Assembly (NCBI GenBank): GCA_017416065.1 | Contig: JAFQDM010000025.1 | Location: forward strand, 24,443 to 88,442 | Direction: 5' to 3' | Length of the DNA: 64,000 nucleotides | Origin: Ruminococcus sp. | GTDB taxonomy: Bacteria > Bacillota > Clostridia > Oscillospirales > Acutalibacteraceae | In this document: positions 1 through 64,000 of the stretch, piece by piece | Layout of the letters: every line of letters begins with the position of its first letter | Numbering within the stretch: position 1 is the stretch's first letter | Translations under genes and position numbers: made by a program | The notes under the pieces: generated by a model | Told to the model about the DNA's origin: nothing | The model's input: only the letters and a program-made list of their open reading frames with translations | Databases searched by the model: none

Positions 1-1
1 G

Positions 2-1249
2 GAGCCTGACGCAGGCGACGTGTTCTACGAGGGCAAAAGAATAAACGGAACTCCTCCCAACAAGAGAAACGTAAATACTGTTTTTCAGAAGTACGCTCTC
101 TTCCCCCATCTGAACGTTTTTGAGAATGTTGCCTTTGGGCTTAAGCTCAAAAAGTTCCCTAAGGAGGAGATCAAAAAGCTGGTCACCAAGATGCTTGCCA
201 TCGTAGACCTTAAAGGCTACGAAAAGCGCTCCGTGGCAAAGCTTTCCGGCGGACAGCAGCAGAGAGTTGCCATTGCCCGTGCCCTTGTGTGCGACCCTGA
301 CGTGCTCCTGCTTGACGAGCCCCTGGGCGCTCTTGACCTTAAGCTGCGCAAGGATATGCAGATAGAGCTCAAGAGAATTCAGAAGATGACAAAGAAGACC
401 TTCGTTTACGTTACCCACGACCAGGAGGAAGCCCTTACCATGAGCGACCGTGTTGTGGTTATGAAAAACGGCAAGATCGAGCAGATAGGCACTCCCATCG
501 ACATATACAACGAGCCTGCCAACGCCTTCGTTGCAGATTTTATCGGCGAGGCAAACATCCTTGACGGCACCATGCTCAAGGATTATAAGGTGAGCATCCT
601 GGGTTCGGACTTCCCCTGTGTAGACAAGGGCTTTGGGGAGAACACTCCCGTAGATATCGTAATCCGCCCTGAGGATATAGAGATCACCTCCCCCGAGGAG
701 GGCACCATCACAGGCGATGTGACGGGAGTTGTGTTCAAGGGCGTTCACTACGAGATGGAGGTACGCACCAAAAACTGCATCCTGCTTATTCACTCCACAG
801 TATCAAGCTCTGTGGGAAGCCACATCGGAATGCGCGTAGACCCCAACAACATACATATTATGAACAAGCTCTTCCCCACTCCCTACAATGAGCTTGAGGC
901 AGAGGTTACCTACTGCAACGAGGCTGAAAACTCAGTCACGGTTGAGATAGAAGGCAGGGAAGTAGACATTCCGGGCTATTCCTTTGAGAAGGGCACAAGG
1001 CTCAGCATCATCCTTCCTCCCGACGGACTCTACGTTGACGGCGAGGGCATAGGCCAGCTTACGGACGTATACATCGAATCCGTGATCTGGAAGGGTGCTC
1101 ACAACGAGATAATCCTTGAATCAGACGAAAGAAAATGGATCATGCACAGTGCTCAGGACGAGCAGGTGGCAACCTACGTACCCATCTGCTTTGATTTCTC
1201 CAAGGCAACCGTTAAAGTGCTGGACGGGGAGGCTCTGAATGAAGACTAA
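2..1249 (+). CDS. potA: Spermidine/putrescine ABC transporter ATP-binding protein, 5' truncated by the window edge
   Basis: This is the nucleotide-binding subunit that powers polyamine import with the permeases encoded next. The frame is open at the left edge, so the Walker A region lies outside the window. Visible motifs are the Q-loop (FQKYALFPH), the ABC signature [15 protein letters not shown], Walker [13 protein letters not shown] and the H-loop VTHD. After the ATPase there is a TOBE-type domain (about residues 205-285 counted from the GTG at 20) and then a second, similar segment (about 290-400), which makes the C-terminus longer than in ordinary PotA. The stop overlaps the potB start by 11 bp, indicating translational coupling. 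The family call is firm; the polyamine substrate is inferred from the PotD-like partner. Confidence 0.93.
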
Positions 1250-2033
1250 AAAACTGATCATCCCCTATCTTCTTTGGATGTTCCTGTTCACCCTGGTGCC
1301 CCTGGCACTTATCATCAGCAACACCTGCAGAGATGAAGCAGGCAACTTCACCCTGCTCTTTCTGCAGAAGGCACTGAATTACAAGGACGAGTTCCTGTAT
1401 TCACTGTGGGTAGCATTTCTCTCCACATCTATCTGCCTTGTGCTGGCTTATCCGCTGAGCTACTTTATATCCCGCAGTTCAGAGCGTGCACAGCGCACCT
1501 ACACCATGCTTATCATGGTACCTATGTGGATGAACTTTCTGCTTAGGATACGTGCCTGGGTACTGCTTCTGCAGAACAGCGGTCCCATTGACTCCTTCCT
1601 TAATATGATAGGAGTGGACATCCCCCTTATGTACAACACCTCAGCCGTGGTGCTGGGTATGGTATACGAGTTCCTGCCCTTTATGATACTGCCTTTGTGC
1701 ACGGTTATGGGCAAGATAGACAAAAGCCTTATAGAGGCAGCACAGGACCTGGGCTGCAGCAGACTGAACGTTATCCGCAAGGTGGTATTCCCCCTTTCGA
1801 TCCCCGGCATAATCTCCGGCGTGACCATGGTTTTCGTTCCCTCTGCCAGCACCTTCCTTGTATCTCAGTACTTAGGCGGTCCCAACAACAGAATGATAGG
1901 CGACGTTATTGAGATGCTCTACAAGAGCGACCGTCACACAGCCTCTGCAATTGCACTGCTGCTGATGATAGTCATCCTTGTGTTTATGGTCATAATGAAC
2001 CGCTTCGGCGATGAGGAGGCGGTGGGCGTATGA
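1239..2033 (+). CDS. potB: Spermidine/putrescine ABC transporter permease PotB
   Basis: This 264-residue inner-membrane permease has about six membrane segments. It carries the EAA-loop typical of binding-protein-dependent permeases ([21 protein letters not shown]), which docks to the ATPase. The start overlaps the end of potA by 11 bp, and the stop overlaps the start of the next gene in an ATGA junction. Length and order match the potABCD operon. Confidence 0.93.
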
Positions 2034-3898
2034 AAAAGATGTTTCTGGGCAAAAAGTTCTACATCGGGCTTATCTTCCTGTTTCTTTATGCTCCCATTGC
2101 AGTTCTCATTGCCTATTCCTTTAACGCAAGTAAGTCCTCCGTCTGGAGTGGCTTCACCTTTGATTGGTACATAAAGCTCTTTCAGGACAAAGCCATTATG
2201 ACGGCTCTGGGCAACACCCTGCTTGTTGCGGTGCTGGCGGCGGCTTTCTCCACAATTCTCGGCACGGTAGCCTCTTTGGGAATGTACAACCTTAAGGGTG
2301 CAAAGCGCAAGATCATCCAGACCGTGTCCAACATTCCCATCATCAATCCCGAGATAGTAACGGGTATATCCCTGATGCTTCTCTTTGTTTTCCTGGGTCA
2401 GGTATTCCACTTTGAGAACGGCTTCGGCACCCTGCTGCTTTCTCACATAGGCTTCTGTACCCCTTACGTTATCCTTTCTGTCACGCCAAAGCTCAGACAG
2501 ATGGACAATCACCTTTTTGAGGCGGCACAGGACCTGGGCTGCACACAGCTGCAGGCATTCTTTCAGGTGGTCATCCACGAGCTGTTGCCCGGTATAGTTT
2601 CAGGCTTCCTCATAAGCTTCACCTATTCTCTGGACGACTTCATTATCTCATTCTTTACAAGCGGCAAGTTCCAGACCCTCCCCATTGAGATCTACACCAT
2701 GCTCAAAAAGAGGGTATCTCCCAAGATAAACGCTCTGTCCACCATCCTCTTTGTTGTTATCTTCTCTGTGCTCATCATCACCAACATCTACGGTGCAAAG
2801 CAGGAGAAAAACGGCAAAGAAAAGGGCGACGGACTCAAGGGCAAAAAGCTTCTGTGCGTAGCTATGGCTGTGCTTATCCTCTTTGGAGGACTTGTGGTAT
2901 ACTCCAGATGTGCAAACTACACGGCAGTGCTCAACGTCTTTAACTGGGGCGAAAACATTGCCAACGGAGAAGACGGCACCCTGGACGTTATCGCTGAATT
3001 TGAGAAGCGCTATAACGTTAAGGTAAACTACAACGAGTACGAATCCAACGAGGAAATGTATGCAAAGATCCAGACGGAGAGCTACGACGTTATAATCCCC
3101 TCTGACTATATGATAGGCAAACTCATTGCAGAGGATATGCTCCTGCCCCTGGACTTTGACAACATTCCAAACTACAAAAACATTGCAGATGAATACAAAA
3201 ATCTCCCCTATGATCCCGACAACACCTACTCCGTGCCCTACACCTGGGGAGTTGTGGCACTTTGCTACAACAAGGATATGGTAAAGGGCGAGGTCACAGG
3301 CTTCGATGCTCTGTGGAATGAGGACAATAAGGGTCAGATACTTATGTTCAACAACAGCCGCGATGCTCTGGCAATTGCAATGCAAAGGCTGGGGCTTGAC
3401 CCCTCCAACCCCACCATGGCAGACATAGACAAGGCCTGCGCCCTGCTTAAGGAGCAAAAGCCCTTGGTTCAGAATTACGTTATGGATCAGGTCTACGACC
3501 TTATGGAGTGCGACCAATCTGCCATTGCCCCCTACTATGCAGGCGATATCTACTATATGATGGACAACAATGAGTCCCTCGACTACTGCCTGCCTGAGGA
3601 GGGTACAAACTTCTTTGTAGATGCTATGTGCGTGCCCAAAAATGCAGAGAATCCAGAGCTTGCAGAGGCGTTCATAAACTTTATGCTGGAGCCTGAGGTT
3701 GGTCGTTCCAACTCAGTGATCATCGGCTACGCTTCTCCGAACTCAGAGGCTGTGGCACTGCTTCCTGAGGAGATAAGAAACAACGAGCTCATCTATCCCT
3801 CCAAGGAATATCTTGATAAATGCTATATGTACTCCAACACCCCTGCCGATATTTACAATTATATGCAGGAGAAGTTCATAGAAGCATCCACAAGCTGA
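2030..3898 (+). CDS. potCD: PotC-PotD fusion: polyamine permease joined to its substrate-binding protein
   Basis: This is a single 622-residue open frame. Residues 1 to about 260 are a PotC-type permease with an EAA loop ([14 protein letters not shown]). A short lysine-rich linker follows, then one further membrane segment near residues 274-292, then a full PotD-like periplasmic-binding fold beginning around VLNVFNWGENIANGEDG and running to the C-terminus. The binding protein is therefore tethered to the transporter instead of being a free lipoprotein; no lipobox is present. The start is the ATG at 2030, with GAGGAGG just upstream and a 4-bp overlap with potB. No frameshift is needed to read through the joint. 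Such fusions are known in Firmicutes. Confidence 0.92.
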   Translation: MKKMFLGKKFYIGLIFLFLYAPIAVLIAYSFNASKSSVWSGFTFDWYIKLFQDKAIMTALGNTLLVAVLAAAFSTILGTVASLGMYNLKGAKRKIIQTVSNIPIINPEIVTGISLMLLFVFLGQVFHFENGFGTLLLSHIGFCTPYVILSVTPKLRQMDNHLFEAAQDLGCTQLQAFFQVVIHELLPGIVSGFLISFTYSLDDFIISFFTSGKFQTLPIEIYTMLKKRVSPKINALSTILFVVIFSVLIITNIYGAKQEKNGKEKGDGLKGKKLLCVAMAVLILFGGLVVYSRCANYTAVLNVFNWGENIANGEDGTLDVIAEFEKRYNVKVNYNEYESNEEMYAKIQTESYDVIIPSDYMIGKLIAEDMLLPLDFDNIPNYKNIADEYKNLPYDPDNTYSVPYTWGVVALCYNKDMVKGEVTGFDALWNEDNKGQILMFNNSRDALAIAMQRLGLDPSNPTMADIDKACALLKEQKPLVQNYVMDQVYDLMECDQSAIAPYYAGDIYYMMDNNESLDYCLPEEGTNFFVDAMCVPKNAENPELAEAFINFMLEPEVGRSNSVIIGYASPNSEAVALLPEEIRNNELIYPSKEYLDKCYMYSNTPADIYNYMQEKFIEASTS

Positions 3899-3923
3899 TG
3901 CACACAAGTTAATATTTAATTTA

Positions 3924-3960
3924 CAAAAGTCCGATTGAAATATATCGGGCTTTTGCTTAT
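3924..3960 (+). terminator. Rho-independent terminator of the pot operon
   Basis: A 12-bp stem (CAAAAGTCCGAT with ATCGGGCTTTTG, one G-T pair) closes an 8-nt loop just after the potCD stop and is followed by a weak T-rich stretch. Confidence 0.75.
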
Positions 3961-4015
3961 AATAAGAGTATAAAGTATGTTCATCTGTGCAAACCAACAA
4001 AGGAGGCAGAGAAAT

Positions 4016-4990
4016 ATGAAAAAACATACAAAAACAATGCTTATAGCCTCAGGTATTGCGGCAGCAAGCGCAACGGTGCTCGTAACCCTGCACCAGCTCA
4101 CCGCCAGAGGCTTCATGAAGATCGCCCTTGACAGAGAAGAGCCAAAGCTCCTCACCCGGGGTCGCTCAAAGCTTATGGGCTCAGAAGAGCTCTCCAAGTG
4201 TATGAGTATGCTCATAGACGGAGCAGAGAAGCTCCGCGCAAAGGATACAGAAGAGGTGGAGATCACCTCCCACGACGGGCTGACACTTAAGGGCCATTGG
4301 TACCCCTGCAAAAACCCAAAGAGAGTCCTTGTTGCCATGCACGGCTGGCGCTCCTCCTGGGCAAGGGACTTTGGCATTATTTCTGATTTTCTCCACAAAA
4401 ACGACTGCAGCGTACTCTTTGCAGAGCAAAGGGCTCAGGGCGGCTCAGGGGGAGATTATATGGGCTTTGGCACCTTAGAGAGGCACGACTGCCTCAGATG
4501 GGCTCAGTGGGCAGAAGAGAAAACAGAGGGCAAGCTCCCCGTTTATCTTATAGGCGTTTCCATGGGCGCCACCACGGTTATGATGTCCACCGCCCTGGAG
4601 CTTCCCAAAAGTGTGCGCGGAGTTGTGGCAGATTGCGGCTTCACCTCTCCTCACGCCATCTGGAAGCACGTGGCAGAGAACAACCTGCGCATCCCCTTTG
4701 GAATCTACAGCGCAGTTGCAAACGATATCTTTAAGGAAAGGCTTCAGGTAGGCTCACGGGAGTTATCCTGCGCACAGGCTCTGGAAAATTCAAAGGTACC
4801 CGTGCTGTTTGTCCACGGCACAGACGACCAATTCGTGCCCATTCAGATGACCTTCGAAAACTACAAGGCCTGCAAGGCAGAAAAGGAGCTGTTCATTGTG
4901 CCCGGTGCAGACCACGGAATGAGCTACGTGGTTGATAAGGAAGGATACGAAAAAAAGATCCTTGATTTCTTCCGTAAACACGACGAATAA
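4016..4990 (+). CDS. Alpha/beta hydrolase with N-terminal membrane anchor
   Basis: A 324-residue serine hydrolase, probably facing the outside of the cell. The ATG at 4016 is chosen because AGGAGG lies 9 bases upstream; a longer frame from 3977 lacks this. Residues 5-27 are hydrophobic and look like a signal anchor. The catalytic set of an alpha/beta hydrolase is visible: oxyanion region HGWRSS, nucleophile elbow GVSMGA, acid in FVHGTDDQFVP and histidine in GADHGMSY. It resembles the YqkD/FrsA-like hydrolases of unknown substrate. It stands alone between two terminators. Confidence 0.85.
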   Translation: MKKHTKTMLIASGIAAASATVLVTLHQLTARGFMKIALDREEPKLLTRGRSKLMGSEELSKCMSMLIDGAEKLRAKDTEEVEITSHDGLTLKGHWYPCKNPKRVLVAMHGWRSSWARDFGIISDFLHKNDCSVLFAEQRAQGGSGGDYMGFGTLERHDCLRWAQWAEEKTEGKLPVYLIGVSMGATTVMMSTALELPKSVRGVVADCGFTSPHAIWKHVAENNLRIPFGIYSAVANDIFKERLQVGSRELSCAQALENSKVPVLFVHGTDDQFVPIQMTFENYKACKAEKELFIVPGADHGMSYVVDKEGYEKKILDFFRKHDE

Positions 4991-5097
4991 ATCCCCAGCC
5001 AAAGCCAATTCCCCCTTGGCAGCACAAGTCTGAATTCACCTCCATAATAAATAACGACTACTTCCCATCACCAAATTCAACCCATTTTATTTAGCAC

Positions 5098-5126
5098 TTG
5101 AAATCTTGGGACTTATATAGTATAAT
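5098..5126 (+). promoter_or_regulatory. Sigma-A type promoter of ireB
   Basis: TTGAAA at 5098, a 17-bp spacer and a perfect TATAAT at 5121, about 75 bp ahead of the ireB start codon. Confidence 0.75.
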
Positions 5127-5200
5127 TAATGTGGTGTAAGATTTTACATTATTCTTCACCCCGATATCCTATAATAAATTTGCAAACGGAGGTGTTTCGG

Positions 5201-5446
5201 ATGTTGGATAAAACTATGGTATTCTCTCTGGGCGGCGACAGAGATGACGAGATGAAGCGTGCTTTGATGGTAGTCTATGACGCATTGCGCAAAAAGGGCT
5301 ACAACCCCATCAACCAGATCGTGGGCTACATCCTCTCTGAGGACCCAACCTACATCACAACCTTCAACAACGCCCGGAATATCATTTCTAAAATTGACAG
5401 AGACGACCTGCTGGAGGCTCTTGTCAAATCATACATCAAGAGCTAA
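5201..5446 (+). CDS. ireB: IreB family regulatory phosphoprotein (UPF0297)
   Basis: An 81-residue protein starting at the ATG at 5201, preceded by GGAGGTG. The family hallmarks are visible: the N-terminal FSLGGDRDDEM stretch, the central GYNPINQIVGYILSEDPTYI and a C-terminal helix ending in VKSYIKS. In Enterococcus, IreB is a substrate of the PASTA kinase IreK and a negative regulator of cephalosporin resistance; that role is transferred by homology. In most Firmicutes the gene is directly followed by ruvX/yqgF and a DUF1292 gene. Here a different small gene follows, and ruvX (51.6 kb) and the DUF1292 gene (44.9 kb) lie elsewhere. Confidence 0.92.
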   Translation: MLDKTMVFSLGGDRDDEMKRALMVVYDALRKKGYNPINQIVGYILSEDPTYITTFNNARNIISKIDRDDLLEALVKSYIKS

Positions 5447-5460
5447 CGGAGGAATATACA

Positions 5461-5751
5461 TTGGCTAACAAAGAATTTTTTACCTACAAGGGCAAGCCCC
5501 TTGTGCGCTGCGGCGACGAGCTGTACTACGGAAGCATGGCAGACAGATTTGTCATCCGTATGCAGATAAAGACTAAAAAAGAAGTTAACGGCCTGCAGGT
5601 GGCAGACAAGGTAGCCGTGCAGCTTATGTGCACAGACCCTGACCTAAGCCCCAGAAAACAGCTTGTAAAAGCTTCTGAGAAGACAGGTCTTTACAACGCA
5701 ATGGACATTGCAGACATCTGGCTTGAGAGAGCCCTCGCAAACAAAATGTAA
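5461..5751 (+). CDS. Small protein of unknown function downstream of ireB
   Basis: A 96-residue, mixed-charge soluble protein with no membrane segment, read from a TTG codon at 5461 with GGAGG ten bases upstream. It begins ANKEFFTYKGKPLVRCGDEL and ends with a helical DIADIWLERALANKM. It follows ireB by 14 bp and ends before a terminator, so the two form a small operon. I do not recognise a named domain. Confidence 0.7.
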   Translation: MANKEFFTYKGKPLVRCGDELYYGSMADRFVIRMQIKTKKEVNGLQVADKVAVQLMCTDPDLSPRKQLVKASEKTGLYNAMDIADIWLERALANKM

Positions 5752-5775
5752 TTTTTAAATTCACCCAAAACAAAA

Positions 5776-5823
5776 AGAGCAAGAGTAAAGGAGACAACCC
5801 CTCTATTCTTGCTCTGTTTTTTC
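5776..5823 (+). terminator. Terminator after ireB and the small gene
   Basis: AGAGCAAGAGT pairs with ATTCTTGCTCT (one G-T pair) and is followed by a run of T. Confidence 0.8.
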
Positions 5824-5831
5824 TGTCTATA

Positions 5832-6054
5832 TGTCAACTGAGTTGACTCGATATGCTTTCGCTACGCTCAAGCTCGATATATTGCCGCTTTGTGTCAATT
5901 CGATATGAGATAAACATCTCGTCAGCGAAGCTAACATATCGTGTGCATCGGCACATATCGAACGCTGCAAGCGTATATCGAAAATCCCATAAGGGATTTA
6001 TCTCGATGCGTGTTATCCGTCAGTGATAACACGCAAAACTCAGCACGGTGCTTT
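5832..6054. repeat. Palindrome array 1: different hairpins separated by TCGATAT/ATATCGA tags
   Basis: This fills most of the gap between the small gene and the dockerin gene. Three TCGATAT tags lie at 5848, 5874 and 5900 (26-bp period). The tag is then inverted: ATATCG at 5936, ATATCGA at 5955 and 5975, and the variant ATCTCGA at 6000. Between tags sit short palindromes with unrelated sequences, for example GTCAACTGAGTTGAC (5833), GAGATAAACATCTC, GTGCATCGGCAC, ACGCTGCAAGCGT, AAATCCCATAAGGGATTT and an 11-bp stem around 6007-6035. A last small hairpin, AGCACGGTGCT, ends near 6052. I do not know a named family; no ORF explains it. Confidence 0.8.
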
Positions 6055-6077
6055 TGTTTTATGCAGTATTCTGTTTA

Positions 6078-7370
6078 TTAATAATAATCCTCGCGGCTTT
6101 CACCCTGTGCGGGGAAAAACCTTGTGTCAGTAAACTTCACGGCACGCACAACCTCAGAGGTCGTCTCCTTTGGCAGTTCAACGTATACGGCGATGTAATT
6201 CATATCATCCGTCATAGCGTGTGAGGGACGTATATCCATAATGCAGGTGTCAACGTACAAGGTATCTCCCTGCTTGTAAACACCCCTCAGCCTGTAGCCG
6301 TAGGAGCCACTTCCCATAATTCTGTGAACAAACACCAGGTTATTGCTCTCAAAATACTCCTCGTTATATATATCCCCCTCATCAAGGGATGCCGCCGCAT
6401 ATTCCTGCGCGCTTGTAAAGTATCCCACATAGTCATACATCTCGTAGTATCTCTCTTCACTCCACCACATTCCGTTGCCCCTCACAACATTGCACTCAAG
6501 CGCCTCTGCCCCTTCGGGAATAACAGTGCTCACTGCCTCAGGATTGCCCTCAAAGCAGAAGGGCAGGTCTGCAAGGTACTTCCGAATATTTGTGGAATCT
6601 CTCACGTCTATCTTATTGTTGCCGTCAAAGTCAAAGATATCACTATAACTGTAGCGTGCAAATCCGTAAAGCCCCGACTCAAACTCATAGCCCTCAAGCC
6701 CTGCAACCCCCTTCTGAATATAGGTTGCATCACGGACAGTAAGCTCTCCGTCACCGTCTGCATCGCCTATTCTTCTGCATATTCCCACGCTCAGGCATTC
6801 ATCCTCAATATCCTCAAGGCCTGTGCTCACAGCATCCTCAAGGAGCATCACCTGACGGGTTTCGGGTATTACCGCATAGTAGCCCAGCCCCAGATAGCAG
6901 GAGACCATCCCGTTCACTTCATTAACATACAGCCTGTCCCCTATCTTCAGACAGGTTGCCGTTGTTCCTTCGTCGTCATAGAAGTCGTCAGCAAAGTTCA
7001 GGTCAAACACCGCATAGTCTGCAGTTGCCTCGCTCTTGTGCACAAAGCGCATATCTATGGAATAATCCACATAAGCAAAAAGGTCAACATCCTCATTGAC
7101 CGAGCTCAGTATAAATTCCAGCACAAGCTGACGGAGCTTTGCTTCGTCGTATGTAGCCTCATCCTTTGATGCCTCGTCCTTTGATGCCTCGTCTTTGGAG
7201 GCTTCATCTTTCGTGGCTTCATTCTTCGTGGCTTCATCAGGAGTAACCTCGTCAAAGCTTGCTCCTGCCTGTGCGCCAGGATTCACACCCTCATCAAGAG
7301 CAGAAAATGATGCAATCCCCATTGACATCACCATAATAACAGACAGCAAAAAAGCCAGTATCTTCTTCAT
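6078..7370 (-). CDS. Secreted dockerin-containing protein with acidic pentapeptide repeats
   Basis: A 430-residue exported protein. The ATG at 7370 is preferred because GAGAGGAGA lies just upstream. Residues 1-24 form a signal peptide (MKKILAFLLSVIMVMSMG). Residues 45-77 are a run of (D/N)EA(T/S)K pentapeptides. A first globular region follows. Two dockerin-type calcium-binding repeats occupy about residues 201-270 (GDADGDGELTVRDA and FDFDGNNKIDVRDS), each with the spaced D/N residues of an EF-hand-like loop. The C-terminal 160 residues are an unrecognised domain. Dockerins bind cohesins, so it may join a cell-surface complex. No catalytic domain is recognised. A dockerin in mid-protein, not at the C-terminus, is unusual. 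Confidence 0.85.
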   Translation of the reverse strand: MKKILAFLLSVIMVMSMGIASFSALDEGVNPGAQAGASFDEVTPDEATKNEATKDEASKDEASKDEASKDEATYDEAKLRQLVLEFILSSVNEDVDLFAYVDYSIDMRFVHKSEATADYAVFDLNFADDFYDDEGTTATCLKIGDRLYVNEVNGMVSCYLGLGYYAVIPETRQVMLLEDAVSTGLEDIEDECLSVGICRRIGDADGDGELTVRDATYIQKGVAGLEGYEFESGLYGFARYSYSDIFDFDGNNKIDVRDSTNIRKYLADLPFCFEGNPEAVSTVIPEGAEALECNVVRGNGMWWSEERYYEMYDYVGYFTSAQEYAAASLDEGDIYNEEYFESNNLVFVHRIMGSGSYGYRLRGVYKQGDTLYVDTCIMDIRPSHAMTDDMNYIAVYVELPKETTSEVVRAVKFTDTRFFPAQGESREDYY

Positions 7371-7472
7371 ATAGATTTCTCCTCTCATATCAGAATTCAT
7401 CAGAGGGGTTATTTGCTCCTCTGCCTATAATACAAATTAAAATACCAGAACATCACAAATTTTTATAAAAAA

Positions 7473-7722
7473 ATCACCCGCAAAGAAAAAATCTGGTCTT
7501 ATCTTGCAGGTGATCTATGTGGTGAAGTTTCAAATCCGGGATTTGAAGTGAAGTTGTATAAAATACAGTGAAGTTTTTGCATAAGCAAAAGTGAAGTTAA
7601 GTTTGCTGCTTATCCACTTGCGAAGCAAACTTCACTACAAAGTAACTTCACTGCGTCCACGCAACTTCACTTGCACCTTGGGGCAAACTTAGTTTCGGCA
7701 CATTCTGCGTACTGTGCCGAAG
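7473..7722. repeat. Palindrome array 2: different hairpins separated by GTGAAGTT/AACTTCAC tags
   Basis: GTGAAGTT occurs at 7522, 7548, 7568 and 7591. After a central hairpin (AAGTTTGCT paired with AGCAAACTT, 7597-7631) the tag is inverted: AACTTCAC at 7628, 7644 and 7663, then a decayed copy near 7686. The intervals hold unrelated perfect palindromes: TCAAATCCGGGATTTGA, GTATAAAATAC, TTTGCATAAGCAAA and GCGTCCACGC, plus a larger one with TTCGGCAC/GTGCCGAA arms up to 7718. The array fills the gap between the dockerin gene start and the 3' end of the DtxR gene. It follows the same design as array 1 with a different tag. Confidence 0.8.
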
Positions 7723-8091
7723 TTACTGCTTCTCAAGATGTGATTTTATTGCCTCAAGGGTGGTGTCGCTGATAACGTGCTCCATCTTGCAGGCATCCCT
7801 GGAGGCGGTATCTGAGTCCACTCCAAGGCTTGTCAGGAACTGAGTGAGCACCCTGTGACGGTCATATATTTTCTCTGCCACCTCTCTGCCCACATCCGTA
7901 AGCCACAGGTAGCCGTCTTTGTCCACGGTGATGTATCCCCCGTCTCTGAGGAGCTTTACCGCACGGCTCACAGAGGGCTTTGAATAGTTGCGGTACTCTG
8001 CCACGTCAAGTGAGCGCACGGCACTCTTTTCTTTTGTAAGCACCAGTATGGCTTCCAAGTACATCTCGCCCGATTCCTGAAGCTGGGACAT
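7723..8091 (-). CDS. DtxR/MntR family metal-dependent transcriptional regulator
   Basis: A 122-residue protein. The ATG at 8091 is chosen because AAGGTG lies about 9 bases upstream; a TTG four codons earlier is too close to that site. The N-terminal winged helix (SGEMYLEAILVLTKEKSAVRSLDVAEYRNYSKPSVSRAVKLL, about 6-50) and the following metal-binding/dimerisation helices, with H, C, E and H ligand candidates (DRHRVLTQFL, DACKMEHVIS), match the short two-domain form without an SH3 domain. It probably senses Fe2+ or Mn2+ and is a good candidate to bind the GTTAGC-N4-GCTAAC palindromes at the feo operon 1.6 kb away; that link is inferred. Confidence 0.88.
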   Translation of the reverse strand: MSQLQESGEMYLEAILVLTKEKSAVRSLDVAEYRNYSKPSVSRAVKLLRDGGYITVDKDGYLWLTDVGREVAEKIYDRHRVLTQFLTSLGVDSDTASRDACKMEHVISDTTLEAIKSHLEKQ

Positions 8092-8139
8092 TTTGCTCAA
8101 CACCTTTCTTTGGGTTTATTTTAAGCTTGAAATTTTCTG

Positions 8140-9369
8140 TTAAATATTTTCGTTATTAGAAATAAAGTCAACAATATTTTTGTGTATTACCCCGTCACGC
8201 TTTTGTAAGAGCGTATCAATGGTAAACAGAAATTTGGGATAGTTGTCACGAATCATTGTGAACGGCTTATATTCACGCTGTTCCGTATCTTCGCTCATAA
8301 TTGTCATAGCAACCTGAATGTAACGGTATTCGTCGCTAACACGCGTAATAAAATCACATTCCAATTTACCGATTCTTCCCACGCTGATCTTATAATTCTT
8401 TGCAGATAGATACGTGTAAACAATGTTTTCAAGCACAGGTCCGTAATTTATCCTTGCGTCAACATTACGTGAGAAGTAGATGCCCAGGTCTGCAAGATAG
8501 TATTTCTGCTCACCCCGAAGTGATTTTTTGGACTTAACGTCAAAGCGAGGGCACTTGTAAATAATCTTAGCATTCTCAAGTATCTTTAGATAATTATTAA
8601 GTGTTTCGGTGCGGATTTTTATATGCTCACATTTTTCAAAGTATTCCGCAATTCCACCAATACTCACCGTAGCACCGAAGTTGTTGATAATATAAGTCAT
8701 AACTTTATCAAACACAAACCGATTACGGATCTTCTTATGCCTCACAACATCCTTTTCAAGTATCTGCTTTATTACCTCGGCAATATAGGTATCCTTGTCA
8801 GCAGGGTCATCAAATTCAAGGGTTTTCGGAAAACCTCCGAAACGAAGATATTCATTGAATTCTTCCATTTTGTTTTCCTTAACTTTCTTTCCCAGAAAAG
8901 CTTTCATTTCCAGATATTCCCGAAAGTTAAGGGTAAACATTTCAACCTCAATATATCTGCCTGTAAGCTTAGTTGCAAGCTCACCGCTTAACAGATAGGA
9001 GTTTGAACCCGTAATAAATATAGAAAAGTTTCCGTCCTCTCTGAACCCATTGACAACTTCTTCAAACCCAACTACGTTTTGAACCTCATCGATAAACAAA
9101 TATTTAAAATCATCATCAGTTATCAGATCTTCAATGGCTGCCTCTAACGCATCGGGAGTTTTGATCCTTCTGTATCCACGCTTATCAAGATTAAGATATA
9201 TAATATCCTTTTCGTTTACTCCTGTTTTTTTCAGTTCTTCCATAACCGAAAGCAGAAAGAACGACTTTCCTGAACGGCGTATACCTGTAATTACCTTGAT
9301 CAGATCGCTGTGATAAAACCCACGGATCTTGTCTATATAATATTGTCTGGTGTAAACCTTCTGATTCAT
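8140..9369 (-). CDS. DUF4143 family AAA ATPase
   Basis: A 409-residue protein of the ATP-binding family found as orphan genes in many gut anaerobes. The ATG at 9369 is preferred over upstream ATG codons because GAAGGG is at a workable distance. The N-terminal AAA domain has Walker A GIRRSGKS (about residue 30), Walker B FLFIDEVQNV and a sensor-like FITGSNSYLL. The C-terminal part matches DUF4143 (a nuclease-like fold with DLGIYFSRN and KLECDFIT). Its role is unknown. Its codons are clearly more AT-rich than those of neighbouring genes, suggesting recent acquisition. Confidence 0.88.
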   Translation of the reverse strand: MNQKVYTRQYYIDKIRGFYHSDLIKVITGIRRSGKSFFLLSVMEELKKTGVNEKDIIYLNLDKRGYRRIKTPDALEAAIEDLITDDDFKYLFIDEVQNVVGFEEVVNGFREDGNFSIFITGSNSYLLSGELATKLTGRYIEVEMFTLNFREYLEMKAFLGKKVKENKMEEFNEYLRFGGFPKTLEFDDPADKDTYIAEVIKQILEKDVVRHKKIRNRFVFDKVMTYIINNFGATVSIGGIAEYFEKCEHIKIRTETLNNYLKILENAKIIYKCPRFDVKSKKSLRGEQKYYLADLGIYFSRNVDARINYGPVLENIVYTYLSAKNYKISVGRIGKLECDFITRVSDEYRYIQVAMTIMSEDTEQREYKPFTMIRDNYPKFLFTIDTLLQKRDGVIHKNIVDFISNNENI

Positions 9370-9408
9370 CGTCAGCATTCCCTTCTTATAGATATCATTA
9401 TAGCACAA

Positions 9409-9681
9409 TTTCTGTAAGTGTCAAGTTAAGGGGGTGTAATTTAAATATTTAAATAATTTACCCTCGTTAACCCCTATTTATTCGTTTCGTATGCAGCTAC
9501 CTTGTATACAAAACCAATCGTCAATGCAGAAATCATTCCCCAAAAAACAGTTTAAGAATATTTTAAAATCCAAATGAGATCTGCATTTTTGCAGTTTATT
9601 AATATTAAAAGATAAACTTACTTTCAAATAAGAAAATTTTTATTCAAAACAACCAAATTAATATTTTATGGCATAAACTCA
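9409..9681. other. AT-rich intergenic DNA upstream of the feo promoter
   Basis: The stretch between the DUF4143 gene and the feo promoter is strongly AT-rich. I see no open frame, stable hairpin or repeat in it. Confidence 0.5.
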
Positions 9682-9710
9682 TTGACAAATTCAGGAAAAT
9701 GGAGTAAAAT
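9682..9710 (+). promoter_or_regulatory. Sigma-A promoter of the feo operon
   Basis: TTGACA at 9682, a 17-bp spacer and TAAAAT at 9705. The predicted transcription start falls at about 9717, directly against the operator at 9718. Confidence 0.82.
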
Positions 9711-9717
9711 AGCATCA

Positions 9718-9733
9718 GTTAGCAATGGCTAAC
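9718..9733. promoter_or_regulatory. Metal-regulator operator 1 (GTTAGC-N4-GCTAAC)
   Basis: The perfect inverted repeat GTTAGCAATGGCTAAC lies 8 bp after the -10 box, where a bound repressor would block transcription. The half-site resembles DtxR/IdeR-type boxes. It is nearly identical to the palindrome at 10041. Confidence 0.72.
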
Positions 9734-9762
9734 CGTTGTATCAGACAGGAAGGAAGGTACAT

Positions 9763-9984
9763 ATGAACACACTCAAAGATGTGAAGATAGGCAAAACAGC
9801 CAAGGTCCTGAAGGTTCACGGAGAGGGTGCTGTGCGCCGCAGAATTATGGATATGGGACTTACCAAAGGCGTAGAGGTCTACATCCGCAAGGTGGCTCCC
9901 CTGGGAGACCCCATCGAGGTTACGGTCCGCGGCTACGAGCTGTCGCTGAGAAAAGCAGACGCCGATATGATAGAGGTTATGTGA
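9763..9984 (+). CDS. feoA: Ferrous iron transport protein A
   Basis: A 73-residue SH3-like cytosolic protein that assists FeoB. The ATG at 9763 has AGGAAGG about 7 bases upstream and is favoured over the ATG at 9736. Family features are GEGAVRRRIMDMGLTKG, the YIRKVAPLGDPIEV strand pair and the closing LRKADADMIEV. It lies directly behind an iron-type operator and ahead of feoB. Confidence 0.94.
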   Translation: MNTLKDVKIGKTAKVLKVHGEGAVRRRIMDMGLTKGVEVYIRKVAPLGDPIEVTVRGYELSLRKADADMIEVM

Positions 9985-10040
9985 CCTTATTCAATTATTC
10001 AGCAGATTCGGGGGATGTCCCCCTAACTTTTCATCCGTTA

Positions 10041-10056
10041 GTTAGCAAAGGCTAAC
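10041..10056. promoter_or_regulatory. Metal-regulator operator 2, between feoA and feoB
   Basis: GTTAGCAAAGGCTAAC, with the same 6-bp arms as operator 1, sits 23 bp before the feoB start codon. It may control a second promoter or act as an internal roadblock; no convincing -35/-10 pair is seen in the short gap. Confidence 0.65.
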
Positions 10057-10078
10057 ATGCATAGAAAGAGGAAAAACT

Positions 10079-12214
10079 ATGAGTATAACAATTGCCCTTG
10101 CCGGCAACCCAAACAGCGGCAAGACCACCCTGTTCAACGCACTCACCGGCTCCAACCAATACGTTGGCAACTGGCCGGGAGTTACCGTTGAGAAAAAAGA
10201 AGGCAAGCTGAAGAAGGATAACAACGTTATCATCACAGACCTGCCGGGAATCTACTCCCTCTCTCCTTATACATTGGAAGAGGTAGTGGCAAGAAACTAC
10301 CTGATAAACGAAAGACCGGATGCGATCCTCAACATTGTAGACGGCACAAATCTTGAGCGTAATCTATATCTCACCACCCAGCTTATGGACCTGGGTATCC
10401 CCGTGATAATCGCCATCAATATGATGGATATAGTCCGCAAAAACGGCGACAAAATAGACACACAGATCCTCTCCAAAAGAATGGGATGCCCCGTGGTAGA
10501 GATCTCTGCCTTAAAGGGTGACAGCATCCTTGAAGCGGCAGACATTGCTGTGGAAGCCGCAAAAAAGGGTCCCAAAATTCCCCGCCACATCCTCTCCGGT
10601 GTTGTGGAGCACGCCCTGGCTCACATAGAAGAGGCAACCATCCACAATATGCCCAAGGAGCGTCAGCGCTGGTACTCCGTCAAGATATTTGAGCGTGATG
10701 AAAAGGTGCTTCAGGAGCTGAATATTGACCCTGACGTTATTAAGCACATCGAGACGGATATCCAAGAGGTAGAAGAGATCCTTGACGACGACGCAGAGAG
10801 CATCATCATCAACGAACGCTACAACTACATAACCTCAATAATGCAGCTTTGCTACAAAAAGAAGCATTCAGGCAAAATGACCGTCTCAGACAGAATAGAC
10901 GCTGTGGTCACAAACCGCTTCCTTGCCCTGCCAATATTTGCTCTGATAATGTTCCTGGTCTACTACCTTGCCATTGGCTCCATCGGCAACTGGACGGTAG
11001 GCTTTATGAACGATACCCTCTTCGGCGAATGGGTAGTCCCTGCTGTAAACTCAGGGCTTGTGGCTTTGGGTTGTCCCCCTTGGCTTGTGGGGCTTGTCAG
11101 CGACGGAATAGTCAGCGGTGTGGGCGCTGTGCTGGGCTTTGTGCCTCAGATGTTCATACTCTTCCTGCTGCTCTCCCTTTTGGAGGACTGCGGATATATG
11201 TCAAGAATTGCATTCATTATGGATAAGCTGTTCCGCAAGTTCGGTCTTTCGGGCAAGAGCTTCATCCCCCTGCTGGTGGGTGTAGGCTGCGGTGTGCCGG
11301 GAGTTATGGCATCCAGAACCATAGAGAACGAGCGCGACAGACGAATGACCATTATGACCACCTGCTTTATTCCCTGCGGAGCAAAGATGCCCATCATAGG
11401 ACTTTTTGCAGGTGCACTCTTTGGCGGAAGCGGACTTGTGGCTGTATCTGCTTACTTTATAGGAATTGCCTCCGTTATAATCTCAGGCATAATACTCAAA
11501 AAGACAAAGATCTTCTCAGGCGATCCTGCTCCCTTTGTTATGGAGCTTCCCGCTTACCACGCCCCCGTGCCCAGAAACATCTTCCGTGCAACCTGGGAGC
11601 GAGGCTGGTCTTTTGTTAAAAAAGCAGGCACAGTGATTCTGCTTTCTACCATCATTCTGTGGTTTTTGCAGGGCTTCGGCTTTGAAAACGGTGTGTTCAC
11701 CATGGTGCAGGACAACAACAGCTCTCTGCTTGCAACCATCGGCAATATGATATCCTTTATCTTCGCACCCCTGGGCTTTGGTAACTGGCAGGCGGCAGTT
11801 GCCACCATCACGGGACTTATGGCTAAAGAAGGTGTGGTTTCCACCTTCGGCGTACTCCTTGGTGCTGCAGAGGATTCCCCTGCAATCTACACCGCGGTAG
11901 CCGAGCACTTCTCTTCAAACGGAGTTATCGCCTACAGCTTTATGGCGTTTAACCTGCTGTGTGCCCCCTGCTTTGCCGCTATGGGAGCCATCAAAAGAGA
12001 AATGAATTCAGGCGCCTGGACCCTCTTTGCCCTTGCGTATATGACGGGCTTTGCATACGGAGTATCACTTATGATCTACCAGTTCGGCTCCTGGTTTACG
12101 GGCGGCGGAAACATCATCGGCACCGTAATTGCCGCGTTGCTGCTTGTGTTTGCTCTGTATATGCTTTTCCGTCCCTACAAGGAATCCACAAAACTTACAA
12201 AAAAGCTCAGATAA
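10079..12214 (+). CDS. feoB: Ferrous iron transporter FeoB
   Basis: A 711-residue GTP-gated Fe2+ importer. The N-terminal G domain shows G1 GNPNSGKT, G3 DLPG, G4 NMMD and G5 SALKG, followed by a helical GDI-like region (about 170-260) and a membrane domain with two Gate repeats (about 285-700). It starts at the ATG at 10079 with AGAGG upstream. It forms an operon with feoA and the small Cys-rich membrane protein; the usual length is about 650-770 residues. Confidence 0.96.
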   Translation: MSITIALAGNPNSGKTTLFNALTGSNQYVGNWPGVTVEKKEGKLKKDNNVIITDLPGIYSLSPYTLEEVVARNYLINERPDAILNIVDGTNLERNLYLTTQLMDLGIPVIIAINMMDIVRKNGDKIDTQILSKRMGCPVVEISALKGDSILEAADIAVEAAKKGPKIPRHILSGVVEHALAHIEEATIHNMPKERQRWYSVKIFERDEKVLQELNIDPDVIKHIETDIQEVEEILDDDAESIIINERYNYITSIMQLCYKKKHSGKMTVSDRIDAVVTNRFLALPIFALIMFLVYYLAIGSIGNWTVGFMNDTLFGEWVVPAVNSGLVALGCPPWLVGLVSDGIVSGVGAVLGFVPQMFILFLLLSLLEDCGYMSRIAFIMDKLFRKFGLSGKSFIPLLVGVGCGVPGVMASRTIENERDRRMTIMTTCFIPCGAKMPIIGLFAGALFGGSGLVAVSAYFIGIASVIISGIILKKTKIFSGDPAPFVMELPAYHAPVPRNIFRATWERGWSFVKKAGTVILLSTIILWFLQGFGFENGVFTMVQDNNSSLLATIGNMISFIFAPLGFGNWQAAVATITGLMAKEGVVSTFGVLLGAAEDSPAIYTAVAEHFSSNGVIAYSFMAFNLLCAPCFAAMGAIKREMNSGAWTLFALAYMTGFAYGVSLMIYQFGSWFTGGGNIIGTVIAALLLVFALYMLFRPYKESTKLTKKLR

Positions 12215-12229
12215 AAGGAGGTTACCCCT

Positions 12230-12424
12230 GTGCTTCAATGGCTTAGTGCAAACATCGGAACCATTGCTGTGTGCGCTGTGCTTGCTGCAGTTGTTACGGC
12301 AATCATAATCCACCTTATCAATAACAAGCGAAAAGGCAAAAATTCCTGCTCCTGCGGATGCGGCTGCTCAGGCTGTGCTATGAAGGACACATGCCACGCA
12401 GGCAAGGAAGAAAACAAAAAGTAA
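12230..12424 (+). CDS. FeoB-associated Cys-rich membrane protein
   Basis: A 64-residue protein read from GTG at 12230 (AAAGGAGG upstream), 15 bp after feoB. One membrane helix (about residues 8-28) is followed by a basic stretch and a cysteine cluster CSCGCGCSGC plus one more Cys. This matches the small FeoB-associated family found next to feoB in many anaerobes; an iron-handling role is inferred from context. Confidence 0.85.
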   Translation: MLQWLSANIGTIAVCAVLAAVVTAIIIHLINNKRKGKNSCSCGCGCSGCAMKDTCHAGKEENKK

Positions 12425-12460
12425 AGACCTCATATTTATTTTCATAGAAACCCCTCTGAG

Positions 12461-12495
12461 ATATCCCGAAGTAAAATTCGGGATATTTCTTTTTA
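12461..12495 (+). terminator. Terminator of the feo operon
   Basis: A perfect 10-bp stem ATATCCCGAA/TTCGGGATAT with a 6-nt loop, followed by a T-rich tail. Confidence 0.85.
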
Positions 12496-12635
12496 TTTAC
12501 GGATTTTTCTGATTTATGCTCAAAATCCCTTCCTCAGGGGTAGACGAACATTTTAAAATATGGTATTATAAAGTTTAGTTTGGTAATAAAGCCAAAACTC
12601 AGATAATCAAGAAAAAACAGAAATGAGGTATTCAT

Positions 12636-14264
12636 ATGGCTGCAAAAAAGGCCGTCAAAAACCAGGCGCCAAAGCTCAGATTCACCGTGAATCACGCTCT
12701 GGCAGATCTGTATGTGGTTCTGCTTTTCACCCTGTTTCCTCTCTATCTTTCCGAGTTCTACTCAGCCGCAAGAAGAGATAAATTCTGGGTATTCGTAATA
12801 CTCTCCGCCGTAATGGGAATTGCGGTGGCGGCAGTTACACTGACCACCTATCTCAGCAGAAACAACGCCTACAACAGAAAGCTCAACACCTACCACGACC
12901 CCTTAAAGTTCAACGTAACGGACTATGCCTTTGGGGCATTTGTGGCGATCTCCATAATCTCCACCTTTGCAAGCGGTAACATTGCCCATTGCTTTATGGG
13001 ACTTTCAGGCACCAAATCAAACGGCAGAAATATGGGTCTGCTGATGATACTTATGATGTTTGTGTGCTATGCGGTGATCTCCCGTTATTTCTTCAACAAA
13101 AAGTTTGTGTTCTACGCAATCTTCCTGGGAATTACCGTTGTAAGCTTTGTTGCCATAGTTAACTACTACTATTGGGATATTCTCAACATCTTCTCTCACT
13201 ATAAAAGCAACAAAAACGTTCAGCAGAACTTCACCTCAACCATAGGCAACAAAAACTATCTGTCTGCCCTTATCTGCGTGGCTCTGCCCTTCTCCGTGGG
13301 AATGGCGATCTCTTCAAAAGATCTTGCAATGCGCATTGTGGCATATGTCAGCACAGGCATACAGTTTATGGGACTTCTGGTTGCAACCTCTGACGGTGGC
13401 TTCCTTGGCTGCTTTGCCGCCATTGCCGCTATCCTCGTTATCTCAAGCAGAGAGCTCAAAAAGCTTATGCGCTTCTTCCTTTGCCTTGCAATTATGATGT
13501 TCTCCTCAAAGATACTCTGGCTTGCAGAGATCATCACAAAGAACGGCTCCAAGGGCTACACCAGCTTCTCAGATTTCTTTGTAAACAACCACATCGTGTT
13601 TGCAATCGGCGCAGTTTCCCTTGCAGTATTTGCAGGACTTTATCTCCTTGGCAGAATGCGCTCAGGCTTTGAGATCCCAAAATATGTTTTCTACATCTGC
13701 CTGGGTCTTGTCTGCCTTGCAGTTCTGGTCTTTGCCGCACTGTTTGTTTACTACACCTTTATAGATACCAAATCAAAGCTCACGGGTATGAAGCGCTTCT
13801 TCCGCTTTGATGAAAGATGGGGTACCCACAGAGGCTACTTCTGGATCAAATCCTTTGAGGTGTTCGGCGAGATGAGCTTTGCAGAGAAGCTCATAGGCGC
13901 AGGCCCCGAGACCTTCTACTTCAAGTTTATCCCCTATTTCTCAGAGATGAACAAGCTCTTCGCAGAAAGCTCCACAAACTCTGCCCACAACGTGTACGTC
14001 AACTACCTTATCACTCACGGAATTCTGGGACTTGGAGCTTACCTGGCACTTATCGGCTCTGCACTTTACAACGCCTTCAGACGTGCAAAAGAGAATCCCC
14101 TCTCCTTTGTATGCGCAGGAGTTATCCTTGCCTACGCGGTGCAGGATATAGTCAACATTGCAAACCCCGTCAACACTCCCTGGCTCATTGCCTTTATCGC
14201 CTTAAGCGAGGCAACGGCTCTGCGTGCAAACAGTCCCCACGAGCTTGCGGAAAATCGCTTTTAA
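12636..14264 (+). CDS. O-antigen ligase/polymerase-like membrane protein
   Basis: A 542-residue polytopic membrane protein with about 12 hydrophobic segments. It has a short basic N-terminus and a large extracytoplasmic loop near residues 385-450 with STNSAHNVYVNYLITHG. The AHN..Y...GI.G pattern is typical of the Wzy_C/O-antigen ligase family. Likely role: polymerising or attaching surface glycans. It is a single gene followed by its own terminator, with no glycosyltransferases next to it, so the substrate is unknown. Confidence 0.78.
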   Translation: MAAKKAVKNQAPKLRFTVNHALADLYVVLLFTLFPLYLSEFYSAARRDKFWVFVILSAVMGIAVAAVTLTTYLSRNNAYNRKLNTYHDPLKFNVTDYAFGAFVAISIISTFASGNIAHCFMGLSGTKSNGRNMGLLMILMMFVCYAVISRYFFNKKFVFYAIFLGITVVSFVAIVNYYYWDILNIFSHYKSNKNVQQNFTSTIGNKNYLSALICVALPFSVGMAISSKDLAMRIVAYVSTGIQFMGLLVATSDGGFLGCFAAIAAILVISSRELKKLMRFFLCLAIMMFSSKILWLAEIITKNGSKGYTSFSDFFVNNHIVFAIGAVSLAVFAGLYLLGRMRSGFEIPKYVFYICLGLVCLAVLVFAALFVYYTFIDTKSKLTGMKRFFRFDERWGTHRGYFWIKSFEVFGEMSFAEKLIGAGPETFYFKFIPYFSEMNKLFAESSTNSAHNVYVNYLITHGILGLGAYLALIGSALYNAFRRAKENPLSFVCAGVILAYAVQDIVNIANPVNTPWLIAFIALSEATALRANSPHELAENRF

Positions 14265-14292
14265 AGCATAAGGATTCATATTCATAGCTTAG

Positions 14293-14331
14293 ATCCTCCC
14301 GTCAATAATAAAGTCGGGAGGATTTTATTTT
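14293..14331 (+). terminator. Terminator of the O-antigen ligase-like gene
   Basis: ATCCTCCCG pairs with CGGGAGGAT across a 13-nt loop and is followed by a T-rich tract. Confidence 0.8.
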
Positions 14332-14361
14332 ATCAAAGTAAAAAAAATATGCTCATATTTA

Positions 14362-14390
14362 TTGACAGATTGTGCACATGGGTGTAAAAT
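14362..14390 (+). promoter_or_regulatory. Sigma-A promoter of the F420 ligase-like gene
   Basis: TTGACA at 14362, a 17-bp spacer and TAAAAT at 14385, 44 bp before the start codon. Confidence 0.78.
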
Positions 14391-14434
14391 AAATTGTTCG
14401 CAAAAACAAATCTATTTTGTGAAAGGTTGGTATT

Positions 14435-15616
14435 ATGAATTACACAGGAGTTACTTCCAGAGGCATCATCTGCCCCATCTTCAAAGAGGGCGACGACCTG
14501 GTGGCATCTATCGTCAAGAGCGTTACAGATGCTGCAAAGGGCGAGGAGTTTGAGCTTCACGACAAAGACATCATCGGTGTTACAGAGGCTGTTGTTGCCC
14601 GTACTCAGGGCAATTACGCAACAACAGACCAGATCGCAACCGACATCAGAAACAAGTTCGGCGGCGAGGATATGGGTATTGTATTCCCCATCTTAAGCCG
14701 TAACCGCTTTGCTATCCTTCTGCGCTCAATTGCAAAGGGTTGCAAAAAGCTCTACGTTCAGCTTTCCTACCCCTCAGACGAGGTTGGTAATTCTTTTATC
14801 ACATACGATATGATAGACGAGAAGGGTGTTAACCCCTACTCAGACAGCTTCAACGAGGAAGAGTTCAGAAACGTGTTCGGCTACGACACAAAGCACACCT
14901 TCACAGGTGTTGACTACATTGAGTATTACAAGAGTCTGGGTGACAATATAGAGATCATCTTCTCCAACGACCCCAGATACATCCTCAAATATACAAAGAA
15001 CGTTTTAAACTGCGACATCCACACAAGGTTCCGCACCCAGCGCCTCCTCAAGGCCGCAGGTGCAGACAAGGTCTACAGAATGGACGAGATCCTGACAGAA
15101 AGCGTTGACGGCTCAGGCTTTAACCCTCAGTACGGACTTCTGGGCTCCAATAAGGCTACAGAGGACAAGGTTAAGCTCTTCCCCCGTGAGTGCCAGGAGT
15201 TTGTGGACAAACTCAGTGCCGAGATGAAGAAGGCAACAGGCAAGAACATTGAGTGTATGGTATACGGCGACGGCGGCTTCAAGGATCCCGTCGGCGGCAT
15301 CTGGGAGCTTGCAGACCCCGTTGTTTCCCCTGCATACACCCCCGGACTTGCAGGCAAGCCCAACGAGCTCAAGATGAAGTATTTTGCAGATAACGACCTG
15401 GCTGACCTTGAGGGCGAGGAGCTTGCAGAGGCTATGAAGAAGCTCATCAAGAGCAAAGAGGGCAGCCTCGTAGGCAGTATGCAGTCTCAGGGCACCACTC
15501 CCAGACAGATCACAGACCTTCTGGGTTCTCTCTGCGACCTGACAAGCGGCTCAGGCGACAGAGGCACACCCGTAATTCTGGTTCAGGGCTACTTCAGCAA
15601 CTACGCATCTGAATAA
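14435..15616 (+). CDS. Coenzyme F420-0:L-glutamate ligase (CofE)-like protein
   Basis: A 393-residue protein of the F420 ligase-like family. Start ATG at 14435 behind GAAAGG. The N-terminal core has TSRGIICPIFKEGDDL, a DIIGVTEAVVARTQGNYAT strand typical of CofE folds, and acidic metal/nucleotide-binding residues (VYGDGGFKDPVGGIWE). CofE adds glutamates to F420, but no other F420 gene is in the window and these Firmicutes are not known to make F420. A different amide-bond ligation is therefore more likely. It stands alone between its own promoter and terminator. Confidence 0.82.
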   Translation: MNYTGVTSRGIICPIFKEGDDLVASIVKSVTDAAKGEEFELHDKDIIGVTEAVVARTQGNYATTDQIATDIRNKFGGEDMGIVFPILSRNRFAILLRSIAKGCKKLYVQLSYPSDEVGNSFITYDMIDEKGVNPYSDSFNEEEFRNVFGYDTKHTFTGVDYIEYYKSLGDNIEIIFSNDPRYILKYTKNVLNCDIHTRFRTQRLLKAAGADKVYRMDEILTESVDGSGFNPQYGLLGSNKATEDKVKLFPRECQEFVDKLSAEMKKATGKNIECMVYGDGGFKDPVGGIWELADPVVSPAYTPGLAGKPNELKMKYFADNDLADLEGEELAEAMKKLIKSKEGSLVGSMQSQGTTPRQITDLLGSLCDLTSGSGDRGTPVILVQGYFSNYASE

Positions 15617-15642
15617 TCAAAATAATCAAACAATAAACAAAC

Positions 15643-15683
15643 AAGCCTGAAGCGTAAATTCAAACGCTTCAGGCTTTCTTTTA
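15643..15683. terminator. Shared terminator between convergent genes
   Basis: A perfect 12-bp stem AAGCCTGAAGCG/CGCTTCAGGCTT. It serves the F420 ligase-like gene on the plus strand and can serve rimI from the other side. Confidence 0.85.
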
Positions 15684-16121
15684 TTCATCCATATATTTTG
15701 TCAAAAGCAGGGCATCCTCCACAGGGTCTGAGTAGTACCGCGGGCGCTTGCCCACCTGCTCAAAACCAAAGCTTGCGTAGAGGTTTATTGCGGGGGTATT
15801 TGTCTCTCTCACCTCTAAGGTCACAAACCGAAGCATCTGCTCCCTTGCACCCTTCAGAAGCTCGTTCATAAGCATTCTGCCAATCCCTCTGCCTCTGTGA
15901 GTTCTGAGCACGGCAATATCCGTAAGGCTTCCCTCGTCAATCACCCATTCAAGTGCAGCGTAGCCCACGAGCTCAGTCCCATCAAAGGCACCAAAACACA
16001 CAGCCTTGCTGCTTTGAAGCAAAGCTCTCACCGTATCCTCTGACCAAGGGCTTGAGAATGCATCGGAAAGCACCCTGTGAACCTGCGCAGTATGCTCTGC
16101 GCTTAGTTTAATTATCTCCAT
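15681..16121 (-). CDS. rimI: Ribosomal-protein-alanine N-acetyltransferase
   Basis: A 146-residue GNAT enzyme acetylating the N-terminus of ribosomal protein S18. The ATG at 16121 is preferred (CTGGGAG at good distance); it overlaps the phosphatase end by 14 bp. The acetyl-CoA loop RTHRGRGIGRML and the conserved LEVRETNTPAINLYASFGF segment are clear. Confidence 0.88.
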   Translation of the reverse strand: MEIIKLSAEHTAQVHRVLSDAFSSPWSEDTVRALLQSSKAVCFGAFDGTELVGYAALEWVIDEGSLTDIAVLRTHRGRGIGRMLMNELLKGAREQMLRFVTLEVRETNTPAINLYASFGFEQVGKRPRYYSDPVEDALLLTKYMDE

Positions 16122-16557
16122 TTTGTTCTCCCAGATATTCAATCAGAGCTTCCACAGCCTCACAGATCTCCTCTGCACACTGCATATACCTTGAAAGCGA
16201 TCCGCCGTAGGGATCGCTGATTCCGCCCTTTGCGCCGTGCAGAATATATATTTTATCCTCAGGCACACCGAAGTACATAAGCATATCCCTGTGCTCAGGG
16301 GTCATCACCGCAAAAAGATCCACCCCTTGCAGCTGTGCATCTGCTATGGAAGTTGAGCTGTAATGAGAGATGTCAATTCTCATCTGCTCCAGCGCCTTTG
16401 CGGAATTCTCCGACACAGGCAGACCTGTGCAGGTTGCAAGCCCTGCGCTCTGACAGGTATAGGGCAAAGCCCTTTCCTTGCAGAAATGATTAAACAACCC
16501 CTCTGCCATAGGACTGCGGCAGGTGTTGCCCGTACAAACAAAAAGTATGTTTTTCAT
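16108..16557 (-). CDS. Low molecular weight protein-tyrosine phosphatase
   Basis: A 149-residue phosphatase. The start ATG at 16557 follows TGGAG. The catalytic P-loop VCTGNTCRSP is at the N-terminus and the general acid is in ISDPYGGSLSRY near the C-terminus. It could alternatively act on arginine phosphate (YwlE type), because residue T follows GN in the loop (CTGNTCRSP as in YwlE). It lies in the alr-polA-phosphatase-rimI gene run. Confidence 0.9.
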   Translation of the reverse strand: MKNILFVCTGNTCRSPMAEGLFNHFCKERALPYTCQSAGLATCTGLPVSENSAKALEQMRIDISHYSSTSIADAQLQGVDLFAVMTPEHRDMLMYFGVPEDKIYILHGAKGGISDPYGGSLSRYMQCAEEICEAVEALIEYLGEQNGDN

Positions 16558-16575
16558 AGTAATCTCCACGGTAGA

Positions 16576-19137
16576 TCAGGATTTTGCGTCGTACCAGGAG
16601 GCGCCCATTGAGGCTTCTGCCACCAAAGGAACAGAAAGCTTCACAGCGTTTTCCATCTCCTCCTGAAGTATCATAGCCGCCATCATAGCCTCGTGCACGG
16701 GAGCCTCTACAATGAGCTCATCGTGCACCTGCAGAATGAGCCTTGACTCCATGCCCTCAGAGGCGAGCCTTTCGTCAACCTTTATCATGGCTATCTTGAT
16801 TATATCTGCCGCTGTACCCTGAATAGGCATATTCCGCGCAACCCTTTCTCCGAAGGCGCGGGTCATATGGTTTGTGGCGGTAAGCTCTGGCAGGTATCTT
16901 CTGCGGCCGAATAGGGTCTCTACATATCCCGTAAGCCTTGCATTCTCAATGACAGACTTCATATATCCGTCAACCCCCGAGTAATGGCGCAGATAGCTTT
17001 TGATGTAGTCCGAGGCCTCCTTGTTGGTGACCCCGATATCCTTTGAAAGGGAAAAGGCGCCGATGCCGTACACAATACCGAAGTTCACTGCCTTTGCCCT
17101 GCTTCTCATAAGGGGTGTGACCATATCCTTAGGCATAGAGAATACCTCAGATGCTGTCACCGTATGGATGTCTGTATTATCAAGGAAGGCTGTGCGCATA
17201 TTCTCGTCTTTTGCAATATCTGCAAGTACCCTCAGCTCGATCTGTGAGTAGTCTGCATCAACCAGCACGCACCCCTCTTTTGCCACAAAGAACTTCCGCA
17301 ATTCTCTGCCAAGCTCGGTCCTCACGGGGATATTCTGCAGGTTAGGCTCTGTGGAGCTGATCCTGCCGGTTCTCGTTTCCTTCTGATTAAAGCTTGAGTG
17401 TATTCTTCCATCCTCAGCAATAACCTTTGTGAGCCCCTCGCAGTAGGTGGACTTAAGCTTTGCATAGGTTCTGTATTCAAGTATCATTCCCACTACGGGA
17501 TGATGGTGCCGCAGGTCCTCCAGCACGTCTGCGTTGGTGGAGTATCCGCTTTTGGTCTTTTTCTTTGCAGGAAGCCCCAATTTCTCAAAGAGGGCAACTC
17601 CCAACTGCTTGGGTGAATTAATGTTGAATTCATAGCCCACGGCAGAATATATCTCCTGCTCAAAGAAAGCAAGCTTTTCGCTAATATACGCTCCGTAATT
17701 CTCAATTCCCTCACGGTCTACCGCAAAGCCTACGTTCTCCATTCTTGCAAGCACCCTTGCCAGGGGAAGCTCTATTGTATCCAAAAGGGTCTTCTGCTTT
17801 TTTTCCTCTATCTCGCGGCTGAGCCTCCTTGCTATCTCAGGCAAAGAAGCATAAAAGGGAGAAACCTCCTCCCCCTCAACCTTCGCCTGGTCTATTCTGT
17901 ACTCAGCGCAGAGCCTTTCGGGAGAATAATCCGAGGAAGAGGGGTTCAGCAGATATGCCGCAAGGGAAACATCAAACTCTGCTGTCTTCATATCTATGCC
18001 CTTTCTGTCTGCATAGGCATACACGGGCTTTGAATCGTAAAAGCACTTTTTGGTGTTTGGAGATGCAAGGAATTCTTTGAAAAGCTCCTCACTTTGGCAG
18101 GTGTACACAGCATCCTCTGCATAAACGTACAGGCAAAGGAACTCACCCCGGTCAAACACCGCATCTGCAACTGTATTTTCTTTTTGAGAAATATCATCAA
18201 GACTGTTCAGAGCCACAACCTTAAGCGGAGGCTTGTCCTCTTTTGCCTCCTTCTCAAAGGCAACGTCTCCGTTCAAGCCGAATTTATCAATAAGCTTAAA
18301 GAGCTCAAGCCTTGCCATATACCTGGCTGCGGCTGCAGGGTCCTGCATATTAACCCTGTAGTTTTCAAGGGCGGTGTCTATGGGCACTGTACTGCATATC
18401 TCGCCCAGCATAAGGCTCAAAAAAGCGTTCTCCTTGTCAGCAGTAAGCTTCTTCCTTACAGAGTCCTTAATTTCGGGGGAATCAATGTTGTCATACACTC
18501 CCTGCAGGCTTTTGAATTTGCAGATAAGTTCTCCTGCACCCTTGGGGCCGATGCCTGCCACCCCCGGGATGTTGTCAGAGGTATCCCCCTGCAATGCCTT
18601 AATATCTATAAGCTGGCGGGGGCTTACTCCGTAGTCCTCCTGCACCTTCTGCACGTCATAGACCACCGCTGTGGGCGAGCCCTGCTTGGTGGCGGCAAGC
18701 CGCACGGTCACCTTGTCTGAAACAAGCTGAAGGGAGTCCCTGTCTCCCGTGGCAATAACGCACTCGTTGCCGCTTTCCTCACAAGAGGCGGCAAAGGTGC
18801 CCAGTATGTCGTCTGCTTCAAAGCCCTCAAGAGAGACCAACTTGTATCCCAAAAGCACAAGCAGCTCCTTAAGCGGCTCCACCTGCGATGCCAGCTCCTC
18901 AGGCATTCCCTTGCGGGTTGCCTTGTAGCCCGAGTATGCCTTATGCCTGAAGGTGGGAGCACGCAGGTCAAAGGCGATGGCAACACAGTCAGGGTTAGTA
19001 TCTGCCTTTATCTTCTCAAGCATGGTCAGGAAGCCGTAAATAGCATGGGTGAACTGTCCGTCCTTTGTGGTAAGAGGTCGGATTCCGTAATAGGCTCTGT
19101 TCAGAATACTGTTGCCGTCAACTGCTAAAAGTCTCAT
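16576..19137 (-). CDS. polA: DNA polymerase I
   Basis: An 853-residue protein. Residues 1 to about 290 are the 5'-nuclease domain (AVDGNSILNRAYYG, GFEADDILGT, GDTSDNIPGVAGIGPKGA). The middle region keeps the fold of the 3'-5' exonuclease but lacks its DxE and late YxxxD acidic motifs, so proofreading is probably absent. The polymerase motifs are intact: A VDADYSQIELRVLA, B RSRAKAVNFGIVYG and C LQVHDELIVE. The start overlaps the alr stop by 4 bp. Confidence 0.96.
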   Translation of the reverse strand: MRLLAVDGNSILNRAYYGIRPLTTKDGQFTHAIYGFLTMLEKIKADTNPDCVAIAFDLRAPTFRHKAYSGYKATRKGMPEELASQVEPLKELLVLLGYKLVSLEGFEADDILGTFAASCEESGNECVIATGDRDSLQLVSDKVTVRLAATKQGSPTAVVYDVQKVQEDYGVSPRQLIDIKALQGDTSDNIPGVAGIGPKGAGELICKFKSLQGVYDNIDSPEIKDSVRKKLTADKENAFLSLMLGEICSTVPIDTALENYRVNMQDPAAAARYMARLELFKLIDKFGLNGDVAFEKEAKEDKPPLKVVALNSLDDISQKENTVADAVFDRGEFLCLYVYAEDAVYTCQSEELFKEFLASPNTKKCFYDSKPVYAYADRKGIDMKTAEFDVSLAAYLLNPSSSDYSPERLCAEYRIDQAKVEGEEVSPFYASLPEIARRLSREIEEKKQKTLLDTIELPLARVLARMENVGFAVDREGIENYGAYISEKLAFFEQEIYSAVGYEFNINSPKQLGVALFEKLGLPAKKKTKSGYSTNADVLEDLRHHHPVVGMILEYRTYAKLKSTYCEGLTKVIAEDGRIHSSFNQKETRTGRISSTEPNLQNIPVRTELGRELRKFFVAKEGCVLVDADYSQIELRVLADIAKDENMRTAFLDNTDIHTVTASEVFSMPKDMVTPLMRSRAKAVNFGIVYGIGAFSLSKDIGVTNKEASDYIKSYLRHYSGVDGYMKSVIENARLTGYVETLFGRRRYLPELTATNHMTRAFGERVARNMPIQGTAADIIKIAMIKVDERLASEGMESRLILQVHDELIVEAPVHEAMMAAMILQEEMENAVKLSVPLVAEASMGASWYDAKS

Positions 19138-20315
19138 AATTTATACATCACATCCACAATTTTTCCGTTTTTCATATACACTCTGGGAACACGCTTGGAA
19201 ACAGCGCAGATAATCTCGTAATTGATGGTGCCTGCAAACTCAGCAAGCTGAGATGCGGTGGGCGCGCCGTCATCTCCCTTGGAGAAGAGTACCACCTCGT
19301 CCCCTATTTTTACACCCTCAATATCCGTCACGTCGATCACAGTCTGGTCCATACATATTCTGCCCAGAATCTTCGCTTTCTTGCCTTTAACTCCCATATA
19401 CCCCTCTTTGGAGATAGCACGGAAGTACCCGTCTGCATAGCCCACGGGCACGGTTGCAACCAGCATATCCCTGTCTGCCACAAAGCTTCTGCCATAGCTG
19501 ACGCAGGAGCCCTTTCTGAGCTTCTTTACAAAAGCAATGGTAGACTTAAAGGCCATGGCGGGAGTAAGCTCAAGGTCGCTTTCAAGGGAGGGGTTCGGGT
19601 CAAGTCCGTAGAGGATGATTCCTGCACGCACCATAGAGCCGTAGGTATAAGGGTGAAACTCCACCGCACCGCTGTTGGCATGGTGCACCACGTCGAAGGT
19701 GATCCCTCTGTGAGAAAGAGCCCTCACCGTGTGCTCAAACGCCTCAAACTGGCATCTGGTGTATTCCGCCTCCGCTTCTCCCTCGTCTGCAACGGAGAAG
19801 TGTGCCATAATGCCTCTGATCTTAAGCCCTTTGAGCCTGCAGACCCTTTCTATTTCATCAATGGAAGCATCATCCTCGGGGAAGCTCTGACACATAAAGC
19901 CTATGCGGCTCATGCCTGTGTCCACCTTAATGTGAGCATCCACGCAGACCCCTGCCTTCTCACATGCGGCAGAAAGCTCCAAAGCGTACTGGGTGCCGTA
20001 GACCGCCTGAGCTATATTGTAAGCAGAGAGCTTTGCCGCCAATGCCACGGGAGTATACCCCAGCACCAGCACAGGCTCTCTTATTCCGCTTTCTCTCAGC
20101 TCCACCGCCTCGTCAATGTTGGAGACCGCAAAGTGCTCTGCACCAAGCCTTGAGTAAAGATGCGCCAGCCTCTGTGCTCCGTGGCCGTAGCCGTCTGCCT
20201 TTACAACACAGCAGATCTTTGCACCGCCAACCTTTTGGCGGATCTGCAGAAAGTTACGCTCCACCGCATCAAGGTCGATCTCTGCCCAGGTGCGCTTTAT
20301 TGTATCAAGTTCCAT
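19134..20315 (-). CDS. alr: Alanine racemase
   Basis: A 393-residue PLP enzyme making D-alanine for peptidoglycan. The PLP lysine is in CVVKADGYGHGA and the second catalytic Tyr in VSYGRSF. The substrate loop MSRIGF and the dimer motifs GRICMDQTVIDVT are present. It is the first gene of the minus-strand cluster, overlapping polA by 4 bp. Confidence 0.95.
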   Translation of the reverse strand: MELDTIKRTWAEIDLDAVERNFLQIRQKVGGAKICCVVKADGYGHGAQRLAHLYSRLGAEHFAVSNIDEAVELRESGIREPVLVLGYTPVALAAKLSAYNIAQAVYGTQYALELSAACEKAGVCVDAHIKVDTGMSRIGFMCQSFPEDDASIDEIERVCRLKGLKIRGIMAHFSVADEGEAEAEYTRCQFEAFEHTVRALSHRGITFDVVHHANSGAVEFHPYTYGSMVRAGIILYGLDPNPSLESDLELTPAMAFKSTIAFVKKLRKGSCVSYGRSFVADRDMLVATVPVGYADGYFRAISKEGYMGVKGKKAKILGRICMDQTVIDVTDIEGVKIGDEVVLFSKGDDGAPTASQLAEFAGTINYEIICAVSKRVPRVYMKNGKIVDVMYKL

Positions 20316-20446
20316 TTATATTACCCCCATTTTTCCCGATGTTTTTTCGGGAGGGAATTCAGATATTCAAGTACATAAATACTCATAATAATTATATTAC
20401 TAACCATAGGAGAAATCAACACATAAAATTAATTTTTAACAAGCAC

Positions 20447-20478
20447 AAAGCCACCCTGTTTCAAGGGTGGCTTTTAAC
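20447..20478. terminator. Hairpin between alr and the phage-like locus
   Basis: An 11-bp stem AAAGCCACCCT/AGGGTGGCTTT, 24 bp beyond the end of the last phage-like gene. It probably terminates that operon before alr; the T-tract on the minus strand is interrupted. Confidence 0.65.
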
Positions 20479-20497
20479 GCTTAGTATGCTTTTTTAT

Positions 20498-20968
20498 TTA
20501 TCTTATGATCGCAACTCTGTACTGCTTGCCGCTTTCGTTAAGGCAGCTCATAGCTCCGTTTTTTGCCGCAGTATCCTGAGTAAACTTCAGGGTACTGCCC
20601 TCTATTGCGGCTCCTGAGCTGCTCCCTGCGCCGTACACCGCCACAGCCGAGTACACCTTGGTACAGCCCTTTGTGCTGTCGTAGATGCAAGGGGGCACAG
20701 AGTCGCAGTACACCACTACCATAGATGGAGTAAAGCTCAGGCTGAGGGTAGCCTGCGCCTCACCGTTTCCAAGGTAGGACTGATACTGCACGGGTCGGGT
20801 GACCCTTGCCTTTTCAGCCTGAGTCAGGTGAAGCTGTGAGCTTGCAATATGCTCTCCCAAAGCCTCATCCAGAATCATATTATCAGAGTTAAAATCTCCT
20901 CTTTGAGGGCGGTCCGTGCCCTCCCAAAGGTTAAGTCCCAGATTTTCCGTTTTGTTTTTTGATGCCAT
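20498..20968 (-). CDS. Phage-like tail fibre or receptor-binding protein candidate
   Basis: A 156-residue protein, last gene of the phage-like locus. Its N-terminus (LNLWEGTDRPQRGDFNSDN) is the short attachment segment often seen at the start of Firmicute tail fibre proteins. The rest is beta-rich with Gly, Ser and Ala. It is short for a fibre and has no collagen-like or lectin domain that I can name. Confidence 0.7.
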   Translation of the reverse strand: MASKNKTENLGLNLWEGTDRPQRGDFNSDNMILDEALGEHIASSQLHLTQAEKARVTRPVQYQSYLGNGEAQATLSLSFTPSMVVVYCDSVPPCIYDSTKGCTKVYSAVAVYGAGSSSGAAIEGSTLKFTQDTAAKNGAMSCLNESGKQYRVAIIR

Positions 20969-20982
20969 AGTTTATCCCTTCC

Positions 20983-21552
20983 TTAACTTACGTAAATATC
21001 TATCTCCGACCAAGGCATAGCCTTACCCTCCATACTGTCAAAGGTAAGGCTTCTGCTGTCTGAATCGTTCCAATCAAAGCCCTTGAACACAGCATCTGCC
21101 TCTATATGGGCAGGAAACACCGCCCCAAGCTGAGATACTATCCACTTGCGCTGGCCTCGGGGTACATTCTCAAGGCTCACCTCTACAGTCACTCTGAAAA
21201 CGTTTGGGTATTCCCTGATCTCTCCCTCAATTCCAAGGAAGCTGAGCACCTTGCGCATTCCCTCAAGGGTAAAGTCTCCGTAGCCAAAGCTCAGACGTGC
21301 AAGGAGCATTTCTCTGCGCTTTGCAGTGCTCAGGTCATCCCTCGGGGCACCCCAGAGCTTTTCCCAAAGAGAGAGTCCGTAGCCCTCTGCACTGCCTGCA
21401 AAGGCCTCCCTTTCCAAGGTCTCCAGCTCCTTTTGCACAAGCTCAAGCCCTGCCGCATAGGCACTCAACTCAAAGCTCAGGTTACTGCCCTCTTTTATGC
21501 TGTAGATCTTCAAGGGAGTGTGTGCCCTTATGAGTTTTTCAAGCACGCTCAT
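20983..21552 (-). CDS. DUF2313/YmfQ-like baseplate wedge protein (XkdU family)
   Basis: A 189-residue protein starting at the ATG at 21552 (AGGGGG upstream), overlapping the baseplate J gene by 4 bp. It has the LSLWEKLWGAP and REMLLARLSFGYGDFTLEGMR patterns of the tail protein that follows baseplate J in contractile tails (P2 gpI/XkdU). Confidence 0.82.
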   Translation of the reverse strand: MSVLEKLIRAHTPLKIYSIKEGSNLSFELSAYAAGLELVQKELETLEREAFAGSAEGYGLSLWEKLWGAPRDDLSTAKRREMLLARLSFGYGDFTLEGMRKVLSFLGIEGEIREYPNVFRVTVEVSLENVPRGQRKWIVSQLGAVFPAHIEADAVFKGFDWNDSDSRSLTFDSMEGKAMPWSEIDIYVS

Positions 21553-22619
21553 ACAAGTACCCCCTGAGTCACGTTTACGCTGCCCATTACGGGATAATGG
21601 CTGTTTTCGCATCGGATGTCTGAGTTTTCATAAGAGTCAAAGGTATACTCTCTGACTCCCTCAACGTGGTAGATTCTCTCCCCTGCCTCTGTCAGCAGTA
21701 CGTTGCCTCCCACACCTCTGGAATTAATATACTCCCTCAAGGCATTTTCGCAAGCCTTTCTGACCTGGTCAAATTCGTATCCGTCACAAAGGTCTATTCT
21801 CAGATTCAGATTTACTACCGCAGGAGAAGCCTTCTTTGCAAGCACGTCCACATTTACCTCACGAAGCTTTGCCAGGGTATCCTGCACCTTTTTGAGGGTC
21901 TCGTCTGCAACAGAAGAATCAGAGGACGCCACATACACGTCAACAGTACCCGCACCTCTGCCTCTGGGCACCGCCCGTGCGGCTGTGATTCCGGGTATCT
22001 GCATTGCCACCTTCTCATAATAAGCACAGTTCGTGCCGTTTGATGCATTCTTGTAGGAATCAACCACCCTTACTCTCAGGCTTTCATCGCTCTCCGCATC
22101 TGTACCTGAACGGCAGGTTTCGGGATTTGTGACCTTCAGGTTACCCTGCACAGAGGTAACTATAACCGTTATCTTCCCCGGTGCCACGTTGTACTTTGAT
22201 CCCTTTGCAATTGCCCTGATGGGAGCATTCACCGCGTAAGTTCCCTGCTTCATAGTCACATCAGCGGTGGTCTCAAAGCACAAGGGAGCCCCTCCTGCCG
22301 TAGAGACTACGGTCCCCCTGGGGATTACAATATCTACAAGCGCTCCAAGCTCTGAAGTAAACTTAACGTTTCCTACTGCTGAGGAGGCGCTGCGGCGTGT
22401 TATCCCTCTCTCTTCGGCGTGCAGGTCAAGGTATTCACCTGTGGCAGTACCTGCAAAGGTCTGCCTTTTGAGCCATTCAATATTCACCGATGTGTTGTAC
22501 AGCTCTCCTGCAAGCACACAAAGCCTTATGTATATATCCGACGCCTTGGAGGGCTCAAAGCCCGAAAGCTGAGAGTACTTGCCAAGCATACTGCTGAGAA
22601 TTTCATCATACGTTACCAT
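21549..22619 (-). CDS. Baseplate J-like protein (XkdT family)
   Basis: A 356-residue baseplate wedge subunit. Typical features are ASDIYIRLCVLAGELYN, the FAGTATGEYLDLHAEERGI segment near residues 55-75, the VGNVKFTSE beta region, and VPRGRGAGTVDVYV. It overlaps the XkdS-like gene by 7 bp and the XkdU-like gene by 4 bp. Confidence 0.9.
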   Translation of the reverse strand: MVTYDEILSSMLGKYSQLSGFEPSKASDIYIRLCVLAGELYNTSVNIEWLKRQTFAGTATGEYLDLHAEERGITRRSASSAVGNVKFTSELGALVDIVIPRGTVVSTAGGAPLCFETTADVTMKQGTYAVNAPIRAIAKGSKYNVAPGKITVIVTSVQGNLKVTNPETCRSGTDAESDESLRVRVVDSYKNASNGTNCAYYEKVAMQIPGITAARAVPRGRGAGTVDVYVASSDSSVADETLKKVQDTLAKLREVNVDVLAKKASPAVVNLNLRIDLCDGYEFDQVRKACENALREYINSRGVGGNVLLTEAGERIYHVEGVREYTFDSYENSDIRCENSHYPVMGSVNVTQGVLV

Positions 22620-22960
22620 TTCAGTATCACCTCTCCGGTTTTTTCTTTGTCATTGTATTTCACGGTGATCTCTGTGCGGATACTGCCGTCAACAAGCTCC
22701 CAGGCATAGTTTACAAAAAGCTCTGCGCCTTTGATGGGCAGTATGGCCTCTCTGAGCCTTGCCTCTAAGATCCGCACCTGCCTCTCGCCTGACACATCCG
22801 TCACCGCACAGCAGCCTAACTCCTTGTCATATTCAAAACCGCCTTTTTTTACGCTGATACACAAAAGCACCTGCTGGAACACCTCTTCTATTCCATCTAT
22901 ATACACAGGCTCTCCCGTATCCCTCAGCACCATATCTCCGTTATTTATCCTAACGTCCAT
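22613..22960 (-). CDS. DUF2634/XkdS-like baseplate protein (gp25 type)
   Basis: A 115-residue protein with the lysozyme-like gp25 fold pattern: DGIEEVFQQVLLCISVKKGGFEYDKELG followed by ILEARLREAILPIKGAE. It sits where xkdS lies in PBSX, between the spike-like protein and baseplate J. The ATG overlaps the previous stop in a TAATG junction. Confidence 0.82.
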   Translation of the reverse strand: MDVRINNGDMVLRDTGEPVYIDGIEEVFQQVLLCISVKKGGFEYDKELGCCAVTDVSGERQVRILEARLREAILPIKGAELFVNYAWELVDGSIRTEITVKYNDKEKTGEVILKW

Positions 22961-23304
22961 TATCCACCTCCAAGCTCCTTACCGTTTACATATACCCTGC
23001 CGTCGTTTTTCAGCACAAGGGTTGCGCCGCCTGCAGACCTGAGCATGATCTCTCCCGGCTCCAAAGAGGCGTCCTCTGCCTGCACGACCCCCACGCAGGC
23101 ATCCCCTATGGCCGTATGCACCATCACCGCCTGCTCTCCAAGGGGAGGCACGCAAACCACTCCGAAGGGAGAAACAACGGGTACGTCCCTGTGTTTGCCC
23201 GATGCCTCAACCTCTACCCGTGAGCCGCGTGAATCCGTAACGCTTCCTGCTGTGGCGGCAGGGTTCTCCTTAATATTCTTTGCCATAAATGACGTAAGCC
23301 ACAT
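22960..23304 (-). CDS. Baseplate spike-like protein (DUF2577/gpV type)
   Basis: A 114-residue protein read from the ATG at 23304 (AAAGGAGAG upstream). It has an OB-like N-terminal half (VVSPFGVVCVPPLGEQAVMV) and a short beta repeat end (LVLKNDGRVYVNGKELGG) resembling the tip of membrane-piercing spikes. Its position corresponds to xkdR. Confidence 0.75.
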   Translation of the reverse strand: MWLTSFMAKNIKENPAATAGSVTDSRGSRVEVEASGKHRDVPVVSPFGVVCVPPLGEQAVMVHTAIGDACVGVVQAEDASLEPGEIMLRSAGGATLVLKNDGRVYVNGKELGGG

Positions 23305-23305
23305 A

Positions 23306-24235
23306 TCAGCTCTCCTTTCTGCACAGGGTAACACGGGTGTATTCCTTGCCGTCGCTCATTACATAGCGCAAGGAACTGACCCTGTAGTTTTCGTATTCAC
23401 CGTGTGAGCTTATTACCCTTGCCTGCGCGCCCAGAAGCGGTGCAAGCTGTACAGAGCACCTGAGGGTCAACACCTCAGAGCTCTGCTGGGCACTCTTAAC
23501 TGCCTCAAAAGCCTTGGACAGAGTATCTCCCGAAAGGTCAGAGGCATCCAGGTACCTTTCTCGCCTGATGCCCTTGGCTATTGCCTCGGGGTTTGCCACC
23601 GCGGTGTCGTACTGCCCTGCGGTCTGTGTTTTTGCCCTGACAGTTGATATAAGCTTGCACCTGAGCCTGCTGTGCTCAAGCCTCTCAAAGGGGATTCCGT
23701 CCCCCAGATTTGAGAACACGGCCAAAGCCCTCTCCTCCGGCTCTGAAAAAACAAGCTTCCTTGAGCGCACACGGGGCTTTTTGCCGTAGACCTTTTTGCC
23801 GAAGGCTTCCGCAACCTGCCAGCAAGAGCTCCCCTTTACAACGTCAAATTTCCCCTGAAAGGCTACGTCTTCTCCCACAAAGCCCTCTATCCCACAGGGG
23901 GCCATATACCTTTCAAACACCACCTCTGTACAAGGATTCACAAAGTTATGGGGACACGCCTCGTTGTCAAGGAGCAACGCCGCCATACTGCGGGCAATTA
24001 CCTCCGTTTTCTCTGCCTCATAGGCAATAAATATCTGCTCATCCACCACCCCACAGAATATCTCTTCTCCATCGTAAGATAAGCAGAGCTCCGCAAGCTC
24101 CTGCTCTATCCTTTGAGGGAAAATGATCCGCAGACTGTCTGCAGGCACCTCCTCATCACGGCAAAGCTCAATATACACGGCAGAGGGGAGGCTGAGCGTC
24201 TCCCCGTCTGCACTAAGGGCAGCTATCGTCAGCAC
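23306..24235 (-). CDS. Tail hub protein (XkdQ/late control D-like)
   Basis: A 309-residue protein with the CGVVDEQIF start of the hub fold, a central KGSSCWQVAEAFGKKVYGKKPRV stretch and late repetitive beta-strands. Position and length correspond to XkdQ (gpD), the hub between tube and spike. It begins inside the end of the LysM gene (7-bp overlap). Confidence 0.8.
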   Translation of the reverse strand: MLTIAALSADGETLSLPSAVYIELCRDEEVPADSLRIIFPQRIEQELAELCLSYDGEEIFCGVVDEQIFIAYEAEKTEVIARSMAALLLDNEACPHNFVNPCTEVVFERYMAPCGIEGFVGEDVAFQGKFDVVKGSSCWQVAEAFGKKVYGKKPRVRSRKLVFSEPEERALAVFSNLGDGIPFERLEHSRLRCKLISTVRAKTQTAGQYDTAVANPEAIAKGIRRERYLDASDLSGDTLSKAFEAVKSAQQSSEVLTLRCSVQLAPLLGAQARVISSHGEYENYRVSSLRYVMSDGKEYTRVTLCRKES

Positions 24236-24741
24236 AGCCTCACCTTCTTTCCTGCGATTTCTTCATCGGGACGCTTCACCCAGGGATTCAGCTCCACCAG
24301 CTTCTCAAGCGGTACGTTGTACTCATAGGCAATGGAGTACAGGCTGTCACTCCCGTTACCTGTGTGAAAGCACGGTTTTTCATCCTCAGCGGCAACTGCC
24401 TCCACAAACTCAAATCCGTACTCAATCAGCTCAGGGGTATCTGTAGCCAGTGCATACAGCTTTGTAAAATAAGCATACACGGGAGGTCTGCCGGGCAGGG
24501 TCAGCACACCCTTTCTGCCCATAGCAAATACCCTCTCAAGCTCTTTGTACTGCTCTATGCAATCCTCACCCGTAAGCTCCCCTTTGCCTGAGATAACGTT
24601 GACCCTGCGCACCGTGTCGGCAACTGCCTCTGCGGAGTTTGGCATCACCCTTTTTGTGTGTGAAAGCTCGTGGGATACCTTTAGTGTCAGAGGATTATAT
24701 TGCCACTCAAGGCCTGCAAATCTCATGGTTGCAAGTATCAT
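24229..24741 (-). CDS. LysM-domain tail protein (XkdP family)
   Basis: A 170-residue protein. The ATG at 24741 overlaps the stop of the 41-codon gene before it (TGATG), with GGAGG 10 bases upstream. The N-terminus is the tail baseplate-hub part (MRFAGLEWQYNPLTLKVS). The C-terminus is one LysM domain (about 125-170: SDSLYSIAYEYNVPLEKLVE...NP). In PBSX this gene follows the tape measure; here no tape measure precedes it. Confidence 0.87.
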   Translation of the reverse strand: MILATMRFAGLEWQYNPLTLKVSHELSHTKRVMPNSAEAVADTVRRVNVISGKGELTGEDCIEQYKELERVFAMGRKGVLTLPGRPPVYAYFTKLYALATDTPELIEYGFEFVEAVAAEDEKPCFHTGNGSDSLYSIAYEYNVPLEKLVELNPWVKRPDEEIAGKKVRLC

Positions 24742-24866
24742 CACTCATCCTCCTCCAAAAGCGAGAGCATCCTGCTGTAACGCCGCGAGTCCCTCTCAAA
24801 CTCACGGCTCAGCAGCTCTGCCTGAGTCACGCTCTCGTTCTCTGTGTATTCTTCCGTATTTGTCAT
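24741..24866 (-). CDS. 41-residue coupled small protein in the tail segment
   Basis: A short frame starting at the ATG at 24866. Its start overlaps the previous stop (ATGA) and its stop overlaps the next start (TGATG), so it is translationally coupled on both sides. The protein begins MTNTEEYTENESVTQAELL, is highly acidic with Arg near the end, and should be helical. It occupies the place of the tail chaperone and tape measure genes. No function is recognised. Confidence 0.65.
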   Translation of the reverse strand: MTNTEEYTENESVTQAELLSREFERDSRRYSRMLSLLEEDE

Positions 24867-25603
24867 TCTGTCACCTCTGCTCCCTTGTGAGCCCTTCTGC
24901 ATTGGAAGATCAGCTCCTGTCCTCCCCTTGTGCTGTTGTGCATTTTATGCAGTCTGCAATCGTCGTAGGTCATATTTGCGTTCTCTCTGTAGATGTTTAC
25001 GTTCTTATTTGCAAGGGCTCCTATGGGAATATCAGCCCCGAGAACGCTCATTGTAATGGTGTACCTGCTCTTCTGTGCAACGTACTGCTCAACCTCTCCT
25101 GCCAGCAGTTCCCGACGCTCGTGGGCAGAGCACTCCACCGTCACCTCAAAGGAGGTCACTCCCGTGATTTTGGTTGTACCCAGGTACACGGTTTCCGTAT
25201 ATACCTCATCAACCGCTTCTGTCTTTTCTGCAACCAGAGCACTCACTACCTGCTTCCACACAGACATATTGCTGTCAAAGCTGCTGTCTGCAATGGTTAT
25301 CTTCTCAAAGCTGCCCTCTGTATCCACAGACAGAAGTCCCTGCGCCAGCTGCTGTGAAAGGAGAGTGAGGGCACGTTTGCCCTCACCCTGAGGAGCATAC
25401 AGAGTAAACTCCAAGGTTCCCTTATACTCCTCGTTCTCCTTTTTGAATTCTTCCTTTGCCGCAGCACAGGCAATGAGGAAATCATCCACAGGCCTCTGTG
25501 CAAACTCTCCTCTGCCCGAGTGAACAAAGCGAATTGAAGATAGCCCCTGAAGCTTCTTAAGCTTCAAAACCAATTCATCAAGCACATTTGTCAAGTTCTT
25601 CAT
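24863..25603 (-). CDS. Tail completion/tail-tube-like fusion protein candidate
   Basis: A 246-residue protein starting at the ATG at 25603 behind GGAGGA, overlapping the previous gene by 26 bp. The first half (to about 120) resembles the tail-completion proteins of PBSX-like tails. The second half (about 130-240: KITGVTSFEVTVECSAHERREL, KSRYTITMSVLG) has the strand pattern of a tail-tube protein. It would then be a fusion of XkdJ-like and XkdM-like domains. This domain reading is inference; only position and strand pattern support it. Confidence 0.55.
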   Translation of the reverse strand: MKNLTNVLDELVLKLKKLQGLSSIRFVHSGRGEFAQRPVDDFLIACAAAKEEFKKENEEYKGTLEFTLYAPQGEGKRALTLLSQQLAQGLLSVDTEGSFEKITIADSSFDSNMSVWKQVVSALVAEKTEAVDEVYTETVYLGTTKITGVTSFEVTVECSAHERRELLAGEVEQYVAQKSRYTITMSVLGADIPIGALANKNVNIYRENANMTYDDCRLHKMHNSTRGGQELIFQCRRAHKGAEVTE

Positions 25604-25949
25604 AATCGTCCTCCACAGGCGGATAGTAGGGAGTCAGCACCGCCCAGATGTATAGCTCCTTGTTGTCTGCCTTTACCATCTCCACACGCTTGATGGTGTA
25701 TTTTGCGTTTGCATCCTCCACCACCGCACGGCGGTAATCCTTCACCTTAAGGCTTGCAGGGGCTATCATCAGGTAATGACCTCCGTCAAAAAATCCTGCA
25801 GGCAGAGCCGTGCCACCAAGGTACATCTTGTTTTTGTACATCAAAGGCTGAATGATAGCCTTTGAGCGATTCCTCAGAGCATCCTCCATAATGCAGATAT
25901 CATCTCCAAAACGGCGGATCATCTTTTCAATGGTATTGTACACGCTCAT
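25578..25949 (-). CDS. Head-closure/connector protein candidate (XkdH position)
   Basis: A 123-residue protein with a central MYLGGTALPAGFFDGGHYLMIAP region and an acidic tail. It follows the connector gene with a 4-bp ATGA overlap. Its position fits a head-closure or stopper protein. No motif proves it. Confidence 0.6.
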   Translation of the reverse strand: MSVYNTIEKMIRRFGDDICIMEDALRNRSKAIIQPLMYKNKMYLGGTALPAGFFDGGHYLMIAPASLKVKDYRRAVVEDANAKYTIKRVEMVKADNKELYIWAVLTPYYPPVEDDYEELDKCA

Positions 25950-26314
25950 GCCCTGACCCCCTTAAATGCAAATCCACTCTCCTGCCCCAGAATATCCCAA
26001 AGAGCTTCCCTCTCAGCCTTCCAGAGCTTCTCTGCGTGCTCCATCTCATCCTGAGAGATGGTAACGCTCACGTTGCCTGCGGTAAAGCCCTTCACCTTAG
26101 TCACGTAAGCATACATACAGTACTTGTAGTAGGCATAAACTCCCGCACTCCTTGAGAGCCTGAGCACGTCCTCCTCCGAAAGCTTAACCCCGGAGGGCAC
26201 CATCCTCTCTATCTCCTTAGAGGCATCACAGCAGAGCACGGTCCACTTGGAGACCTCCTCAGGCTCAAGACCTGACACAAGTGCAAACCTGTTTATGGTT
26301 TCATTAAGCCTCAA
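25946..26314 (-). CDS. Head-tail connector protein candidate
   Basis: A 122-residue, largely helical protein placed directly after the major capsid gene. The order and the helical pattern (EEVSKWTVLCCDASKEIERMV, SAGVYAYYKYCMYAY) fit gp6/YqbG-type head-tail adaptors. Confidence 0.65.
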   Translation of the reverse strand: MRLNETINRFALVSGLEPEEVSKWTVLCCDASKEIERMVPSGVKLSEEDVLRLSRSAGVYAYYKYCMYAYVTKVKGFTAGNVSVTISQDEMEHAEKLWKAEREALWDILGQESGFAFKGVRA

Positions 26315-26330
26315 ACCTGCTACCTCCTTA

Positions 26331-27341
26331 TCAGTATGTAAGCTTTACGGATGCATCCTTGAAAATCTTTGCAAAGCCTGCAATGGAGCTGATGGTTGCA
26401 CGCTCAAGCTGTCTGTCAATGAGCTTGTCGTAATCCGTCACAATGTCCCCTGCCTGCACCATCTCAAGGGCACAGTTTTTGTCAAGAGCCAGCACTGTAC
26501 CTGTCTGCAGAGCAGATGTGTGCACAAGCTTTGCACCCAGAGGAGTTACCATAGTGCCCGTGCCGTGGAAGCTCTGGCCTGCCACGCTGTCCTTAAGCTC
26601 AGAAATAGAAAGCATCTTAACCATACCGTCGGTAGGTGCCACAACGGTGGTCATATTGTAGGGCGAAAGCTTTGCCCAAAGTGCCACCAGATCATTGTAG
26701 GATATCTTGTCTGCCTCCAGAGCTTCAATCCCCTCACAGGGATTCTGATTGCCGTCACCTGAAAGGAGCACCTCAACTGCGTCCTTAAGCTGTGCTCTTG
26801 CAATGTAAGCACCGATCTGCTTCAGAGTTACCGTGAACAGGTCAAGGCGCTGAAAGCGCAGAGCCTCGTAAGAGGATACCAGCATTCTGCCGCGCTTGTG
26901 GAGCTTCACCAGATTCTCGCTTGTAGAGACCTTTGTCTGAGGAATAAACGCACCCTCAGAAACCTTCACCAGAGTTTTGTCTTCATCAGAGGGTGTAGAG
27001 GTGATGCTTCTGTAGTCCATACCGTTTATCACGGTCTTTGTTGCAATAATGTCTGAAAGCACGTCTGCCTCCTCCATACCCTGGCGCACAGCACGGCTTA
27101 CATACTCAGGGAAAAGTGCCGCAGAGTCTGCACACTGAAAGAACTTCTCAACAACGTCAGACTTTGCACCCTTTACTCTGATGTCAAATCTTTTGAGCTG
27201 ACGAGAGAAAGCATCCAGCCCCTCCTCGGGAGTACCCACGTAGTTTGCTGAAGGGTCAAGCTCCTCAAGGATATCCGTCATACTCTTTGTACCCATACCG
27301 TACATACCCTTATCAAGGGAAATCTTCTCATAAAATGCCAT
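26331..27341 (-). CDS. Major capsid protein (HK97-fold type)
   Basis: A 336-residue protein located after the protease and decoration genes. It has a long helical N-arm, a central part with IIATKTVINGMDYRSI and the E-loop-like and P-domain pattern (KLHKRGRMLVSSYEALRFQRLDLF). A late LALDKNCALEMVQAGDIVTDYDKLIDRQ segment is typical of PBSX/XkdG-like capsid proteins. No N-terminal delta domain is obvious. Confidence 0.8.
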   Translation of the reverse strand: MAFYEKISLDKGMYGMGTKSMTDILEELDPSANYVGTPEEGLDAFSRQLKRFDIRVKGAKSDVVEKFFQCADSAALFPEYVSRAVRQGMEEADVLSDIIATKTVINGMDYRSITSTPSDEDKTLVKVSEGAFIPQTKVSTSENLVKLHKRGRMLVSSYEALRFQRLDLFTVTLKQIGAYIARAQLKDAVEVLLSGDGNQNPCEGIEALEADKISYNDLVALWAKLSPYNMTTVVAPTDGMVKMLSISELKDSVAGQSFHGTGTMVTPLGAKLVHTSALQTGTVLALDKNCALEMVQAGDIVTDYDKLIDRQLERATISSIAGFAKIFKDASVKLTY

Positions 27342-27362
27342 ATCAATTACCTCTCCTTTTTA

Positions 27363-27698
27363 TTAAAGAATAAAGCCTACGGTGTCTGCATCTGCAGATA
27401 CCACAAGGACCTGTGTGCCGTTTGCATCTGCCGCAATTTTGCCCTTGCCGCCTGCTGAAACACCCTGCCAGCCAAAATCAAGGTCACCTTCCTTGGCTGC
27501 ACAAACGTAGCCCTTAAGCTGTACCGCCGCATAGCCTGCGCGCACACTCACTGCATAGCCGCAGATCTTATCTCCCTGTGCGCAGGGTGCAACCTTGCCG
27601 TCAGATGTAAACTTTACAAACACACCTGCAGTCTCAAGTGTGCTGTCTGCCTCAAAGGTGAGCACGTTCTCACCAAAACCGTTAAAACACAAATTCAT
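27363..27698 (-). CDS. Head decoration-like protein candidate
   Basis: A 111-residue beta-rich protein with Ala and Gly repeats (KVAPCAQGDKICGYAVSVRAG, YAAVQLKGYVCA). The pattern resembles DUF2190-type small capsid proteins that precede or follow the capsid gene. Capsid stabilisation is inferred from position. Confidence 0.6.
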   Translation of the reverse strand: MNLCFNGFGENVLTFEADSTLETAGVFVKFTSDGKVAPCAQGDKICGYAVSVRAGYAAVQLKGYVCAAKEGDLDFGWQGVSAGGKGKIAADANGTQVLVVSADADTVGFIL

Positions 27699-27715
27699 AA
27701 TAACCTCCGCAAAAA

Positions 27716-28693
27716 TTAAATTCTGAAATCTCTGTTATCCTCTGCCTTACTTGCAGGGGATGTCTTTGCCGTCTGAGGAGCAAGGCCAAACCTTTTTTCA
27801 GCCTTGTCCTTGTAAGCCTCGTAAAACTCCCTGAGCTGAGAGTAGCTTAATCCCTCAAGAGCACTCTCCATGGTTTTGCGAGTAACACCGGGCTCTGCCA
27901 TCTGAGAAAGCCTGAGCACCTCGCTCTTCACACTCTCCAGATACTCATCACCCTGAGCCGCCCTTTTCTCAACACTTGAGATGTAGTCGTAGAGCCTCTT
28001 GGCCTGTTCTACACTCAGCGTCACCCCGTCTCCGGAGTTAAGGGATTTAATAATATCCGTCATATCCGTACCTTCCTTTCTGCCGCCTTGGGCATAAGCC
28101 TTGATGACCCCTGCCTCCCTTTGGGCAGGCACCGCCACAAAGCTCCACTCGTAGGCATCCTTCACATTCTGCAGTTCAAAGTAGCAAAGGCGGTTGCCGT
28201 AGTATTCTCCGCCAATATGCCCGCAATGCTCCTGCCTTTCTTTTCCGCAAACAGAGCACACCGCCCTGCCTGCACTGCAGCCTACGCTTACCTCCTTGCA
28301 GATTCCGCTTTCGATCTGTGATATCATATCCTTCGTCTTGTCGCTTATTGGCATATATGCCCTTGCAACAAGGCGGAAGTAATCATCTCCCGAGAGGGTC
28401 TTTCTGCCCTCTACCGCCTGAACTGAGCACTTAAAGATTCTGGCGGTCTGATTCTCTGCCTTGGGATTATGGTCACAGATTCCCGTTTTGCCCACAAAGA
28501 GCTTTTCCATCTCAAACAAAGACTCCACGGTAAAACGCTCAAAGTCTCTGTCCACGTCGTTGTTGCACAGCTCCACAGAAAAAACGTAGACCTCTGAGGG
28601 AGCAAACTCCCTGCGGGTGTACTTATTTATGAGCTCCAGCTCCTGAGCTGTTGCCGTACTGCTTGCACTTTTAATAATTTCTCCGCTTCTCAA
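27716..28693 (-). CDS. Prohead protease with zinc-knuckle-like insert and scaffold-like tail (XkdF position)
   Basis: A 325-residue protein starting 4 bp inside the portal gene. The N-terminal 210 residues fit a herpes-type prohead protease: the candidate His in GICDHNPKAENQTA and the Ser in KEVSVGCS. A CxxC...H.CxH insert (CSVCGKERQEHCGH) follows the Ser strand. The C-terminal 110 residues are helical and charged, as in scaffolds, and would be released on maturation. The catalytic assignment is inferred. Confidence 0.72.
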   Translation of the reverse strand: MRSGEIIKSASSTATAQELELINKYTRREFAPSEVYVFSVELCNNDVDRDFERFTVESLFEMEKLFVGKTGICDHNPKAENQTARIFKCSVQAVEGRKTLSGDDYFRLVARAYMPISDKTKDMISQIESGICKEVSVGCSAGRAVCSVCGKERQEHCGHIGGEYYGNRLCYFELQNVKDAYEWSFVAVPAQREAGVIKAYAQGGRKEGTDMTDIIKSLNSGDGVTLSVEQAKRLYDYISSVEKRAAQGDEYLESVKSEVLRLSQMAEPGVTRKTMESALEGLSYSQLREFYEAYKDKAEKRFGLAPQTAKTSPASKAEDNRDFRI

Positions 28694-29835
28694 TCCTTAA
28701 CCTCCAAACTTTCTTCCAACTGCTTTGCCTGAGCGTTCACAAGCCTTGCCTGAGCAAGACTCAGCTCATCCTGCAAGGAAATGTTGTTCCACTCAACCTC
28801 AAACTCCGGCTGTTCTCCGCACAAAAGCAGATGGGTCCTGCATATTCTCTCTATCACGGGTGTAAGCAGAGTTCTGAAGTACTCCAGCTCACTTGTGAGG
28901 ATATCTGTCTGCATAGCGCTCATCCTCTCTGTGCTTGACCAGGAAAGCCCAAGCAGAAAGGGCGGAATGCAAAGCTTTGACACTATCTGCTCCAGCATAT
29001 GGCGCACGGGTACGTCGCAGTCAAGTATCTGCCCGTCTGAGCCGATGACCTTAATCGAAACATCCCCCACAGCCACAAAATCACACACTCCTCTGTCGTC
29101 CCGCATAGCCTTGCTCCACTCCCCTGCAATCTCCCTGGCACGCTGTGCGGCGCCTGCGGTATTGCCGTCTGTGGGCTTGTAGGTTATGGCGTAGCGGACA
29201 TTGCCTGCTCGCTCCCAGTTACTGCCCACGGCAGAGAACACCTTAAGCAGTACGGAGCTTACAAAGGGCAGGCCCTTGAGTATGGAGTTACCCTTTGCGC
29301 TTCCTGCATCAGGAGAAAGCAAGGAGCATAGGATCAGCCCCTGATTCTCAAAGGGAGTGCTCTCTGCATCCTTTCTGCACACAGAGATACCCAACCCGTC
29401 AGCACAAGGCAGTACAGAAACGTTTTTAAGAGATGCGTTGTAAAGAGCCTCCAGGCTCCGCATATCCCCTGAGGGCACCATCTCTCCCACCGCTGTGCCA
29501 AAGGTCAGCAGCTGGTCAAGATAAGCATAGATAAAGTTTGCAAGGCCGCGCATTCCCGGAGAAACGCAAACGTTCCTTTGGAAGCTGTCCAAGATCTTCT
29601 GCGTGCGAGGATGCAAAGCTTTAAGCTCAAAGGTACCCACAAGCCGCACGATCTTGCCTATTGCCGCATCAATAACCGGCACAGCCTCTCTCAAGGATGA
29701 ATAAAGCTCCAGCTCTGTATCTGACAAAGGTGTGTACCTTTCAATGGCGGAAAAGGGATGCACAAGCCCCGGACTTTTGCCTGTTGTCTGCACGGCACAG
29801 GTTCGGGTTTTGGATTTTTTAGAAAATAACTTCAC
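28690..29835 (-). CDS. Phage portal protein
   Basis: A 381-residue protein read from GTG at 29835, preceded by GGAGG. It has the SPP1/PBSX-type portal layout: EAVPVIDAAIGKIVRLVG near the N-terminus, the IPPFLLGLSW loop and the wing ERMSAMQTDILTSELEYFRTLLTPVIERI. It overlaps the large terminase gene by 17 bp. Confidence 0.87.
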   Translation of the reverse strand: MKLFSKKSKTRTCAVQTTGKSPGLVHPFSAIERYTPLSDTELELYSSLREAVPVIDAAIGKIVRLVGTFELKALHPRTQKILDSFQRNVCVSPGMRGLANFIYAYLDQLLTFGTAVGEMVPSGDMRSLEALYNASLKNVSVLPCADGLGISVCRKDAESTPFENQGLILCSLLSPDAGSAKGNSILKGLPFVSSVLLKVFSAVGSNWERAGNVRYAITYKPTDGNTAGAAQRAREIAGEWSKAMRDDRGVCDFVAVGDVSIKVIGSDGQILDCDVPVRHMLEQIVSKLCIPPFLLGLSWSSTERMSAMQTDILTSELEYFRTLLTPVIERICRTHLLLCGEQPEFEVEWNNISLQDELSLAQARLVNAQAKQLEESLEVKD

Positions 29836-31093
29836 AGCTTTTCCTCCTGTCGGCGGCAAAGGCCACAAAGTCCTCTGCCCCGTCTTCTAAAATTGTTGTG
29901 ACGAAATACCGTATATCGTCCATGGCGTGGTCGTTTTCCTTGACGGGGATTTCTGCGCCCTCCTTTTCGTCCCAGCGATAAAGAGAGAATTCCCTTACCG
30001 AATCCCTGCAGCATTCGCAGATTCTGATCCTGCCCTCTCTCAGTGCAGAGGATACGCGCCGAATTCCGTCTGTCACCGAGTTCTTTGCAGGAATCACTGC
30101 GTAGCTTTTGTGTCGCTTTATCACCTCTATGAAGCTTGCGGCGGAGGGGTCTACAACAACTGCTCTGAGGCACCGCGTTCCTGCAAGTTCCTCCAAAGCT
30201 GCGTAGTGCTCCTCGTCGGTACGCTGCGCACCTTCCTTTTTGGAGTCGTAGTAATACTCGTCAATTCTGTACCACACGTCTGATCTTTTGCCCCAAAGTC
30301 CAAAGGAAGCAGGGTTAACTGTTCCATAATCGCAGGAAACGGCATACTCCTCAAACTCTCCCTTTGGCACCTCACAGAAGGCATCCTCCCTGTCCATAAA
30401 GGGATAGACCGCGCCTGTGACTGCTGTCCACTCACCCTTCACAAACCTTCTGTAAAAGCTTCCGGAGTACATCTGCTCGTACCTTTCCCTCACGTTCTTT
30501 GCAAGCGCAGGGTTGTCTTTCATTGTAAAATGGATGTACAGAGCTTTTTTCTCCTTTGCTTTCTTTATCCAGTTTGTGTAGAACCAATGGGCAGGGTGCT
30601 CGGGATTGCAATTAAACCAGAACTTGGAGCCGCTGACGGAACACCTTGCCAAAGCCTGCTCTACAAAGGATCTGGGCATCAGCGCCACTTCGTCCAGGAG
30701 TACCCCCGACAAGGTCATACCCTGAATAAGCGAGGCTGAAGACTCGTCTTTTCCGCCAAAAAGGTAGAATCTGTTTTCTCTGCCCTTGTAGGCGATCTGC
30801 AGGTAATTGGACGAGATATTCTCCTTAACGGAGAATCCCATCTCTTTGAGTACGGGCAGAATTGGGGTCGTCACATTTCGTCTGACAGAGCGTATTGTCT
30901 TTGAGCATATGGCAAAGGATGCGCCTGAGAACCGATAAAACGCCCACATAACAAAAGATATTGCCATGCAGAAGGTTTTGCCGGACCTTACCGCACCGTC
31001 GCATATGACTGCGTCACAATCTTTATACCTTGACCCCTGATCCCACCAGCACAAAGCAAGCATTTGCTTTTTGGAGAACGGCTTAAACTTCAT
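29819..31093 (-). CDS. Terminase large subunit
   Basis: A 424-residue DNA packaging motor. The ATG at 31093 overlaps the small subunit by 11 bp. Walker A CDGAVRSGKT (about residue 30), Walker B GVLLDEVALMP, and the nuclease acidic residues in SCDYGTVNPASFGLWG, VVDPSAASF and HAMDDIRYF are all present. Both ATPase and nuclease therefore look functional. Confidence 0.92.
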   Translation of the reverse strand: MKFKPFSKKQMLALCWWDQGSRYKDCDAVICDGAVRSGKTFCMAISFVMWAFYRFSGASFAICSKTIRSVRRNVTTPILPVLKEMGFSVKENISSNYLQIAYKGRENRFYLFGGKDESSASLIQGMTLSGVLLDEVALMPRSFVEQALARCSVSGSKFWFNCNPEHPAHWFYTNWIKKAKEKKALYIHFTMKDNPALAKNVRERYEQMYSGSFYRRFVKGEWTAVTGAVYPFMDREDAFCEVPKGEFEEYAVSCDYGTVNPASFGLWGKRSDVWYRIDEYYYDSKKEGAQRTDEEHYAALEELAGTRCLRAVVVDPSAASFIEVIKRHKSYAVIPAKNSVTDGIRRVSSALREGRIRICECCRDSVREFSLYRWDEKEGAEIPVKENDHAMDDIRYFVTTILEDGAEDFVAFAADRRKSCEVIF

Positions 31094-31574
31094 CTTTTGC
31101 CTCGCATTCACCCAGAGCTCTGGCACCTTTGGCAATAGCATCATAGATTGGGGCGGCCCCACCCTCATCCAAAGTATTGCTCTGCATTTTTTCCAGCGCC
31201 TTGAGCCTGTCAAAGAACTTGATCTCCATGGAGCCGTCCTTGGGTCGTTTTATCTCCGACACGCAAAAAAGATCCATTTTCTCAAGCTGCTCTGCAGTGG
31301 GGTCGTCCATATAAAGCAGCGACACCGCATCGGAAATACTCCCGAATGCAAGCCGCTGATACCCAACCCCCGCAAGCTCTGATACAGTCTGCCGCTTAAG
31401 CTTGCAAAGCCTTGCGATCTCTTCGGTAATGTCCTCTCTTGAAAGAAGCTGTTCTGCATATTTAAAGGTTGATTTTTTATATCCTGCAAAAAGCGCCGCC
31501 TCGTAGGCATCGCCGCAGGTGATATATCTTCTGCAGAACTCCTTCTCTCTCGGAGTCAGTCCGTTTCTTTTCAC
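31083..31574 (-). CDS. Terminase small subunit
   Basis: A 163-residue DNA-recognition subunit read from GTG at 31574 with GGAGGAA upstream. The N-terminal helix-turn-helix region LTPREKEFCRRYITCGDAYEA.. is characteristic of the terminase_2 family. It is the first gene of the dense packaging operon. Confidence 0.88.
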   Translation of the reverse strand: MKRNGLTPREKEFCRRYITCGDAYEAALFAGYKKSTFKYAEQLLSREDITEEIARLCKLKRQTVSELAGVGYQRLAFGSISDAVSLLYMDDPTAEQLEKMDLFCVSEIKRPKDGSMEIKFFDRLKALEKMQSNTLDEGGAAPIYDAIAKGARALGECEAKDEV

Positions 31575-31619
31575 CTAATTCCTCCTTATGTTCAAATCAG
31601 TGCTCCACCCTTGCCCCAA

Positions 31620-31655
31620 AAAAGCACAAAAATTGCATACTTTAATGCAATTTCT
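31620..31655 (-). terminator. Hairpin upstream of the terminase genes
   Basis: A perfect 9-bp stem AAATTGCAT/ATGCAATTT; on the minus strand it is followed by a T-rich tract. It lies between the SLOG gene and the small terminase, so it could separate them or attenuate the packaging operon. A second palindrome TGATGTAAAACATCA (31729-31743), also with T-rich DNA after it on the minus strand, lies nearer the SLOG gene. Confidence 0.55.
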
Positions 31656-31778
31656 GAAAAAATTTTTTAAAATTATTTATTTTTTGCAGATTTTTCGGTT
31701 TTTTGAGCAAAAAAATAAACCCTACCCCTGATGTAAAACATCAAAGATAAGGTTATATAAGCTATGGGAAATTATATT

Positions 31779-32153
31779 CTAAATCATATTTATTATCAGC
31801 GGCTTGCAAAATTCCAGCGCATACTCAATCATAGACTTTGTGCCACGGCTCATTCCGTCCCAAAAGCAAATCACATAGTCACAAGCCTGTGCCATCTGCA
31901 TATTTCTCCTGGGGCCTGCACTTCTTCCGAACCTCTCCCAATCCGCAGGGTATCTCTCAACGGCAAAGCCGTTTTCACTTGCGTAACGCTCTCCCGGAGC
32001 ATCCGCACCTCTTGCCCCTCCGGACAAAATGATTATTCTGTACTTTTTTCTCAGCCTGCGAAGATATTTATCCAGGATCTTTCTGGCATAGGAATAGTCG
32101 CAAAAGTCCCTGCACCCTGCAACCACGACCCTCTTGGCAGTACGCCTTATCAT
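31779..32153 (-). CDS. SLOG (DprA/LOG-like Rossmann) family protein, DUF2493/YspA type
   Basis: A 124-residue protein. The ATG at 32153 is chosen because GGGGTGG lies just upstream; the longer frame runs back through the terminator hairpin. Motifs VVVAGCRDF, ILSGGARGADAPGERYA, PADWERFGRSAGPRRNMQM and YVICFWDG..GTKSMIE are the nucleotide-binding pattern of SLOG domains. Family members bind nucleotides or nucleotide-derived signals and are common in phages. The gene starts 12 bp after an intrinsic terminator and precedes the terminase genes on the same strand. Confidence 0.85.
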   Translation of the reverse strand: MIRRTAKRVVVAGCRDFCDYSYARKILDKYLRRLRKKYRIIILSGGARGADAPGERYASENGFAVERYPADWERFGRSAGPRRNMQMAQACDYVICFWDGMSRGTKSMIEYALEFCKPLIINMI

Positions 32154-32164
32154 TAAACCACCCC

Positions 32165-32198
32165 AATAAAAAAAGCACATCCCGAAGGATGTGCCGAA
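32165..32198 (-). terminator. Intrinsic terminator between the structured RNA and the SLOG gene
   Basis: On the minus strand GCACATCC-TTCG-GGATGTGC is followed by seven T. The preceding CCGAGGAT could pair with ATCCTTCGG of the terminator (one bulge), giving an alternative antiterminator. Confidence 0.85.
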
Positions 32199-32319
32199 AA
32201 AGTGTTTATCCTCGGTAAGCTGCAACACAAACCATTTCAACCCAAACGGGGATAGAGGAAAACACCTTTTACCAAGGTAGTTTTCCCCCGATGGGTTGAG
32301 TATTCACGATTTGTGTTGC
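32199..32319 (-). ncRNA. Structured RNA candidate: long bulged hairpin (leader RNA or 6S-like RNA)
   Basis: Read on the minus strand, GCAACACAAA pairs with TTTGTGTTGC over 10 bp (32310-32319 with 32222-32231). An asymmetric bubble follows, then CAACCCA/TGGGTTG, CGGGG/CCCCG, GAAAAC/GTTTTC with side bulges, and an apical ACCTT/AAGGT hairpin. It has its own strong promoter and ends in an intrinsic terminator. The rod shape with a central bubble resembles 6S RNA. The placement in front of a start codon with a possible antiterminator resembles a cis-acting leader. I cannot match it to a named family. Confidence 0.65.
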
Positions 32320-32325
32320 AAGGTT

Positions 32326-32354
32326 ATTATATCACATACCCAATTACTTTTCAA
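32326..32354 (-). promoter_or_regulatory. Sigma-A promoter of the structured RNA and SLOG gene
   Basis: On the minus strand TTGAAA, a 17-bp spacer and TATAAT; the first transcribed bases would be just before the closing stem of the RNA. Confidence 0.82.
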
Positions 32355-32431
32355 GATTTCTTTGGCTTGGAAATATTCAATTCATAAATATTGTAAATAC
32401 GGGTAAAATATCTCAGGGTGAATATATATTT

Positions 32432-33829
32432 ATGGAAAACAAACTTCAAAAAGACATAGAATCAAACGTAAAGCTCATAGACACTCGTCTGCGGGCAGAT
32501 GAAAGCTTCGACATACTAAGGCGTGATATTACCATCTTCAACCGCAAGGCAAGGATATACGCCATAGACGGACTGGTGAAGGACACGGTTATGGGCAAGA
32601 TCATGACCTTCTTCTACGGAATCAACGACGAAGCTCAGATGAAAGACGCAGAGACCTTTGCAAGCTGTTGCGTGCCTTACATCGAGGTAAACACAGAGAA
32701 AGACCCGGACACCATCATTCAGAACGTCCTAAGCGGAATCTCTGCCCTGTTCATTGACGGGTTTGACACAGCTGTTATGATGGACACCCGTACCTACCCT
32801 CAGCGCCAGACCTCAGAGCCTGACAACGACAAGGTTATGCGCGGCAGCAAGGACGGCTTTGTTGAGACCATCATCAGCAACATTGCACTTATGCGCAGAA
32901 GGATCAGGGACGTAAACTTCACCGTCAAGCCCTTCTCTGTAAGCAAGACCTCCAAAGCAGACGTGGTAGTATGCTATATGGAGAACAAGGTGGACAAAAA
33001 GCTCCTTGACTCCATAATCTCCAGGATCAAAAACGTCAGGGTGGATTCCCTTGCAATGAACCAGCAGAGCCTTTTGGAGGCGATTTATCCCAAAAAGTGG
33101 TACAATCCCTTCCCAAAGATAAAATACACAGAGAGACCCGATTCTGCCGCCGCAAACGCTATCAAGGGAAACATCATCATACTTGTGGACAATTCTCCCT
33201 CTGCACTCATACTCCCCACCTCAATATTTGATATTGCAGAGGAGGCGGACGACTACTACTTTCCGCCCTTTACAGGCTCATATCTGAAGATCGCAAGATA
33301 CCTGATAGTGCTCACTTCCGTGTTCATAACTCCCCTCTTTCTGCTGATGATGCAAAACCCAAACCTGGTACCCGAGTCACTTAAGTTCATTATTCAGGAC
33401 AACGACTACAACGTACCCCTGTTCTGGCAGTTCATCATACTGGAGATAGCCATTGACGGTCTGCGGCTTGCGGCGCTGAACACTCCCACCAGCCTTTCGG
33501 GCACCATGGGAATCATAGGCGCCATTGCCCTGTCGGAATTCACCATAGACGTGGGCTGGTTTTCAACAGAGGCTATCCTCTATATGGCATTTGTGACCCT
33601 TGCAGGCTTCAGCCAGCCTAACTACGAGCTTGGCTATTGCATCAAATTCATCCGCATAATGCTGCTGATACTCACGGTTATCTTCAACGTGTGGGGATTC
33701 ATTGCAGGGCTTGTGCTCACTGCGGTACTGCTGCTTACAAACAAAACCGTCTCCGGCAAAAGCTACCTGTATCCCCTCATTCCCTTCAACGGCAAAGCCT
33801 TCATCCGCAAGGTACTGCGCCTGAGATAG
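32432..33829 (+). CDS. GerA/SpoVAF family spore germination protein
   Basis: A 465-residue membrane protein of the GerA A-subunit family. The N-terminal half is a soluble domain with VMRGSKDGFVETIISNIALMRRRI and PNPLLE-like features; about five membrane segments follow from residue 290 onwards, with LNTPTSLSGTMGIIGA in the membrane part. SpoVAF and GerXA share this layout; with no B or C subunit genes nearby, SpoVAF is the closer match. It would act in the inner membrane of the spore during germination. Confidence 0.82.
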   Translation: MENKLQKDIESNVKLIDTRLRADESFDILRRDITIFNRKARIYAIDGLVKDTVMGKIMTFFYGINDEAQMKDAETFASCCVPYIEVNTEKDPDTIIQNVLSGISALFIDGFDTAVMMDTRTYPQRQTSEPDNDKVMRGSKDGFVETIISNIALMRRRIRDVNFTVKPFSVSKTSKADVVVCYMENKVDKKLLDSIISRIKNVRVDSLAMNQQSLLEAIYPKKWYNPFPKIKYTERPDSAAANAIKGNIIILVDNSPSALILPTSIFDIAEEADDYYFPPFTGSYLKIARYLIVLTSVFITPLFLLMMQNPNLVPESLKFIIQDNDYNVPLFWQFIILEIAIDGLRLAALNTPTSLSGTMGIIGAIALSEFTIDVGWFSTEAILYMAFVTLAGFSQPNYELGYCIKFIRIMLLILTVIFNVWGFIAGLVLTAVLLLTNKTVSGKSYLYPLIPFNGKAFIRKVLRLR

Positions 33830-33848
33830 ATCTGAATACAAACGCAAA

Positions 33849-33880
33849 AAATCCGCCTGTGGTAGTTCACAGGCGGATTT
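33849..33880. terminator. Shared terminator between the germination gene and lysC
   Basis: A perfect 13-bp stem AAATCCGCCTGTG/CACAGGCGGATTT between convergent genes. Confidence 0.85.
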
Positions 33881-33905
33881 GCTGTACTGAATAAGCTTTT
33901 GAGAA

Positions 33906-35120
33906 TTAAACCTCGGGGAAGAACTTATCGTGAAGAATGCGGACTGCCTTGTCTGCATACTCCTTGCGGATAAGAACGGAGATCTTGATCTCGCTTGTGG
34001 AGATCATGTGGATGTTGATGTTTGCATCAAACAGAGCCTCAAACATATCAGTTGCAACTCCTGCGTGGCTCTCCATACCTGAGCCAACGATGGAAACCTT
34101 TGCAACGTTGTCGTTCATGGAGATGTTTACGCCCTCATAGCGAGAAAGGAACTTCTCTGTGAGCAGGTCAACTGCTGCCTGACCGTTGTCCTTGTTAACA
34201 GTGAAGGAAATATCCTTTGTCTTGTCTCTGCCGATGGACTGAAGAATAATGTCAACGTTGATGTTCTTTGCAGAGAGGATAGAGAAAAGCTTAAATGCGA
34301 GACCGGGCTCGTCGGGAATATTTGTAACAGAAATACGAACTATGTCGTCATCCTTTGCAACGCCTGAGATAAGTAATTTTTCCATTTTAGTATGCTCCTT
34401 TACAATGGTTCCGGGTTTATTTGTAAGGCTTGAGAGTACCTCAAGCTCTATGCCGTATTTTTTAGCAAGTTCTACTGACCTGTTGTTGAGTACCTGTGCG
34501 CCCAGGGATGCAAGCTCCAGCATCTCGTCGTAAGAGATCTCGGGGAGTTTGCGTGCGCCGGGGACCTTTCTGGGGTCTGCTGTGTAAACACCCTCAACGT
34601 CGGTGTAGATCTGGCACAGGTCTGCGTGCATTGCTGCAGCAATTGCAACTGCGCTTGTGTCTGAGCCGCCGCGGCCGAGAGTAGTCACGTCGTCGTGCTT
34701 GTCAACACCCTGGAAGCCTGCCACAACAACGATGTTCTTCTTGGAGATCTCGTTTCTGATCCTTGTGGGGTCAACCTTCTTGATTCTTGCAGTTGTGTGG
34801 GAGGAGGTTGTTCTGAATCCTGCCTGCCATCCCAGCAGAGAAACTGCAGGGCATCCCATGCTCTGGATAGCCATTGCAAGCAAGGAGATGGATATCTGCT
34901 CACCTGCAGCAAGGAGCATATCTCTCTCACGCTCAGAAGCGTTCACGTCTATCTCCTTGTACTTTGCAATGAGGTCGTCTGTTGTGTCACCCTGTGCGGA
35001 TACAACAACCACAACATCATTGCCCTTCTTATAGCTTTCGGTTACGATTCTTGCCACGTTGCGGACACGGTCTGCATCTGCAACGGAGGAACCGCCGAAT
35101 TTCATTACGATTAAGCTCAT
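33906..35120 (-). CDS. lysC: Aspartate kinase
   Basis: A 404-residue kinase that commits aspartate to Lys, Thr and Met synthesis. Motifs: N-terminal VMKFGGSSVADA, GRGGSDTSAVAIA in the kinase core, and two ACT domains (about 265-400) for feedback inhibition. It follows hom on the same strand after 19 bp, forming an operon. Confidence 0.95.
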   Translation of the reverse strand: MSLIVMKFGGSSVADADRVRNVARIVTESYKKGNDVVVVVSAQGDTTDDLIAKYKEIDVNASERERDMLLAAGEQISISLLAMAIQSMGCPAVSLLGWQAGFRTTSSHTTARIKKVDPTRIRNEISKKNIVVVAGFQGVDKHDDVTTLGRGGSDTSAVAIAAAMHADLCQIYTDVEGVYTADPRKVPGARKLPEISYDEMLELASLGAQVLNNRSVELAKKYGIELEVLSSLTNKPGTIVKEHTKMEKLLISGVAKDDDIVRISVTNIPDEPGLAFKLFSILSAKNINVDIILQSIGRDKTKDISFTVNKDNGQAAVDLLTEKFLSRYEGVNISMNDNVAKVSIVGSGMESHAGVATDMFEALFDANINIHMISTSEIKISVLIRKEYADKAVRILHDKFFPEV

Positions 35121-35139
35121 GTGTTTCTACCTTTCTGTA

Positions 35140-36390
35140 TTATAGATTGCCGATTCTGATAGCAGAAGCTACCTTAATGCCTGCGCTCTCAAGCTCAGCC
35201 TGTGCCTTGAGAATGTCGCCGTAGGGCATTTCATTCTCTGTCACAAAGGCAAACTCAGAAGCATCTGCATCTGCTCTTGTAAGACGGGTAATACCGCCAA
35301 AAACATCCTGTGCTTTATTATATGCAGCGTCTGCATCCTGTGAGATACAGCGCAGATATATCTTAGTAAGTGACTCCTTGTAGTCTGCAATGCAATCCTC
35401 GCCCTTTGTGTCTACCCAGAAGAGGCGCTTTCTGGCCTTCAGGTGCTTGCAGCAATCCACCACGTCTGCCACAACTGCAGAGGCTGTGGGAAGCTTACCA
35501 GCGCCCTTGCCGTAGAACACAACGTCGCCTGTGCAGTCGCCGCGCACCATAATGCCGTTGAACACGTCGTTTATGTTTGCAAGCTGGCTTGTGCAGGGCA
35601 CAAACATGGGAGCAACCACAATATCCATAAGTCCGGACTCCAGAAGCTTACATTTGCCGATAAGCTTAACAACTCCGCCCCAGGATGCGGCATACTCAAC
35701 GTCCTCAAGGGCGATCTTCGTGATGCCCTCTGTATGTACGTTGTCAGGATAGATATGCTTGCCGTATGCAAGAGAAGCAAGAATACAGATCTTGCGGCAT
35801 GCATCGTGACCCTCAACGTCAGCCTCGGGATTACGCTCTGCGTAGCCCAGGTCCTGAGCCAGCTTCAGAGCCTCGTCAAAAGGCATATTCTCATTGATCA
35901 TCTTGGTCAGGATGAAGTTTGTGGTACCGTTGAGGATACCTGCGATCTCGTCTACCATATTGGCAACAAGGCACTGGTTGATGGGGCGCAGAATGGGAAT
36001 TCCGCCGCCAACGCTTGCCTCAAAGAGATAGTTTGCATTGTTGTCCTTTGCAAGCTGCAGCAGCTCTGCACCGTGACGTGCAACAAGCTCTTTGTTGGAG
36101 GTTACAACGCTCTTGCCCTCTGCAAGGCAGCGCTTTGTGAACTCATAGGCAGGGTTTACTCCGCCCATGGTCTCAATAACCACGCGAACCTCTCTGTCAC
36201 TTGCAATATCCTCGAAGTCCTTTGTGAATCTGTCAGCAAGAGGACTCTCGGGGAATTCTCTTAGATCGAGAATATGTTTGAGATAGATCTCTTCGCCAAT
36301 AGAGGAGAAGAGCTTCTGTTTATGGGTTGTGAGTATTTCGGCTACACCTGAGCCTACCACTCCGTGTCCCATTAATGCTACTGAAATCAT
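35140..36390 (-). CDS. hom: Homoserine dehydrogenase
   Basis: A 416-residue enzyme. NAD(P)-binding MGHGVVGSGVAEIL, catalytic GILNGTTNFILTKM and NPEADVEGHDACRK signatures, and a C-terminal ACT domain (about 335-410). It lies upstream of lysC, so the two shared steps of the aspartate pathway are coexpressed. Confidence 0.95.
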   Translation of the reverse strand: MISVALMGHGVVGSGVAEILTTHKQKLFSSIGEEIYLKHILDLREFPESPLADRFTKDFEDIASDREVRVVIETMGGVNPAYEFTKRCLAEGKSVVTSNKELVARHGAELLQLAKDNNANYLFEASVGGGIPILRPINQCLVANMVDEIAGILNGTTNFILTKMINENMPFDEALKLAQDLGYAERNPEADVEGHDACRKICILASLAYGKHIYPDNVHTEGITKIALEDVEYAASWGGVVKLIGKCKLLESGLMDIVVAPMFVPCTSQLANINDVFNGIMVRGDCTGDVVFYGKGAGKLPTASAVVADVVDCCKHLKARKRLFWVDTKGEDCIADYKESLTKIYLRCISQDADAAYNKAQDVFGGITRLTRADADASEFAFVTENEMPYGDILKAQAELESAGIKVASAIRIGNL

Positions 36391-36469
36391 CGTTTGTACC
36401 CCTTTATTATAGCATTTTCAAAATTTATTGTTGCCGATCAAAAAGCCAATGCCTCGATCGGGAGAAAAC

Positions 36470-38782
36470 TTATTGTCCCGTAAATCCTTCTACGGGGTCT
36501 GTTGTTCCCGCCTCTATGGAATCAGAGGGCACGGTGGGAATGTCAATTGCAATACCGATGGTTGCCTGAGTGGCAGTTTCCGTAGACTCTGTGGAGCCTG
36601 TGGTGCCTGTGGGAGCCGTAGTCTCGTCTTCGTCAGAGCTGATATTGGGCCCTGCATGAGATACACAGTCAGAGGGGAGCCTGTCGCTGTCGTACCAACC
36701 CCATCTTGTATCCTTGCAGATATCTGTTGCAAGCTTGCCTGTGTGTGTGCAGTACTCCAGGTATTCAATGCCTGAAGAAAGGTCAAACTCCTTGTACTCC
36801 TTATCCTCAAGGTATCTTGACATTACGTCAGAGAAGGTATCTGCCGCAACCATGGTACCGGGTGACCAGATTCGCTCGGGATCGTCAAAACCCGTCCACA
36901 CCGCAAGGGTGGCATAGGGTGAGCCTCCGCAGAACCAGCTGTCCTTGTCGTCGTTGGTTGTACCTGTTTTACCTGCGATCTCCCAGCCGTAAACGTTAGC
37001 ATAGGCGGCTGTGGTGTGCATACAGTTCTCAACGTTGTATTTAAGCAAACGATTCATAATGGATGCCGTATCCGAAGAATAGACCTGAACGGGAATATTG
37101 TTGCGGTTATCAATCAGCACCTTATCGTTTCTGTCTGTTACATAATAATAGGTATAGGGCTTGTAGTAAAGTCCGCCGTTGCCGATGTAGGTGTAAGCCG
37201 CCGCCATCTCGCGAACTGTAACTCCGCCATTCATTCCTCCAAGGGAGAATGCGGCAATTGAGTATCTGTCCTCGTCAACGTTAAGGTTATCAAAGCCCAT
37301 ATATGCAGTTGCGTGGTCATATGCGGCAGTTGCACCGCCAATCATTTCAATGGTATTAGCGGCACAGCGGTTGGAGGACCACTCAATGGCATCCACCAGG
37401 AAGAGTCCGTGCTTATGCTCTGTTGCATACCAGTTGTTGGGGCCCAAAGTGCCGTCTGAGTAAACCCAGCTCTCAAGAGGCTGGTCAGAAACTGCAGAGG
37501 ACCAATGAAGCTGGCCGTTGTCCACCGCCTTGGCGTAAGCCACAACGGGCTTTATGGATGAACCGGGCTGAAGTACTGACATGGTTGCTCTGTCAAACAC
37601 CAGGTTTCCGTCCTTGGGGTTGGAGCTTCCCACGGTGGCAATAACTCTGCCCGTGTAATCCATCAGGGTCATACCTATCTCAAGCTCGGGATTGTTGGTT
37701 TTATCAATATCCCTTGCCTCTTCCTCAATCATCTTCTGAGCATCCAGGTCCATAGCACAGTAGATCTTCAGTCCTTCGCTGTAGATCTTATCAAGTGCGG
37801 CGGATTCGCTGATATTGTAGTAGGCTGCAAGGTCACGGCTCAGATCAAACACCATCTCGTCAAAATACCAGTTCTGGATGTTTACGGGAGTATCGTCATC
37901 AGAATCGTCGGAATATTCACGGAAGGTCATATTCTTCGATTCTTCCATAGCCTGCTCATATTCCTCGTCTGTGATCTTCTCCTGCTGATGCATGGCAAAG
38001 AGCACATCCTCACGGCGGATGTAGTTATTTTCGGGATAAATGAGGGGATCCCACTTTGAGGGATTCTGGGTAATACCCGCAATAGCGGCACATTCTGCAA
38101 TGGAGCAATCGCCGATATCCTTACCAAAATATCTCTGGGCAGCAGCCTGAACTCCCTGGCAGCTTCCGCCGAAGTTTACAACGTTCAGATAAGCCTCAAT
38201 TATCTCATCCTTGGTGTATTCTTTTTCAACCTTCAGAGCCTTAACTATCTCTCTGATCTTTCTGTTAATGCTTACCTCGTCATCCTCTGTCAGGTTCTTG
38301 ATAAGCTGCTGGGTCAGAGTAGATGCACCAAAGGAGTCGTCTCCTCCTGCAAGGTTCAGCATAGCCTCGCCGGTTCTCAGCCAGTCAACGCCCTTGTGGT
38401 CATAGAATCTCTTATCCTCAATGGCAATGATGGCGTCAGGCATAGCCTTGGGCATCTGGTTATAGTCCACCCAAACACGGTTTTCCGTTCCGTACAGGGT
38501 CTGATATTCATAGAATTCATCCGTTTCGGGATCCTGCACGTAGACAAAGCTTGAAAGATTCAGGGAACGGGCATCAAGGTCAATACCCGAGGGCTGAGCT
38601 GCCAAGTCCATCACATAGAACAGAACGTTAAAGCAAACAATTACACCTGCAACAAAAAACACAAGCAGCAAGGTAAGCAATGCTTTAAGCAGCCCAAATC
38701 CCACAGACTTTAAAATCCCGGGAACAACACTGCTCTGTGCTTCATCCTTTGCACGGTAATTGCTTATGTCGGTTTTACGCAT
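36470..38782 (-). CDS. Class A penicillin-binding protein (transglycosylase/transpeptidase)
   Basis: A 770-residue peptidoglycan synthase with one N-terminal membrane segment (about 34-56). The glycosyltransferase domain has EDKRFYDHKGVD and GASTLTQQLIKNL. The transpeptidase domain has the SxxK serine in PGSSIKP, SSN and KTGTTNDD. The C-terminus is a Thr/Glu-rich tail. It resembles PBP1A/1F. Promoter DNA is shared with the divergent BofC-like gene. Confidence 0.94.
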   Translation of the reverse strand: MRKTDISNYRAKDEAQSSVVPGILKSVGFGLLKALLTLLLVFFVAGVIVCFNVLFYVMDLAAQPSGIDLDARSLNLSSFVYVQDPETDEFYEYQTLYGTENRVWVDYNQMPKAMPDAIIAIEDKRFYDHKGVDWLRTGEAMLNLAGGDDSFGASTLTQQLIKNLTEDDEVSINRKIREIVKALKVEKEYTKDEIIEAYLNVVNFGGSCQGVQAAAQRYFGKDIGDCSIAECAAIAGITQNPSKWDPLIYPENNYIRREDVLFAMHQQEKITDEEYEQAMEESKNMTFREYSDDSDDDTPVNIQNWYFDEMVFDLSRDLAAYYNISESAALDKIYSEGLKIYCAMDLDAQKMIEEEARDIDKTNNPELEIGMTLMDYTGRVIATVGSSNPKDGNLVFDRATMSVLQPGSSIKPVVAYAKAVDNGQLHWSSAVSDQPLESWVYSDGTLGPNNWYATEHKHGLFLVDAIEWSSNRCAANTIEMIGGATAAYDHATAYMGFDNLNVDEDRYSIAAFSLGGMNGGVTVREMAAAYTYIGNGGLYYKPYTYYYVTDRNDKVLIDNRNNIPVQVYSSDTASIMNRLLKYNVENCMHTTAAYANVYGWEIAGKTGTTNDDKDSWFCGGSPYATLAVWTGFDDPERIWSPGTMVAADTFSDVMSRYLEDKEYKEFDLSSGIEYLEYCTHTGKLATDICKDTRWGWYDSDRLPSDCVSHAGPNISSDEDETTAPTGTTGSTESTETATQATIGIAIDIPTVPSDSIEAGTTDPVEGFTGQ

Positions 38783-39035
38783 GTGAACATCCTCCTTTGA
38801 GAGTCATAGGAAGCGAACATCAATCTGCCTTCGGGCACAAATGCTCCGCATCAAAACACAGTTACATTGTTGCACATTAAGGCCGATTATAATCATACAT
38901 CTGCTATTATACCACCAAATATGGAAAAATTAAAGTTTTTTTAATATAAATATATATTTTCTTATAAACTGTCAGTATGCAGTATGAATATTACATCTTT
39001 TTTGTGAAAAAATAACGGCGAAGGTGTGATATTAT

Positions 39036-39368
39036 ATGAAACTGAATATAAAAAAACTGTTCTTCATTACGGCAATCACCGTGACCGCCTGTGTTTTAGC
39101 CTCAGGCGCCATAAAAGCAATCACAACTGAGCCTGAGAAAACTCCGCAAATCACCGCCTCTGAAGAAACAGAGCCTCAGAACACATACGTTCTCACTCAG
39201 AAGCACGGCAGAATAGTTGCCTACATCAAGGGTGTGGAGATTCCCTACATCGAGACCACCACCGCAGTAAACTCCCTGCCCTATGACGTACAGGAAAAGC
39301 TCAAAAAGGGAATAGAGTTCAATTCGCTCTCCGACCTCAAAGCCCTTATGAACGAATACTGCAGCTAA
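39036..39368 (+). CDS. BofC C-terminal domain-like sporulation protein
   Basis: A 110-residue exported or membrane-anchored protein with a hydrophobic N-terminus (residues 9-26) and a Thr/Glu-rich linker. The last 60 residues fit the BofC C-terminal domain: YVLTQKHGRIVAYIKG, LPYDVQEKLKKGIEFNS and a final helix. BofC checks pro-sigma-K processing in Bacillus; here only the domain is shared. The start has GAAGGTG upstream. Confidence 0.7.
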   Translation: MKLNIKKLFFITAITVTACVLASGAIKAITTEPEKTPQITASEETEPQNTYVLTQKHGRIVAYIKGVEIPYIETTTAVNSLPYDVQEKLKKGIEFNSLSDLKALMNEYCS

Positions 39369-39425
39369 AACCACAGCAAATATTTCCTGAATAAAAAGTC
39401 TCAGCGTGCACAAAATAACATTGCG

Positions 39426-39578
39426 ATGACAAAGAAGAAGTTCAAGTCTCGCAAGCCCGGCAAAAAGTCCGGGGCACAGCAAACCCAAAGGGTGTTCTTC
39501 AAAGAGATACAAAGCACAGGCAACCCTCATATATCAGGGGCAGACCTTATTTTGAAAATCATTCTGAGAATATGCTGA
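39426..39578 (+). CDS. Possible 50-residue basic small protein
   Basis: The frame starts TKKKFKSRKPGKKSGAQQT and ends LKIILRIC. It is strongly basic at its N-terminus and sits between the BofC-like gene and a strong terminator. No good ribosome binding site is seen, so it is a weak candidate. Confidence 0.25.
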   Translation: MTKKKFKSRKPGKKSGAQQTQRVFFKEIQSTGNPHISGADLILKIILRIC

Positions 39579-39612
39579 ACGTCACAGGTTTTTTGTCGGC
39601 AGACATAAAAGG

Positions 39613-39646
39613 TCCGTGCAGTCCATAGCGACTGCACGGATTTTTT
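39613..39646 (+). terminator. Terminator downstream of the BofC-like gene
   Basis: A perfect 11-bp stem TCCGTGCAGTC/GACTGCACGGA followed by six T, 245 bp after the BofC-like stop. Confidence 0.88.
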
Positions 39647-39729
39647 GAATAAATATGCCTGTTTCTGCATACAGGATAAAACTGCATACAATTGAAAAAA
39701 TTGCTTGTTATATAGAGTGTGTGCAATCA

Positions 39730-39736
39730 CATAATA
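39730..39736 (+). promoter_or_regulatory. Possible sigma-G -10 box for the SASP gene
   Basis: CATAATA matches the forespore sigma-G -10 pattern; a weak A/T-rich -35 candidate lies 17 bp upstream. It is expected for an SASP gene, but the distance to the ATG is 75 bp. Confidence 0.35.
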
Positions 39737-39811
39737 ATCTTGCGGCGAAAAAAAGTAACCGCAACAACTCAAACAGTAAATTAATAATCTTAAGAGAAGG
39801 AGAAGTAAAAA

Positions 39812-40003
39812 ATGTCTAAGAACAACATCGTAGTTCCCGAGGCAAAGGACGCACTTGAGCGCTTCAAGATGGAAGCAGCAGCAGAAGTAGGCGTAAACCT
39901 CAAGCAGGGCTACAACGGCGATCTCACATCCCGTCAGGCAGGTTCTGTCGGCGGTCAGATGGTTAAGAAAATGATCGAATCTTACGAGAGAGGCCTTAAG
40001 TAA
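39812..40003 (+). CDS. Alpha/beta-type small acid-soluble spore protein
   Basis: A 63-residue DNA-protecting spore protein. Start ATG at 39812 behind GAAGGAG. The family signatures are visible: ALERFKMEAAAEVGV (the cleavage site region for GPR is in this helix) and GYNGDLTSRQAGSVGGQMVKKMI. It is direct evidence that the organism forms spores. Its last codons lie in the first copy of a 134-bp direct repeat. Confidence 0.95.
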   Translation: MSKNNIVVPEAKDALERFKMEAAAEVGVNLKQGYNGDLTSRQAGSVGGQMVKKMIESYERGLK

Positions 40004-40121
40004 TAAGCCTCCTTATTACCCTCGCCAAACAGACGGTAAGTTCAAAAAGAAATAATTCCGATCTATCATAGATCAGACAAAAAGCCGCCGTATCAAAGCT
40101 GGTACGGCGGCTTCACTGCAT
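39988..40121. repeat. 134-bp direct repeat, copy 1 (SASP end plus terminator)
   Basis: It is identical to 41550-41683 at 132 of 134 positions with no gap. It covers the last SASP codons (RGLK and stop), the intergenic DNA and a hairpin AAGCCGCCGTA/TACGGCGGCTT (40082-40113) with a T-tract on the minus strand, which now terminates the HipA-like operon. Confidence 0.95.
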
Positions 40122-40137
40122 GTAAGCTCTTATATCC

Positions 40138-40956
40138 TCAATTAAGTTTCTGTCTGGATAAAATACATTCAACCACACGGTCTGTAATGATTCCGCGGTC
40201 ACGTGCGGCATAGTATTCAAGCATTGGAGCAAGTAATTCTTCTATTTCTGCTCTTGCAAACTTAGGCATTTTCAGTTGTCTGCCATAAAGTGCACGCGCG
40301 GTATTCATCTGACGGGTAAAGCTCGTGTTAAATGGACGTGCAACAATGTCTTTGATAAGTCCCTTGGGATCAATATCCATCGGAGAAAACTGAACATTAG
40401 ATAGTAATCCTGCTCCGTTATCAAAAATCGGGCAGTATTTGAATTTTCCGCCTTGTTCAATTACTGCTATGTTATTAAGATGGCGATCATCATTTAGAAA
40501 TAGAGCATCTACCTCAAAAAGCAATGTGAGATACTGCGGAAACTCTTTAAGCCCCGTATACTCGGCGGTTGCCTCTGCAAGATACTGAATACGCCTTTTG
40601 TCGCTACTAAGCCTTTCTAACTTATCTTTAAGTGAAGTGCCAAGCTGACGGGAAAACAGGTGGCTGAGCGTGATAATAGATTGACCGTCTTTCAAAAAGT
40701 TTTTGCTTGAGCAACCCGTTCTATCTCTACCATGAACATTCAGCCGTTCCATCTCATAGCGTGCAAAAGAAAACGGTGTATCGCTCTCAATATTACTTTT
40801 TTCAAGCAGTTTTGATATAATCGTCTCGGTTAATGCTTCATAGCCAAATTGATCTAGCTTATACCACTTATTCGTATCACTATCAAACCATTTTTCCTGA
40901 TTGCCTTTTGAAGAAGTTTCGGCAACCTTTTCATTGGTTACAAGTTTAACTATCAT
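40138..40956 (-). CDS. HipA-like serine/threonine kinase
   Basis: A 272-residue kinase of the HipA/CtkA-like fold, much shorter than E. coli HipA (440). It has catalytic NDDRHLNN (Asp and Asn), the metal-binding IFDNGAGL and an N-terminal nucleotide loop with Lys in KWYKLDQFGYE. It lacks the N-subdomain of full HipA; that part may be supplied by the partner gene, which overlaps it by 4 bp. Toxicity is inferred. The codons are AT-rich compared with the flanks. Confidence 0.82.
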   Translation of the reverse strand: MIVKLVTNEKVAETSSKGNQEKWFDSDTNKWYKLDQFGYEALTETIISKLLEKSNIESDTPFSFARYEMERLNVHGRDRTGCSSKNFLKDGQSIITLSHLFSRQLGTSLKDKLERLSSDKRRIQYLAEATAEYTGLKEFPQYLTLLFEVDALFLNDDRHLNNIAVIEQGGKFKYCPIFDNGAGLLSNVQFSPMDIDPKGLIKDIVARPFNTSFTRQMNTARALYGRQLKMPKFARAEIEELLAPMLEYYAARDRGIITDRVVECILSRQKLN

Positions 40957-41486
40957 TCAATCTCCTCCCAATTAAGCCATTGATTGTCTTCCGCCATTCT
41001 ACCGCTTGTTTTCTTGATGATCTCAAGTGGATCATATTCTTCCACACCGATCGTTTCAAGATATTCCCTGATACCGCTGCGACTTTGGGGTACACAACGT
41101 TCTTCTAAAAAACACTCAAAATCTTCCCAGGTCGGTGCCTCTTTTTTACCGAATGCGGTTTTTATAATATGCACAGTTGTGTTTTCCACAGACAAGGTTT
41201 CATCTGTAAAGTCAGCAATAATTTTAGTACACAGAACCTCTCCGTCATAAAACTCAAACTTCATAAGTTTATGTCCGAACGATTTCTTCTTTTCTAAAAA
41301 TTTGTCCATAGATAAATGCTGAGAAACAATGATCCTTTCACCGTCAAATGCCAATTCCATTTTAGAATCCTCAAGACCGAGTTCGGCAACCCATTTTGAA
41401 GGTAACGACACCTTATAGGTTTTTGAGTCTTTGCCCGCAGTGCCGCCCGCCTTGCCTACAATTAATTTCGCTATTCGCCTTTCCAT
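40953..41486 (-). CDS. AbrB/SpoVT-type domain protein, likely antitoxin partner
   Basis: A 177-residue protein encoded first in the pair. Residues 20-55 have the swapped-hairpin pattern YKVSLPSKWVAELGLEDSK. A middle region follows, then a C-terminal piece (about 130-177) with CVPQSRSGIREYLETIGVEEYDPLEIIKKTSGRM; similar tails occur in other HipA-linked proteins as I recall. Probable DNA binding and autoregulation. Confidence 0.7.
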   Translation of the reverse strand: MERRIAKLIVGKAGGTAGKDSKTYKVSLPSKWVAELGLEDSKMELAFDGERIIVSQHLSMDKFLEKKKSFGHKLMKFEFYDGEVLCTKIIADFTDETLSVENTTVHIIKTAFGKKEAPTWEDFECFLEERCVPQSRSGIREYLETIGVEEYDPLEIIKKTSGRMAEDNQWLNWEEIE

Positions 41487-41549
41487 ACTATCACCACAAG
41501 AATTATAGCATATTCGTAACGAATAGTCAAGGTTTTGCTTTTAAGATGT

Positions 41550-41683
41550 GAGAGGCCTTAAGTAATAAGCCTCATTATTACCCTCGCCAAACAGACGGTA
41601 AGTTCAAAAAGTAATAATTCCGATCTATCATAGATCAGACAAAAAGCCGCCGTATCAAAGCTGGTACGGCGGCTTCACTGCAT
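41550..41683. repeat. 134-bp direct repeat, copy 2
   Basis: The second copy of 39988-40121. It keeps the last SASP codons out of context and the hairpin at 41644-41675, which serves as terminator for the dCMP deaminase gene on the minus strand. Confidence 0.95.
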
Positions 41684-41725
41684 AAATATTTATATTTTAA
41701 TTTCAAAGCTCAGAGCAGATCAGGC

Positions 41726-42214
41726 TCAATACCCTGTTGCGGCTGTAAGGGACTCGTCGTTCTCTATCCATTCCTCAACGTAAAGGGCTGTGAACTTCTC
41801 CTTTGTGTTGCGGATAACAACTCTGGAGATGCCTGCGTTGATTATCATTCTCTTGCAAAGTGCGCAGGCAGATGCATTCTCAACGTAAGCGCCGGTCACC
41901 GCATCCTTGCCAACAAGGTAAAGCGTTGCGCCGATCATACGCTCACGTGAGGCGTGAATAATGGCATTCTGCTCAGCGTGCACACTGCGGCAGAGCTCAT
42001 AGCGTTCGCCTCTGGGAACGTTAAATTCCTCGCGCACACAGTGACCCAGGTCAATGCAGTTTTTTCTGCCTCTGGGAGCACCCACGTAGCCTGTGGATAC
42101 TATCTGGTCATTGTTCACTATGATTGCTCCGAAATTGCGCCTGAGGCAGGTGCCTCTCTCCAGAACAGTCTCTGCTATATCAAGATAATAGTTTTCCTTA
42201 TCAATGCGTACCAT
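41726..42214 (-). CDS. Deoxycytidylate deaminase (ComEB family)
   Basis: A 162-residue zinc deaminase converting dCMP to dUMP. Zinc and proton-shuttle motif HAEQNAI and the ACALCKRM Cys pair are present, with an N-terminal GAIIVNNDQIVSTGYVG strand. It is monocistronic. Confidence 0.93.
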   Translation of the reverse strand: MVRIDKENYYLDIAETVLERGTCLRRNFGAIIVNNDQIVSTGYVGAPRGRKNCIDLGHCVREEFNVPRGERYELCRSVHAEQNAIIHASRERMIGATLYLVGKDAVTGAYVENASACALCKRMIINAGISRVVIRNTKEKFTALYVEEWIENDESLTAATGY

Positions 42215-42323
42215 ATTGAGCCTCCTATAGACCTAAGCTATCATATTTACACTCTAATAATGATATATTTGAATGAGGTTGTCAAGTAAAATTTTCACCC
42301 GGAAGGATTTTCCTTTAAAAAGG

Positions 42324-42572
42324 TCACACCCTGCTTTTGTTTATAGCCTCAAGGCAATGTGCACAGATGTGCTTTTCTTTATATTCCGTCAGGCTTTCTT
42401 CACTTCCGCAAAAAGCACAAACCGCCTGATATCTGCGCATAATTATCCTGTCCTCTTCCGTAAAAAGCTCCAGGCATGAATCGTTGTGCAGATCAAGTGC
42501 ACGCCTGATTCTGACAGGGATAACGATTCGTCCCAGATTATCAACTCTTACAAGGTAACCTGCTGCTTTCAT
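42324..42572 (-). CDS. AbrB-family regulator with C-terminal zinc ribbon
   Basis: An 82-residue protein. Residues 1-50 form the AbrB/SpoVT DNA-binding fold (VRVDNLGRIVIPVRIRRALDL), and the last 30 residues hold two CxxC pairs (CAFCG, CAHCL), a zinc ribbon. Similar proteins regulate transition-state or sporulation genes; the spmAB genes start 105 bp away on the other strand. Confidence 0.88.
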   Translation of the reverse strand: MKAAGYLVRVDNLGRIVIPVRIRRALDLHNDSCLELFTEEDRIIMRRYQAVCAFCGSEESLTEYKEKHICAHCLEAINKSRV

Positions 42573-42676
42573 ATTCCATACCGCCCTTCTGTTTTGTACG
42601 ACTTTATTCTACCAAATACTGCCATATTTGTCAACACAATACACACCGAAGTTTTTTAAAAAAGGGGTAATTTAAA

Positions 42677-43291
42677 ATGATGAACTACATCTGGTCTGCA
42701 ATGATGTTCATAAGTCTGATTTTTGCACTTATCACAGGCAGAGTACAAGAGCTCTCGACCGCCGTGCTTCAGGGTGCGACAGATGCAGTAGAGCTGCTTA
42801 TGAGCATTCTGGGGATAATGTGCTTCTGGCAGGGAATGATGGAGATTGCAAACCGTGCAGGGCTCACAGATCTGCTTGCAAAGCTCTTCTCCCCTGTGCT
42901 GAGGCTCTTGTTTCGGGACGTACCAAAGAATTCCCCTGCCATGCAGTACATAAGCCTTAACATAAGCGCAAATCTCCTGGGACTCGGAAACGCCGCCACA
43001 CCTTTTGGACTTAAGGCCATACAGGAGCTTCAGAGGGCAAACCCACAAAAGGACACAGCCTCAGACAGTATGCTGCTGTTTGTAGTGATGAACACAGCCT
43101 CCCTGCAGCTTTTTCCGACAACTCTCGGAGCATACAGAGCAACCTACGGCAGCCGCAGTCCCTTTGATATTCTCCCCTGCGTGTGGGTCTCATCCATTGC
43201 CGCCCTGACGGTAGGTATCACCATCTCTAAACTCTTCTCTGCAAAGCGGGAAGGATTACCCTTAGAGGGAGGCTTGAGCAAATGGAGATAA
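42677..43291 (+). CDS. spmA: Spore maturation protein A
   Basis: A 204-residue membrane protein with a nucleoside-recognition (Gate-like) domain: LGLGNAATPFGLKAIQEL and FVVMNTASLQLFPTTLGAYR are typical. It is needed for spore core dehydration in Bacillus. It overlaps spmB by 10 bp. Confidence 0.93.
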   Translation: MMNYIWSAMMFISLIFALITGRVQELSTAVLQGATDAVELLMSILGIMCFWQGMMEIANRAGLTDLLAKLFSPVLRLLFRDVPKNSPAMQYISLNISANLLGLGNAATPFGLKAIQELQRANPQKDTASDSMLLFVVMNTASLQLFPTTLGAYRATYGSRSPFDILPCVWVSSIAALTVGITISKLFSAKREGLPLEGGLSKWR

Positions 43292-43788
43292 TCATCCCCC
43301 TTGTGGCGGTTATCTTTGTACTCTGGGGACTTGTGAAGAAGGTAGGAGTTTTTGACTCATTCCTCAAGGGTGCAAAGGAGGGTCTTTCCACAGCCTATAT
43401 GATAGCTCCTACTCTGATAGGGCTCATTACAGCCGTCACAATGCTCCGTTCAAGCGGCGCCGTAGAAGCCCTCACAAAAGCCATAACCCCTATGGCACAA
43501 AAGCTGGGATTCCCTGCCCAGATAGTCCCCGTAGCATTACTGCGCCCTATCTCAGGAAGCGGCTCCACAGCCCTGCTTATCTCGATCCTTGAGGAGTTTG
43601 GTGCAGACAGCTTTGCAGGCAGGATCGTTTCCGTTATGGCAGGCTCAACGGAGACCACCTTCTATGCCATTGCGGTATACTACGGCAGTGTGGGAATAAA
43701 GAAATCTCGGCACACCCTGGCATCGGGACTGTGTGCTGATTTTACGGCAGTGGTGTTTTCCGTTCTGACGGTGCGGCTTTTCATGTAA
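43282..43788 (+). CDS. spmB: Spore maturation protein B
   Basis: A 168-residue membrane partner of SpmA with RPISGSGSTALLISILEEFG and SVMAGSTETTFYAIAVYYGSVGI, the paired half of the Gate-like fold. It ends the spmAB operon; no terminator is obvious before the repeat region that follows. Confidence 0.93.
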   Translation: MEIIIPLVAVIFVLWGLVKKVGVFDSFLKGAKEGLSTAYMIAPTLIGLITAVTMLRSSGAVEALTKAITPMAQKLGFPAQIVPVALLRPISGSGSTALLISILEEFGADSFAGRIVSVMAGSTETTFYAIAVYYGSVGIKKSRHTLASGLCADFTAVVFSVLTVRLFM

Positions 43789-43910
43789 AAATAACAGTTG
43801 CAAAAAGCAATAATTAATTGTATAATACCCGTTGTATTAATGCGAAGACCGTGGCACACAAAAGCCTCCTTAACCTAATATCAGGTTAAATTTCAGGGGC
43901 AGTGAGCCTC

Positions 43911-44272
43911 GGCGCTTCAAAGCCCTCCTTGTGTAAAGGAGGGTGGCAGCCGCAGGCTGACGGGAGGATTGTCTTCTTATTACTTCTTACCTACCACTTA
44001 TTACCTCAATCCATATCCCCCCTGAATAGCTCCGCCATACCTTTCCCCTTGAGGTAAGGGAGGCTAATACTATACGCCTCGGCGTTTAATATGTCACGCC
44101 TCGTTCGTCTTCGCTTCTATGTCATGCCTCGTTGCTCTGCGCTGATCCTGAAAAAGTCATCGCACTCCCCGAAATCTCCTGTCTGCGAATGCACAGCATT
44201 CACAGCCTGTTCGGCGATTTACGGCGTCGTGCTTGATTTTTCAGGGCTGCGAGCCTCGGCACTTCTATGTCA
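43911..44272. repeat. Composite palindromic repeat region A
   Basis: The gap after spmB holds a repeat with CCCTCCTT/AAGGAGGG arms, an AGCCGCAGGCT hairpin and GGGAGGATT (43921-43970). A second AAGG-type remnant lies near 44040. A long imperfect palindrome (44092-44272) has CCTGAAAAA/TTTTTCAGG arms near 44149 and 44235, ends TGTCACGCCTCGTTC... and GAGCCTCGGCACTTCTATG, and an inner hairpin GAATGC-ACA-GCATTC-like core. No ORF with a ribosome site is found here. Confidence 0.7.
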
Positions 44273-44325
44273 GTTCGCAAAATCCTGACAGGGGCAAATG
44301 TCCCCAAATCAAAACTACGGAGGAA
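44269..44325 (+). promoter_or_regulatory. Possible regulatory leader of queT
   Basis: GTCAG/CTGAC (44269-44289) is followed by the hairpin GGGGCAAATGTCCCC (44291-44305), an A-rich segment and the ribosome site ACGGAGGA. QueT genes are often controlled by preQ1 riboswitches, but I cannot match the conserved residues of a specific class. Confidence 0.35.
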
Positions 44326-44331
44326 AATCAA

Positions 44332-44859
44332 ATGAAGAAAAAGCAAACTGCGGCCACCCTTTACATGGTACAAGCCGCAATCATTGCCGCGCTTTATGTA
44401 ACGGTAAACTACGCTCAGGAGATGCTGTTTCCCACCTCAACCTCAGGTCCCGTGCAGTTTCGGCTCAGTGAGCTGCTGTGCACTTTTGCGGTGTTCATCC
44501 CATCAGCAATCCCCGGTCTCACGGTAGGCTGTCTGCTGTCAAACATTATCTCTGTGGGGGTTCTGCCCCTGGATATGCTGCTGGGCACCACAGCCACACT
44601 GCTTGCCGCTTTGTGCGCTTATTCCCTGCGGAATCTGAAGCTGTTCTCCATCCCCTTTTTATCCTTGCTGATGCCTGTGATATTCAACGCTGTGATCATC
44701 GGGCTGGAGATTGAGCTCTTCTACATTGAGGGAGCCTTCACCACCGGCGGATTTATGCTGCAGGCAGGGCTTGTAGCCTTGGGAGAATTCACCGTCTGCA
44801 TAGCACTGGGCATACCCTTTTATCTCCTGCTCAGAAAGCTCCCCTTTTTAAAACAATAA
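44332..44859 (+). CDS. queT: Queuosine precursor transporter QueT
   Basis: A 175-residue integral membrane protein with about five segments. ATG at 44332 behind GGAGGA. QFRLSELLCTFAVFIPSAIPGLTVGC and the LGEFTVCIALGIPFYLLL end match the QueT/ECF S-component family for preQ1 or queuine. The energising ECF module is not in the window. Confidence 0.88.
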   Translation: MKKKQTAATLYMVQAAIIAALYVTVNYAQEMLFPTSTSGPVQFRLSELLCTFAVFIPSAIPGLTVGCLLSNIISVGVLPLDMLLGTTATLLAALCAYSLRNLKLFSIPFLSLLMPVIFNAVIIGLEIELFYIEGAFTTGGFMLQAGLVALGEFTVCIALGIPFYLLLRKLPFLKQ

Positions 44860-44872
44860 CACAAACAAACAA

Positions 44873-44918
44873 AAACGCTGTTGATACTCTGAATGTGTAC
44901 CAACAGCGTTTATTTTTG
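44873..44918. terminator. Shared terminator between queT and the DUF1292 gene
   Basis: AAACGCTGTTG pairs with CAACAGCGTTT (11 bp) with a T-rich tail. Confidence 0.82.
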
Positions 44919-44935
44919 CTTAAACCTCAGCGGAA

Positions 44936-45235
44936 TTACTCAAAGTCAAACTGATCCTTCCACTTGTTCTTAAACTCAGCAAAGAGTGTGTCCAGAAGCT
45001 CCTCGTCCTCAATGCCTTCAAACATTTCTGTCTCGTCATCTACAGACGTGATCTTCAGGATAACAACCTCGTCGCCGTCCTCCTCGTTTGCAGGAATCAG
45101 GTAAAGGTACTCAATACCCTCATACTCAATAACGTCAAGATACTCAAACTCAACCTCGTTACCAAGGTCGTCCTCAAGAACGATTATGCTTGCTTCTTCC
45201 TCTTCGGGAACGTTGTTTCTGATATCGTCAGCCAT
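44936..45235 (-). CDS. DUF1292 family protein (YrzB-like)
   Basis: A 99-residue very acidic protein. The strand pattern IIVLEDDLGNEVEFEYLDVIEYEGIEY and VVILKI defines DUF1292. Its partner genes ireB and ruvX in other Firmicutes are separated from it here. Function unknown. Confidence 0.9.
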   Translation of the reverse strand: MADDIRNNVPEEEEASIIVLEDDLGNEVEFEYLDVIEYEGIEYLYLIPANEEDGDEVVILKITSVDDETEMFEGIEDEELLDTLFAEFKNKWKDQFDFE

Positions 45236-45285
45236 TATTATTTCCTCCTTATTGGTAATATGAACACTATTATCATCCGCCGTAA

Positions 45286-45508
45286 AGTCCCCCTTGCCCT
45301 AAAGGGAGATGTCTGCGCAGCAGACAGGGGGATTTACAAATTGGATCAAAACTTTTCTGTGTCACGCCTCGTTCACCTTCGCTACTCCCCGATTTTCGTC
45401 GTACTCCTTTGATTTGCTTATGCAGATTTAAGAATGACAAAATCTGCATTATTCAGCAAATCCAAGGTCGCACTCGAAAACTCGAGGGCTACGGTGCTCG
45501 GCGCTTCT
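45286..45508. repeat. Composite palindromic repeat region B
   Basis: It has the same design as region A: CCCCCTT/AAGGG(A) arms with an inner TCTGCGCAGCAGA hairpin and GGGGGATT (45286-45336), then a second palindrome beginning TGTCACGCCTCGTTC (45360), 15 bases identical to region A. The second palindrome has a different core (GATTTGCT/AGCAAATC and ATGCAGATTT/AAATCTGCAT) and an end GTGCTCGGCGCTTCTAT matching the end of region A. It runs to the proS stop codon. Confidence 0.7.
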
Positions 45509-45509
45509 A

Positions 45510-46949
45510 TTAATACTGCTTGCCCCAGTATACCATATGCTTTGCAGGCTTGCCGCAGCATACGCAAACATCGGAAAGCTGCTCTTCCTCAAAGGGAATA
45601 CAACGGGACTTAACTCCGCCTGTTTCCTCTTTGATCTTCTCCTCACAGGCTGTATCTCCGCACCACATAGCCCTAATAAATCCGGGAGTCTCCTTAGCGG
45701 TTGTAAGGAACTCATCATAGGTGCGAGCCTCAAAGGTCTTTGCCTGCATATTCTCCAATGCACGGTTGTACATTGCATCGTGGATCGTATCCAGGAGCTT
45801 TGCAATCTCCTCGTGAATATTGTCAAGAGAAACAAAGATCTTCTCTCTTGTGTCACGTCTTACCAGAACGCACTGGTTCTTCTCAATGTCCTTGGGACCC
45901 AGCTCCAGACGGAGGGGAACCCCCTGCATCTCATACTGAGAGAACTTCCATCCGGGGGAGTTATCTGATGCGTCAACCTTAACTCTGAACTGCTTCTTCA
46001 GAGAATCCGCAACCTCGTAAACCTTGTCAAGAACACCTTCCTTGTGCTGTGCAATGGGAATCACAGCCACCTGCACGGGAGCAACTCTGGGAGGCAGGAT
46101 GAGTCCGTCGTCATCACCGTGAACCATGATGATGGCACCGATCATTCTTGTGGAAACACCCCATGAGGTCTGGTGAGGGAAGTGAAGCTTGTTGTCACGA
46201 CCCTGGAAGGTAATGCCGAAGCTCTCAGCAAAGCCTGTGCCGAAGTAGTGGGTAGTACCGCCCTGAAGCGCAACACCGTTGTGCATCATAGGCTCAATAG
46301 TATAGGTTGCCTCTGCACCTGCAAACTTTTCCTTCTCCGTCTTTCTGCCTACCACAGCAGGAATGGCCAGGGTCTCGCGGTAAAAGTCCTCGTAAACCTT
46401 CAGCATCTGCAGGGTCTCTGCCTCTGCTTCCTCCTGAGTCTCGTGCATGGTGTGTCCCTCCTGCCAAAGGAACTCAGAGGTTCTCAGGAAGGGACGGGTG
46501 GTCTTCTCCCAACGTACAACAGAGCACCACTGATTATAGAGCTTGGGCAGGTCTCTGTAGGTATTGATTATCTTTGCATAATGCTCGCAGAAGAGAGTCT
46601 CTGACGTAGGACGAACGCAAAGTCGCTCGGTCAGCTTCTCGCTTCCGCCTACCGTAACCCACGCACACTCGGGAGCAAAGCCCTCAACGTGGTCCTTCTC
46701 CTTCTGCAGAAGGCTCTCGGGAATAAACATAGGCATATAAACGTTCTCGTGACCTGTTTCCTTAAAGCGTCTGTCCAGGTCCTTCTGGATATTCTCCCAG
46801 ATAGCATAGCCGTAGGGTCTTATAACCATACAGCCCTTAACTCCGGAGTAGTCAACAAGCTCTGCTTTTTTGACTATATCCGTATACCATTTTGCAAAAT
46901 CCTCGTCTCGGCTGGTGATAGCCTCAACCATTTTTTTATTGTCTGCCAT
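45510..46949 (-). CDS. proS: Prolyl-tRNA synthetase, archaeal/eukaryotic type
   Basis: A 479-residue class II enzyme of the short ProS type without the bacterial editing insert. Class II motifs: [12 protein letters not shown] (motif 1), [22 protein letters not shown] (motif 2) and the CALPT-like GVSTRMIGA region (motif 3). The C-terminal zinc-binding domain has C and CxC residues (CEEK, CVCCGK) and ends WGKQY, the Tyr-terminated tail typical of the type. Confidence 0.94.
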
Positions 46950-47085
46950 ATAAACACCCCTTCAGGATAATAAACATATAAAGTTATTATACATATATCT
47001 AAACTAATTTTCAAGTCTTTTGTAGCCCTTAATTTCCAAACCCGTCTTTAATAGTTACAAAAGTGTATAAATTTTCAAAAAACTA

Positions 47086-47114
47086 TTGACATCAACCCCG
47101 TTTATCAATAATAT
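47086..47114 (+). promoter_or_regulatory. Sigma-A promoter of acpP
   Basis: TTGACA at 47086, a 17-bp spacer and TAATAT at 47109. Confidence 0.8.
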
Positions 47115-47212
47115 GTTTTTAAGGCAAAGCAACGCACAGCTTGCTTTGGTATAAAAAGTGGCTGACCGAACAAAATACCAATTGTCAGGCACTAATCACA
47201 GGAGGCATTATC

Positions 47213-47440
47213 ATGGTTTTTGAGAAAGTAAAAGTTATTCTTGCAGAGCAGTTTGACATTGATGAGGATACCATCACAATGGACACAAACATTCAGGACG
47301 ACCTGGGTGCAGATTCTCTCGACGTTGTAGACCTGCTCATGTCTATTGAAGATGAGTTCGAGGCTGAGGTTCCCGACGAGGAGATCGAGAACATCAGAAC
47401 AGTAGGCGAGCTCGTTTCCTTCATTGAGGCTAACGCATAA
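47213..47440 (+). CDS. acpP: Acyl carrier protein
   Basis: A 75-residue fatty acid carrier. The ATG at 47213 has AGGAGG upstream. The phosphopantetheine Ser is in DDLGADSLDVVDLLMSIEDEF. It is monocistronic between its own promoter and terminator, away from fab genes. Confidence 0.95.
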   Translation: MVFEKVKVILAEQFDIDEDTITMDTNIQDDLGADSLDVVDLLMSIEDEFEAEVPDEEIENIRTVGELVSFIEANA

Positions 47441-47472
47441 TCTAACATTAACTTAATCTCATAATAAAACCC

Positions 47473-47512
47473 ACCGACCGAGTGTTTTCACAGCACCCGG
47501 TCGGTTTTTTAT
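47473..47512 (+). terminator. Terminator of acpP
   Basis: ACCGACCG/CGGTCGGT with an inner GTG/CAC helix and a T6 tail. Confidence 0.85.
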
Positions 47513-47564
47513 TTGCCGAAGCACCTCAGCTTCAGAGCTTCCGACACAATCCGCGAACAGCAAA

Positions 47565-47592
47565 GCGCCCTGCTGATCTCTCAGCAGGGCGC
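47565..47592. terminator. Orphan GC-rich hairpin
   Basis: A perfect 12-bp stem GCGCCCTGCTGA/TCAGCAGGGCGC with a TCTC loop, followed by alternating GC. It is not next to a gene end; it lies between acpP and the HPr-like gene. Confidence 0.5.
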
Positions 47593-47710
47593 GCGCGTTT
47601 GTCAATACGTTATCAACACTAATAATGCGTATTATATTTTATTCTTTTGTAGCTTCAACAGCATAGGAATTACAAGATTTTTTTGCCATTTAGAGGTTTT
47701 CTTTACAAAC

Positions 47711-47752
47711 GCAAAAGCACCGCTCGGGAAGACCGAACGGTGCCTTTGCTTT
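47711..47752. terminator. Terminator of the HPr-like gene
   Basis: GCACCG and CGGTGC with an inner TCGG/CCGA helix; A-rich and T-rich flanks on both sides allow use from either strand. It lies 54 bp beyond the HPr-like stop. Confidence 0.75.
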
Positions 47753-47805
47753 TAGGTTTTGAAATTAAACGTGAAACGAAAAAATCGATGTTTGGTAAGC
47801 TTAGA

Positions 47806-48069
47806 TTATGCAGTCTTTGTAGGGGTCTCGCCGTACAGATCGAATCTGAACAGCTTGCTCTCGTCCTCGGGATCGTCACAAAGCACATAAGCCTCTGCGA
47901 TCCTACCGCCCTCGATCAGCTGAGTTAAGCCGATGAGCTGACAAAGCTTGCTTTTAAGGTTGAGGTGATCTCCCTCACGGGTTACAAGATATACATTGCC
48001 CTTGCAAGTGTCAAGCACGGTGAGGAACTTCGAAACATCGATGTTGTGTAAACTTACGACTGTAGTCAT
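47806..48069 (-). CDS. HPr-fold protein without the catalytic histidine
   Basis: An 87-residue protein. DVSKFLTVLDTCKGNVYLV and HLNLKSKLCQLIGL align with the helix 1 and the NAKSIMGVMSL region of HPr phosphocarrier proteins. The N-terminal strand SLHNIDVSKF has no GLHARP motif, so His-15 phosphotransfer is unlikely. It probably has a regulatory or structural role. Single gene. Confidence 0.7.
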   Translation of the reverse strand: MTTVVSLHNIDVSKFLTVLDTCKGNVYLVTREGDHLNLKSKLCQLIGLTQLIEGGRIAEAYVLCDDPEDESKLFRFDLYGETPTKTA

Positions 48070-48425
48070 AGTTCATCCTCCTTTTAAAAATATAAAATTC
48101 GTGCTACCATTTACCATTTGGCATGTTCCTAAAAAGTACCGATCGGTTTTGAGATTGTGCAGATCGGTAGTCAGGTGGACTTTACCTGACAACTTCATTA
48201 TATCCATTTTTTCGTGATTGTCAACAACAAAACGCATTTTCGCTTGTGCACATTGCTATTCGTGATATAATTTTCAACGAGCTCAGTTTAAAATTTATGT
48301 GCACTTTTGCTATATGTTGAGTCGTCAATTTTTTCACCACTATAAAATAGTCGTCACTTTACACCGAAAACAAAGCCCTGCACCCACAGTTTTTAACAAA
48401 ATCACCGAAACTGAGAAAAGTATGG
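48070..48425. other. Intergenic region between the HPr-like and phosphohexomutase genes
   Basis: About 350 bp of AT-rich DNA without a convincing ORF. The inverted repeat GTCAGGT-N7-ACCTGAC (48170-48190) and a half-related ACCGATC/GATCGGT pair (48138-48168) lie 70-120 bp upstream of the HPr-like start and may be regulatory. Confidence 0.5.
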
Positions 48426-48454
48426 TTGAGATGACGCAGAATATGTTGTATAAT
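48426..48454 (+). promoter_or_regulatory. Sigma-A promoter of the phosphohexomutase gene
   Basis: TTGAGA at 48426, a 17-bp spacer and TATAAT at 48449, 35 bp before the start codon. Confidence 0.75.
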
Positions 48455-48488
48455 AGGCTTGCACACTACAAATTGGAGGAATTTCAGT

Positions 48489-49991
48489 ATGCTTAACGAT
48501 TTCTATAAACAATTCAAAAGCGGCACCGACATCCGAGGTGTTGCAAGCGAAGGCGTTGAGGGCGAGCCCCTTAACCTTACGAATGAAGCAGTTAAAAATA
48601 TGGCAGGCGGCTTTGCCCTGTGGCTTTGCGGCAAAACAGGCAAGAACGCTTCCGAGCTTAAAATTTCCATCGGCCGCGACAGCAGAATATCCGGCCAGCG
48701 CATTGCAGGAGTTGTAAGAGATACCCTTTTAGAGTTTGGATGTAAGGTCATCTACACAGACTATGCCTCCACCCCCTCTATGTTTATGACCACCGTTGAT
48801 TTAGGCTGTGACGGCGCTGTGCAGATCACCGCAAGCCATCATCCCTTCAACCGCAACGGACTCAAGTTCTTCACCCGCGGAGGAGGTCTTGAAGGCTCAG
48901 ACATCACCGCTATCCTGGAATTTGCTCAGGAGGAGAAAACTCCGGAGATAACCGGCGGCGGTACGGTAGAAAACATAAACTATATGGAGCAGTACTGCGA
49001 AAACCTTAAGAACCTTATCAAAAAGGAAGTTAATGCAGAAAACTACGAAAGACCCCTTGAGGGCTTCAGAATAGCAGTAGACGCAGGCAACGGAGTCGGC
49101 GGCTTCTATGCAGACAAGGTGCTGGCTCCCTTGGGTGCAGACACCTGCGGCAGCCGCTACCTTGACCCCGACGGAATGTTCCCCAACCACGTGCCCAACC
49201 CCGAGAGCCCCGTGGCCATGAAGGCCATCTCTGAGGCTGTTATTGAGTCAGGCTCAGACCTGGGAGTTATCTTCGATACAGACGTTGACCGTGGCGCGGT
49301 AGTAGACAGCAAGGGCAACGAGATCAACCGCAACCGCCTTGTGGCTTTGGCCTCTGCAATTGCTCTGGAGGGCTGTGAGGGCGGCACTATAGTCACAGAC
49401 TCCATCACCTCTGACGGCCTCAAAGAATTCATCGAAACAACCCTGGGCGGCAAGCACTACCGCTACCGTCGCGGATACAAGAACGTTATTGACAAGGCTT
49501 TGGAGCTGAACGCTCAGGGCATCAGATGTCCCCTTGCCATAGAGACCTCAGGCCATGCCGCCATGCAGGAGAACTACTTCCTTGATGACGGTGCCTATCT
49601 GTGCACAAAGATCATAATCAAAGCCGCACAGCTGAGACGTGACGGCAAGGATATCTCTGACCTTATCAGCACCCTGAAGGAGCCCCGGGAGCAGCGCGAG
49701 GTACGTATTAAGATCTTAGAGGAGGACTTCCGTGCTTGCGGTGAAAAAGTAATTGCTCAGCTTCTGAAGTATGCAGAAGAAAGAGACACCTGGCATATCG
49801 CTCCCGACAACCGTGAGGGTATCCGCGTATCCTTTGACAAAGACAACGGCGACGGCTGGTTCCTTTTGCGCCTTTCTGTTCACGACCCCATTATGCCCCT
49901 TAATATAGAGAGTAATTCCGAAGGCGGTGTGGAGGTTATCCTCTCTCACCTGAACGACTTCTGGAAGACTACCCGGGGTCTTGATATCTGA
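48489..49991 (+). CDS. Phosphomannomutase/phosphoglucomutase
   Basis: A 500-residue alpha-D-phosphohexomutase. The ATG at 48489 follows GGAGGAATT. Domain features: phosphoserine loop TASHHPFNRNG, metal loop DTDVDRGA, sugar loop ETSGHAAM and a C-terminal phosphate-binding DNREGIRVSF. It interconverts hexose-1- and -6-phosphates for glycan synthesis. The exact sugar cannot be told from sequence. Confidence 0.92.
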   Translation: MLNDFYKQFKSGTDIRGVASEGVEGEPLNLTNEAVKNMAGGFALWLCGKTGKNASELKISIGRDSRISGQRIAGVVRDTLLEFGCKVIYTDYASTPSMFMTTVDLGCDGAVQITASHHPFNRNGLKFFTRGGGLEGSDITAILEFAQEEKTPEITGGGTVENINYMEQYCENLKNLIKKEVNAENYERPLEGFRIAVDAGNGVGGFYADKVLAPLGADTCGSRYLDPDGMFPNHVPNPESPVAMKAISEAVIESGSDLGVIFDTDVDRGAVVDSKGNEINRNRLVALASAIALEGCEGGTIVTDSITSDGLKEFIETTLGGKHYRYRRGYKNVIDKALELNAQGIRCPLAIETSGHAAMQENYFLDDGAYLCTKIIIKAAQLRRDGKDISDLISTLKEPREQREVRIKILEEDFRACGEKVIAQLLKYAEERDTWHIAPDNREGIRVSFDKDNGDGWFLLRLSVHDPIMPLNIESNSEGGVEVILSHLNDFWKTTRGLDI

Positions 49992-50017
49992 TAGCAAAGT
50001 AAAAGGTGATTATGCTT

Positions 50018-50692
50018 ATGAAAAGATTTTTTTCCATAATTCTGTGTCTTCTTCTCATTGCAAGTCTTGCCGCTTGCGCTGACGAAAAGGCTACAGAGAG
50101 TCCCGCCACAGACAACACAAAGGCTACCGTCATCCCCTCCACTCCTGAAAACACAGAAGAAAACTCCCCCCTGTTCGGCGAATACTACGGCAATTCCTAC
50201 AACAACACACTTCTGAACATCGGCATCTCCTTCCCCACAGATTGGATCCTTACTCCCACCAAAGAGATTGCCAAAATGAACGGGATTGACGAGCAGGAGA
50301 TGCTCAAGGACTTTGAGACCTTTATGAAGGACAAAGAGTTAGGCTACATACTTCAGGCAACAGACCCCACAGGTGTCAGCAAGGTAAACCTTACTTTGGA
50401 GAATCTTGCACTTTCAGGCAACTCCAACATCACAGGCACTCAGTACATTGAGCTGTTCAAGGATTCCATCAAGGAGACCCTTATGGATTCAGGCGCCGCA
50501 AACATTATCTTAACTCCCACCTCGGTGCAGTTAGGCGGAAGAACCTACACGGTTCTGACCCGTTCATATATGGTTGATAAAATGCCCTTCTATCAGGAGC
50601 AGATACTCTTCCCCCTTGGAAACTATATGGGAATCCTCACCTTAACAGGTGACACAGAAACCATCCTGAGCAGAACATACACCCTTGAATAA
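50018..50692 (+). CDS. Lipoprotein of unknown function
   Basis: A 224-residue lipoprotein. The start ATG at 50018 gives MKRFFSIILCLLL and a lipobox LAAC; an ATG two codons earlier is too close to the AAGGTGA site. A Thr-rich linker is followed by a globular domain with GISFPTDWILTPTKEIAKMNG, as seen in surface lipoproteins of unknown role. It lies 26 bp after the mutase gene and may be co-transcribed. Confidence 0.8.
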   Translation: MKRFFSIILCLLLIASLAACADEKATESPATDNTKATVIPSTPENTEENSPLFGEYYGNSYNNTLLNIGISFPTDWILTPTKEIAKMNGIDEQEMLKDFETFMKDKELGYILQATDPTGVSKVNLTLENLALSGNSNITGTQYIELFKDSIKETLMDSGAANIILTPTSVQLGGRTYTVLTRSYMVDKMPFYQEQILFPLGNYMGILTLTGDTETILSRTYTLE

Positions 50693-50716
50693 ATAAAAAT
50701 CCCACAAAAAGCACAA

Positions 50717-50751
50717 ACACCGCAGAGCACTAAACTCTGCGGTGTATTTTT
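50717..50751. terminator. Shared terminator between the lipoprotein gene and lgt
   Basis: A perfect 11-bp stem ACACCGCAGAG/CTCTGCGGTGT with a T-tract. Confidence 0.85.
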
Positions 50752-50757
50752 TAATAA

Positions 50758-51552
50758 TCATTCAGTTTTTCTGAGTTTGATATGGTCAACAACAAGGTAC
50801 AAGCTCACCCAAAGGATCGTCAGTATACTGATCCATTGTGAGGTGGAAAACATAAGGAATCTGCCTCTTATCTCATCTCCTCTGAGAAATTCCAAAGCAA
50901 ATCTGAGTACTGCGTAGGTTATAAGGTAAACGAAAATAAGCTTACCCCGTGCCTTTTCTTTTTTGCAAAGGATCAGCATCACGGCAAAAAGCAGCAGCAA
51001 GCAAGCTGCCTCCAAAAGCTGTACAGGGAAGCGCTTTGCGCTCTCCCTCAGCCCCACGGCATACACTCTGCCTGCAATTCCGAATTCAGACTCCACTCCG
51101 TAGCAGCAGCCTGCAAAGAAGCAGCCCACCCTGCCGAAGGTATGAAACAAAGGGATAAATACAGAGAAAGCATCTCCAAGCTCTCCCACGGGGTATCTCT
51201 TGGCTTTTGCAAAGATAAACCCTCCAAGCAATCCCCCGTAAAGTCCGCCGTAGAAAACCATTCCACTCATAGTCTGCAACAGATCCCGAGCAAAATCCCA
51301 AAATCCGTCGTAATCTCCATAGTGGCTGATTATATAAACCATATCCTCTGTCCGAGTCAGGGAATACAGCAGATGTGCACCAACAAAAAGTCCTGCCGCC
51401 GCCGCTATGGCAGTAGTCAGAAAGCTGTAAACATCAACGTTTCTTTTCTTTATAATACTCAAGGAAACAAGCCCTGCCGCTAAAACTCCCAAAACGGAGA
51501 TAAGTCCATAGGTGGGTATGCTTGCACCCAAGATCTCAATGTAGGGAAGCAT
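50758..51552 (-). CDS. lgt: Prolipoprotein diacylglyceryl transferase
   Basis: A 264-residue membrane enzyme with about seven segments that attaches diacylglycerol to lipobox cysteines. The signature region is the variant HTFGRVGCFFAGCCYG in place of the usual GRxGNFxNGE, which is frequent in clostridial copies. SGMVFYGGLYGGLLGG provides the conserved His/Tyr-Gly segment. It follows ruvX by 3 bp. Confidence 0.85.
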   Translation of the reverse strand: MLPYIEILGASIPTYGLISVLGVLAAGLVSLSIIKKRNVDVYSFLTTAIAAAAGLFVGAHLLYSLTRTEDMVYIISHYGDYDGFWDFARDLLQTMSGMVFYGGLYGGLLGGFIFAKAKRYPVGELGDAFSVFIPLFHTFGRVGCFFAGCCYGVESEFGIAGRVYAVGLRESAKRFPVQLLEAACLLLLFAVMLILCKKEKARGKLIFVYLITYAVLRFALEFLRGDEIRGRFLMFSTSQWISILTILWVSLYLVVDHIKLRKTE

Positions 51553-51555
51553 GGC

Positions 51556-51966
51556 TTATCTCCTGCTGTCCAGAAAGCTCTGGAGTATTACCGTTGCCGC
51601 CACCTGGTCGATCACAGCCTTGCGTTTTTTGCCTCGGGTGTTGGTGTCGTTCAGGTAGCCGTGAGCCGTGACGGTCGTGCACCTTTCATCCCAGAGCTTT
51701 ACCTCCAGAGAAAGCTCCTCAGAGAGCTTCTGCGCAAATTCTCTGGCATTTTGGGCACTCTCTCCCTCAGAGCCGTCCATATTCTTCGGCAATCCCACAA
51801 CAACCAGCTCAGCCCCTATCTCTCTTGCAGTTTCTGCAACCCGACCGAGAAGCCTCTCTTTGTTGTGCTCTGTAATCACCTTCACGGGAGATGCAAGATA
51901 TTCTGTTTTGTCAGATGCGGCAATGCCCGTGCGGGCCTTGCCCAGATCCACCGCCATAATAATCAT
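51556..51966 (-). CDS. ruvX: RuvX/YqgF putative Holliday junction resolvase
   Basis: A 136-residue RNase H-fold nuclease. AVDLGKARTGIAASD at the N-terminus, VVGLPKNMDGSEGESAQNAREF in the middle and LWDERCTTVTA carry the conserved acidic residues. It also acts in rRNA processing in other bacteria. Here it is followed by lgt and separated from ireB. Confidence 0.92.
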   Translation of the reverse strand: MIIMAVDLGKARTGIAASDKTEYLASPVKVITEHNKERLLGRVAETAREIGAELVVVGLPKNMDGSEGESAQNAREFAQKLSEELSLEVKLWDERCTTVTAHGYLNDTNTRGKKRKAVIDQVAATVILQSFLDSRR

Positions 51967-51995
51967 AATAAACCTCGGATTCTATCTGTAAAAAA

Positions 51996-53336
51996 TCAGT
52001 ATTCGTACTCATAGTCAAGATACACCGTCACAACGCAGAAATCTGCAGACTCAGAGGTAGATACCCTGTCCTCTCTTATCTGCACACCGTACAGCAGATC
52101 GTTTGCTCTGCTGATGCACTCAAAGATAGCATAGTCTCCACTGTAGAAAAGGTTATCAACCGCCGCATCAAACTCAAGACTGTACGGGTCAATATACAGG
52201 TACACGGCACCCTCTCCCATTTCTGCCGCAGAAACCATCCTTGCGGCAATTGCGTCCAAGCCAGCATCGTCAAAGCCTGTGACGGAAATAGCATTCTGAG
52301 AATAAAACGTACCGTTTGCGTTGTCGCACTCAGGCACGAATATATTGAAATTCACTGCAGTTTTTGTTTCTCCGCCGCAAATCTCCTCCTCAGAAAGCTC
52401 GTGAAAAAGCGGAGAGATGGTATGGTCTGTAAGCAGCTGCTGAGTTGTCAGATTAAAGTGATCGTAGGATGTCACCGCGTCATCGTTATCGTTCCAGGTG
52501 GCATCAAGGAAGTACCACTCCCCGTCAAGATTCACCGTGTTCCACATATGCAGAGCTTTGTTGCCGATACCCGACGTATAGTAGGTCTCTATGCCGCAAG
52601 CAGAAAGAAGTATCTGCATCGCTCTGGAATACCCTTCGCAAACTGCAGAGAAATCCACAAGAGCACCCACGCTTGTATAAACTCTGAATCTGTCCGTCTG
52701 TGCATCGTCTATATCCGCATAGGAACAGCGCTCCACAAAAGCATCGTGCAGATAAAGCTCTCTGTCGTAAAGGCTCAGATTCCCCGGCATAGAATCAAAT
52801 ATTTCATCAATGTTCTGCTTCATAGCAGAGGCATCACTTAAGATCCCCTCAGGGCTGAGCCCTGAATTCAGCTGCAGATAGGTCATAGATTTTGTTGTGT
52901 AGTAGGCAAACTTGCTGTCAAGCCAGAACACCTGCGGGTGATCCATTGTATAAGCAGAAAGAACAAAGTGAAGCTGAGCTTCCGTAAGCACGTTCCCGTA
53001 CATAGTAAGGGGATATACAGTGTATACCCCATCCTTTGGTTCCTTGGAAACATACCACACATATTCATCTATCAGCTTGTAGCATTCTCTTTCATTATCG
53101 GTCGTAAGTGCATCAAAGCCTTTATCAAGCTCCACTCCCTTGTAGAGCTTGCAGGGAAAATCCACCAGAGATGAATCTATCTTTTCATAGCCCTCAAAAT
53201 CCTCTGCTTCAGGCTTTTTCTGAGCAGAGCCCACAGATGGCTCCAAAGGCCGAGAGGAACTTACAGTCCCCGTGCAACCGTATAATGACGTAAGCAATAC
53301 TGCGCAGATAATCAGCGCAACGATTCTCAACTTCAT
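51996..53336 (-). CDS. Transglutaminase-like lipoprotein
   Basis: A 446-residue exported protein with lipobox LYGC. A long N-terminal linker domain precedes the transglutaminase core at about 230-300: the Cys in AVCEGYSRAMQILLSACGI, the His in HMWNTVNLDGEWYFLDATWND and the Asp after it form the triad. The C-terminal 100 residues form an unassigned domain. Likely a surface protease or cross-linker. Confidence 0.85.
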   Translation of the reverse strand: MKLRIVALIICAVLLTSLYGCTGTVSSSRPLEPSVGSAQKKPEAEDFEGYEKIDSSLVDFPCKLYKGVELDKGFDALTTDNERECYKLIDEYVWYVSKEPKDGVYTVYPLTMYGNVLTEAQLHFVLSAYTMDHPQVFWLDSKFAYYTTKSMTYLQLNSGLSPEGILSDASAMKQNIDEIFDSMPGNLSLYDRELYLHDAFVERCSYADIDDAQTDRFRVYTSVGALVDFSAVCEGYSRAMQILLSACGIETYYTSGIGNKALHMWNTVNLDGEWYFLDATWNDNDDAVTSYDHFNLTTQQLLTDHTISPLFHELSEEEICGGETKTAVNFNIFVPECDNANGTFYSQNAISVTGFDDAGLDAIAARMVSAAEMGEGAVYLYIDPYSLEFDAAVDNLFYSGDYAIFECISRANDLLYGVQIREDRVSTSESADFCVVTVYLDYEYEY

Positions 53337-53365
53337 ATAAACTCCTGAAATACGATCAATTGAAA

Positions 53366-53394
53366 CAAAGGGACAGCTTGCGCTGCCCCTTTTG
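53366..53394 (-). terminator. Terminator of pckG
   Basis: Minus-strand stem GGGGCAGC/GCTGTCCC (one mismatch) with a TTTG(TTT) tail, 14 bp after the pckG stop. Confidence 0.65.
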
Positions 53395-53407
53395 TAAAAT
53401 CAAATAA

Positions 53408-55174
53408 TTACTTGGAAAGTCTGTCCTTAAGGGAAGCAAGCTGATCTCTGAGCTCCTGGGGAAGTCTGTCGCCAAACTTCTCGTAGAATTCCTCAATGCC
53501 TGCTGTCTCGCCCAGCCACTTCTCGTTGTCAACCTCCAGGATGCTTCTGAGAACATCAAGGTCAATGTCAAGTCCCTCAAGGTTGATATCCTCTGCTGCA
53601 GGAACATAACCGATAGCAGTCTCTGTTGCATCTGCCTCACCGTTGCAGCGCTTAACGATCCACTCAAGAACACGGAAGTTGTCGCCGAATCCGGGCCAGA
53701 GGAAGTTGCCCTCGTCGTCAAGACGGAACCAGTTTACGTTGAAGATCTTGGGAGCCTTGTCGCCAAGAACCTCACCCATATCGATCCAGTGCTTGAAGTA
53801 GTCACCCATGTGGTATCCGCAGAAGGGAAGCATAGCCATGGGGTCACGGCGAACAACACCTACTGCACCTGTTGCAGCTGCTGTTGTCTCAGAAGCCATA
53901 ATAGAGCCAACAAACACACCGTTGTTCCAATCTCTTGACTGGTAAACAAGGGGAGTTGTCTGTGCACGTCTGCCGCCAAAGATGATTGCAGAGATGGGAA
54001 CACCTTTTGTAGAATCAAACTCAGGGCTGATGCAGGGGCAGTTCTTTGCAGGAGCTGTGAAACGGCTGTTGGGATGTGCACCCTTCTTGTCAGACTCTTT
54101 GCCGTTCCAGGGCTCGCCGATCCAGTCAACTGCATTTGTGGGAGGATTCTTGTCCAGACCTTCCCACCAAACTGTATTGTCATCAAGGTTGTGAACAACG
54201 TTTGTGAAGATGGTGCCCTGCTGTGTAGAAGCAAGAGCGTTGGGGTTGGACTTAACGTTTGTGCCGGGAGCAACGCCAAAGAAGCCGTTCTCGGGATTGA
54301 TAGCGTAAAGTCTGCCGTCGGGACCCTTGCGCATCCATGCAATATCGTCACCAACAGTCCATACCTTGTAGCCCTTTGCTCTGTATCCCTCGGGAGGAAT
54401 AAGCATAGCCAGGTTAGTCTTACCGCAAGCGGAGGGGAATGCTGCAGAAACGTAGGTAACGTTTCCGTCGGGATCCTCAATACCCAGGATCAGCATATGC
54501 TCTGCCATCCACTCGTCATTCTTACCAAGGTAGGAAGCAATACGAAGAGCAAAGCACTTCTTGCCAAGGAGAACGTTTCCGCCGTAACCGGAGTTAACAG
54601 AGATGATGTAGTTATCCTCGGGGAAGTGGCAGATGTATCTCTTCTCCTCGTCAATGTCGCAACGGGAGTGAAGACCCTTGATCCAGTCCTCACTGTCGCC
54701 CAGTGTATCAAGTACAGCCTTACCTGTACGGGTCATAATATCCATATTGAGAACAACATAGATGGAGTCTGTAACCTCAAGTCCTATCTGAGAAAGAGGA
54801 GAACCGATGGGACCCATGGAGTAAGGGATGATGTACATGGTTCTGCCCTTGTAGCTGCCGCGTGCAATATCAAAGAGCATCTCGTATGCTTCCTTGGGAT
54901 CCATCCAGTTGTTTGTGGGGCCTGCATCCTCTTCCTTGCGGGAGCAGATGAAGGTTCTGCCCTCAACACGGGCAACGTCGTTTACTGCTGTACGATGGAG
55001 GTAGCAGCCGGGAAGCTTCTCCTGATTCAGCTTGATCATCTCGCCTGTCTCGCAAGCCTGTGCACGAAGTGCCTCAACCTGCTCACGGCTTCCGTCGATC
55101 CATACAACCTCATCGGGAGTAAGGAGTGCTTTCATTTCATCAAGCCATTTGAGAACTGATTTGTTGTTTGTCAT
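53408..55174 (-). CDS. pckG: Phosphoenolpyruvate carboxykinase (GTP)
   Basis: A 588-residue enzyme interconverting oxaloacetate and PEP with GTP/GDP. Features: P-loop with reactive Cys AAFPSACGKTNLAM, active-site GYGGNVLLGKKCFALRIAS, the PNNP-like DPEGVP-containing loops and HMGDYFKHWIDMGE. It is a monocistronic gene with a promoter upstream. In Ruminococcus-type anaerobes it serves succinate fermentation or CO2 fixation. Confidence 0.96.
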   Translation of the reverse strand: MTNNKSVLKWLDEMKALLTPDEVVWIDGSREQVEALRAQACETGEMIKLNQEKLPGCYLHRTAVNDVARVEGRTFICSRKEEDAGPTNNWMDPKEAYEMLFDIARGSYKGRTMYIIPYSMGPIGSPLSQIGLEVTDSIYVVLNMDIMTRTGKAVLDTLGDSEDWIKGLHSRCDIDEEKRYICHFPEDNYIISVNSGYGGNVLLGKKCFALRIASYLGKNDEWMAEHMLILGIEDPDGNVTYVSAAFPSACGKTNLAMLIPPEGYRAKGYKVWTVGDDIAWMRKGPDGRLYAINPENGFFGVAPGTNVKSNPNALASTQQGTIFTNVVHNLDDNTVWWEGLDKNPPTNAVDWIGEPWNGKESDKKGAHPNSRFTAPAKNCPCISPEFDSTKGVPISAIIFGGRRAQTTPLVYQSRDWNNGVFVGSIMASETTAAATGAVGVVRRDPMAMLPFCGYHMGDYFKHWIDMGEVLGDKAPKIFNVNWFRLDDEGNFLWPGFGDNFRVLEWIVKRCNGEADATETAIGYVPAAEDINLEGLDIDLDVLRSILEVDNEKWLGETAGIEEFYEKFGDRLPQELRDQLASLKDRLSK

Positions 55175-55230
55175 ATTAAATAAACTCCTTTCGGTAATAT
55201 ACCAAATTCTGACCTATTATAGTCATACAT

Positions 55231-55259
55231 ATTGTACCACATAAAAATATACATATCAA
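55231..55259 (-). promoter_or_regulatory. Sigma-A promoter of pckG
   Basis: On the minus strand TTGATA, a 17-bp spacer and TACAAT, 57 bp before the start codon. Confidence 0.75.
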
Positions 55260-55328
55260 TATCTTTTTATGACATATTTGTTAAACCCTTAACGATAAAA
55301 ATTGGACTCTTCCGAATTTTCACCCGTT

Positions 55329-56339
55329 TTACTGATAGTCAATGGGCAAAGTTGCCACAGCGTTCAGGTCTGAGCCTGCAAGGTTGCCCTTCTCAAACTC
55401 ATAGAATGCCTGTGAGCCTACCATTGCCGCATTATCTCCGCAAAGGCTCAGGTCAGGCACGTAAAGGGAGTAGCCTCTCTCCTTGCAGCCCTTCTCAAGC
55501 TCTCTTCTGAGCAGTCTGTTGGCAGAATCTCCCCCTGCCGCCACAATGGTCCTGACTCCCAGGTCCTCTGCCGCTTTAAAGAGATTCTCCGTAAGGCAGG
55601 CAACCACCGCCCTTCTGAAGGAAGCACAAAGGTCCTCTTTGCACAGACTCTCGCCCTTCTGCTGAGCGTTATGGATCAGGTTGATGACCGCAGTCTTAAG
55701 CCCTGAGAAGCTGAAGTCGTAGGGCGAGCCCGCAACCGTGGGACGTGGCAGGGTGTAAGCGCTGTCATCCCCCTCCTCTGCGATTCTGTCAAGCTCGATT
55801 CCTCCGGGATAAGGCATCCCCATGGTGCGTGCCGCTTTGTCAAAGGCCTCACCTGCCGCATCGTCACGGGTAGCACCGATGACGCGCATCCTTGTGTAGT
55901 CCTCTACCATCACAATGTGGCTGTGTCCGCCTGAGACCACAAGGCACAAAAAGGGAGGCTTCAGCTCAGGATGAGTGATGTAGTTTGCCGCAATATGAGA
56001 GCGCAGATGATGCACGGGAATAAGCGGCTTGCCCGTTGCAAGGGAGAGCCCCTTTGCAAAGTTCACCCCCACAAGCAGAGCACCTATAAGCCCCGGAGCA
56101 AAGGTAACGGCTATAGCGTCAATGTCCGCAAGGCTCAGCCACGCCTGGCTTAGCGCCTCGTTTACAACTCCCGTGATGGATTCCGCATGGCGCCTTGAGG
56201 CTATCTCAGGCACCACTCCGCCGTAGAGTCTGTGCTCCTCAACCTGAGAAGCAATAACGGAAGAAAGCACCTTTCTGCCGTCTTCAACTATAGCTGCTGC
56301 GGTTTCATCGCAGGATGATTCTATACTCAATATCTTCAA
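55329..56339 (-). CDS. tsaD: tRNA N6-adenosine threonylcarbamoyltransferase
   Basis: A 336-residue ASKHA-fold enzyme that modifies A37 of ANN-decoding tRNAs. SIESSCDETAAAIV at the N-terminus, the metal-binding HHLRSHIAAN, SGGHSHIVMVED and a C-terminal SLCGDNAAMVG complete the pattern. It is preceded by a good promoter and is not next to tsaB or tsaE. Confidence 0.95.
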   Translation of the reverse strand: MKILSIESSCDETAAAIVEDGRKVLSSVIASQVEEHRLYGGVVPEIASRRHAESITGVVNEALSQAWLSLADIDAIAVTFAPGLIGALLVGVNFAKGLSLATGKPLIPVHHLRSHIAANYITHPELKPPFLCLVVSGGHSHIVMVEDYTRMRVIGATRDDAAGEAFDKAARTMGMPYPGGIELDRIAEEGDDSAYTLPRPTVAGSPYDFSFSGLKTAVINLIHNAQQKGESLCKEDLCASFRRAVVACLTENLFKAAEDLGVRTIVAAGGDSANRLLRRELEKGCKERGYSLYVPDLSLCGDNAAMVGSQAFYEFEKGNLAGSDLNAVATLPIDYQ

Positions 56340-56402
56340 TTATATTACCCCCAATGCAGAAGAATAATATGCACAATACCCAAGGTATCCCATTATAAAG
56401 TC

Positions 56403-56431
56403 ATTATACCACAAATACATTTTTTGTACAA
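56403..56431 (-). promoter_or_regulatory. Sigma-A promoter of tsaD
   Basis: On the minus strand TTGTAC, a 17-bp spacer and TATAAT, 64 bp before the tsaD start. Confidence 0.68.
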
Positions 56432-56559
56432 TCGTATACTGTGATAAAATAATAGGTTTCAATTTTGCAATTATAGTAGATTTTCAGAAAACAGAATGAT
56501 ATAATACAAGCAAATTATCATAGGATAATTAATTTTGTAAATCAAAAGGATGTGTTTTT

Positions 56560-57195
56560 ATGAGCAAAGAGATCACTCAACATAGTGTCAACACAAAGAA
56601 TATTAAAAGAGAAATCGTTTTTGCTGACATCGGCATTATAATCTTGGGCCTGCTGATGGTCATCTTCCCTGCAGATGCAAGCAAGATAATCTGCATCACA
56701 GGGGGAATCCTTCTGGGAATCTGGGGACTGCTCAAGCTTGTATCATACTTTGCCGCGGTCAAAAACGGCCCCTTCAGCTCCTTTGGCCTTGCACAGGGTG
56801 CAACCTTCGTATGCGTTGCAATCTTCCTGATACTTGCACCTCAGTTTGTAAAACCCTTCCTTGTGGCTGTGCTGGCACTTGTGCTGATGATAAGCGCTGT
56901 TATGAAGATTCAGTACACCGTGGATTTTCTTCGCCTTAAAAACAAATTCTGGTACATTGCCCTCATAGGCGCCGTTGTTTCCATCGCTTTGGGAACCGTC
57001 ACCCTCTTCAACCTTAACAACACGGCAAAGTGGGTACTGCTCTTTGTGGGAATCTCCTTCCTGGTAACGGGCGCTTGGGACATAGCCTGTGTGGCACTGC
57101 TTTCAAATGCCTCCAAAACTCTGACCCTTGACCAAAAGGACTCAGAAGACGATGCAAGCTCCAAAGACAGAAAAAGGCTCAAAGACAAAAACTGA
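56560..57195 (+). CDS. DUF308/HdeD-like membrane protein
   Basis: A 211-residue membrane protein with six hydrophobic segments arranged as repeated helix pairs with GILLGIWGLLKLVSY and GISFLVTGAWDI. A charged C-terminal tail (about 190-211) is cytoplasmic. HdeD is an acid stress protein in E. coli; here the role is unknown. A TATAAT at 56500 lies upstream but with a poor -35 box. Confidence 0.82.
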   Translation: MSKEITQHSVNTKNIKREIVFADIGIIILGLLMVIFPADASKIICITGGILLGIWGLLKLVSYFAAVKNGPFSSFGLAQGATFVCVAIFLILAPQFVKPFLVAVLALVLMISAVMKIQYTVDFLRLKNKFWYIALIGAVVSIALGTVTLFNLNNTAKWVLLFVGISFLVTGAWDIACVALLSNASKTLTLDQKDSEDDASSKDRKRLKDKN

Positions 57196-57223
57196 CCCCT
57201 ATACCTAAAACCGCAAAAATCAA

Positions 57224-57260
57224 CGCCTTCATCAAAACTGATGAGGGCGCTTTCTTTTTA
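57224..57260. terminator. Shared terminator between the DUF308 gene and ppa
   Basis: CGCCTTCATC/GATGAGGGCG (one G-T pair) with T-rich tail. Confidence 0.75.
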
Positions 57261-57275
57261 TATTATGCAGAAGAA

Positions 57276-57806
57276 TCAGCCGAAAATTTCCTTGTAATCT
57301 GCTCTTGCCTTGCGAATGATCTCCAGCGCCTTCTCACGGCCGCTGACCTCATTTACCGCAGTATTCTTGTTCTCCAGATTCTTGTAGACCTGGAAGAAAT
57401 GCTTCATCTCCTCAAAGATATGAGAGGGCAGCTCGGAAATATCCTGATACTGATTATAGGTGGGCTCGCTGAAGGGAATGGCAATGATCTTGTCGTCACA
57501 TCTGCCATTGTCTATCATAGTGATAACACCTATGGGGTATGCCCTTACAAGGGTCAGAGGAGCCAGAGCCTCCGTGCACAAAAGAAGCACGTCAAGGGGA
57601 TCCTCATCCTCACCGTAGGTCTTGGGGATAAATCCGTAGTTAGCAGGGTACTGGGTAGATGTATAAAGAATTCTGTCAAGCATAATAAAGCCTGTTTCCT
57701 TGTCAAGCTCATACTTCGTCTTGCTGCCCTTTGAGATCTCAATAACACACACAAAGTCCTCGGGTTTAATTCGCTTTGCAGCAATGTCGTGCCAGATATT
57801 AGACAT
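57276..57806 (-). CDS. ppa: Inorganic pyrophosphatase (family I)
   Basis: A 176-residue soluble enzyme hydrolysing PPi. Active-site residues lie in KGSKTKYELDKETG, YPANYGFIPKTYGEDEDPLDVLLL and DNGRCDDKIIAIP. Start ATG at 57806 behind GGAAGGAG. Confidence 0.95.
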   Translation of the reverse strand: MSNIWHDIAAKRIKPEDFVCVIEISKGSKTKYELDKETGFIMLDRILYTSTQYPANYGFIPKTYGEDEDPLDVLLLCTEALAPLTLVRAYPIGVITMIDNGRCDDKIIAIPFSEPTYNQYQDISELPSHIFEEMKHFFQVYKNLENKNTAVNEVSGREKALEIIRKARADYKEIFG

Positions 57807-57839
57807 AAAACATATCTCCTTCCAAAAGATAGTGTTAAA

Positions 57840-57868
57840 ATTATAACACCCTTTTCAAAAAAATGCAA
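57840..57868 (-). promoter_or_regulatory. Sigma-A promoter of ppa
   Basis: On the minus strand TTGCAT, a 17-bp spacer and TATAAT, 33 bp before the start codon. Confidence 0.75.
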
Positions 57869-57983
57869 GCCACATTCTCAAATATTGCAATATAATGTAA
57901 AATATATACATTTATATATGATTTTTTGCATTGTAACCTCATTTTAAATGCAAACAACATATAAATTTCTTGCAAAAAAATTC

Positions 57984-58014
57984 TTGACAAATCATACTAT
58001 GCGTTGTATAGTAT
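57984..58014 (+). promoter_or_regulatory. Promoter and likely PadR operator of the padR operon
   Basis: TTGACA (57984), a 17-bp spacer and TATAGT (58007). The inverted repeat ATACTAT-N7-ATAGTAT (57994-58014) overlaps the spacer and -10 box, an ideal place for autorepression by the PadR protein encoded next. Confidence 0.72.
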
Positions 58015-58034
58015 TATGCAGAAGGAGGTATTCT

Positions 58035-58361
58035 ATGGATATTCAAGTAAAACGCGGTCTCCTTGATGTATGCGTTCTTGCCGCCATCAAGGATGAACCC
58101 TCCTACGGATACAAAATAATAAAGGATATGAAGCCTTACGTGGAAATTTCCGAGTCTACCCTCTACCCCATTCTGCGCAGACTGGAAAGCGCCAGATGCC
58201 TGACAGTTCAGTCCTCAGAGCACAACGGCAGGCTGAGGAAATACTACCACATCACCCCACAAGGGCTGAGTAGAATCAACGAATTCAAGACCGAATGGGT
58301 CGAAATACTCTCTATCTACAAATTCATTACCAAGGAGGCACAGAGCAATGACCAGATTTGA
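58035..58361 (+). CDS. PadR family transcriptional regulator
   Basis: A 108-residue winged-helix regulator. The ATG at 58035 has AAGGAGG upstream. Signature: KRGLLDVCVLAAIKDEPSYGYKI and STLYPILRRLESARCL, then KYYHITPQG wing. It overlaps the DUF1700 gene by 14 bp. Confidence 0.93.
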   Translation: MDIQVKRGLLDVCVLAAIKDEPSYGYKIIKDMKPYVEISESTLYPILRRLESARCLTVQSSEHNGRLRKYYHITPQGLSRINEFKTEWVEILSIYKFITKEAQSNDQI

Positions 58362-58950
58362 CTTTTTATACGAACTCAGACAGGGCCTTAAGGACTTCTC
58401 TGAGGAAGAAATTATGGAGCACATAGTCTATTACAGAGAAATGATAGAAGACCGTATGGAAGACGGCATCAGCGAAGAAGATGCCCTTAAAGAAATAGGA
58501 ACACCTGAGGAGGTAGTTGCCCGAATCTACGCAGAAACTCCCCTGCCTACTCTCATAAAAACCAAGCTCAAAAAGGAACGCTACATCAAAGGCTGGCAGA
58601 TAGTGCTTATCATCTTAGGCTCACCCATATGGCTTTCTCTGCTGATTGCAGTGTTTGCCGTGTTCATCTCCCTTATTGCAGCAGCTTTTGCAGTAATCGC
58701 AGCTCTTTATACCGCACCCATCGCCTTGGGAGCATCTTCCATAGCAACCCTCTGCTTGATAATCCCCATGATTATCAGCAGCAACATTCCCGGTGCTGTA
58801 GCCTGTTTGGGTCTGAGCTTATTCTGTATAGGTGCTTCTATCCTAACATTTTTGGGAATCAACCTTATCACTAAGCTTATCATTAAGCTGTTCAAAAAAA
58901 TCATAAAAGCTATTAAATCCCGATTTATCAGAAAGGAGGAGGCAAAATGA
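58348..58950 (+). CDS. DUF1700/HAAS domain membrane protein
   Basis: A 200-residue protein. Residues 1-65 are the HAAS signalling-adapter-like helical domain (FLYELRQGL, YREMIEDRMEDGISEEDALKEIGTPEEV); four hydrophobic segments follow. It is the standard partner of PadR and DUF4097 proteins; the operon is thought to respond to cell envelope stress, a role not proven. Confidence 0.9.
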   Translation: MTRFDFLYELRQGLKDFSEEEIMEHIVYYREMIEDRMEDGISEEDALKEIGTPEEVVARIYAETPLPTLIKTKLKKERYIKGWQIVLIILGSPIWLSLLIAVFAVFISLIAAAFAVIAALYTAPIALGASSIATLCLIIPMIISSNIPGAVACLGLSLFCIGASILTFLGINLITKLIIKLFKKIIKAIKSRFIRKEEAK

Positions 58951-59852
58951 AAAAAAACAAAAGCACATTGATAATCGTTGCTGTATGCCTTATGGTGACA
59001 GGACTTTTGATCTGCGCAGGATTAATGTTTGCCCTGAACTTTGATTTCACAAAGTTAGACAATACCGTATATGTAACCCACAGTAAAGAATTCACAGATG
59101 AGATTCTCGGCATCAGCGTAGACACAGACATTGCAGACATATATCTGGTTCCCTCCAAGGAAAATGCAGTCAAGGTCGTCTGCACAGAAAAGGAAAACAG
59201 TCCCCACAATATCACCCTGGCAAACGGAACTCTGAGAATAAAAAATGCAGAGAAGCATTGGTATGAATACATATCGGCGTTCAGTTTCAACAAGTCAAAA
59301 ATCACAATCCACCTGCCGGAAACTCTATACACAAGCTTAGACCTTAACACCAACACAGGCTCCATAAACATAGAAGGAATAAGCGCCACTCAAATGAATG
59401 TTGAAACAGACACGGGGCACATCAGCCTGAACTCAATCGGCTGGTCAGAAAGTGTAAGCCTTGAAGCCGACACAGGACATATCAATGTATCTGACACACG
59501 CTGCAATAAAATGAACGCCCAGACCGACACAGGAAGCGTTACTCTGTCCGATGTAAAATACTACGACCTCATATGCGAGACCGATACAGGAGACATAACC
59601 CTCACAAACGTTATCTCAGAGGGTAACATCAACACCGAAACAGACACAGGCGATATAATTTTTGATAATTCAGATGCAGTCAATATATATGCCAAATCAA
59701 GCACAGGTGACATTTCAGGAACTATAGTATATGTAAAGACCTTCTCCGCCCACTCATCAACAGGCAAGGTTGACGTTCCGAATACAACAGGCACAGGTGT
59801 CTTTGAAGCGAAAACCTCCACGGGAGATATAAAAATCAGTTATAAAGAATAA
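58947..59852 (+). CDS. DUF4097 beta-helix repeat protein
   Basis: A 301-residue protein with an N-terminal membrane anchor (about 8-30). From about residue 125 there are consecutive 19-22-residue turns with the core (E/K)T(D/S)TG(D/H)I, seen eight times, forming a right-handed beta-helix outside the cell. ATG overlaps the DUF1700 stop (ATGA). Final gene of the padR operon. Confidence 0.9.
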   Translation: MKKNKSTLIIVAVCLMVTGLLICAGLMFALNFDFTKLDNTVYVTHSKEFTDEILGISVDTDIADIYLVPSKENAVKVVCTEKENSPHNITLANGTLRIKNAEKHWYEYISAFSFNKSKITIHLPETLYTSLDLNTNTGSINIEGISATQMNVETDTGHISLNSIGWSESVSLEADTGHINVSDTRCNKMNAQTDTGSVTLSDVKYYDLICETDTGDITLTNVISEGNINTETDTGDIIFDNSDAVNIYAKSSTGDISGTIVYVKTFSAHSSTGKVDVPNTTGTGVFEAKTSTGDIKISYKE

Positions 59853-59861
59853 CAAAGTAAA

Positions 59862-59906
59862 GGACCGTACAAAGGGCACATCGCCCCAAGTACGGTCTGA
59901 TTTTTT
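59862..59906 (+). terminator. Terminator of the padR operon
   Basis: GACCGTAC/GTACGGTC with an inner GGGC/GCCC helix and a T6 tract; it abuts the end of the MATE gene on the other strand. Confidence 0.82.
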
Positions 59907-61287
59907 AATCCTGTATTAACTTTCTTCCTTTTTTGAGCCAGTAGGCAAGGAACATTGCAAAGAGCAGCAGGTTGTGAAGTATCATACACGCCCAGGCTGA
60001 CACAAGCCCCATCCCCCAGAACGTGATGCATATAAAGGTTCCCACAATGCGGATTCCCCACATACCGATAATGTTTATAACAAAGGGCATCATGGTCTTG
60101 CCCACTCCCTGGAGCATTCCCTCCATCACAATGGAAACTCCGTAGAATGGCTCTGAAACAGCCACCATCCTCAGCACCACCGAGCCTAAAGCAATAACCT
60201 GAGCATCCTTTGTAAACAAGCTCATCATCCAGGGTGCAAAGATAAACAGCAGGCCTCCCGTCACTATCATCAGCACAACCTCAATAAGAACTATCATCCT
60301 GGTAAGGCTCAGCAGTTTATTTCTGTCTTTAGCTCCCAACGCATTTCCTGCCATAGTAGCGGCGGCCGCCTGCATTCCGTAGCCGGGTATGTAGAAAGCA
60401 CTCTCCACCGTATTGGCAATGGTGTGTGCTGCAGTAGAGATCTCTCCCAGAGAATTTATCATAGAGGCAAAGGCTACGTAGCCAAAGGAGGTTGCAAACC
60501 TCTGGCACATATTGGGAAGCGCCACCCTCAGGCAAGGCCTCAGTATCTCCCCCAAGGGCTTTATGCTGTGCCCCTTGGGGGAAACCAAAGGATTACGCAT
60601 AAGTGCTATGGTGATAAGCACACCGCCCACAGCAAAGGATATTGCACTTGCCACAGCGGCACCCTCTACTCCCCAGCCTGCACCGAACATACAAAACTCA
60701 AGGGAGAAAACCTTTATAATCCTCGTCGGGAATATTAAGAAGAAATTAAGAACAACGTTTACAATGTTTATCACAAGTCCCACAAGCATTGGGGTCTTTG
60801 TATCCCCTGCGGCCCTCAGCACTGTACTGAAGATTATGTTGGCACTTCTGAAGAGCATCGGGGAGTAAAGAATGAAGAAATACCGTGCCGCCAGCCCCTG
60901 TATCTCCTCGTCTACCTTCATCCATACGGGAACAAAAGAGCTCAGAGAAAGTGTTGCCACAGTAAAGAACACTCCCACAATAATAACTATCAGCACCGCC
61001 TGGGCAGAAGCTTTTGCCGCCTTCTCTTTATCGCCTGCACCAAGGGATCGGGCAATAAACGACAAAAAACCGATTCCCAGCGCAGAGACGCTGGAATTCA
61101 CAAGCCAGTTCACAGTTGTGGTAGAGCCCACAGCCGCAGTAGCTTCTGTGCCCAAAGCCCCCACCATTGCAGTATCTATATATTGCACCGCAGTCTGCAA
61201 AAGCTCCTGGAGCATAGTAGGCCACGCAAGTGCAAATATGGCGGCAATCATCCCCCACTCAAATCTGATTTTCAACTTTCCTTTCAT
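59905..61287 (-). CDS. MATE family efflux transporter
   Basis: A 460-residue drug/Na+ antiporter-type protein of twelve membrane helices in two related halves. ATG at 61287 behind AGAGG. The N-half has ALAWPTMLQELLQTAVQYIDTAMVGALGTEATAAVG and the C-half ALPNMCQRFATSFGYVAFASMINSLGE, the MATE signature repeats. Substrate not predictable. Confidence 0.93.
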   Translation of the reverse strand: MKGKLKIRFEWGMIAAIFALAWPTMLQELLQTAVQYIDTAMVGALGTEATAAVGSTTTVNWLVNSSVSALGIGFLSFIARSLGAGDKEKAAKASAQAVLIVIIVGVFFTVATLSLSSFVPVWMKVDEEIQGLAARYFFILYSPMLFRSANIIFSTVLRAAGDTKTPMLVGLVINIVNVVLNFFLIFPTRIIKVFSLEFCMFGAGWGVEGAAVASAISFAVGGVLITIALMRNPLVSPKGHSIKPLGEILRPCLRVALPNMCQRFATSFGYVAFASMINSLGEISTAAHTIANTVESAFYIPGYGMQAAAATMAGNALGAKDRNKLLSLTRMIVLIEVVLMIVTGGLLFIFAPWMMSLFTKDAQVIALGSVVLRMVAVSEPFYGVSIVMEGMLQGVGKTMMPFVINIIGMWGIRIVGTFICITFWGMGLVSAWACMILHNLLLFAMFLAYWLKKGRKLIQD

Positions 61288-61383
61288 ATAAACCTCTGTA
61301 CGCAATCTATGCATAAACCAAAAAATTAAATCCAATATCAATTATACTCATAACAGCTTCAAGTTCAAGTACAAACAGAATTT

Positions 61384-61418
61384 ATAAAAAGAAAATCCTG
61401 CCCCGTAAGGAGCAGGAT
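61384..61418 (-). terminator. Terminator of the NSS transporter gene
   Basis: On the minus strand ATCCTGC/GCAGGAT around CC/GG pairs (one mismatch) is followed by a T-rich tail. Confidence 0.72.
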
Positions 61419-61435
61419 ACCTTATGGCATTCATA

Positions 61436-62833
61436 TCAGAACAAGCCCTTAAACCATTTCAGAATAGTAAAGCCGTCCGAAAATTCAAAATTCAGTATTC
61501 CCATCAGGAAAATTACAAATATAGCCGCAGGGAGCACATAGGTCAGATAAGGCTTCATCCATCTTTTAAGCTTCATTCCCTTGCCCTGATTTGCCTCTGC
61601 AAGGAAGTTTTCAAAGCCCCAGCCTTTTTTGCTCACACAGAAGAGCACATAGCACAATGAACCCAAGGGCAAAAAGCAATTGGAAACAAAGAAGTCCTCC
61701 AAATCCATAATTGTAGAGCCGGACGTAAAGGGATGCACTCCGGACCAAAGGTTGAAGCCAAGCGCACAGGGGATCGAGAGCAAAAGCACAGACACAGCGC
61801 ACACAAGGCAAGCCTTTATCCTGCTCCAGGGAAACAGTTCCCTGACGGAAGCAAGAATATTCTGAAAAACAGCAATGATCGTAGACATTGCCGCAAAGAA
61901 CATAAACAGGAAGAAAAGGGAGCCCCACCATCTGCCGCCGTTCATATTGTTGAACACCTTGGCCATAGCCTCAAACAAAAGCCTGGGACCTGCCTCAACC
62001 TTAACGTCAAAGGTAAAGCAAGCAGGAAAAATAATGAGTCCTGCCACAACAGCAACAAAGGTGTCCAGCACCATAATGTTGACAGATTCCCCAAGGAGAG
62101 AGCGCTCCTTGCCGATATAGCTGCCGAAGATCGCCATTGATCCAATGCCAAGGCTCAGAGTAAAGAAGGCTTGATTCATAGCTGCAACAACCATTTTTCC
62201 GCTGAACTCAGAGAGCTCGGGCTTCAGATAAAACTCAAGTCCCTCCTTCGCACCGGGCAGAGTAAAGCTGTTCACAGCAAGCACGATCATAAGCACAAGC
62301 AGGGCTATCATCATATATTTCGTAACCCGTTCAACGCCGTTTTGAAGTCCAAAGGAAAGTATCAGGAATCCCAGCACAACAACGACCGCCATAAATCCCA
62401 CGGTAACAGACGGCGAAGCCTGCATACTGTCAAAAAGAGCAGCGGACTGCTTGTCCGTAATCCCCGTCATGGAACCTCTGAGAAAGCTCACAAAATAATA
62501 CAGGATCCAACCTGTTACCGAAGTGTAAAACATTACGAGCAACAAATTTGCAACAAGGGTTCCGTATCCGTGAATATGCCATTTCTGCCCGGGCTTTTCA
62601 AGCTTTTGGTAAAGAGATACGGGGCTTGCCTGCGCACCTCTGCCCAGTGAGAACTCCATCACCATAACAGGCAGACCCAGCAATATCAAAAATATAAAGT
62701 AAAGCAGTACAAAAGCTCCGCCTCCGTTACTGCCCGCCATCCAGGGAAACTTCCACACGTTTCCAACTCCAATGGCACATCCTGCACTAAGCAATATAAA
62801 CCCAAGCCTGCCGGAAAGCCTCTCACGTTCCAT
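61436..62833 (-). CDS. Neurotransmitter:sodium symporter family transporter
   Basis: A 465-residue LeuT-fold importer of amino acids coupled to Na+. TM1 carries GNVWKFPWMAGSNGGGAF with the unwound substrate/ion site; eleven to twelve membrane segments follow; MNQAFFTLSLGIGSMAIFGSYI is TM6. Start ATG at 62833. The substrate is unknown. Confidence 0.93.
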   Translation of the reverse strand: MERERLSGRLGFILLSAGCAIGVGNVWKFPWMAGSNGGGAFVLLYFIFLILLGLPVMVMEFSLGRGAQASPVSLYQKLEKPGQKWHIHGYGTLVANLLLVMFYTSVTGWILYYFVSFLRGSMTGITDKQSAALFDSMQASPSVTVGFMAVVVVLGFLILSFGLQNGVERVTKYMMIALLVLMIVLAVNSFTLPGAKEGLEFYLKPELSEFSGKMVVAAMNQAFFTLSLGIGSMAIFGSYIGKERSLLGESVNIMVLDTFVAVVAGLIIFPACFTFDVKVEAGPRLLFEAMAKVFNNMNGGRWWGSLFFLFMFFAAMSTIIAVFQNILASVRELFPWSRIKACLVCAVSVLLLSIPCALGFNLWSGVHPFTSGSTIMDLEDFFVSNCFLPLGSLCYVLFCVSKKGWGFENFLAEANQGKGMKLKRWMKPYLTYVLPAAIFVIFLMGILNFEFSDGFTILKWFKGLF

Positions 62834-63103
62834 TATTCATCACCTGATTTCAAAAACATAAGATGATTTTATCAAATATCCCTCCCATAGTCAATGGGAG
62901 AAAAAATCAATTTCAAAACACTCAGGTTTATCCCGGCTATTAAAAAAAACCAGCGAATACAACTGTGAATCTATACATTTAACCAAAAGCAAACAAAGCA
63001 TAAAAGGCCCTTATTCAAAAGAAAAAAAGTATTTCCGCTTCCCCTGATTATACACTATCAAAGGACATCTGTTAACCTGAACACCTATAAGTTATCAATA
63101 CAA

Positions 63104-63661
63104 TTATTTATTTTTAAGCTTTTTATTATAATATATCAATCCAAATAAATTATAAATCAAATAAAAAGCTACAAATATAAAATAAGAAATAAGAAAGATT
63201 AAATAAACGATATCTATATCATTAAGAAGTTTTTCGGAATTAGTTACCACTCCAATAATTAACGGCGCAAGTAAAAACAAGAAAAGAATTATTCCCAAAA
63301 CTACCTTCTTAAAAAGATAATGCTGTAAAATAATATCTCTGTCGTTCAATTGATCGGTTAGCTCTGCTTGTTTAGTAATCCTGAAAACACTTATTCCGCC
63401 CAACCCCTCTAAAAAAGTCCCTTTTATTTGATTGGCGTTGAAATTTTGAACCAATGCGTTTTCGATCAGATTCATATTCAGTTTTTCTCTAGTAATAGAA
63501 TAAGTTAAGAAATACTGCGCCGTTTTTGGTTTCGATTTAACAAAATAAAAACAACGAAAGCCTTTAATTTTATCCAATCTCCAACCATTTTCTTCTAAGG
63601 ATGTAAGCTCTTTTTCGATTAAATCAAATTTCCATATTGGTTGAAAAAATCTCTTACGCAT
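63104..63661 (-). CDS. DUF2812 family membrane protein
   Basis: A 185-residue protein. The ATG at 63661 has AAAGGTGG upstream. The N-terminal soluble DUF2812 domain (FDLIEKELTSLEENGWRLDKI and FYFVKSKPK) is followed by two membrane helices (about 125-180) and a lysine-rich end. Such genes usually pair with a padR gene, but none is adjacent here. The gene is notably AT-rich. Confidence 0.82.
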   Translation of the reverse strand: MRKRFFQPIWKFDLIEKELTSLEENGWRLDKIKGFRCFYFVKSKPKTAQYFLTYSITREKLNMNLIENALVQNFNANQIKGTFLEGLGGISVFRITKQAELTDQLNDRDIILQHYLFKKVVLGIILFLFLLAPLIIGVVTNSEKLLNDIDIVYLIFLISYFIFVAFYLIYNLFGLIYYNKKLKNK

Positions 63662-63804
63662 CACTTCACCACCTTTAGTAAATTTTAGCATAAAAGCGAC
63701 GAATAAACAACAATAATTCATCAGTGAAGCGACATTACTATTCAATTTATATCATTCATTAAATGAGATCGGGTTTCTAAATGATAATGAATAGTGAAAA
63801 ACAA

Positions 63805-63834
63805 AAAATCCGTCCTCTTTCAAGAACGGATTTT
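63805..63834 (-). terminator. Terminator of the rRNA/tRNA transcript
   Basis: AAAATCCGT/ACGGATTTT with a T-rich tail on the minus strand, directly after tRNA-Asn. Confidence 0.85.
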
Positions 63835-63838
63835 CGTT

Positions 63839-63914
63839 TGGCTCCCCCAGTTGGACTCGAACCAACGACAACTCGGTTAACAGCCGAGTGCTCTACCGAC
63901 TGAGCTATGGAGGA
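63839..63914 (-). tRNA. tRNA-Asn (anticodon GTT)
   Basis: A complete cloverleaf on the minus strand: acceptor TCCTCCA with TGGGGGA, D-loop AGTCGGTAGA, anticodon loop CTGTTAA with GTT, T-arm GGTTCGAGTCC and encoded CCA. It lies 3' of 5S rRNA, so it is part of an rRNA operon. Confidence 0.97.
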
Positions 63915-63921
63915 ATATAAA

Positions 63922-64000
63922 TGTTGGCATTTTCCTATCTTCCCGGGCCGTCACCAGCCAAGTATTGTCGGCACTATAGGGCTTAACTTCTGTGTTCGGA
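63922..64000 (-). rRNA. 5S ribosomal RNA, partial (3' part)
   Basis: On the minus strand the sequence reads CCGAACACAGAAGTTAAGCC then GACAATACTTGGCTGGTGA and CCCGGGAAGATAGG, the universal 5S core. The 5' half lies beyond the window edge; the exact 3' end near 63922-63926 is estimated. Confidence 0.93.

Follow-up and report, generated by a model that had tools for sequence, protein, structure and literature searches.

A compact run of phage-derived genes on a bacterial chromosome may be a decaying prophage, a device for killing relatives, a structure with some other host function, or a particle resembling a gene transfer agent (GTA). The question of which arises for an 11-kb locus in the window, by which is meant the whole 64,000-nucleotide stretch of Ruminococcus sp. 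DNA that was analysed. A sequence-only reading had listed 17 minus-strand frames, and all were recovered in the window at the coordinates given here; they form an operon of real, intact, phage-derived genes.

31083..31574, minus strand: gene 01, small terminase (TerS); Terminase_2 E 4.5e-16, phrog_51
29819..31213, minus strand: gene 02, large terminase (TerL); Terminase_6N/3 family and PHROG matches
28690..29868, minus strand: gene 03, portal; phrog_30703 E 9.4e-119
27716..28693, minus strand: gene 04, probable head-maturation protease/scaffold; phrog_16951 (unknown function) E 1.8e-95
27363..27698, minus strand: gene 05, head decoration-like virion protein; phrog_4588 E 4.5e-16
26331..27341, minus strand: gene 06, major capsid protein; Phage_capsid_4 E 5.7e-14, phrog_3922 E 2.1e-93
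25946..26314, minus strand: gene 07, head-tail connector, judged from its position; 60 of 62 loci have a match
25578..25949, minus strand: gene 08, head closure protein, judged from its position; 56 of 62 loci have a match
24863..25603, minus strand: gene 09, fusion of an N-terminal tail-terminator part (by position) and a C-terminal tail tube (tube profile)
24741..24902, minus strand: gene 10, conserved small protein occupying the chaperone/tape-measure slot; C-terminal RDxRRY-like motif
24229..24744, minus strand: gene 11, LysM tail protein (XkdP-like); LysM just under the Pfam cut-off, relatives' profile
23306..24235, minus strand: gene 12, baseplate hub (Mu gp44 / 43 kDa tail protein type); PDB 3d37 E 2.2e-10, 1wru E 3.6e-7
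22960..23334, minus strand: gene 13, spike (Mu gp45 type); Pfam E 0.016, under cut-off, PDB 9ki1_V E 4.2e-4
22613..22960, minus strand: gene 14, W, sheath-initiator/gp25-like wedge; PF10934 E 1.7e-4, under cut-off, phrog_120 E 2.3e-7
21549..22619, minus strand: gene 15, baseplate J wedge; Baseplate_J PF04865 E 4.6e-49
20983..21612, minus strand: gene 16, tail protein I/XkdU (Mu gp48 type); Pfam E 1.7e-8, under cut-off, phrog_521 E 2.7e-14
20498..20968, minus strand: gene 17, short fibre-like protein; phrog_33092 (unknown function), residues 1-41 only, E 6e-5, in 35 of 62 loci
20447..20474 (run 20474-20447), minus strand: terminator-like hairpin that closes the operon; hairpin scan

With the longest start codons, frames overlap their neighbours by 131 bp (TerL), 50 bp (portal), 40 bp (gene 10) and 64 bp (gene 16); the ATG at 31093 appears the likelier TerL start and would leave an 11-bp overlap. 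The hairpin scan of the region returned 25 sites against 12 expected. The GC content is 0.509 in the element and 0.467 in the remaining window, and GC3 of the element genes ranges from 0.47 to 0.67, with polA at 0.58. As had been claimed, the operon contains no integrase, replication or lysis gene; nor was there an att-like repeat, since none of the three short two-copy direct repeats in 18500-33500 is copied at both ends of the element.

The profile comparison of proteins suggested alongside that reading was run against Pfam, PHROG and PDB, and supports the hub, spike, J and tube. Several Pfam scores lie below their cut-offs (in bits, LysM 20.4 against 20.9, sheath-initiator 22.1 against 32.9, Mu Gp45 15.6 against 24.1, and Mu Gp48 34.9 against 37.4), and gene 12 has neither a PHROG nor a Pfam match; the identities of the hub, J, spike and LysM proteins are backed by profiles built from relatives. 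With regard to the head, Terminase_2, the family matched by TerS, has an N-terminal DNA-binding part, and the core Walker and nuclease residues of TerL do not vary among the distinct sequences longer than 330 aa (122 of 122). Gene 04 matches a protease family at E 0.11 only and has invariant columns; from these conserved residues we take its role to be probably that of a protease/scaffold. Gene 07 has no PHROG match and no useful Pfam match, gene 08 has no Pfam or PHROG family match and PDB matches that look like chance, and the PDB profile comparison gave nothing useful for genes 04, 07 and 08.

The claimed likeness to PBSX of Bacillus subtilis holds in the order of the head genes, LysM/XkdP, hub/XkdQ, spike, J and XkdU. 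The C-terminal half of gene 09 is a tail tube, matched in the same frame as the rest of the gene in the window and, by profile, in several relatives; the tube profile, built from 25 relatives with the window left out, matches the PDB tail tube 8q01 (E 3.5e-4) and the XkdM-related 9g8s (E 0.033). The best PDB match of the J profile is CD1371, named TRI-2 (E 2.6e-50), presumably part of the diffocin R-type bacteriocin. The block from LysM to I occurs in 39 of 42 loci, its order unchanged. In loci without J, PHROG scans of 10 candidate replacement proteins from four loci gave no tail family, the sole strong match of such candidates being to a translation elongation factor. Gene 14 (W) is retained despite the lost sheath.

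The missing sheath had been claimed from the window, and no sheath match was found in the source genome (85% complete). The profile search detected none in G000 or in 19 of 20 genomes of the genus, and the match in G099 (E 1.8e-13) lies on a contig without the element; a true sheath is present in relatives and absent from the window's genus. The locus of Pseudoruminococcus massiliensis Marseille-P3876 (NZ_OLMR01000004.1) likewise has no sheath, and contains genes 01-04, the tube and genes 06-16. The claim of a missing tape measure stood only in that there is no long one, whereas its slot is occupied by the conserved small protein of gene 10. This ruler slot, taken as the raw distance between profile matches with the relatedness of loci ignored, spans 24-181 bp where the sheath is absent (35 loci), 221-1377 bp where it is present (14 loci), and 158 bp in the window; lengths were obtained for 49 of 61 loci, the remainder being without a tube or LysM match. 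Only slot length, so measured, separates the two classes. The idea that gene 10 is a scaled tape measure was dropped because the sheath-bearing L078 has a gene 10 of 54 aa. Sheath absence and slot shrinkage are seen in the window's clade, where the reduced form is uniform throughout, and in others, and the sheathless form persists, under purifying selection, in many species belonging to several genera. A PBSX-like contractile element would have a sheath and a long tape measure, and the window has neither.

The portal occurs in 93 of 100 genomes of the same genus and, among the matches listed, in 176 of 300 of the same family, nearly always as a single copy. It is missing, among the matches listed, from 124 of the 300 family genomes, and the element is therefore dispensable or often lost. 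The element extends to four further families of the order, two of them by one genome each; the portal was found in 101 of 395 genomes (among the matches listed) and in 100 of 218 genomes of family f22, and in at least 80 of 135 genera sampled in family f1 and 49 of 95 in f22. A class-wide sample yielded nine positives in 393 genomes, all inside the order; scoring was limited to four candidates per genome, so that some carriers may have been missed. Of the IMG/VR relatives, the best 80 of 331 are on contigs of 28 kb or less. Matches in which one open frame spans at least 85% of the model number 142 of 143 for the portal, 136 of 137 for the capsid and 102 of 105 for J; split copies include TerL and J, each in two frames in L074, and a portal in two pieces in G058.

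The head-gene tree closely tracks PolA (Mantel r 0.92, 0 of 2000 permutations) in 28 of 30 genomes, G375 and G593 having been left out for split PolA matches. This congruence spans three families of one order; the deep branches of the two trees disagree. Against portal plus TerL distances, Mantel r is 0.80 for the hub, 0.85 for J, 0.78 for I, 0.88 for the sheath, 0.74 for the capsid, 0.69 for LysM and 0.64 for W, and tube distances track the head weakly (r 0.21, a value reached in 3 of 1000 permutations). In a 58-locus tree, drawn without L116, L130, L131 and two viral contigs, L090, labelled f1, clusters with three f22 loci and is a possible exception to vertical inheritance, by transfer. The proposed dN/dS check revealed purifying selection, with median omega between 0.06 and 0.19 per window gene (6-17 of 17 chosen pairs per window gene, and two pairs for the sheath); constraint is strongest on capsid, TerL and portal. 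Three traits of a GTA were found: vertical inheritance in the host clade, with L090 the one possible exception, long-term purifying selection, and head and tail genes of phage origin with none for integration or replication beside them, integrases being judged among the matches listed. The broken frames and relaxed selection of a decaying prophage were not found, split copies being few.

A search for the same chromosomal place in relatives, also suggested earlier, succeeded on one side of the element in about half of the genus loci and failed on the other. A conserved site is only partly true: polA appears in 0 of 42 flank sets and alr in 1 of 42, and polA is located elsewhere in all 29 other genomes searched. 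The gerA gene adjoins the element in the window and remains there in 13 of 20 genus loci when judged by profile, or in 10 of 20 by flank clustering, by which ten genus loci have another downstream neighbour in common. A second f1 clade has quite different neighbours, common to its loci, and Gate-domain genes lie upstream in relatives and at 42677 in the window. An integrase search of 28 genomes gave 209 matches in all; among the matches listed, the closest to the element is about 9 kb away, in G073, and the others are more than 20 kb off or on other contigs.

The element is probably a domesticated, vertically inherited, GTA-like particle locus, and its best reading is of a GTA-like particle that would have lost its contractile apparatus. 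Domestication, already claimed from the window, is strongly supported because the locus is single copy, congruent with the host tree and under purifying selection, with no adjoining integrase among the matches listed. From the gene content we infer packaging and DNA transfer, and a very short tail would fit the anatomy. Upon induction, the cell would build small capsids, which TerS and TerL would load with host chromosomal DNA; a few-ring sheathless tube would link the head to the Mu/XkdQ-type hub, spike and J/I wedge. The LysM protein would grip the cell wall, the spike would open it, and DNA would pass without contraction, with lysis and regulation supplied by genes elsewhere in the genome. 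Points that tell against this reading are the DNA-binding family matched by TerS, the absence of a lysis gene from the operon, the family genomes that have no portal, the weak tube correlation, the possible transfer of L090, the split copies, the disagreement of deep branches with PolA and a chromosomal place kept on one side only.

A headed bacteriocin of the PBSX kind, killing relatives by envelope puncture with packaged DNA incidental, is unlikely. The baseplate, hub and spike are under selection, as it would predict, and the best PDB match of J is the presumed diffocin part CD1371 (TRI-2). PBSX itself provides a precedent in the available text of PMC12946183; however, there is no sheath and therefore no contraction, the most constrained genes (capsid, TerL, portal) are those unneeded by a pure killer, and none of the operon's genes was recognised as conferring immunity.

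The particle might instead serve its host in a way unrelated to transfer, for instance by protecting DNA, releasing nutrients or acting in the spore or mother cell. This is suggested by the gerA neighbour in the window and in the genus loci counted above and by the Gate-domain genes, but is quite improbable given the different neighbours of the second f1 clade and the selection on a wall-binding and puncturing tail. Decay of a prophage that had lost its sheath, ruler, lysis and integration genes is very unlikely. The sequence-only reading had regarded an accompanying integrase, or a sheath deleted here, in relatives as signs of such decay; relatives do have the sheath, and a few copies have split genes, but no integrase was seen travelling with the element among the matches listed. 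The sheathless form is kept under purifying selection, sheath and ruler slot vanish together, and the reduced form is uniform in the window's clade, all of which argue against decay, as do PolA congruence, median omega below 0.2 and near-universal whole frames for portal, capsid and J. A capsid-forming satellite or other mobile element, for which the compact packaging and head module and the possible L090 transfer might speak, is scarcely credible for a single-copy operon with congruent trees, its own tube and baseplate, and no integrase or replication gene. The decaying-prophage, satellite and mobile-prophage readings were rejected on the trees, omega and the lack of an adjoining integrase among the matches listed.

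The GTA-like reading can be set beside known systems, one of them in Faecalibacterium, a member of the same order as the window's host. Gut Oscillospiraceae and Ruminococcaceae are reported to yield random host DNA packaged in capsids, as short fragments (Borodovich et al. 2026, PMC12946183); this gut study describes GTA-like packaging in several taxa and, in its available text, names an operon for Faecalibacterium only. That system, FpGTA, is the nearest known one, and by the same text resembles the window's element as a domesticated head operon of about 10 kb with TerS, TerL, portal and capsid and no replication genes (PMC12946183). The text gives FpGTA particles no visible tail (PMC12946183), a likeness to the very short tail that the window element would have. 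It assigns the baseplate, fibre and lysis genes to a separate, second operon and calls the particle podovirus-like (PMC12946183), whereas the window, compared with FpGTA by description, has a myovirus-type baseplate inside its one operon. The FpGTA TerS is said there to have no obvious DNA-binding part (PMC12946183), in contrast to the Terminase_2 match over residues 6-130 of the window's TerS. Even by profile, the portal has no match in nine genomes from three genera; these were picked with a 16S probe that hit one genome in each genus, and their identity as Faecalibacterium or kin is a guess. Somewhat short of an even chance is the wider proposal that a multi-family GTA lineage of one order, distinct from FpGTA, is the source of at least part of the short-fragment host-DNA packaging in gut Oscillospiraceae and Ruminococcaceae. 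The tail of its ancestor would have been short and contractile but built with no conventional tape measure; the sheath and the ruler slot would have been lost together, repeatedly, and contraction would be dispensable for delivery, since packaging and baseplate stayed selected through that loss.

PBSX packages host DNA according to the available text of PMC12946183; the window's operon differs from it in that it carries neither a sheath nor a long tape measure, nor any lysis or repressor gene, and is inherited vertically through several families. RcGTA of the Alphaproteobacteria is likewise a head-tail cluster of 17 genes that is not self-mobile, with homologues spread through a host class (PMC7947584, available text); the window's element differs in its myovirus-type tail parts, and of the two only RcGTA has been demonstrated to package host DNA. 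Few lineages have documented GTAs, and an old single-copy operon in more than 100 genera of gut and rumen Clostridia would be a concrete candidate for DNA exchange. Relative to the R-type tailocins, to which diffocin belongs and the J match points, the situation is inverted, since the window's element retains head and packaging genes and has lost the sheath. Tail forms are graded among loci, from sheathed through sheathless to those without baseplate J, and may offer a natural series for the tail parts needed in DNA delivery.

The 17 minus-strand frames that the sequence-only reading placed at window positions 20498-31574 are all present. They match families of phage head, packaging and tail proteins, with four of the tail genes scoring under the Pfam cut-offs. 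Tail roles were refined by building profiles from relatives and running them against PDB sequences, giving the following minus-strand assignments:
Gene 11: LysM protein
Gene 12: hub of the Mu gp44 type
Gene 13: spike of the Mu gp45 type
Gene 15: J wedge, with a top match to CD1371, named TRI-2
The last gene is followed by a terminator-like hairpin, and the GC3 of the element resembles that of its host. The absence of an att-like repeat also stood, as a repeat search found none with copies at both ends of the element. The 28 genomes surveyed held 209 integrase-family matches; among the matches listed, the closest, in G073, was ~9 kb from the element, and each of the others was either on another contig or separated from it by >20 kb, with three of the four matches in the window's genome among those listed.

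For 28 genomes, inheritance of the element was assessed by setting a tree built on 1754 columns from six head proteins beside a PolA tree. The two agreed closely (r 0.92, with 0 of 2000 permutations as high); the genus subtree was almost identical, and some deep branches disagreed. Throughout the analysis, the loci share phylogenetic history and are not independent. One genome labelled f1 (G131; f labels denote families within the order) groups with f12/f22 in both trees, and the larger head tree of 58 loci places the f1-labelled locus L090 (G196) among f22 loci, which may reflect transfer between families. Tube distances track head distances weakly (r 0.21).

Comparison of dN/dS (omega), which had been proposed as a check, gave median values for the window's genes that were lowest for the capsid (0.064) and highest for gene 10 (0.193), single pairs reaching 0.53, and a median of 0.216 from two pairs for the sheath gene found in some relatives; all are Nei-Gojobori estimates from sequence pairs, with dS close to saturation in part. 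At least 85% of the model lay in one open frame in 142/143 matches to the portal and 102/105 to J, and the lowest proportions, with contig ends counted, were those of gene 10 (31/76), gene 16 (79/103) and terS (109/138). The TerL core residues did not vary (122/122). In one locus (L074, G145) TerL and J are each split into two frames, and this copy, in a small genome, is possibly decaying.

The sheath gene had been reported missing, and indeed none occurs in 20 loci of the genus. Whole-genome searches likewise gave no match in the window's genome (85% complete) or in 19 of 20 genus genomes; G099 had a match (E 1.8e-13), but on a contig without the element. Sheath genes in relatives, which the sequence-only reading had said would, with tape measure genes, point to a decaying prophage, were found inside the element in 7/10 f12 loci, 4/8 f22 loci, the f6 locus and 3/20 f1 loci outside the genus. 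The identity of the sheath is upheld by families and PDB matches, and the gene following it matches tail tubes. Mapped onto the tree of 58 loci, the 14 that have a sheath imply five Fitch changes; if regain is disallowed, the tree as read here gives about nine losses. Tube and LysM genes occur together on 51 of 80 named contigs, some from genomes already counted in the locus sets, and a sheath on one of the 51. In the window, as in several relatives, gene 09 and the tube form a single fused gene; elsewhere the tube is separate or shares the frame of gene 08. The latter arrangement, a second kind of connector-tube fusion, was seen in L075, L086, L087, L088, L091 and L092.

In PBSX-type phages, the chaperone and tape measure genes sit between the tube and LysM genes. 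This slot spans 24-181 bp in 35 sheathless loci versus 221-1377 bp in 14 sheathed loci, and the sheathed loci inspected showed no ORF of the length usual for a tape measure. J is missing from 9 of 58 loci, all with a head module (L076, L082, L090, L115, L120, L122, L125, L126, L129). Genome-wide searches of eight genomes with J-less loci gave no J match in seven, four controls being matched; G279 had a weak match within a 1015-aa frame. Ten unassigned proteins from four J-less loci matched no tail family.

TerS and TerL would fill small capsids with host DNA, and the connectors and short tube would link the filled capsid to a puncturing hub and spike, with the LysM protein and fibre probably anchoring the particle. 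The sheath-initiator-like wedge W is retained without a sheath, as expected if W serves the baseplate.

The portal gene was found in 93/100 genomes of the same genus, 176/300 of the same family (80/135 genera), 100/218 f22 genomes (49/95 genera) and 101/395 of the order (52/172 genera). Matches in the order sample fell in f1, f12 and f22, plus single genomes of f13 and f6, among at least 22 family labels sampled; the element is not universal in the order. In the class sample, with at most four candidates scored per genome, 9/393 matched by profile, every one inside the order. Nearly all carriers have one copy; two portal matches each were found in G043, where the second is weak with many stops, and G058, where they are two adjacent pieces. 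Of 50,697 phage records, 6 matched: one cyanophage, at 28% identity, and five contigs from human faeces that carry no annotation. IMG/VR held 331 relatives, the best 80 of which are on contigs of at most 28 kb, and GTDB genome contigs at least 561, the best 80 being mostly gut MAGs. Pseudoruminococcus massiliensis is among these 80, from which we take f1 to be GTDB Acutalibacteraceae.

The nearest known system is FpGTA, the GTA-like element of Faecalibacterium (PMC12946183). The portal profile was absent from nine genomes of three genera, chosen by a Faecalibacterium 16S probe site that lay in an SSU rRNA locus in one genome per genus, and matched both controls, which suggests a separate origin from FpGTA. 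The FpGTA paper describes packaging of a GTA-like kind in several members of the Ruminococcaceae, Oscillospiraceae and Christensenellaceae. Its search of four MAGs (Onthomonas, Gemmiger and two F. prausnitzii) put forward a candidate operon for just one of them, an F. prausnitzii. Some of the remaining packaging may come from the present element.

Gene order in relatives was a further proposed check: matched genes follow a single order in 42 loci, with the LysM-to-I genes in 39 of these. Among 20 loci added later, profiles placed head genes in swapped order in two, genes 05-06 preceding 03-04 in L119 (G593) and 06 preceding 04 in L129 (G674). Just upstream of terS, at 31779-32240, lies a YspA/cpYpsA-related SLOG-family gene (PF10686, E 1.1e-16) that was unmatched in 62 other loci. 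A GerA spore-germination gene follows at 32432-33829, and a Gate-domain gene, presumably resembling SpmA/B, lies at 42677-43291. Relatives in the genus have gerA next to Gate genes at the side of the element, a sporulation-type neighbourhood.
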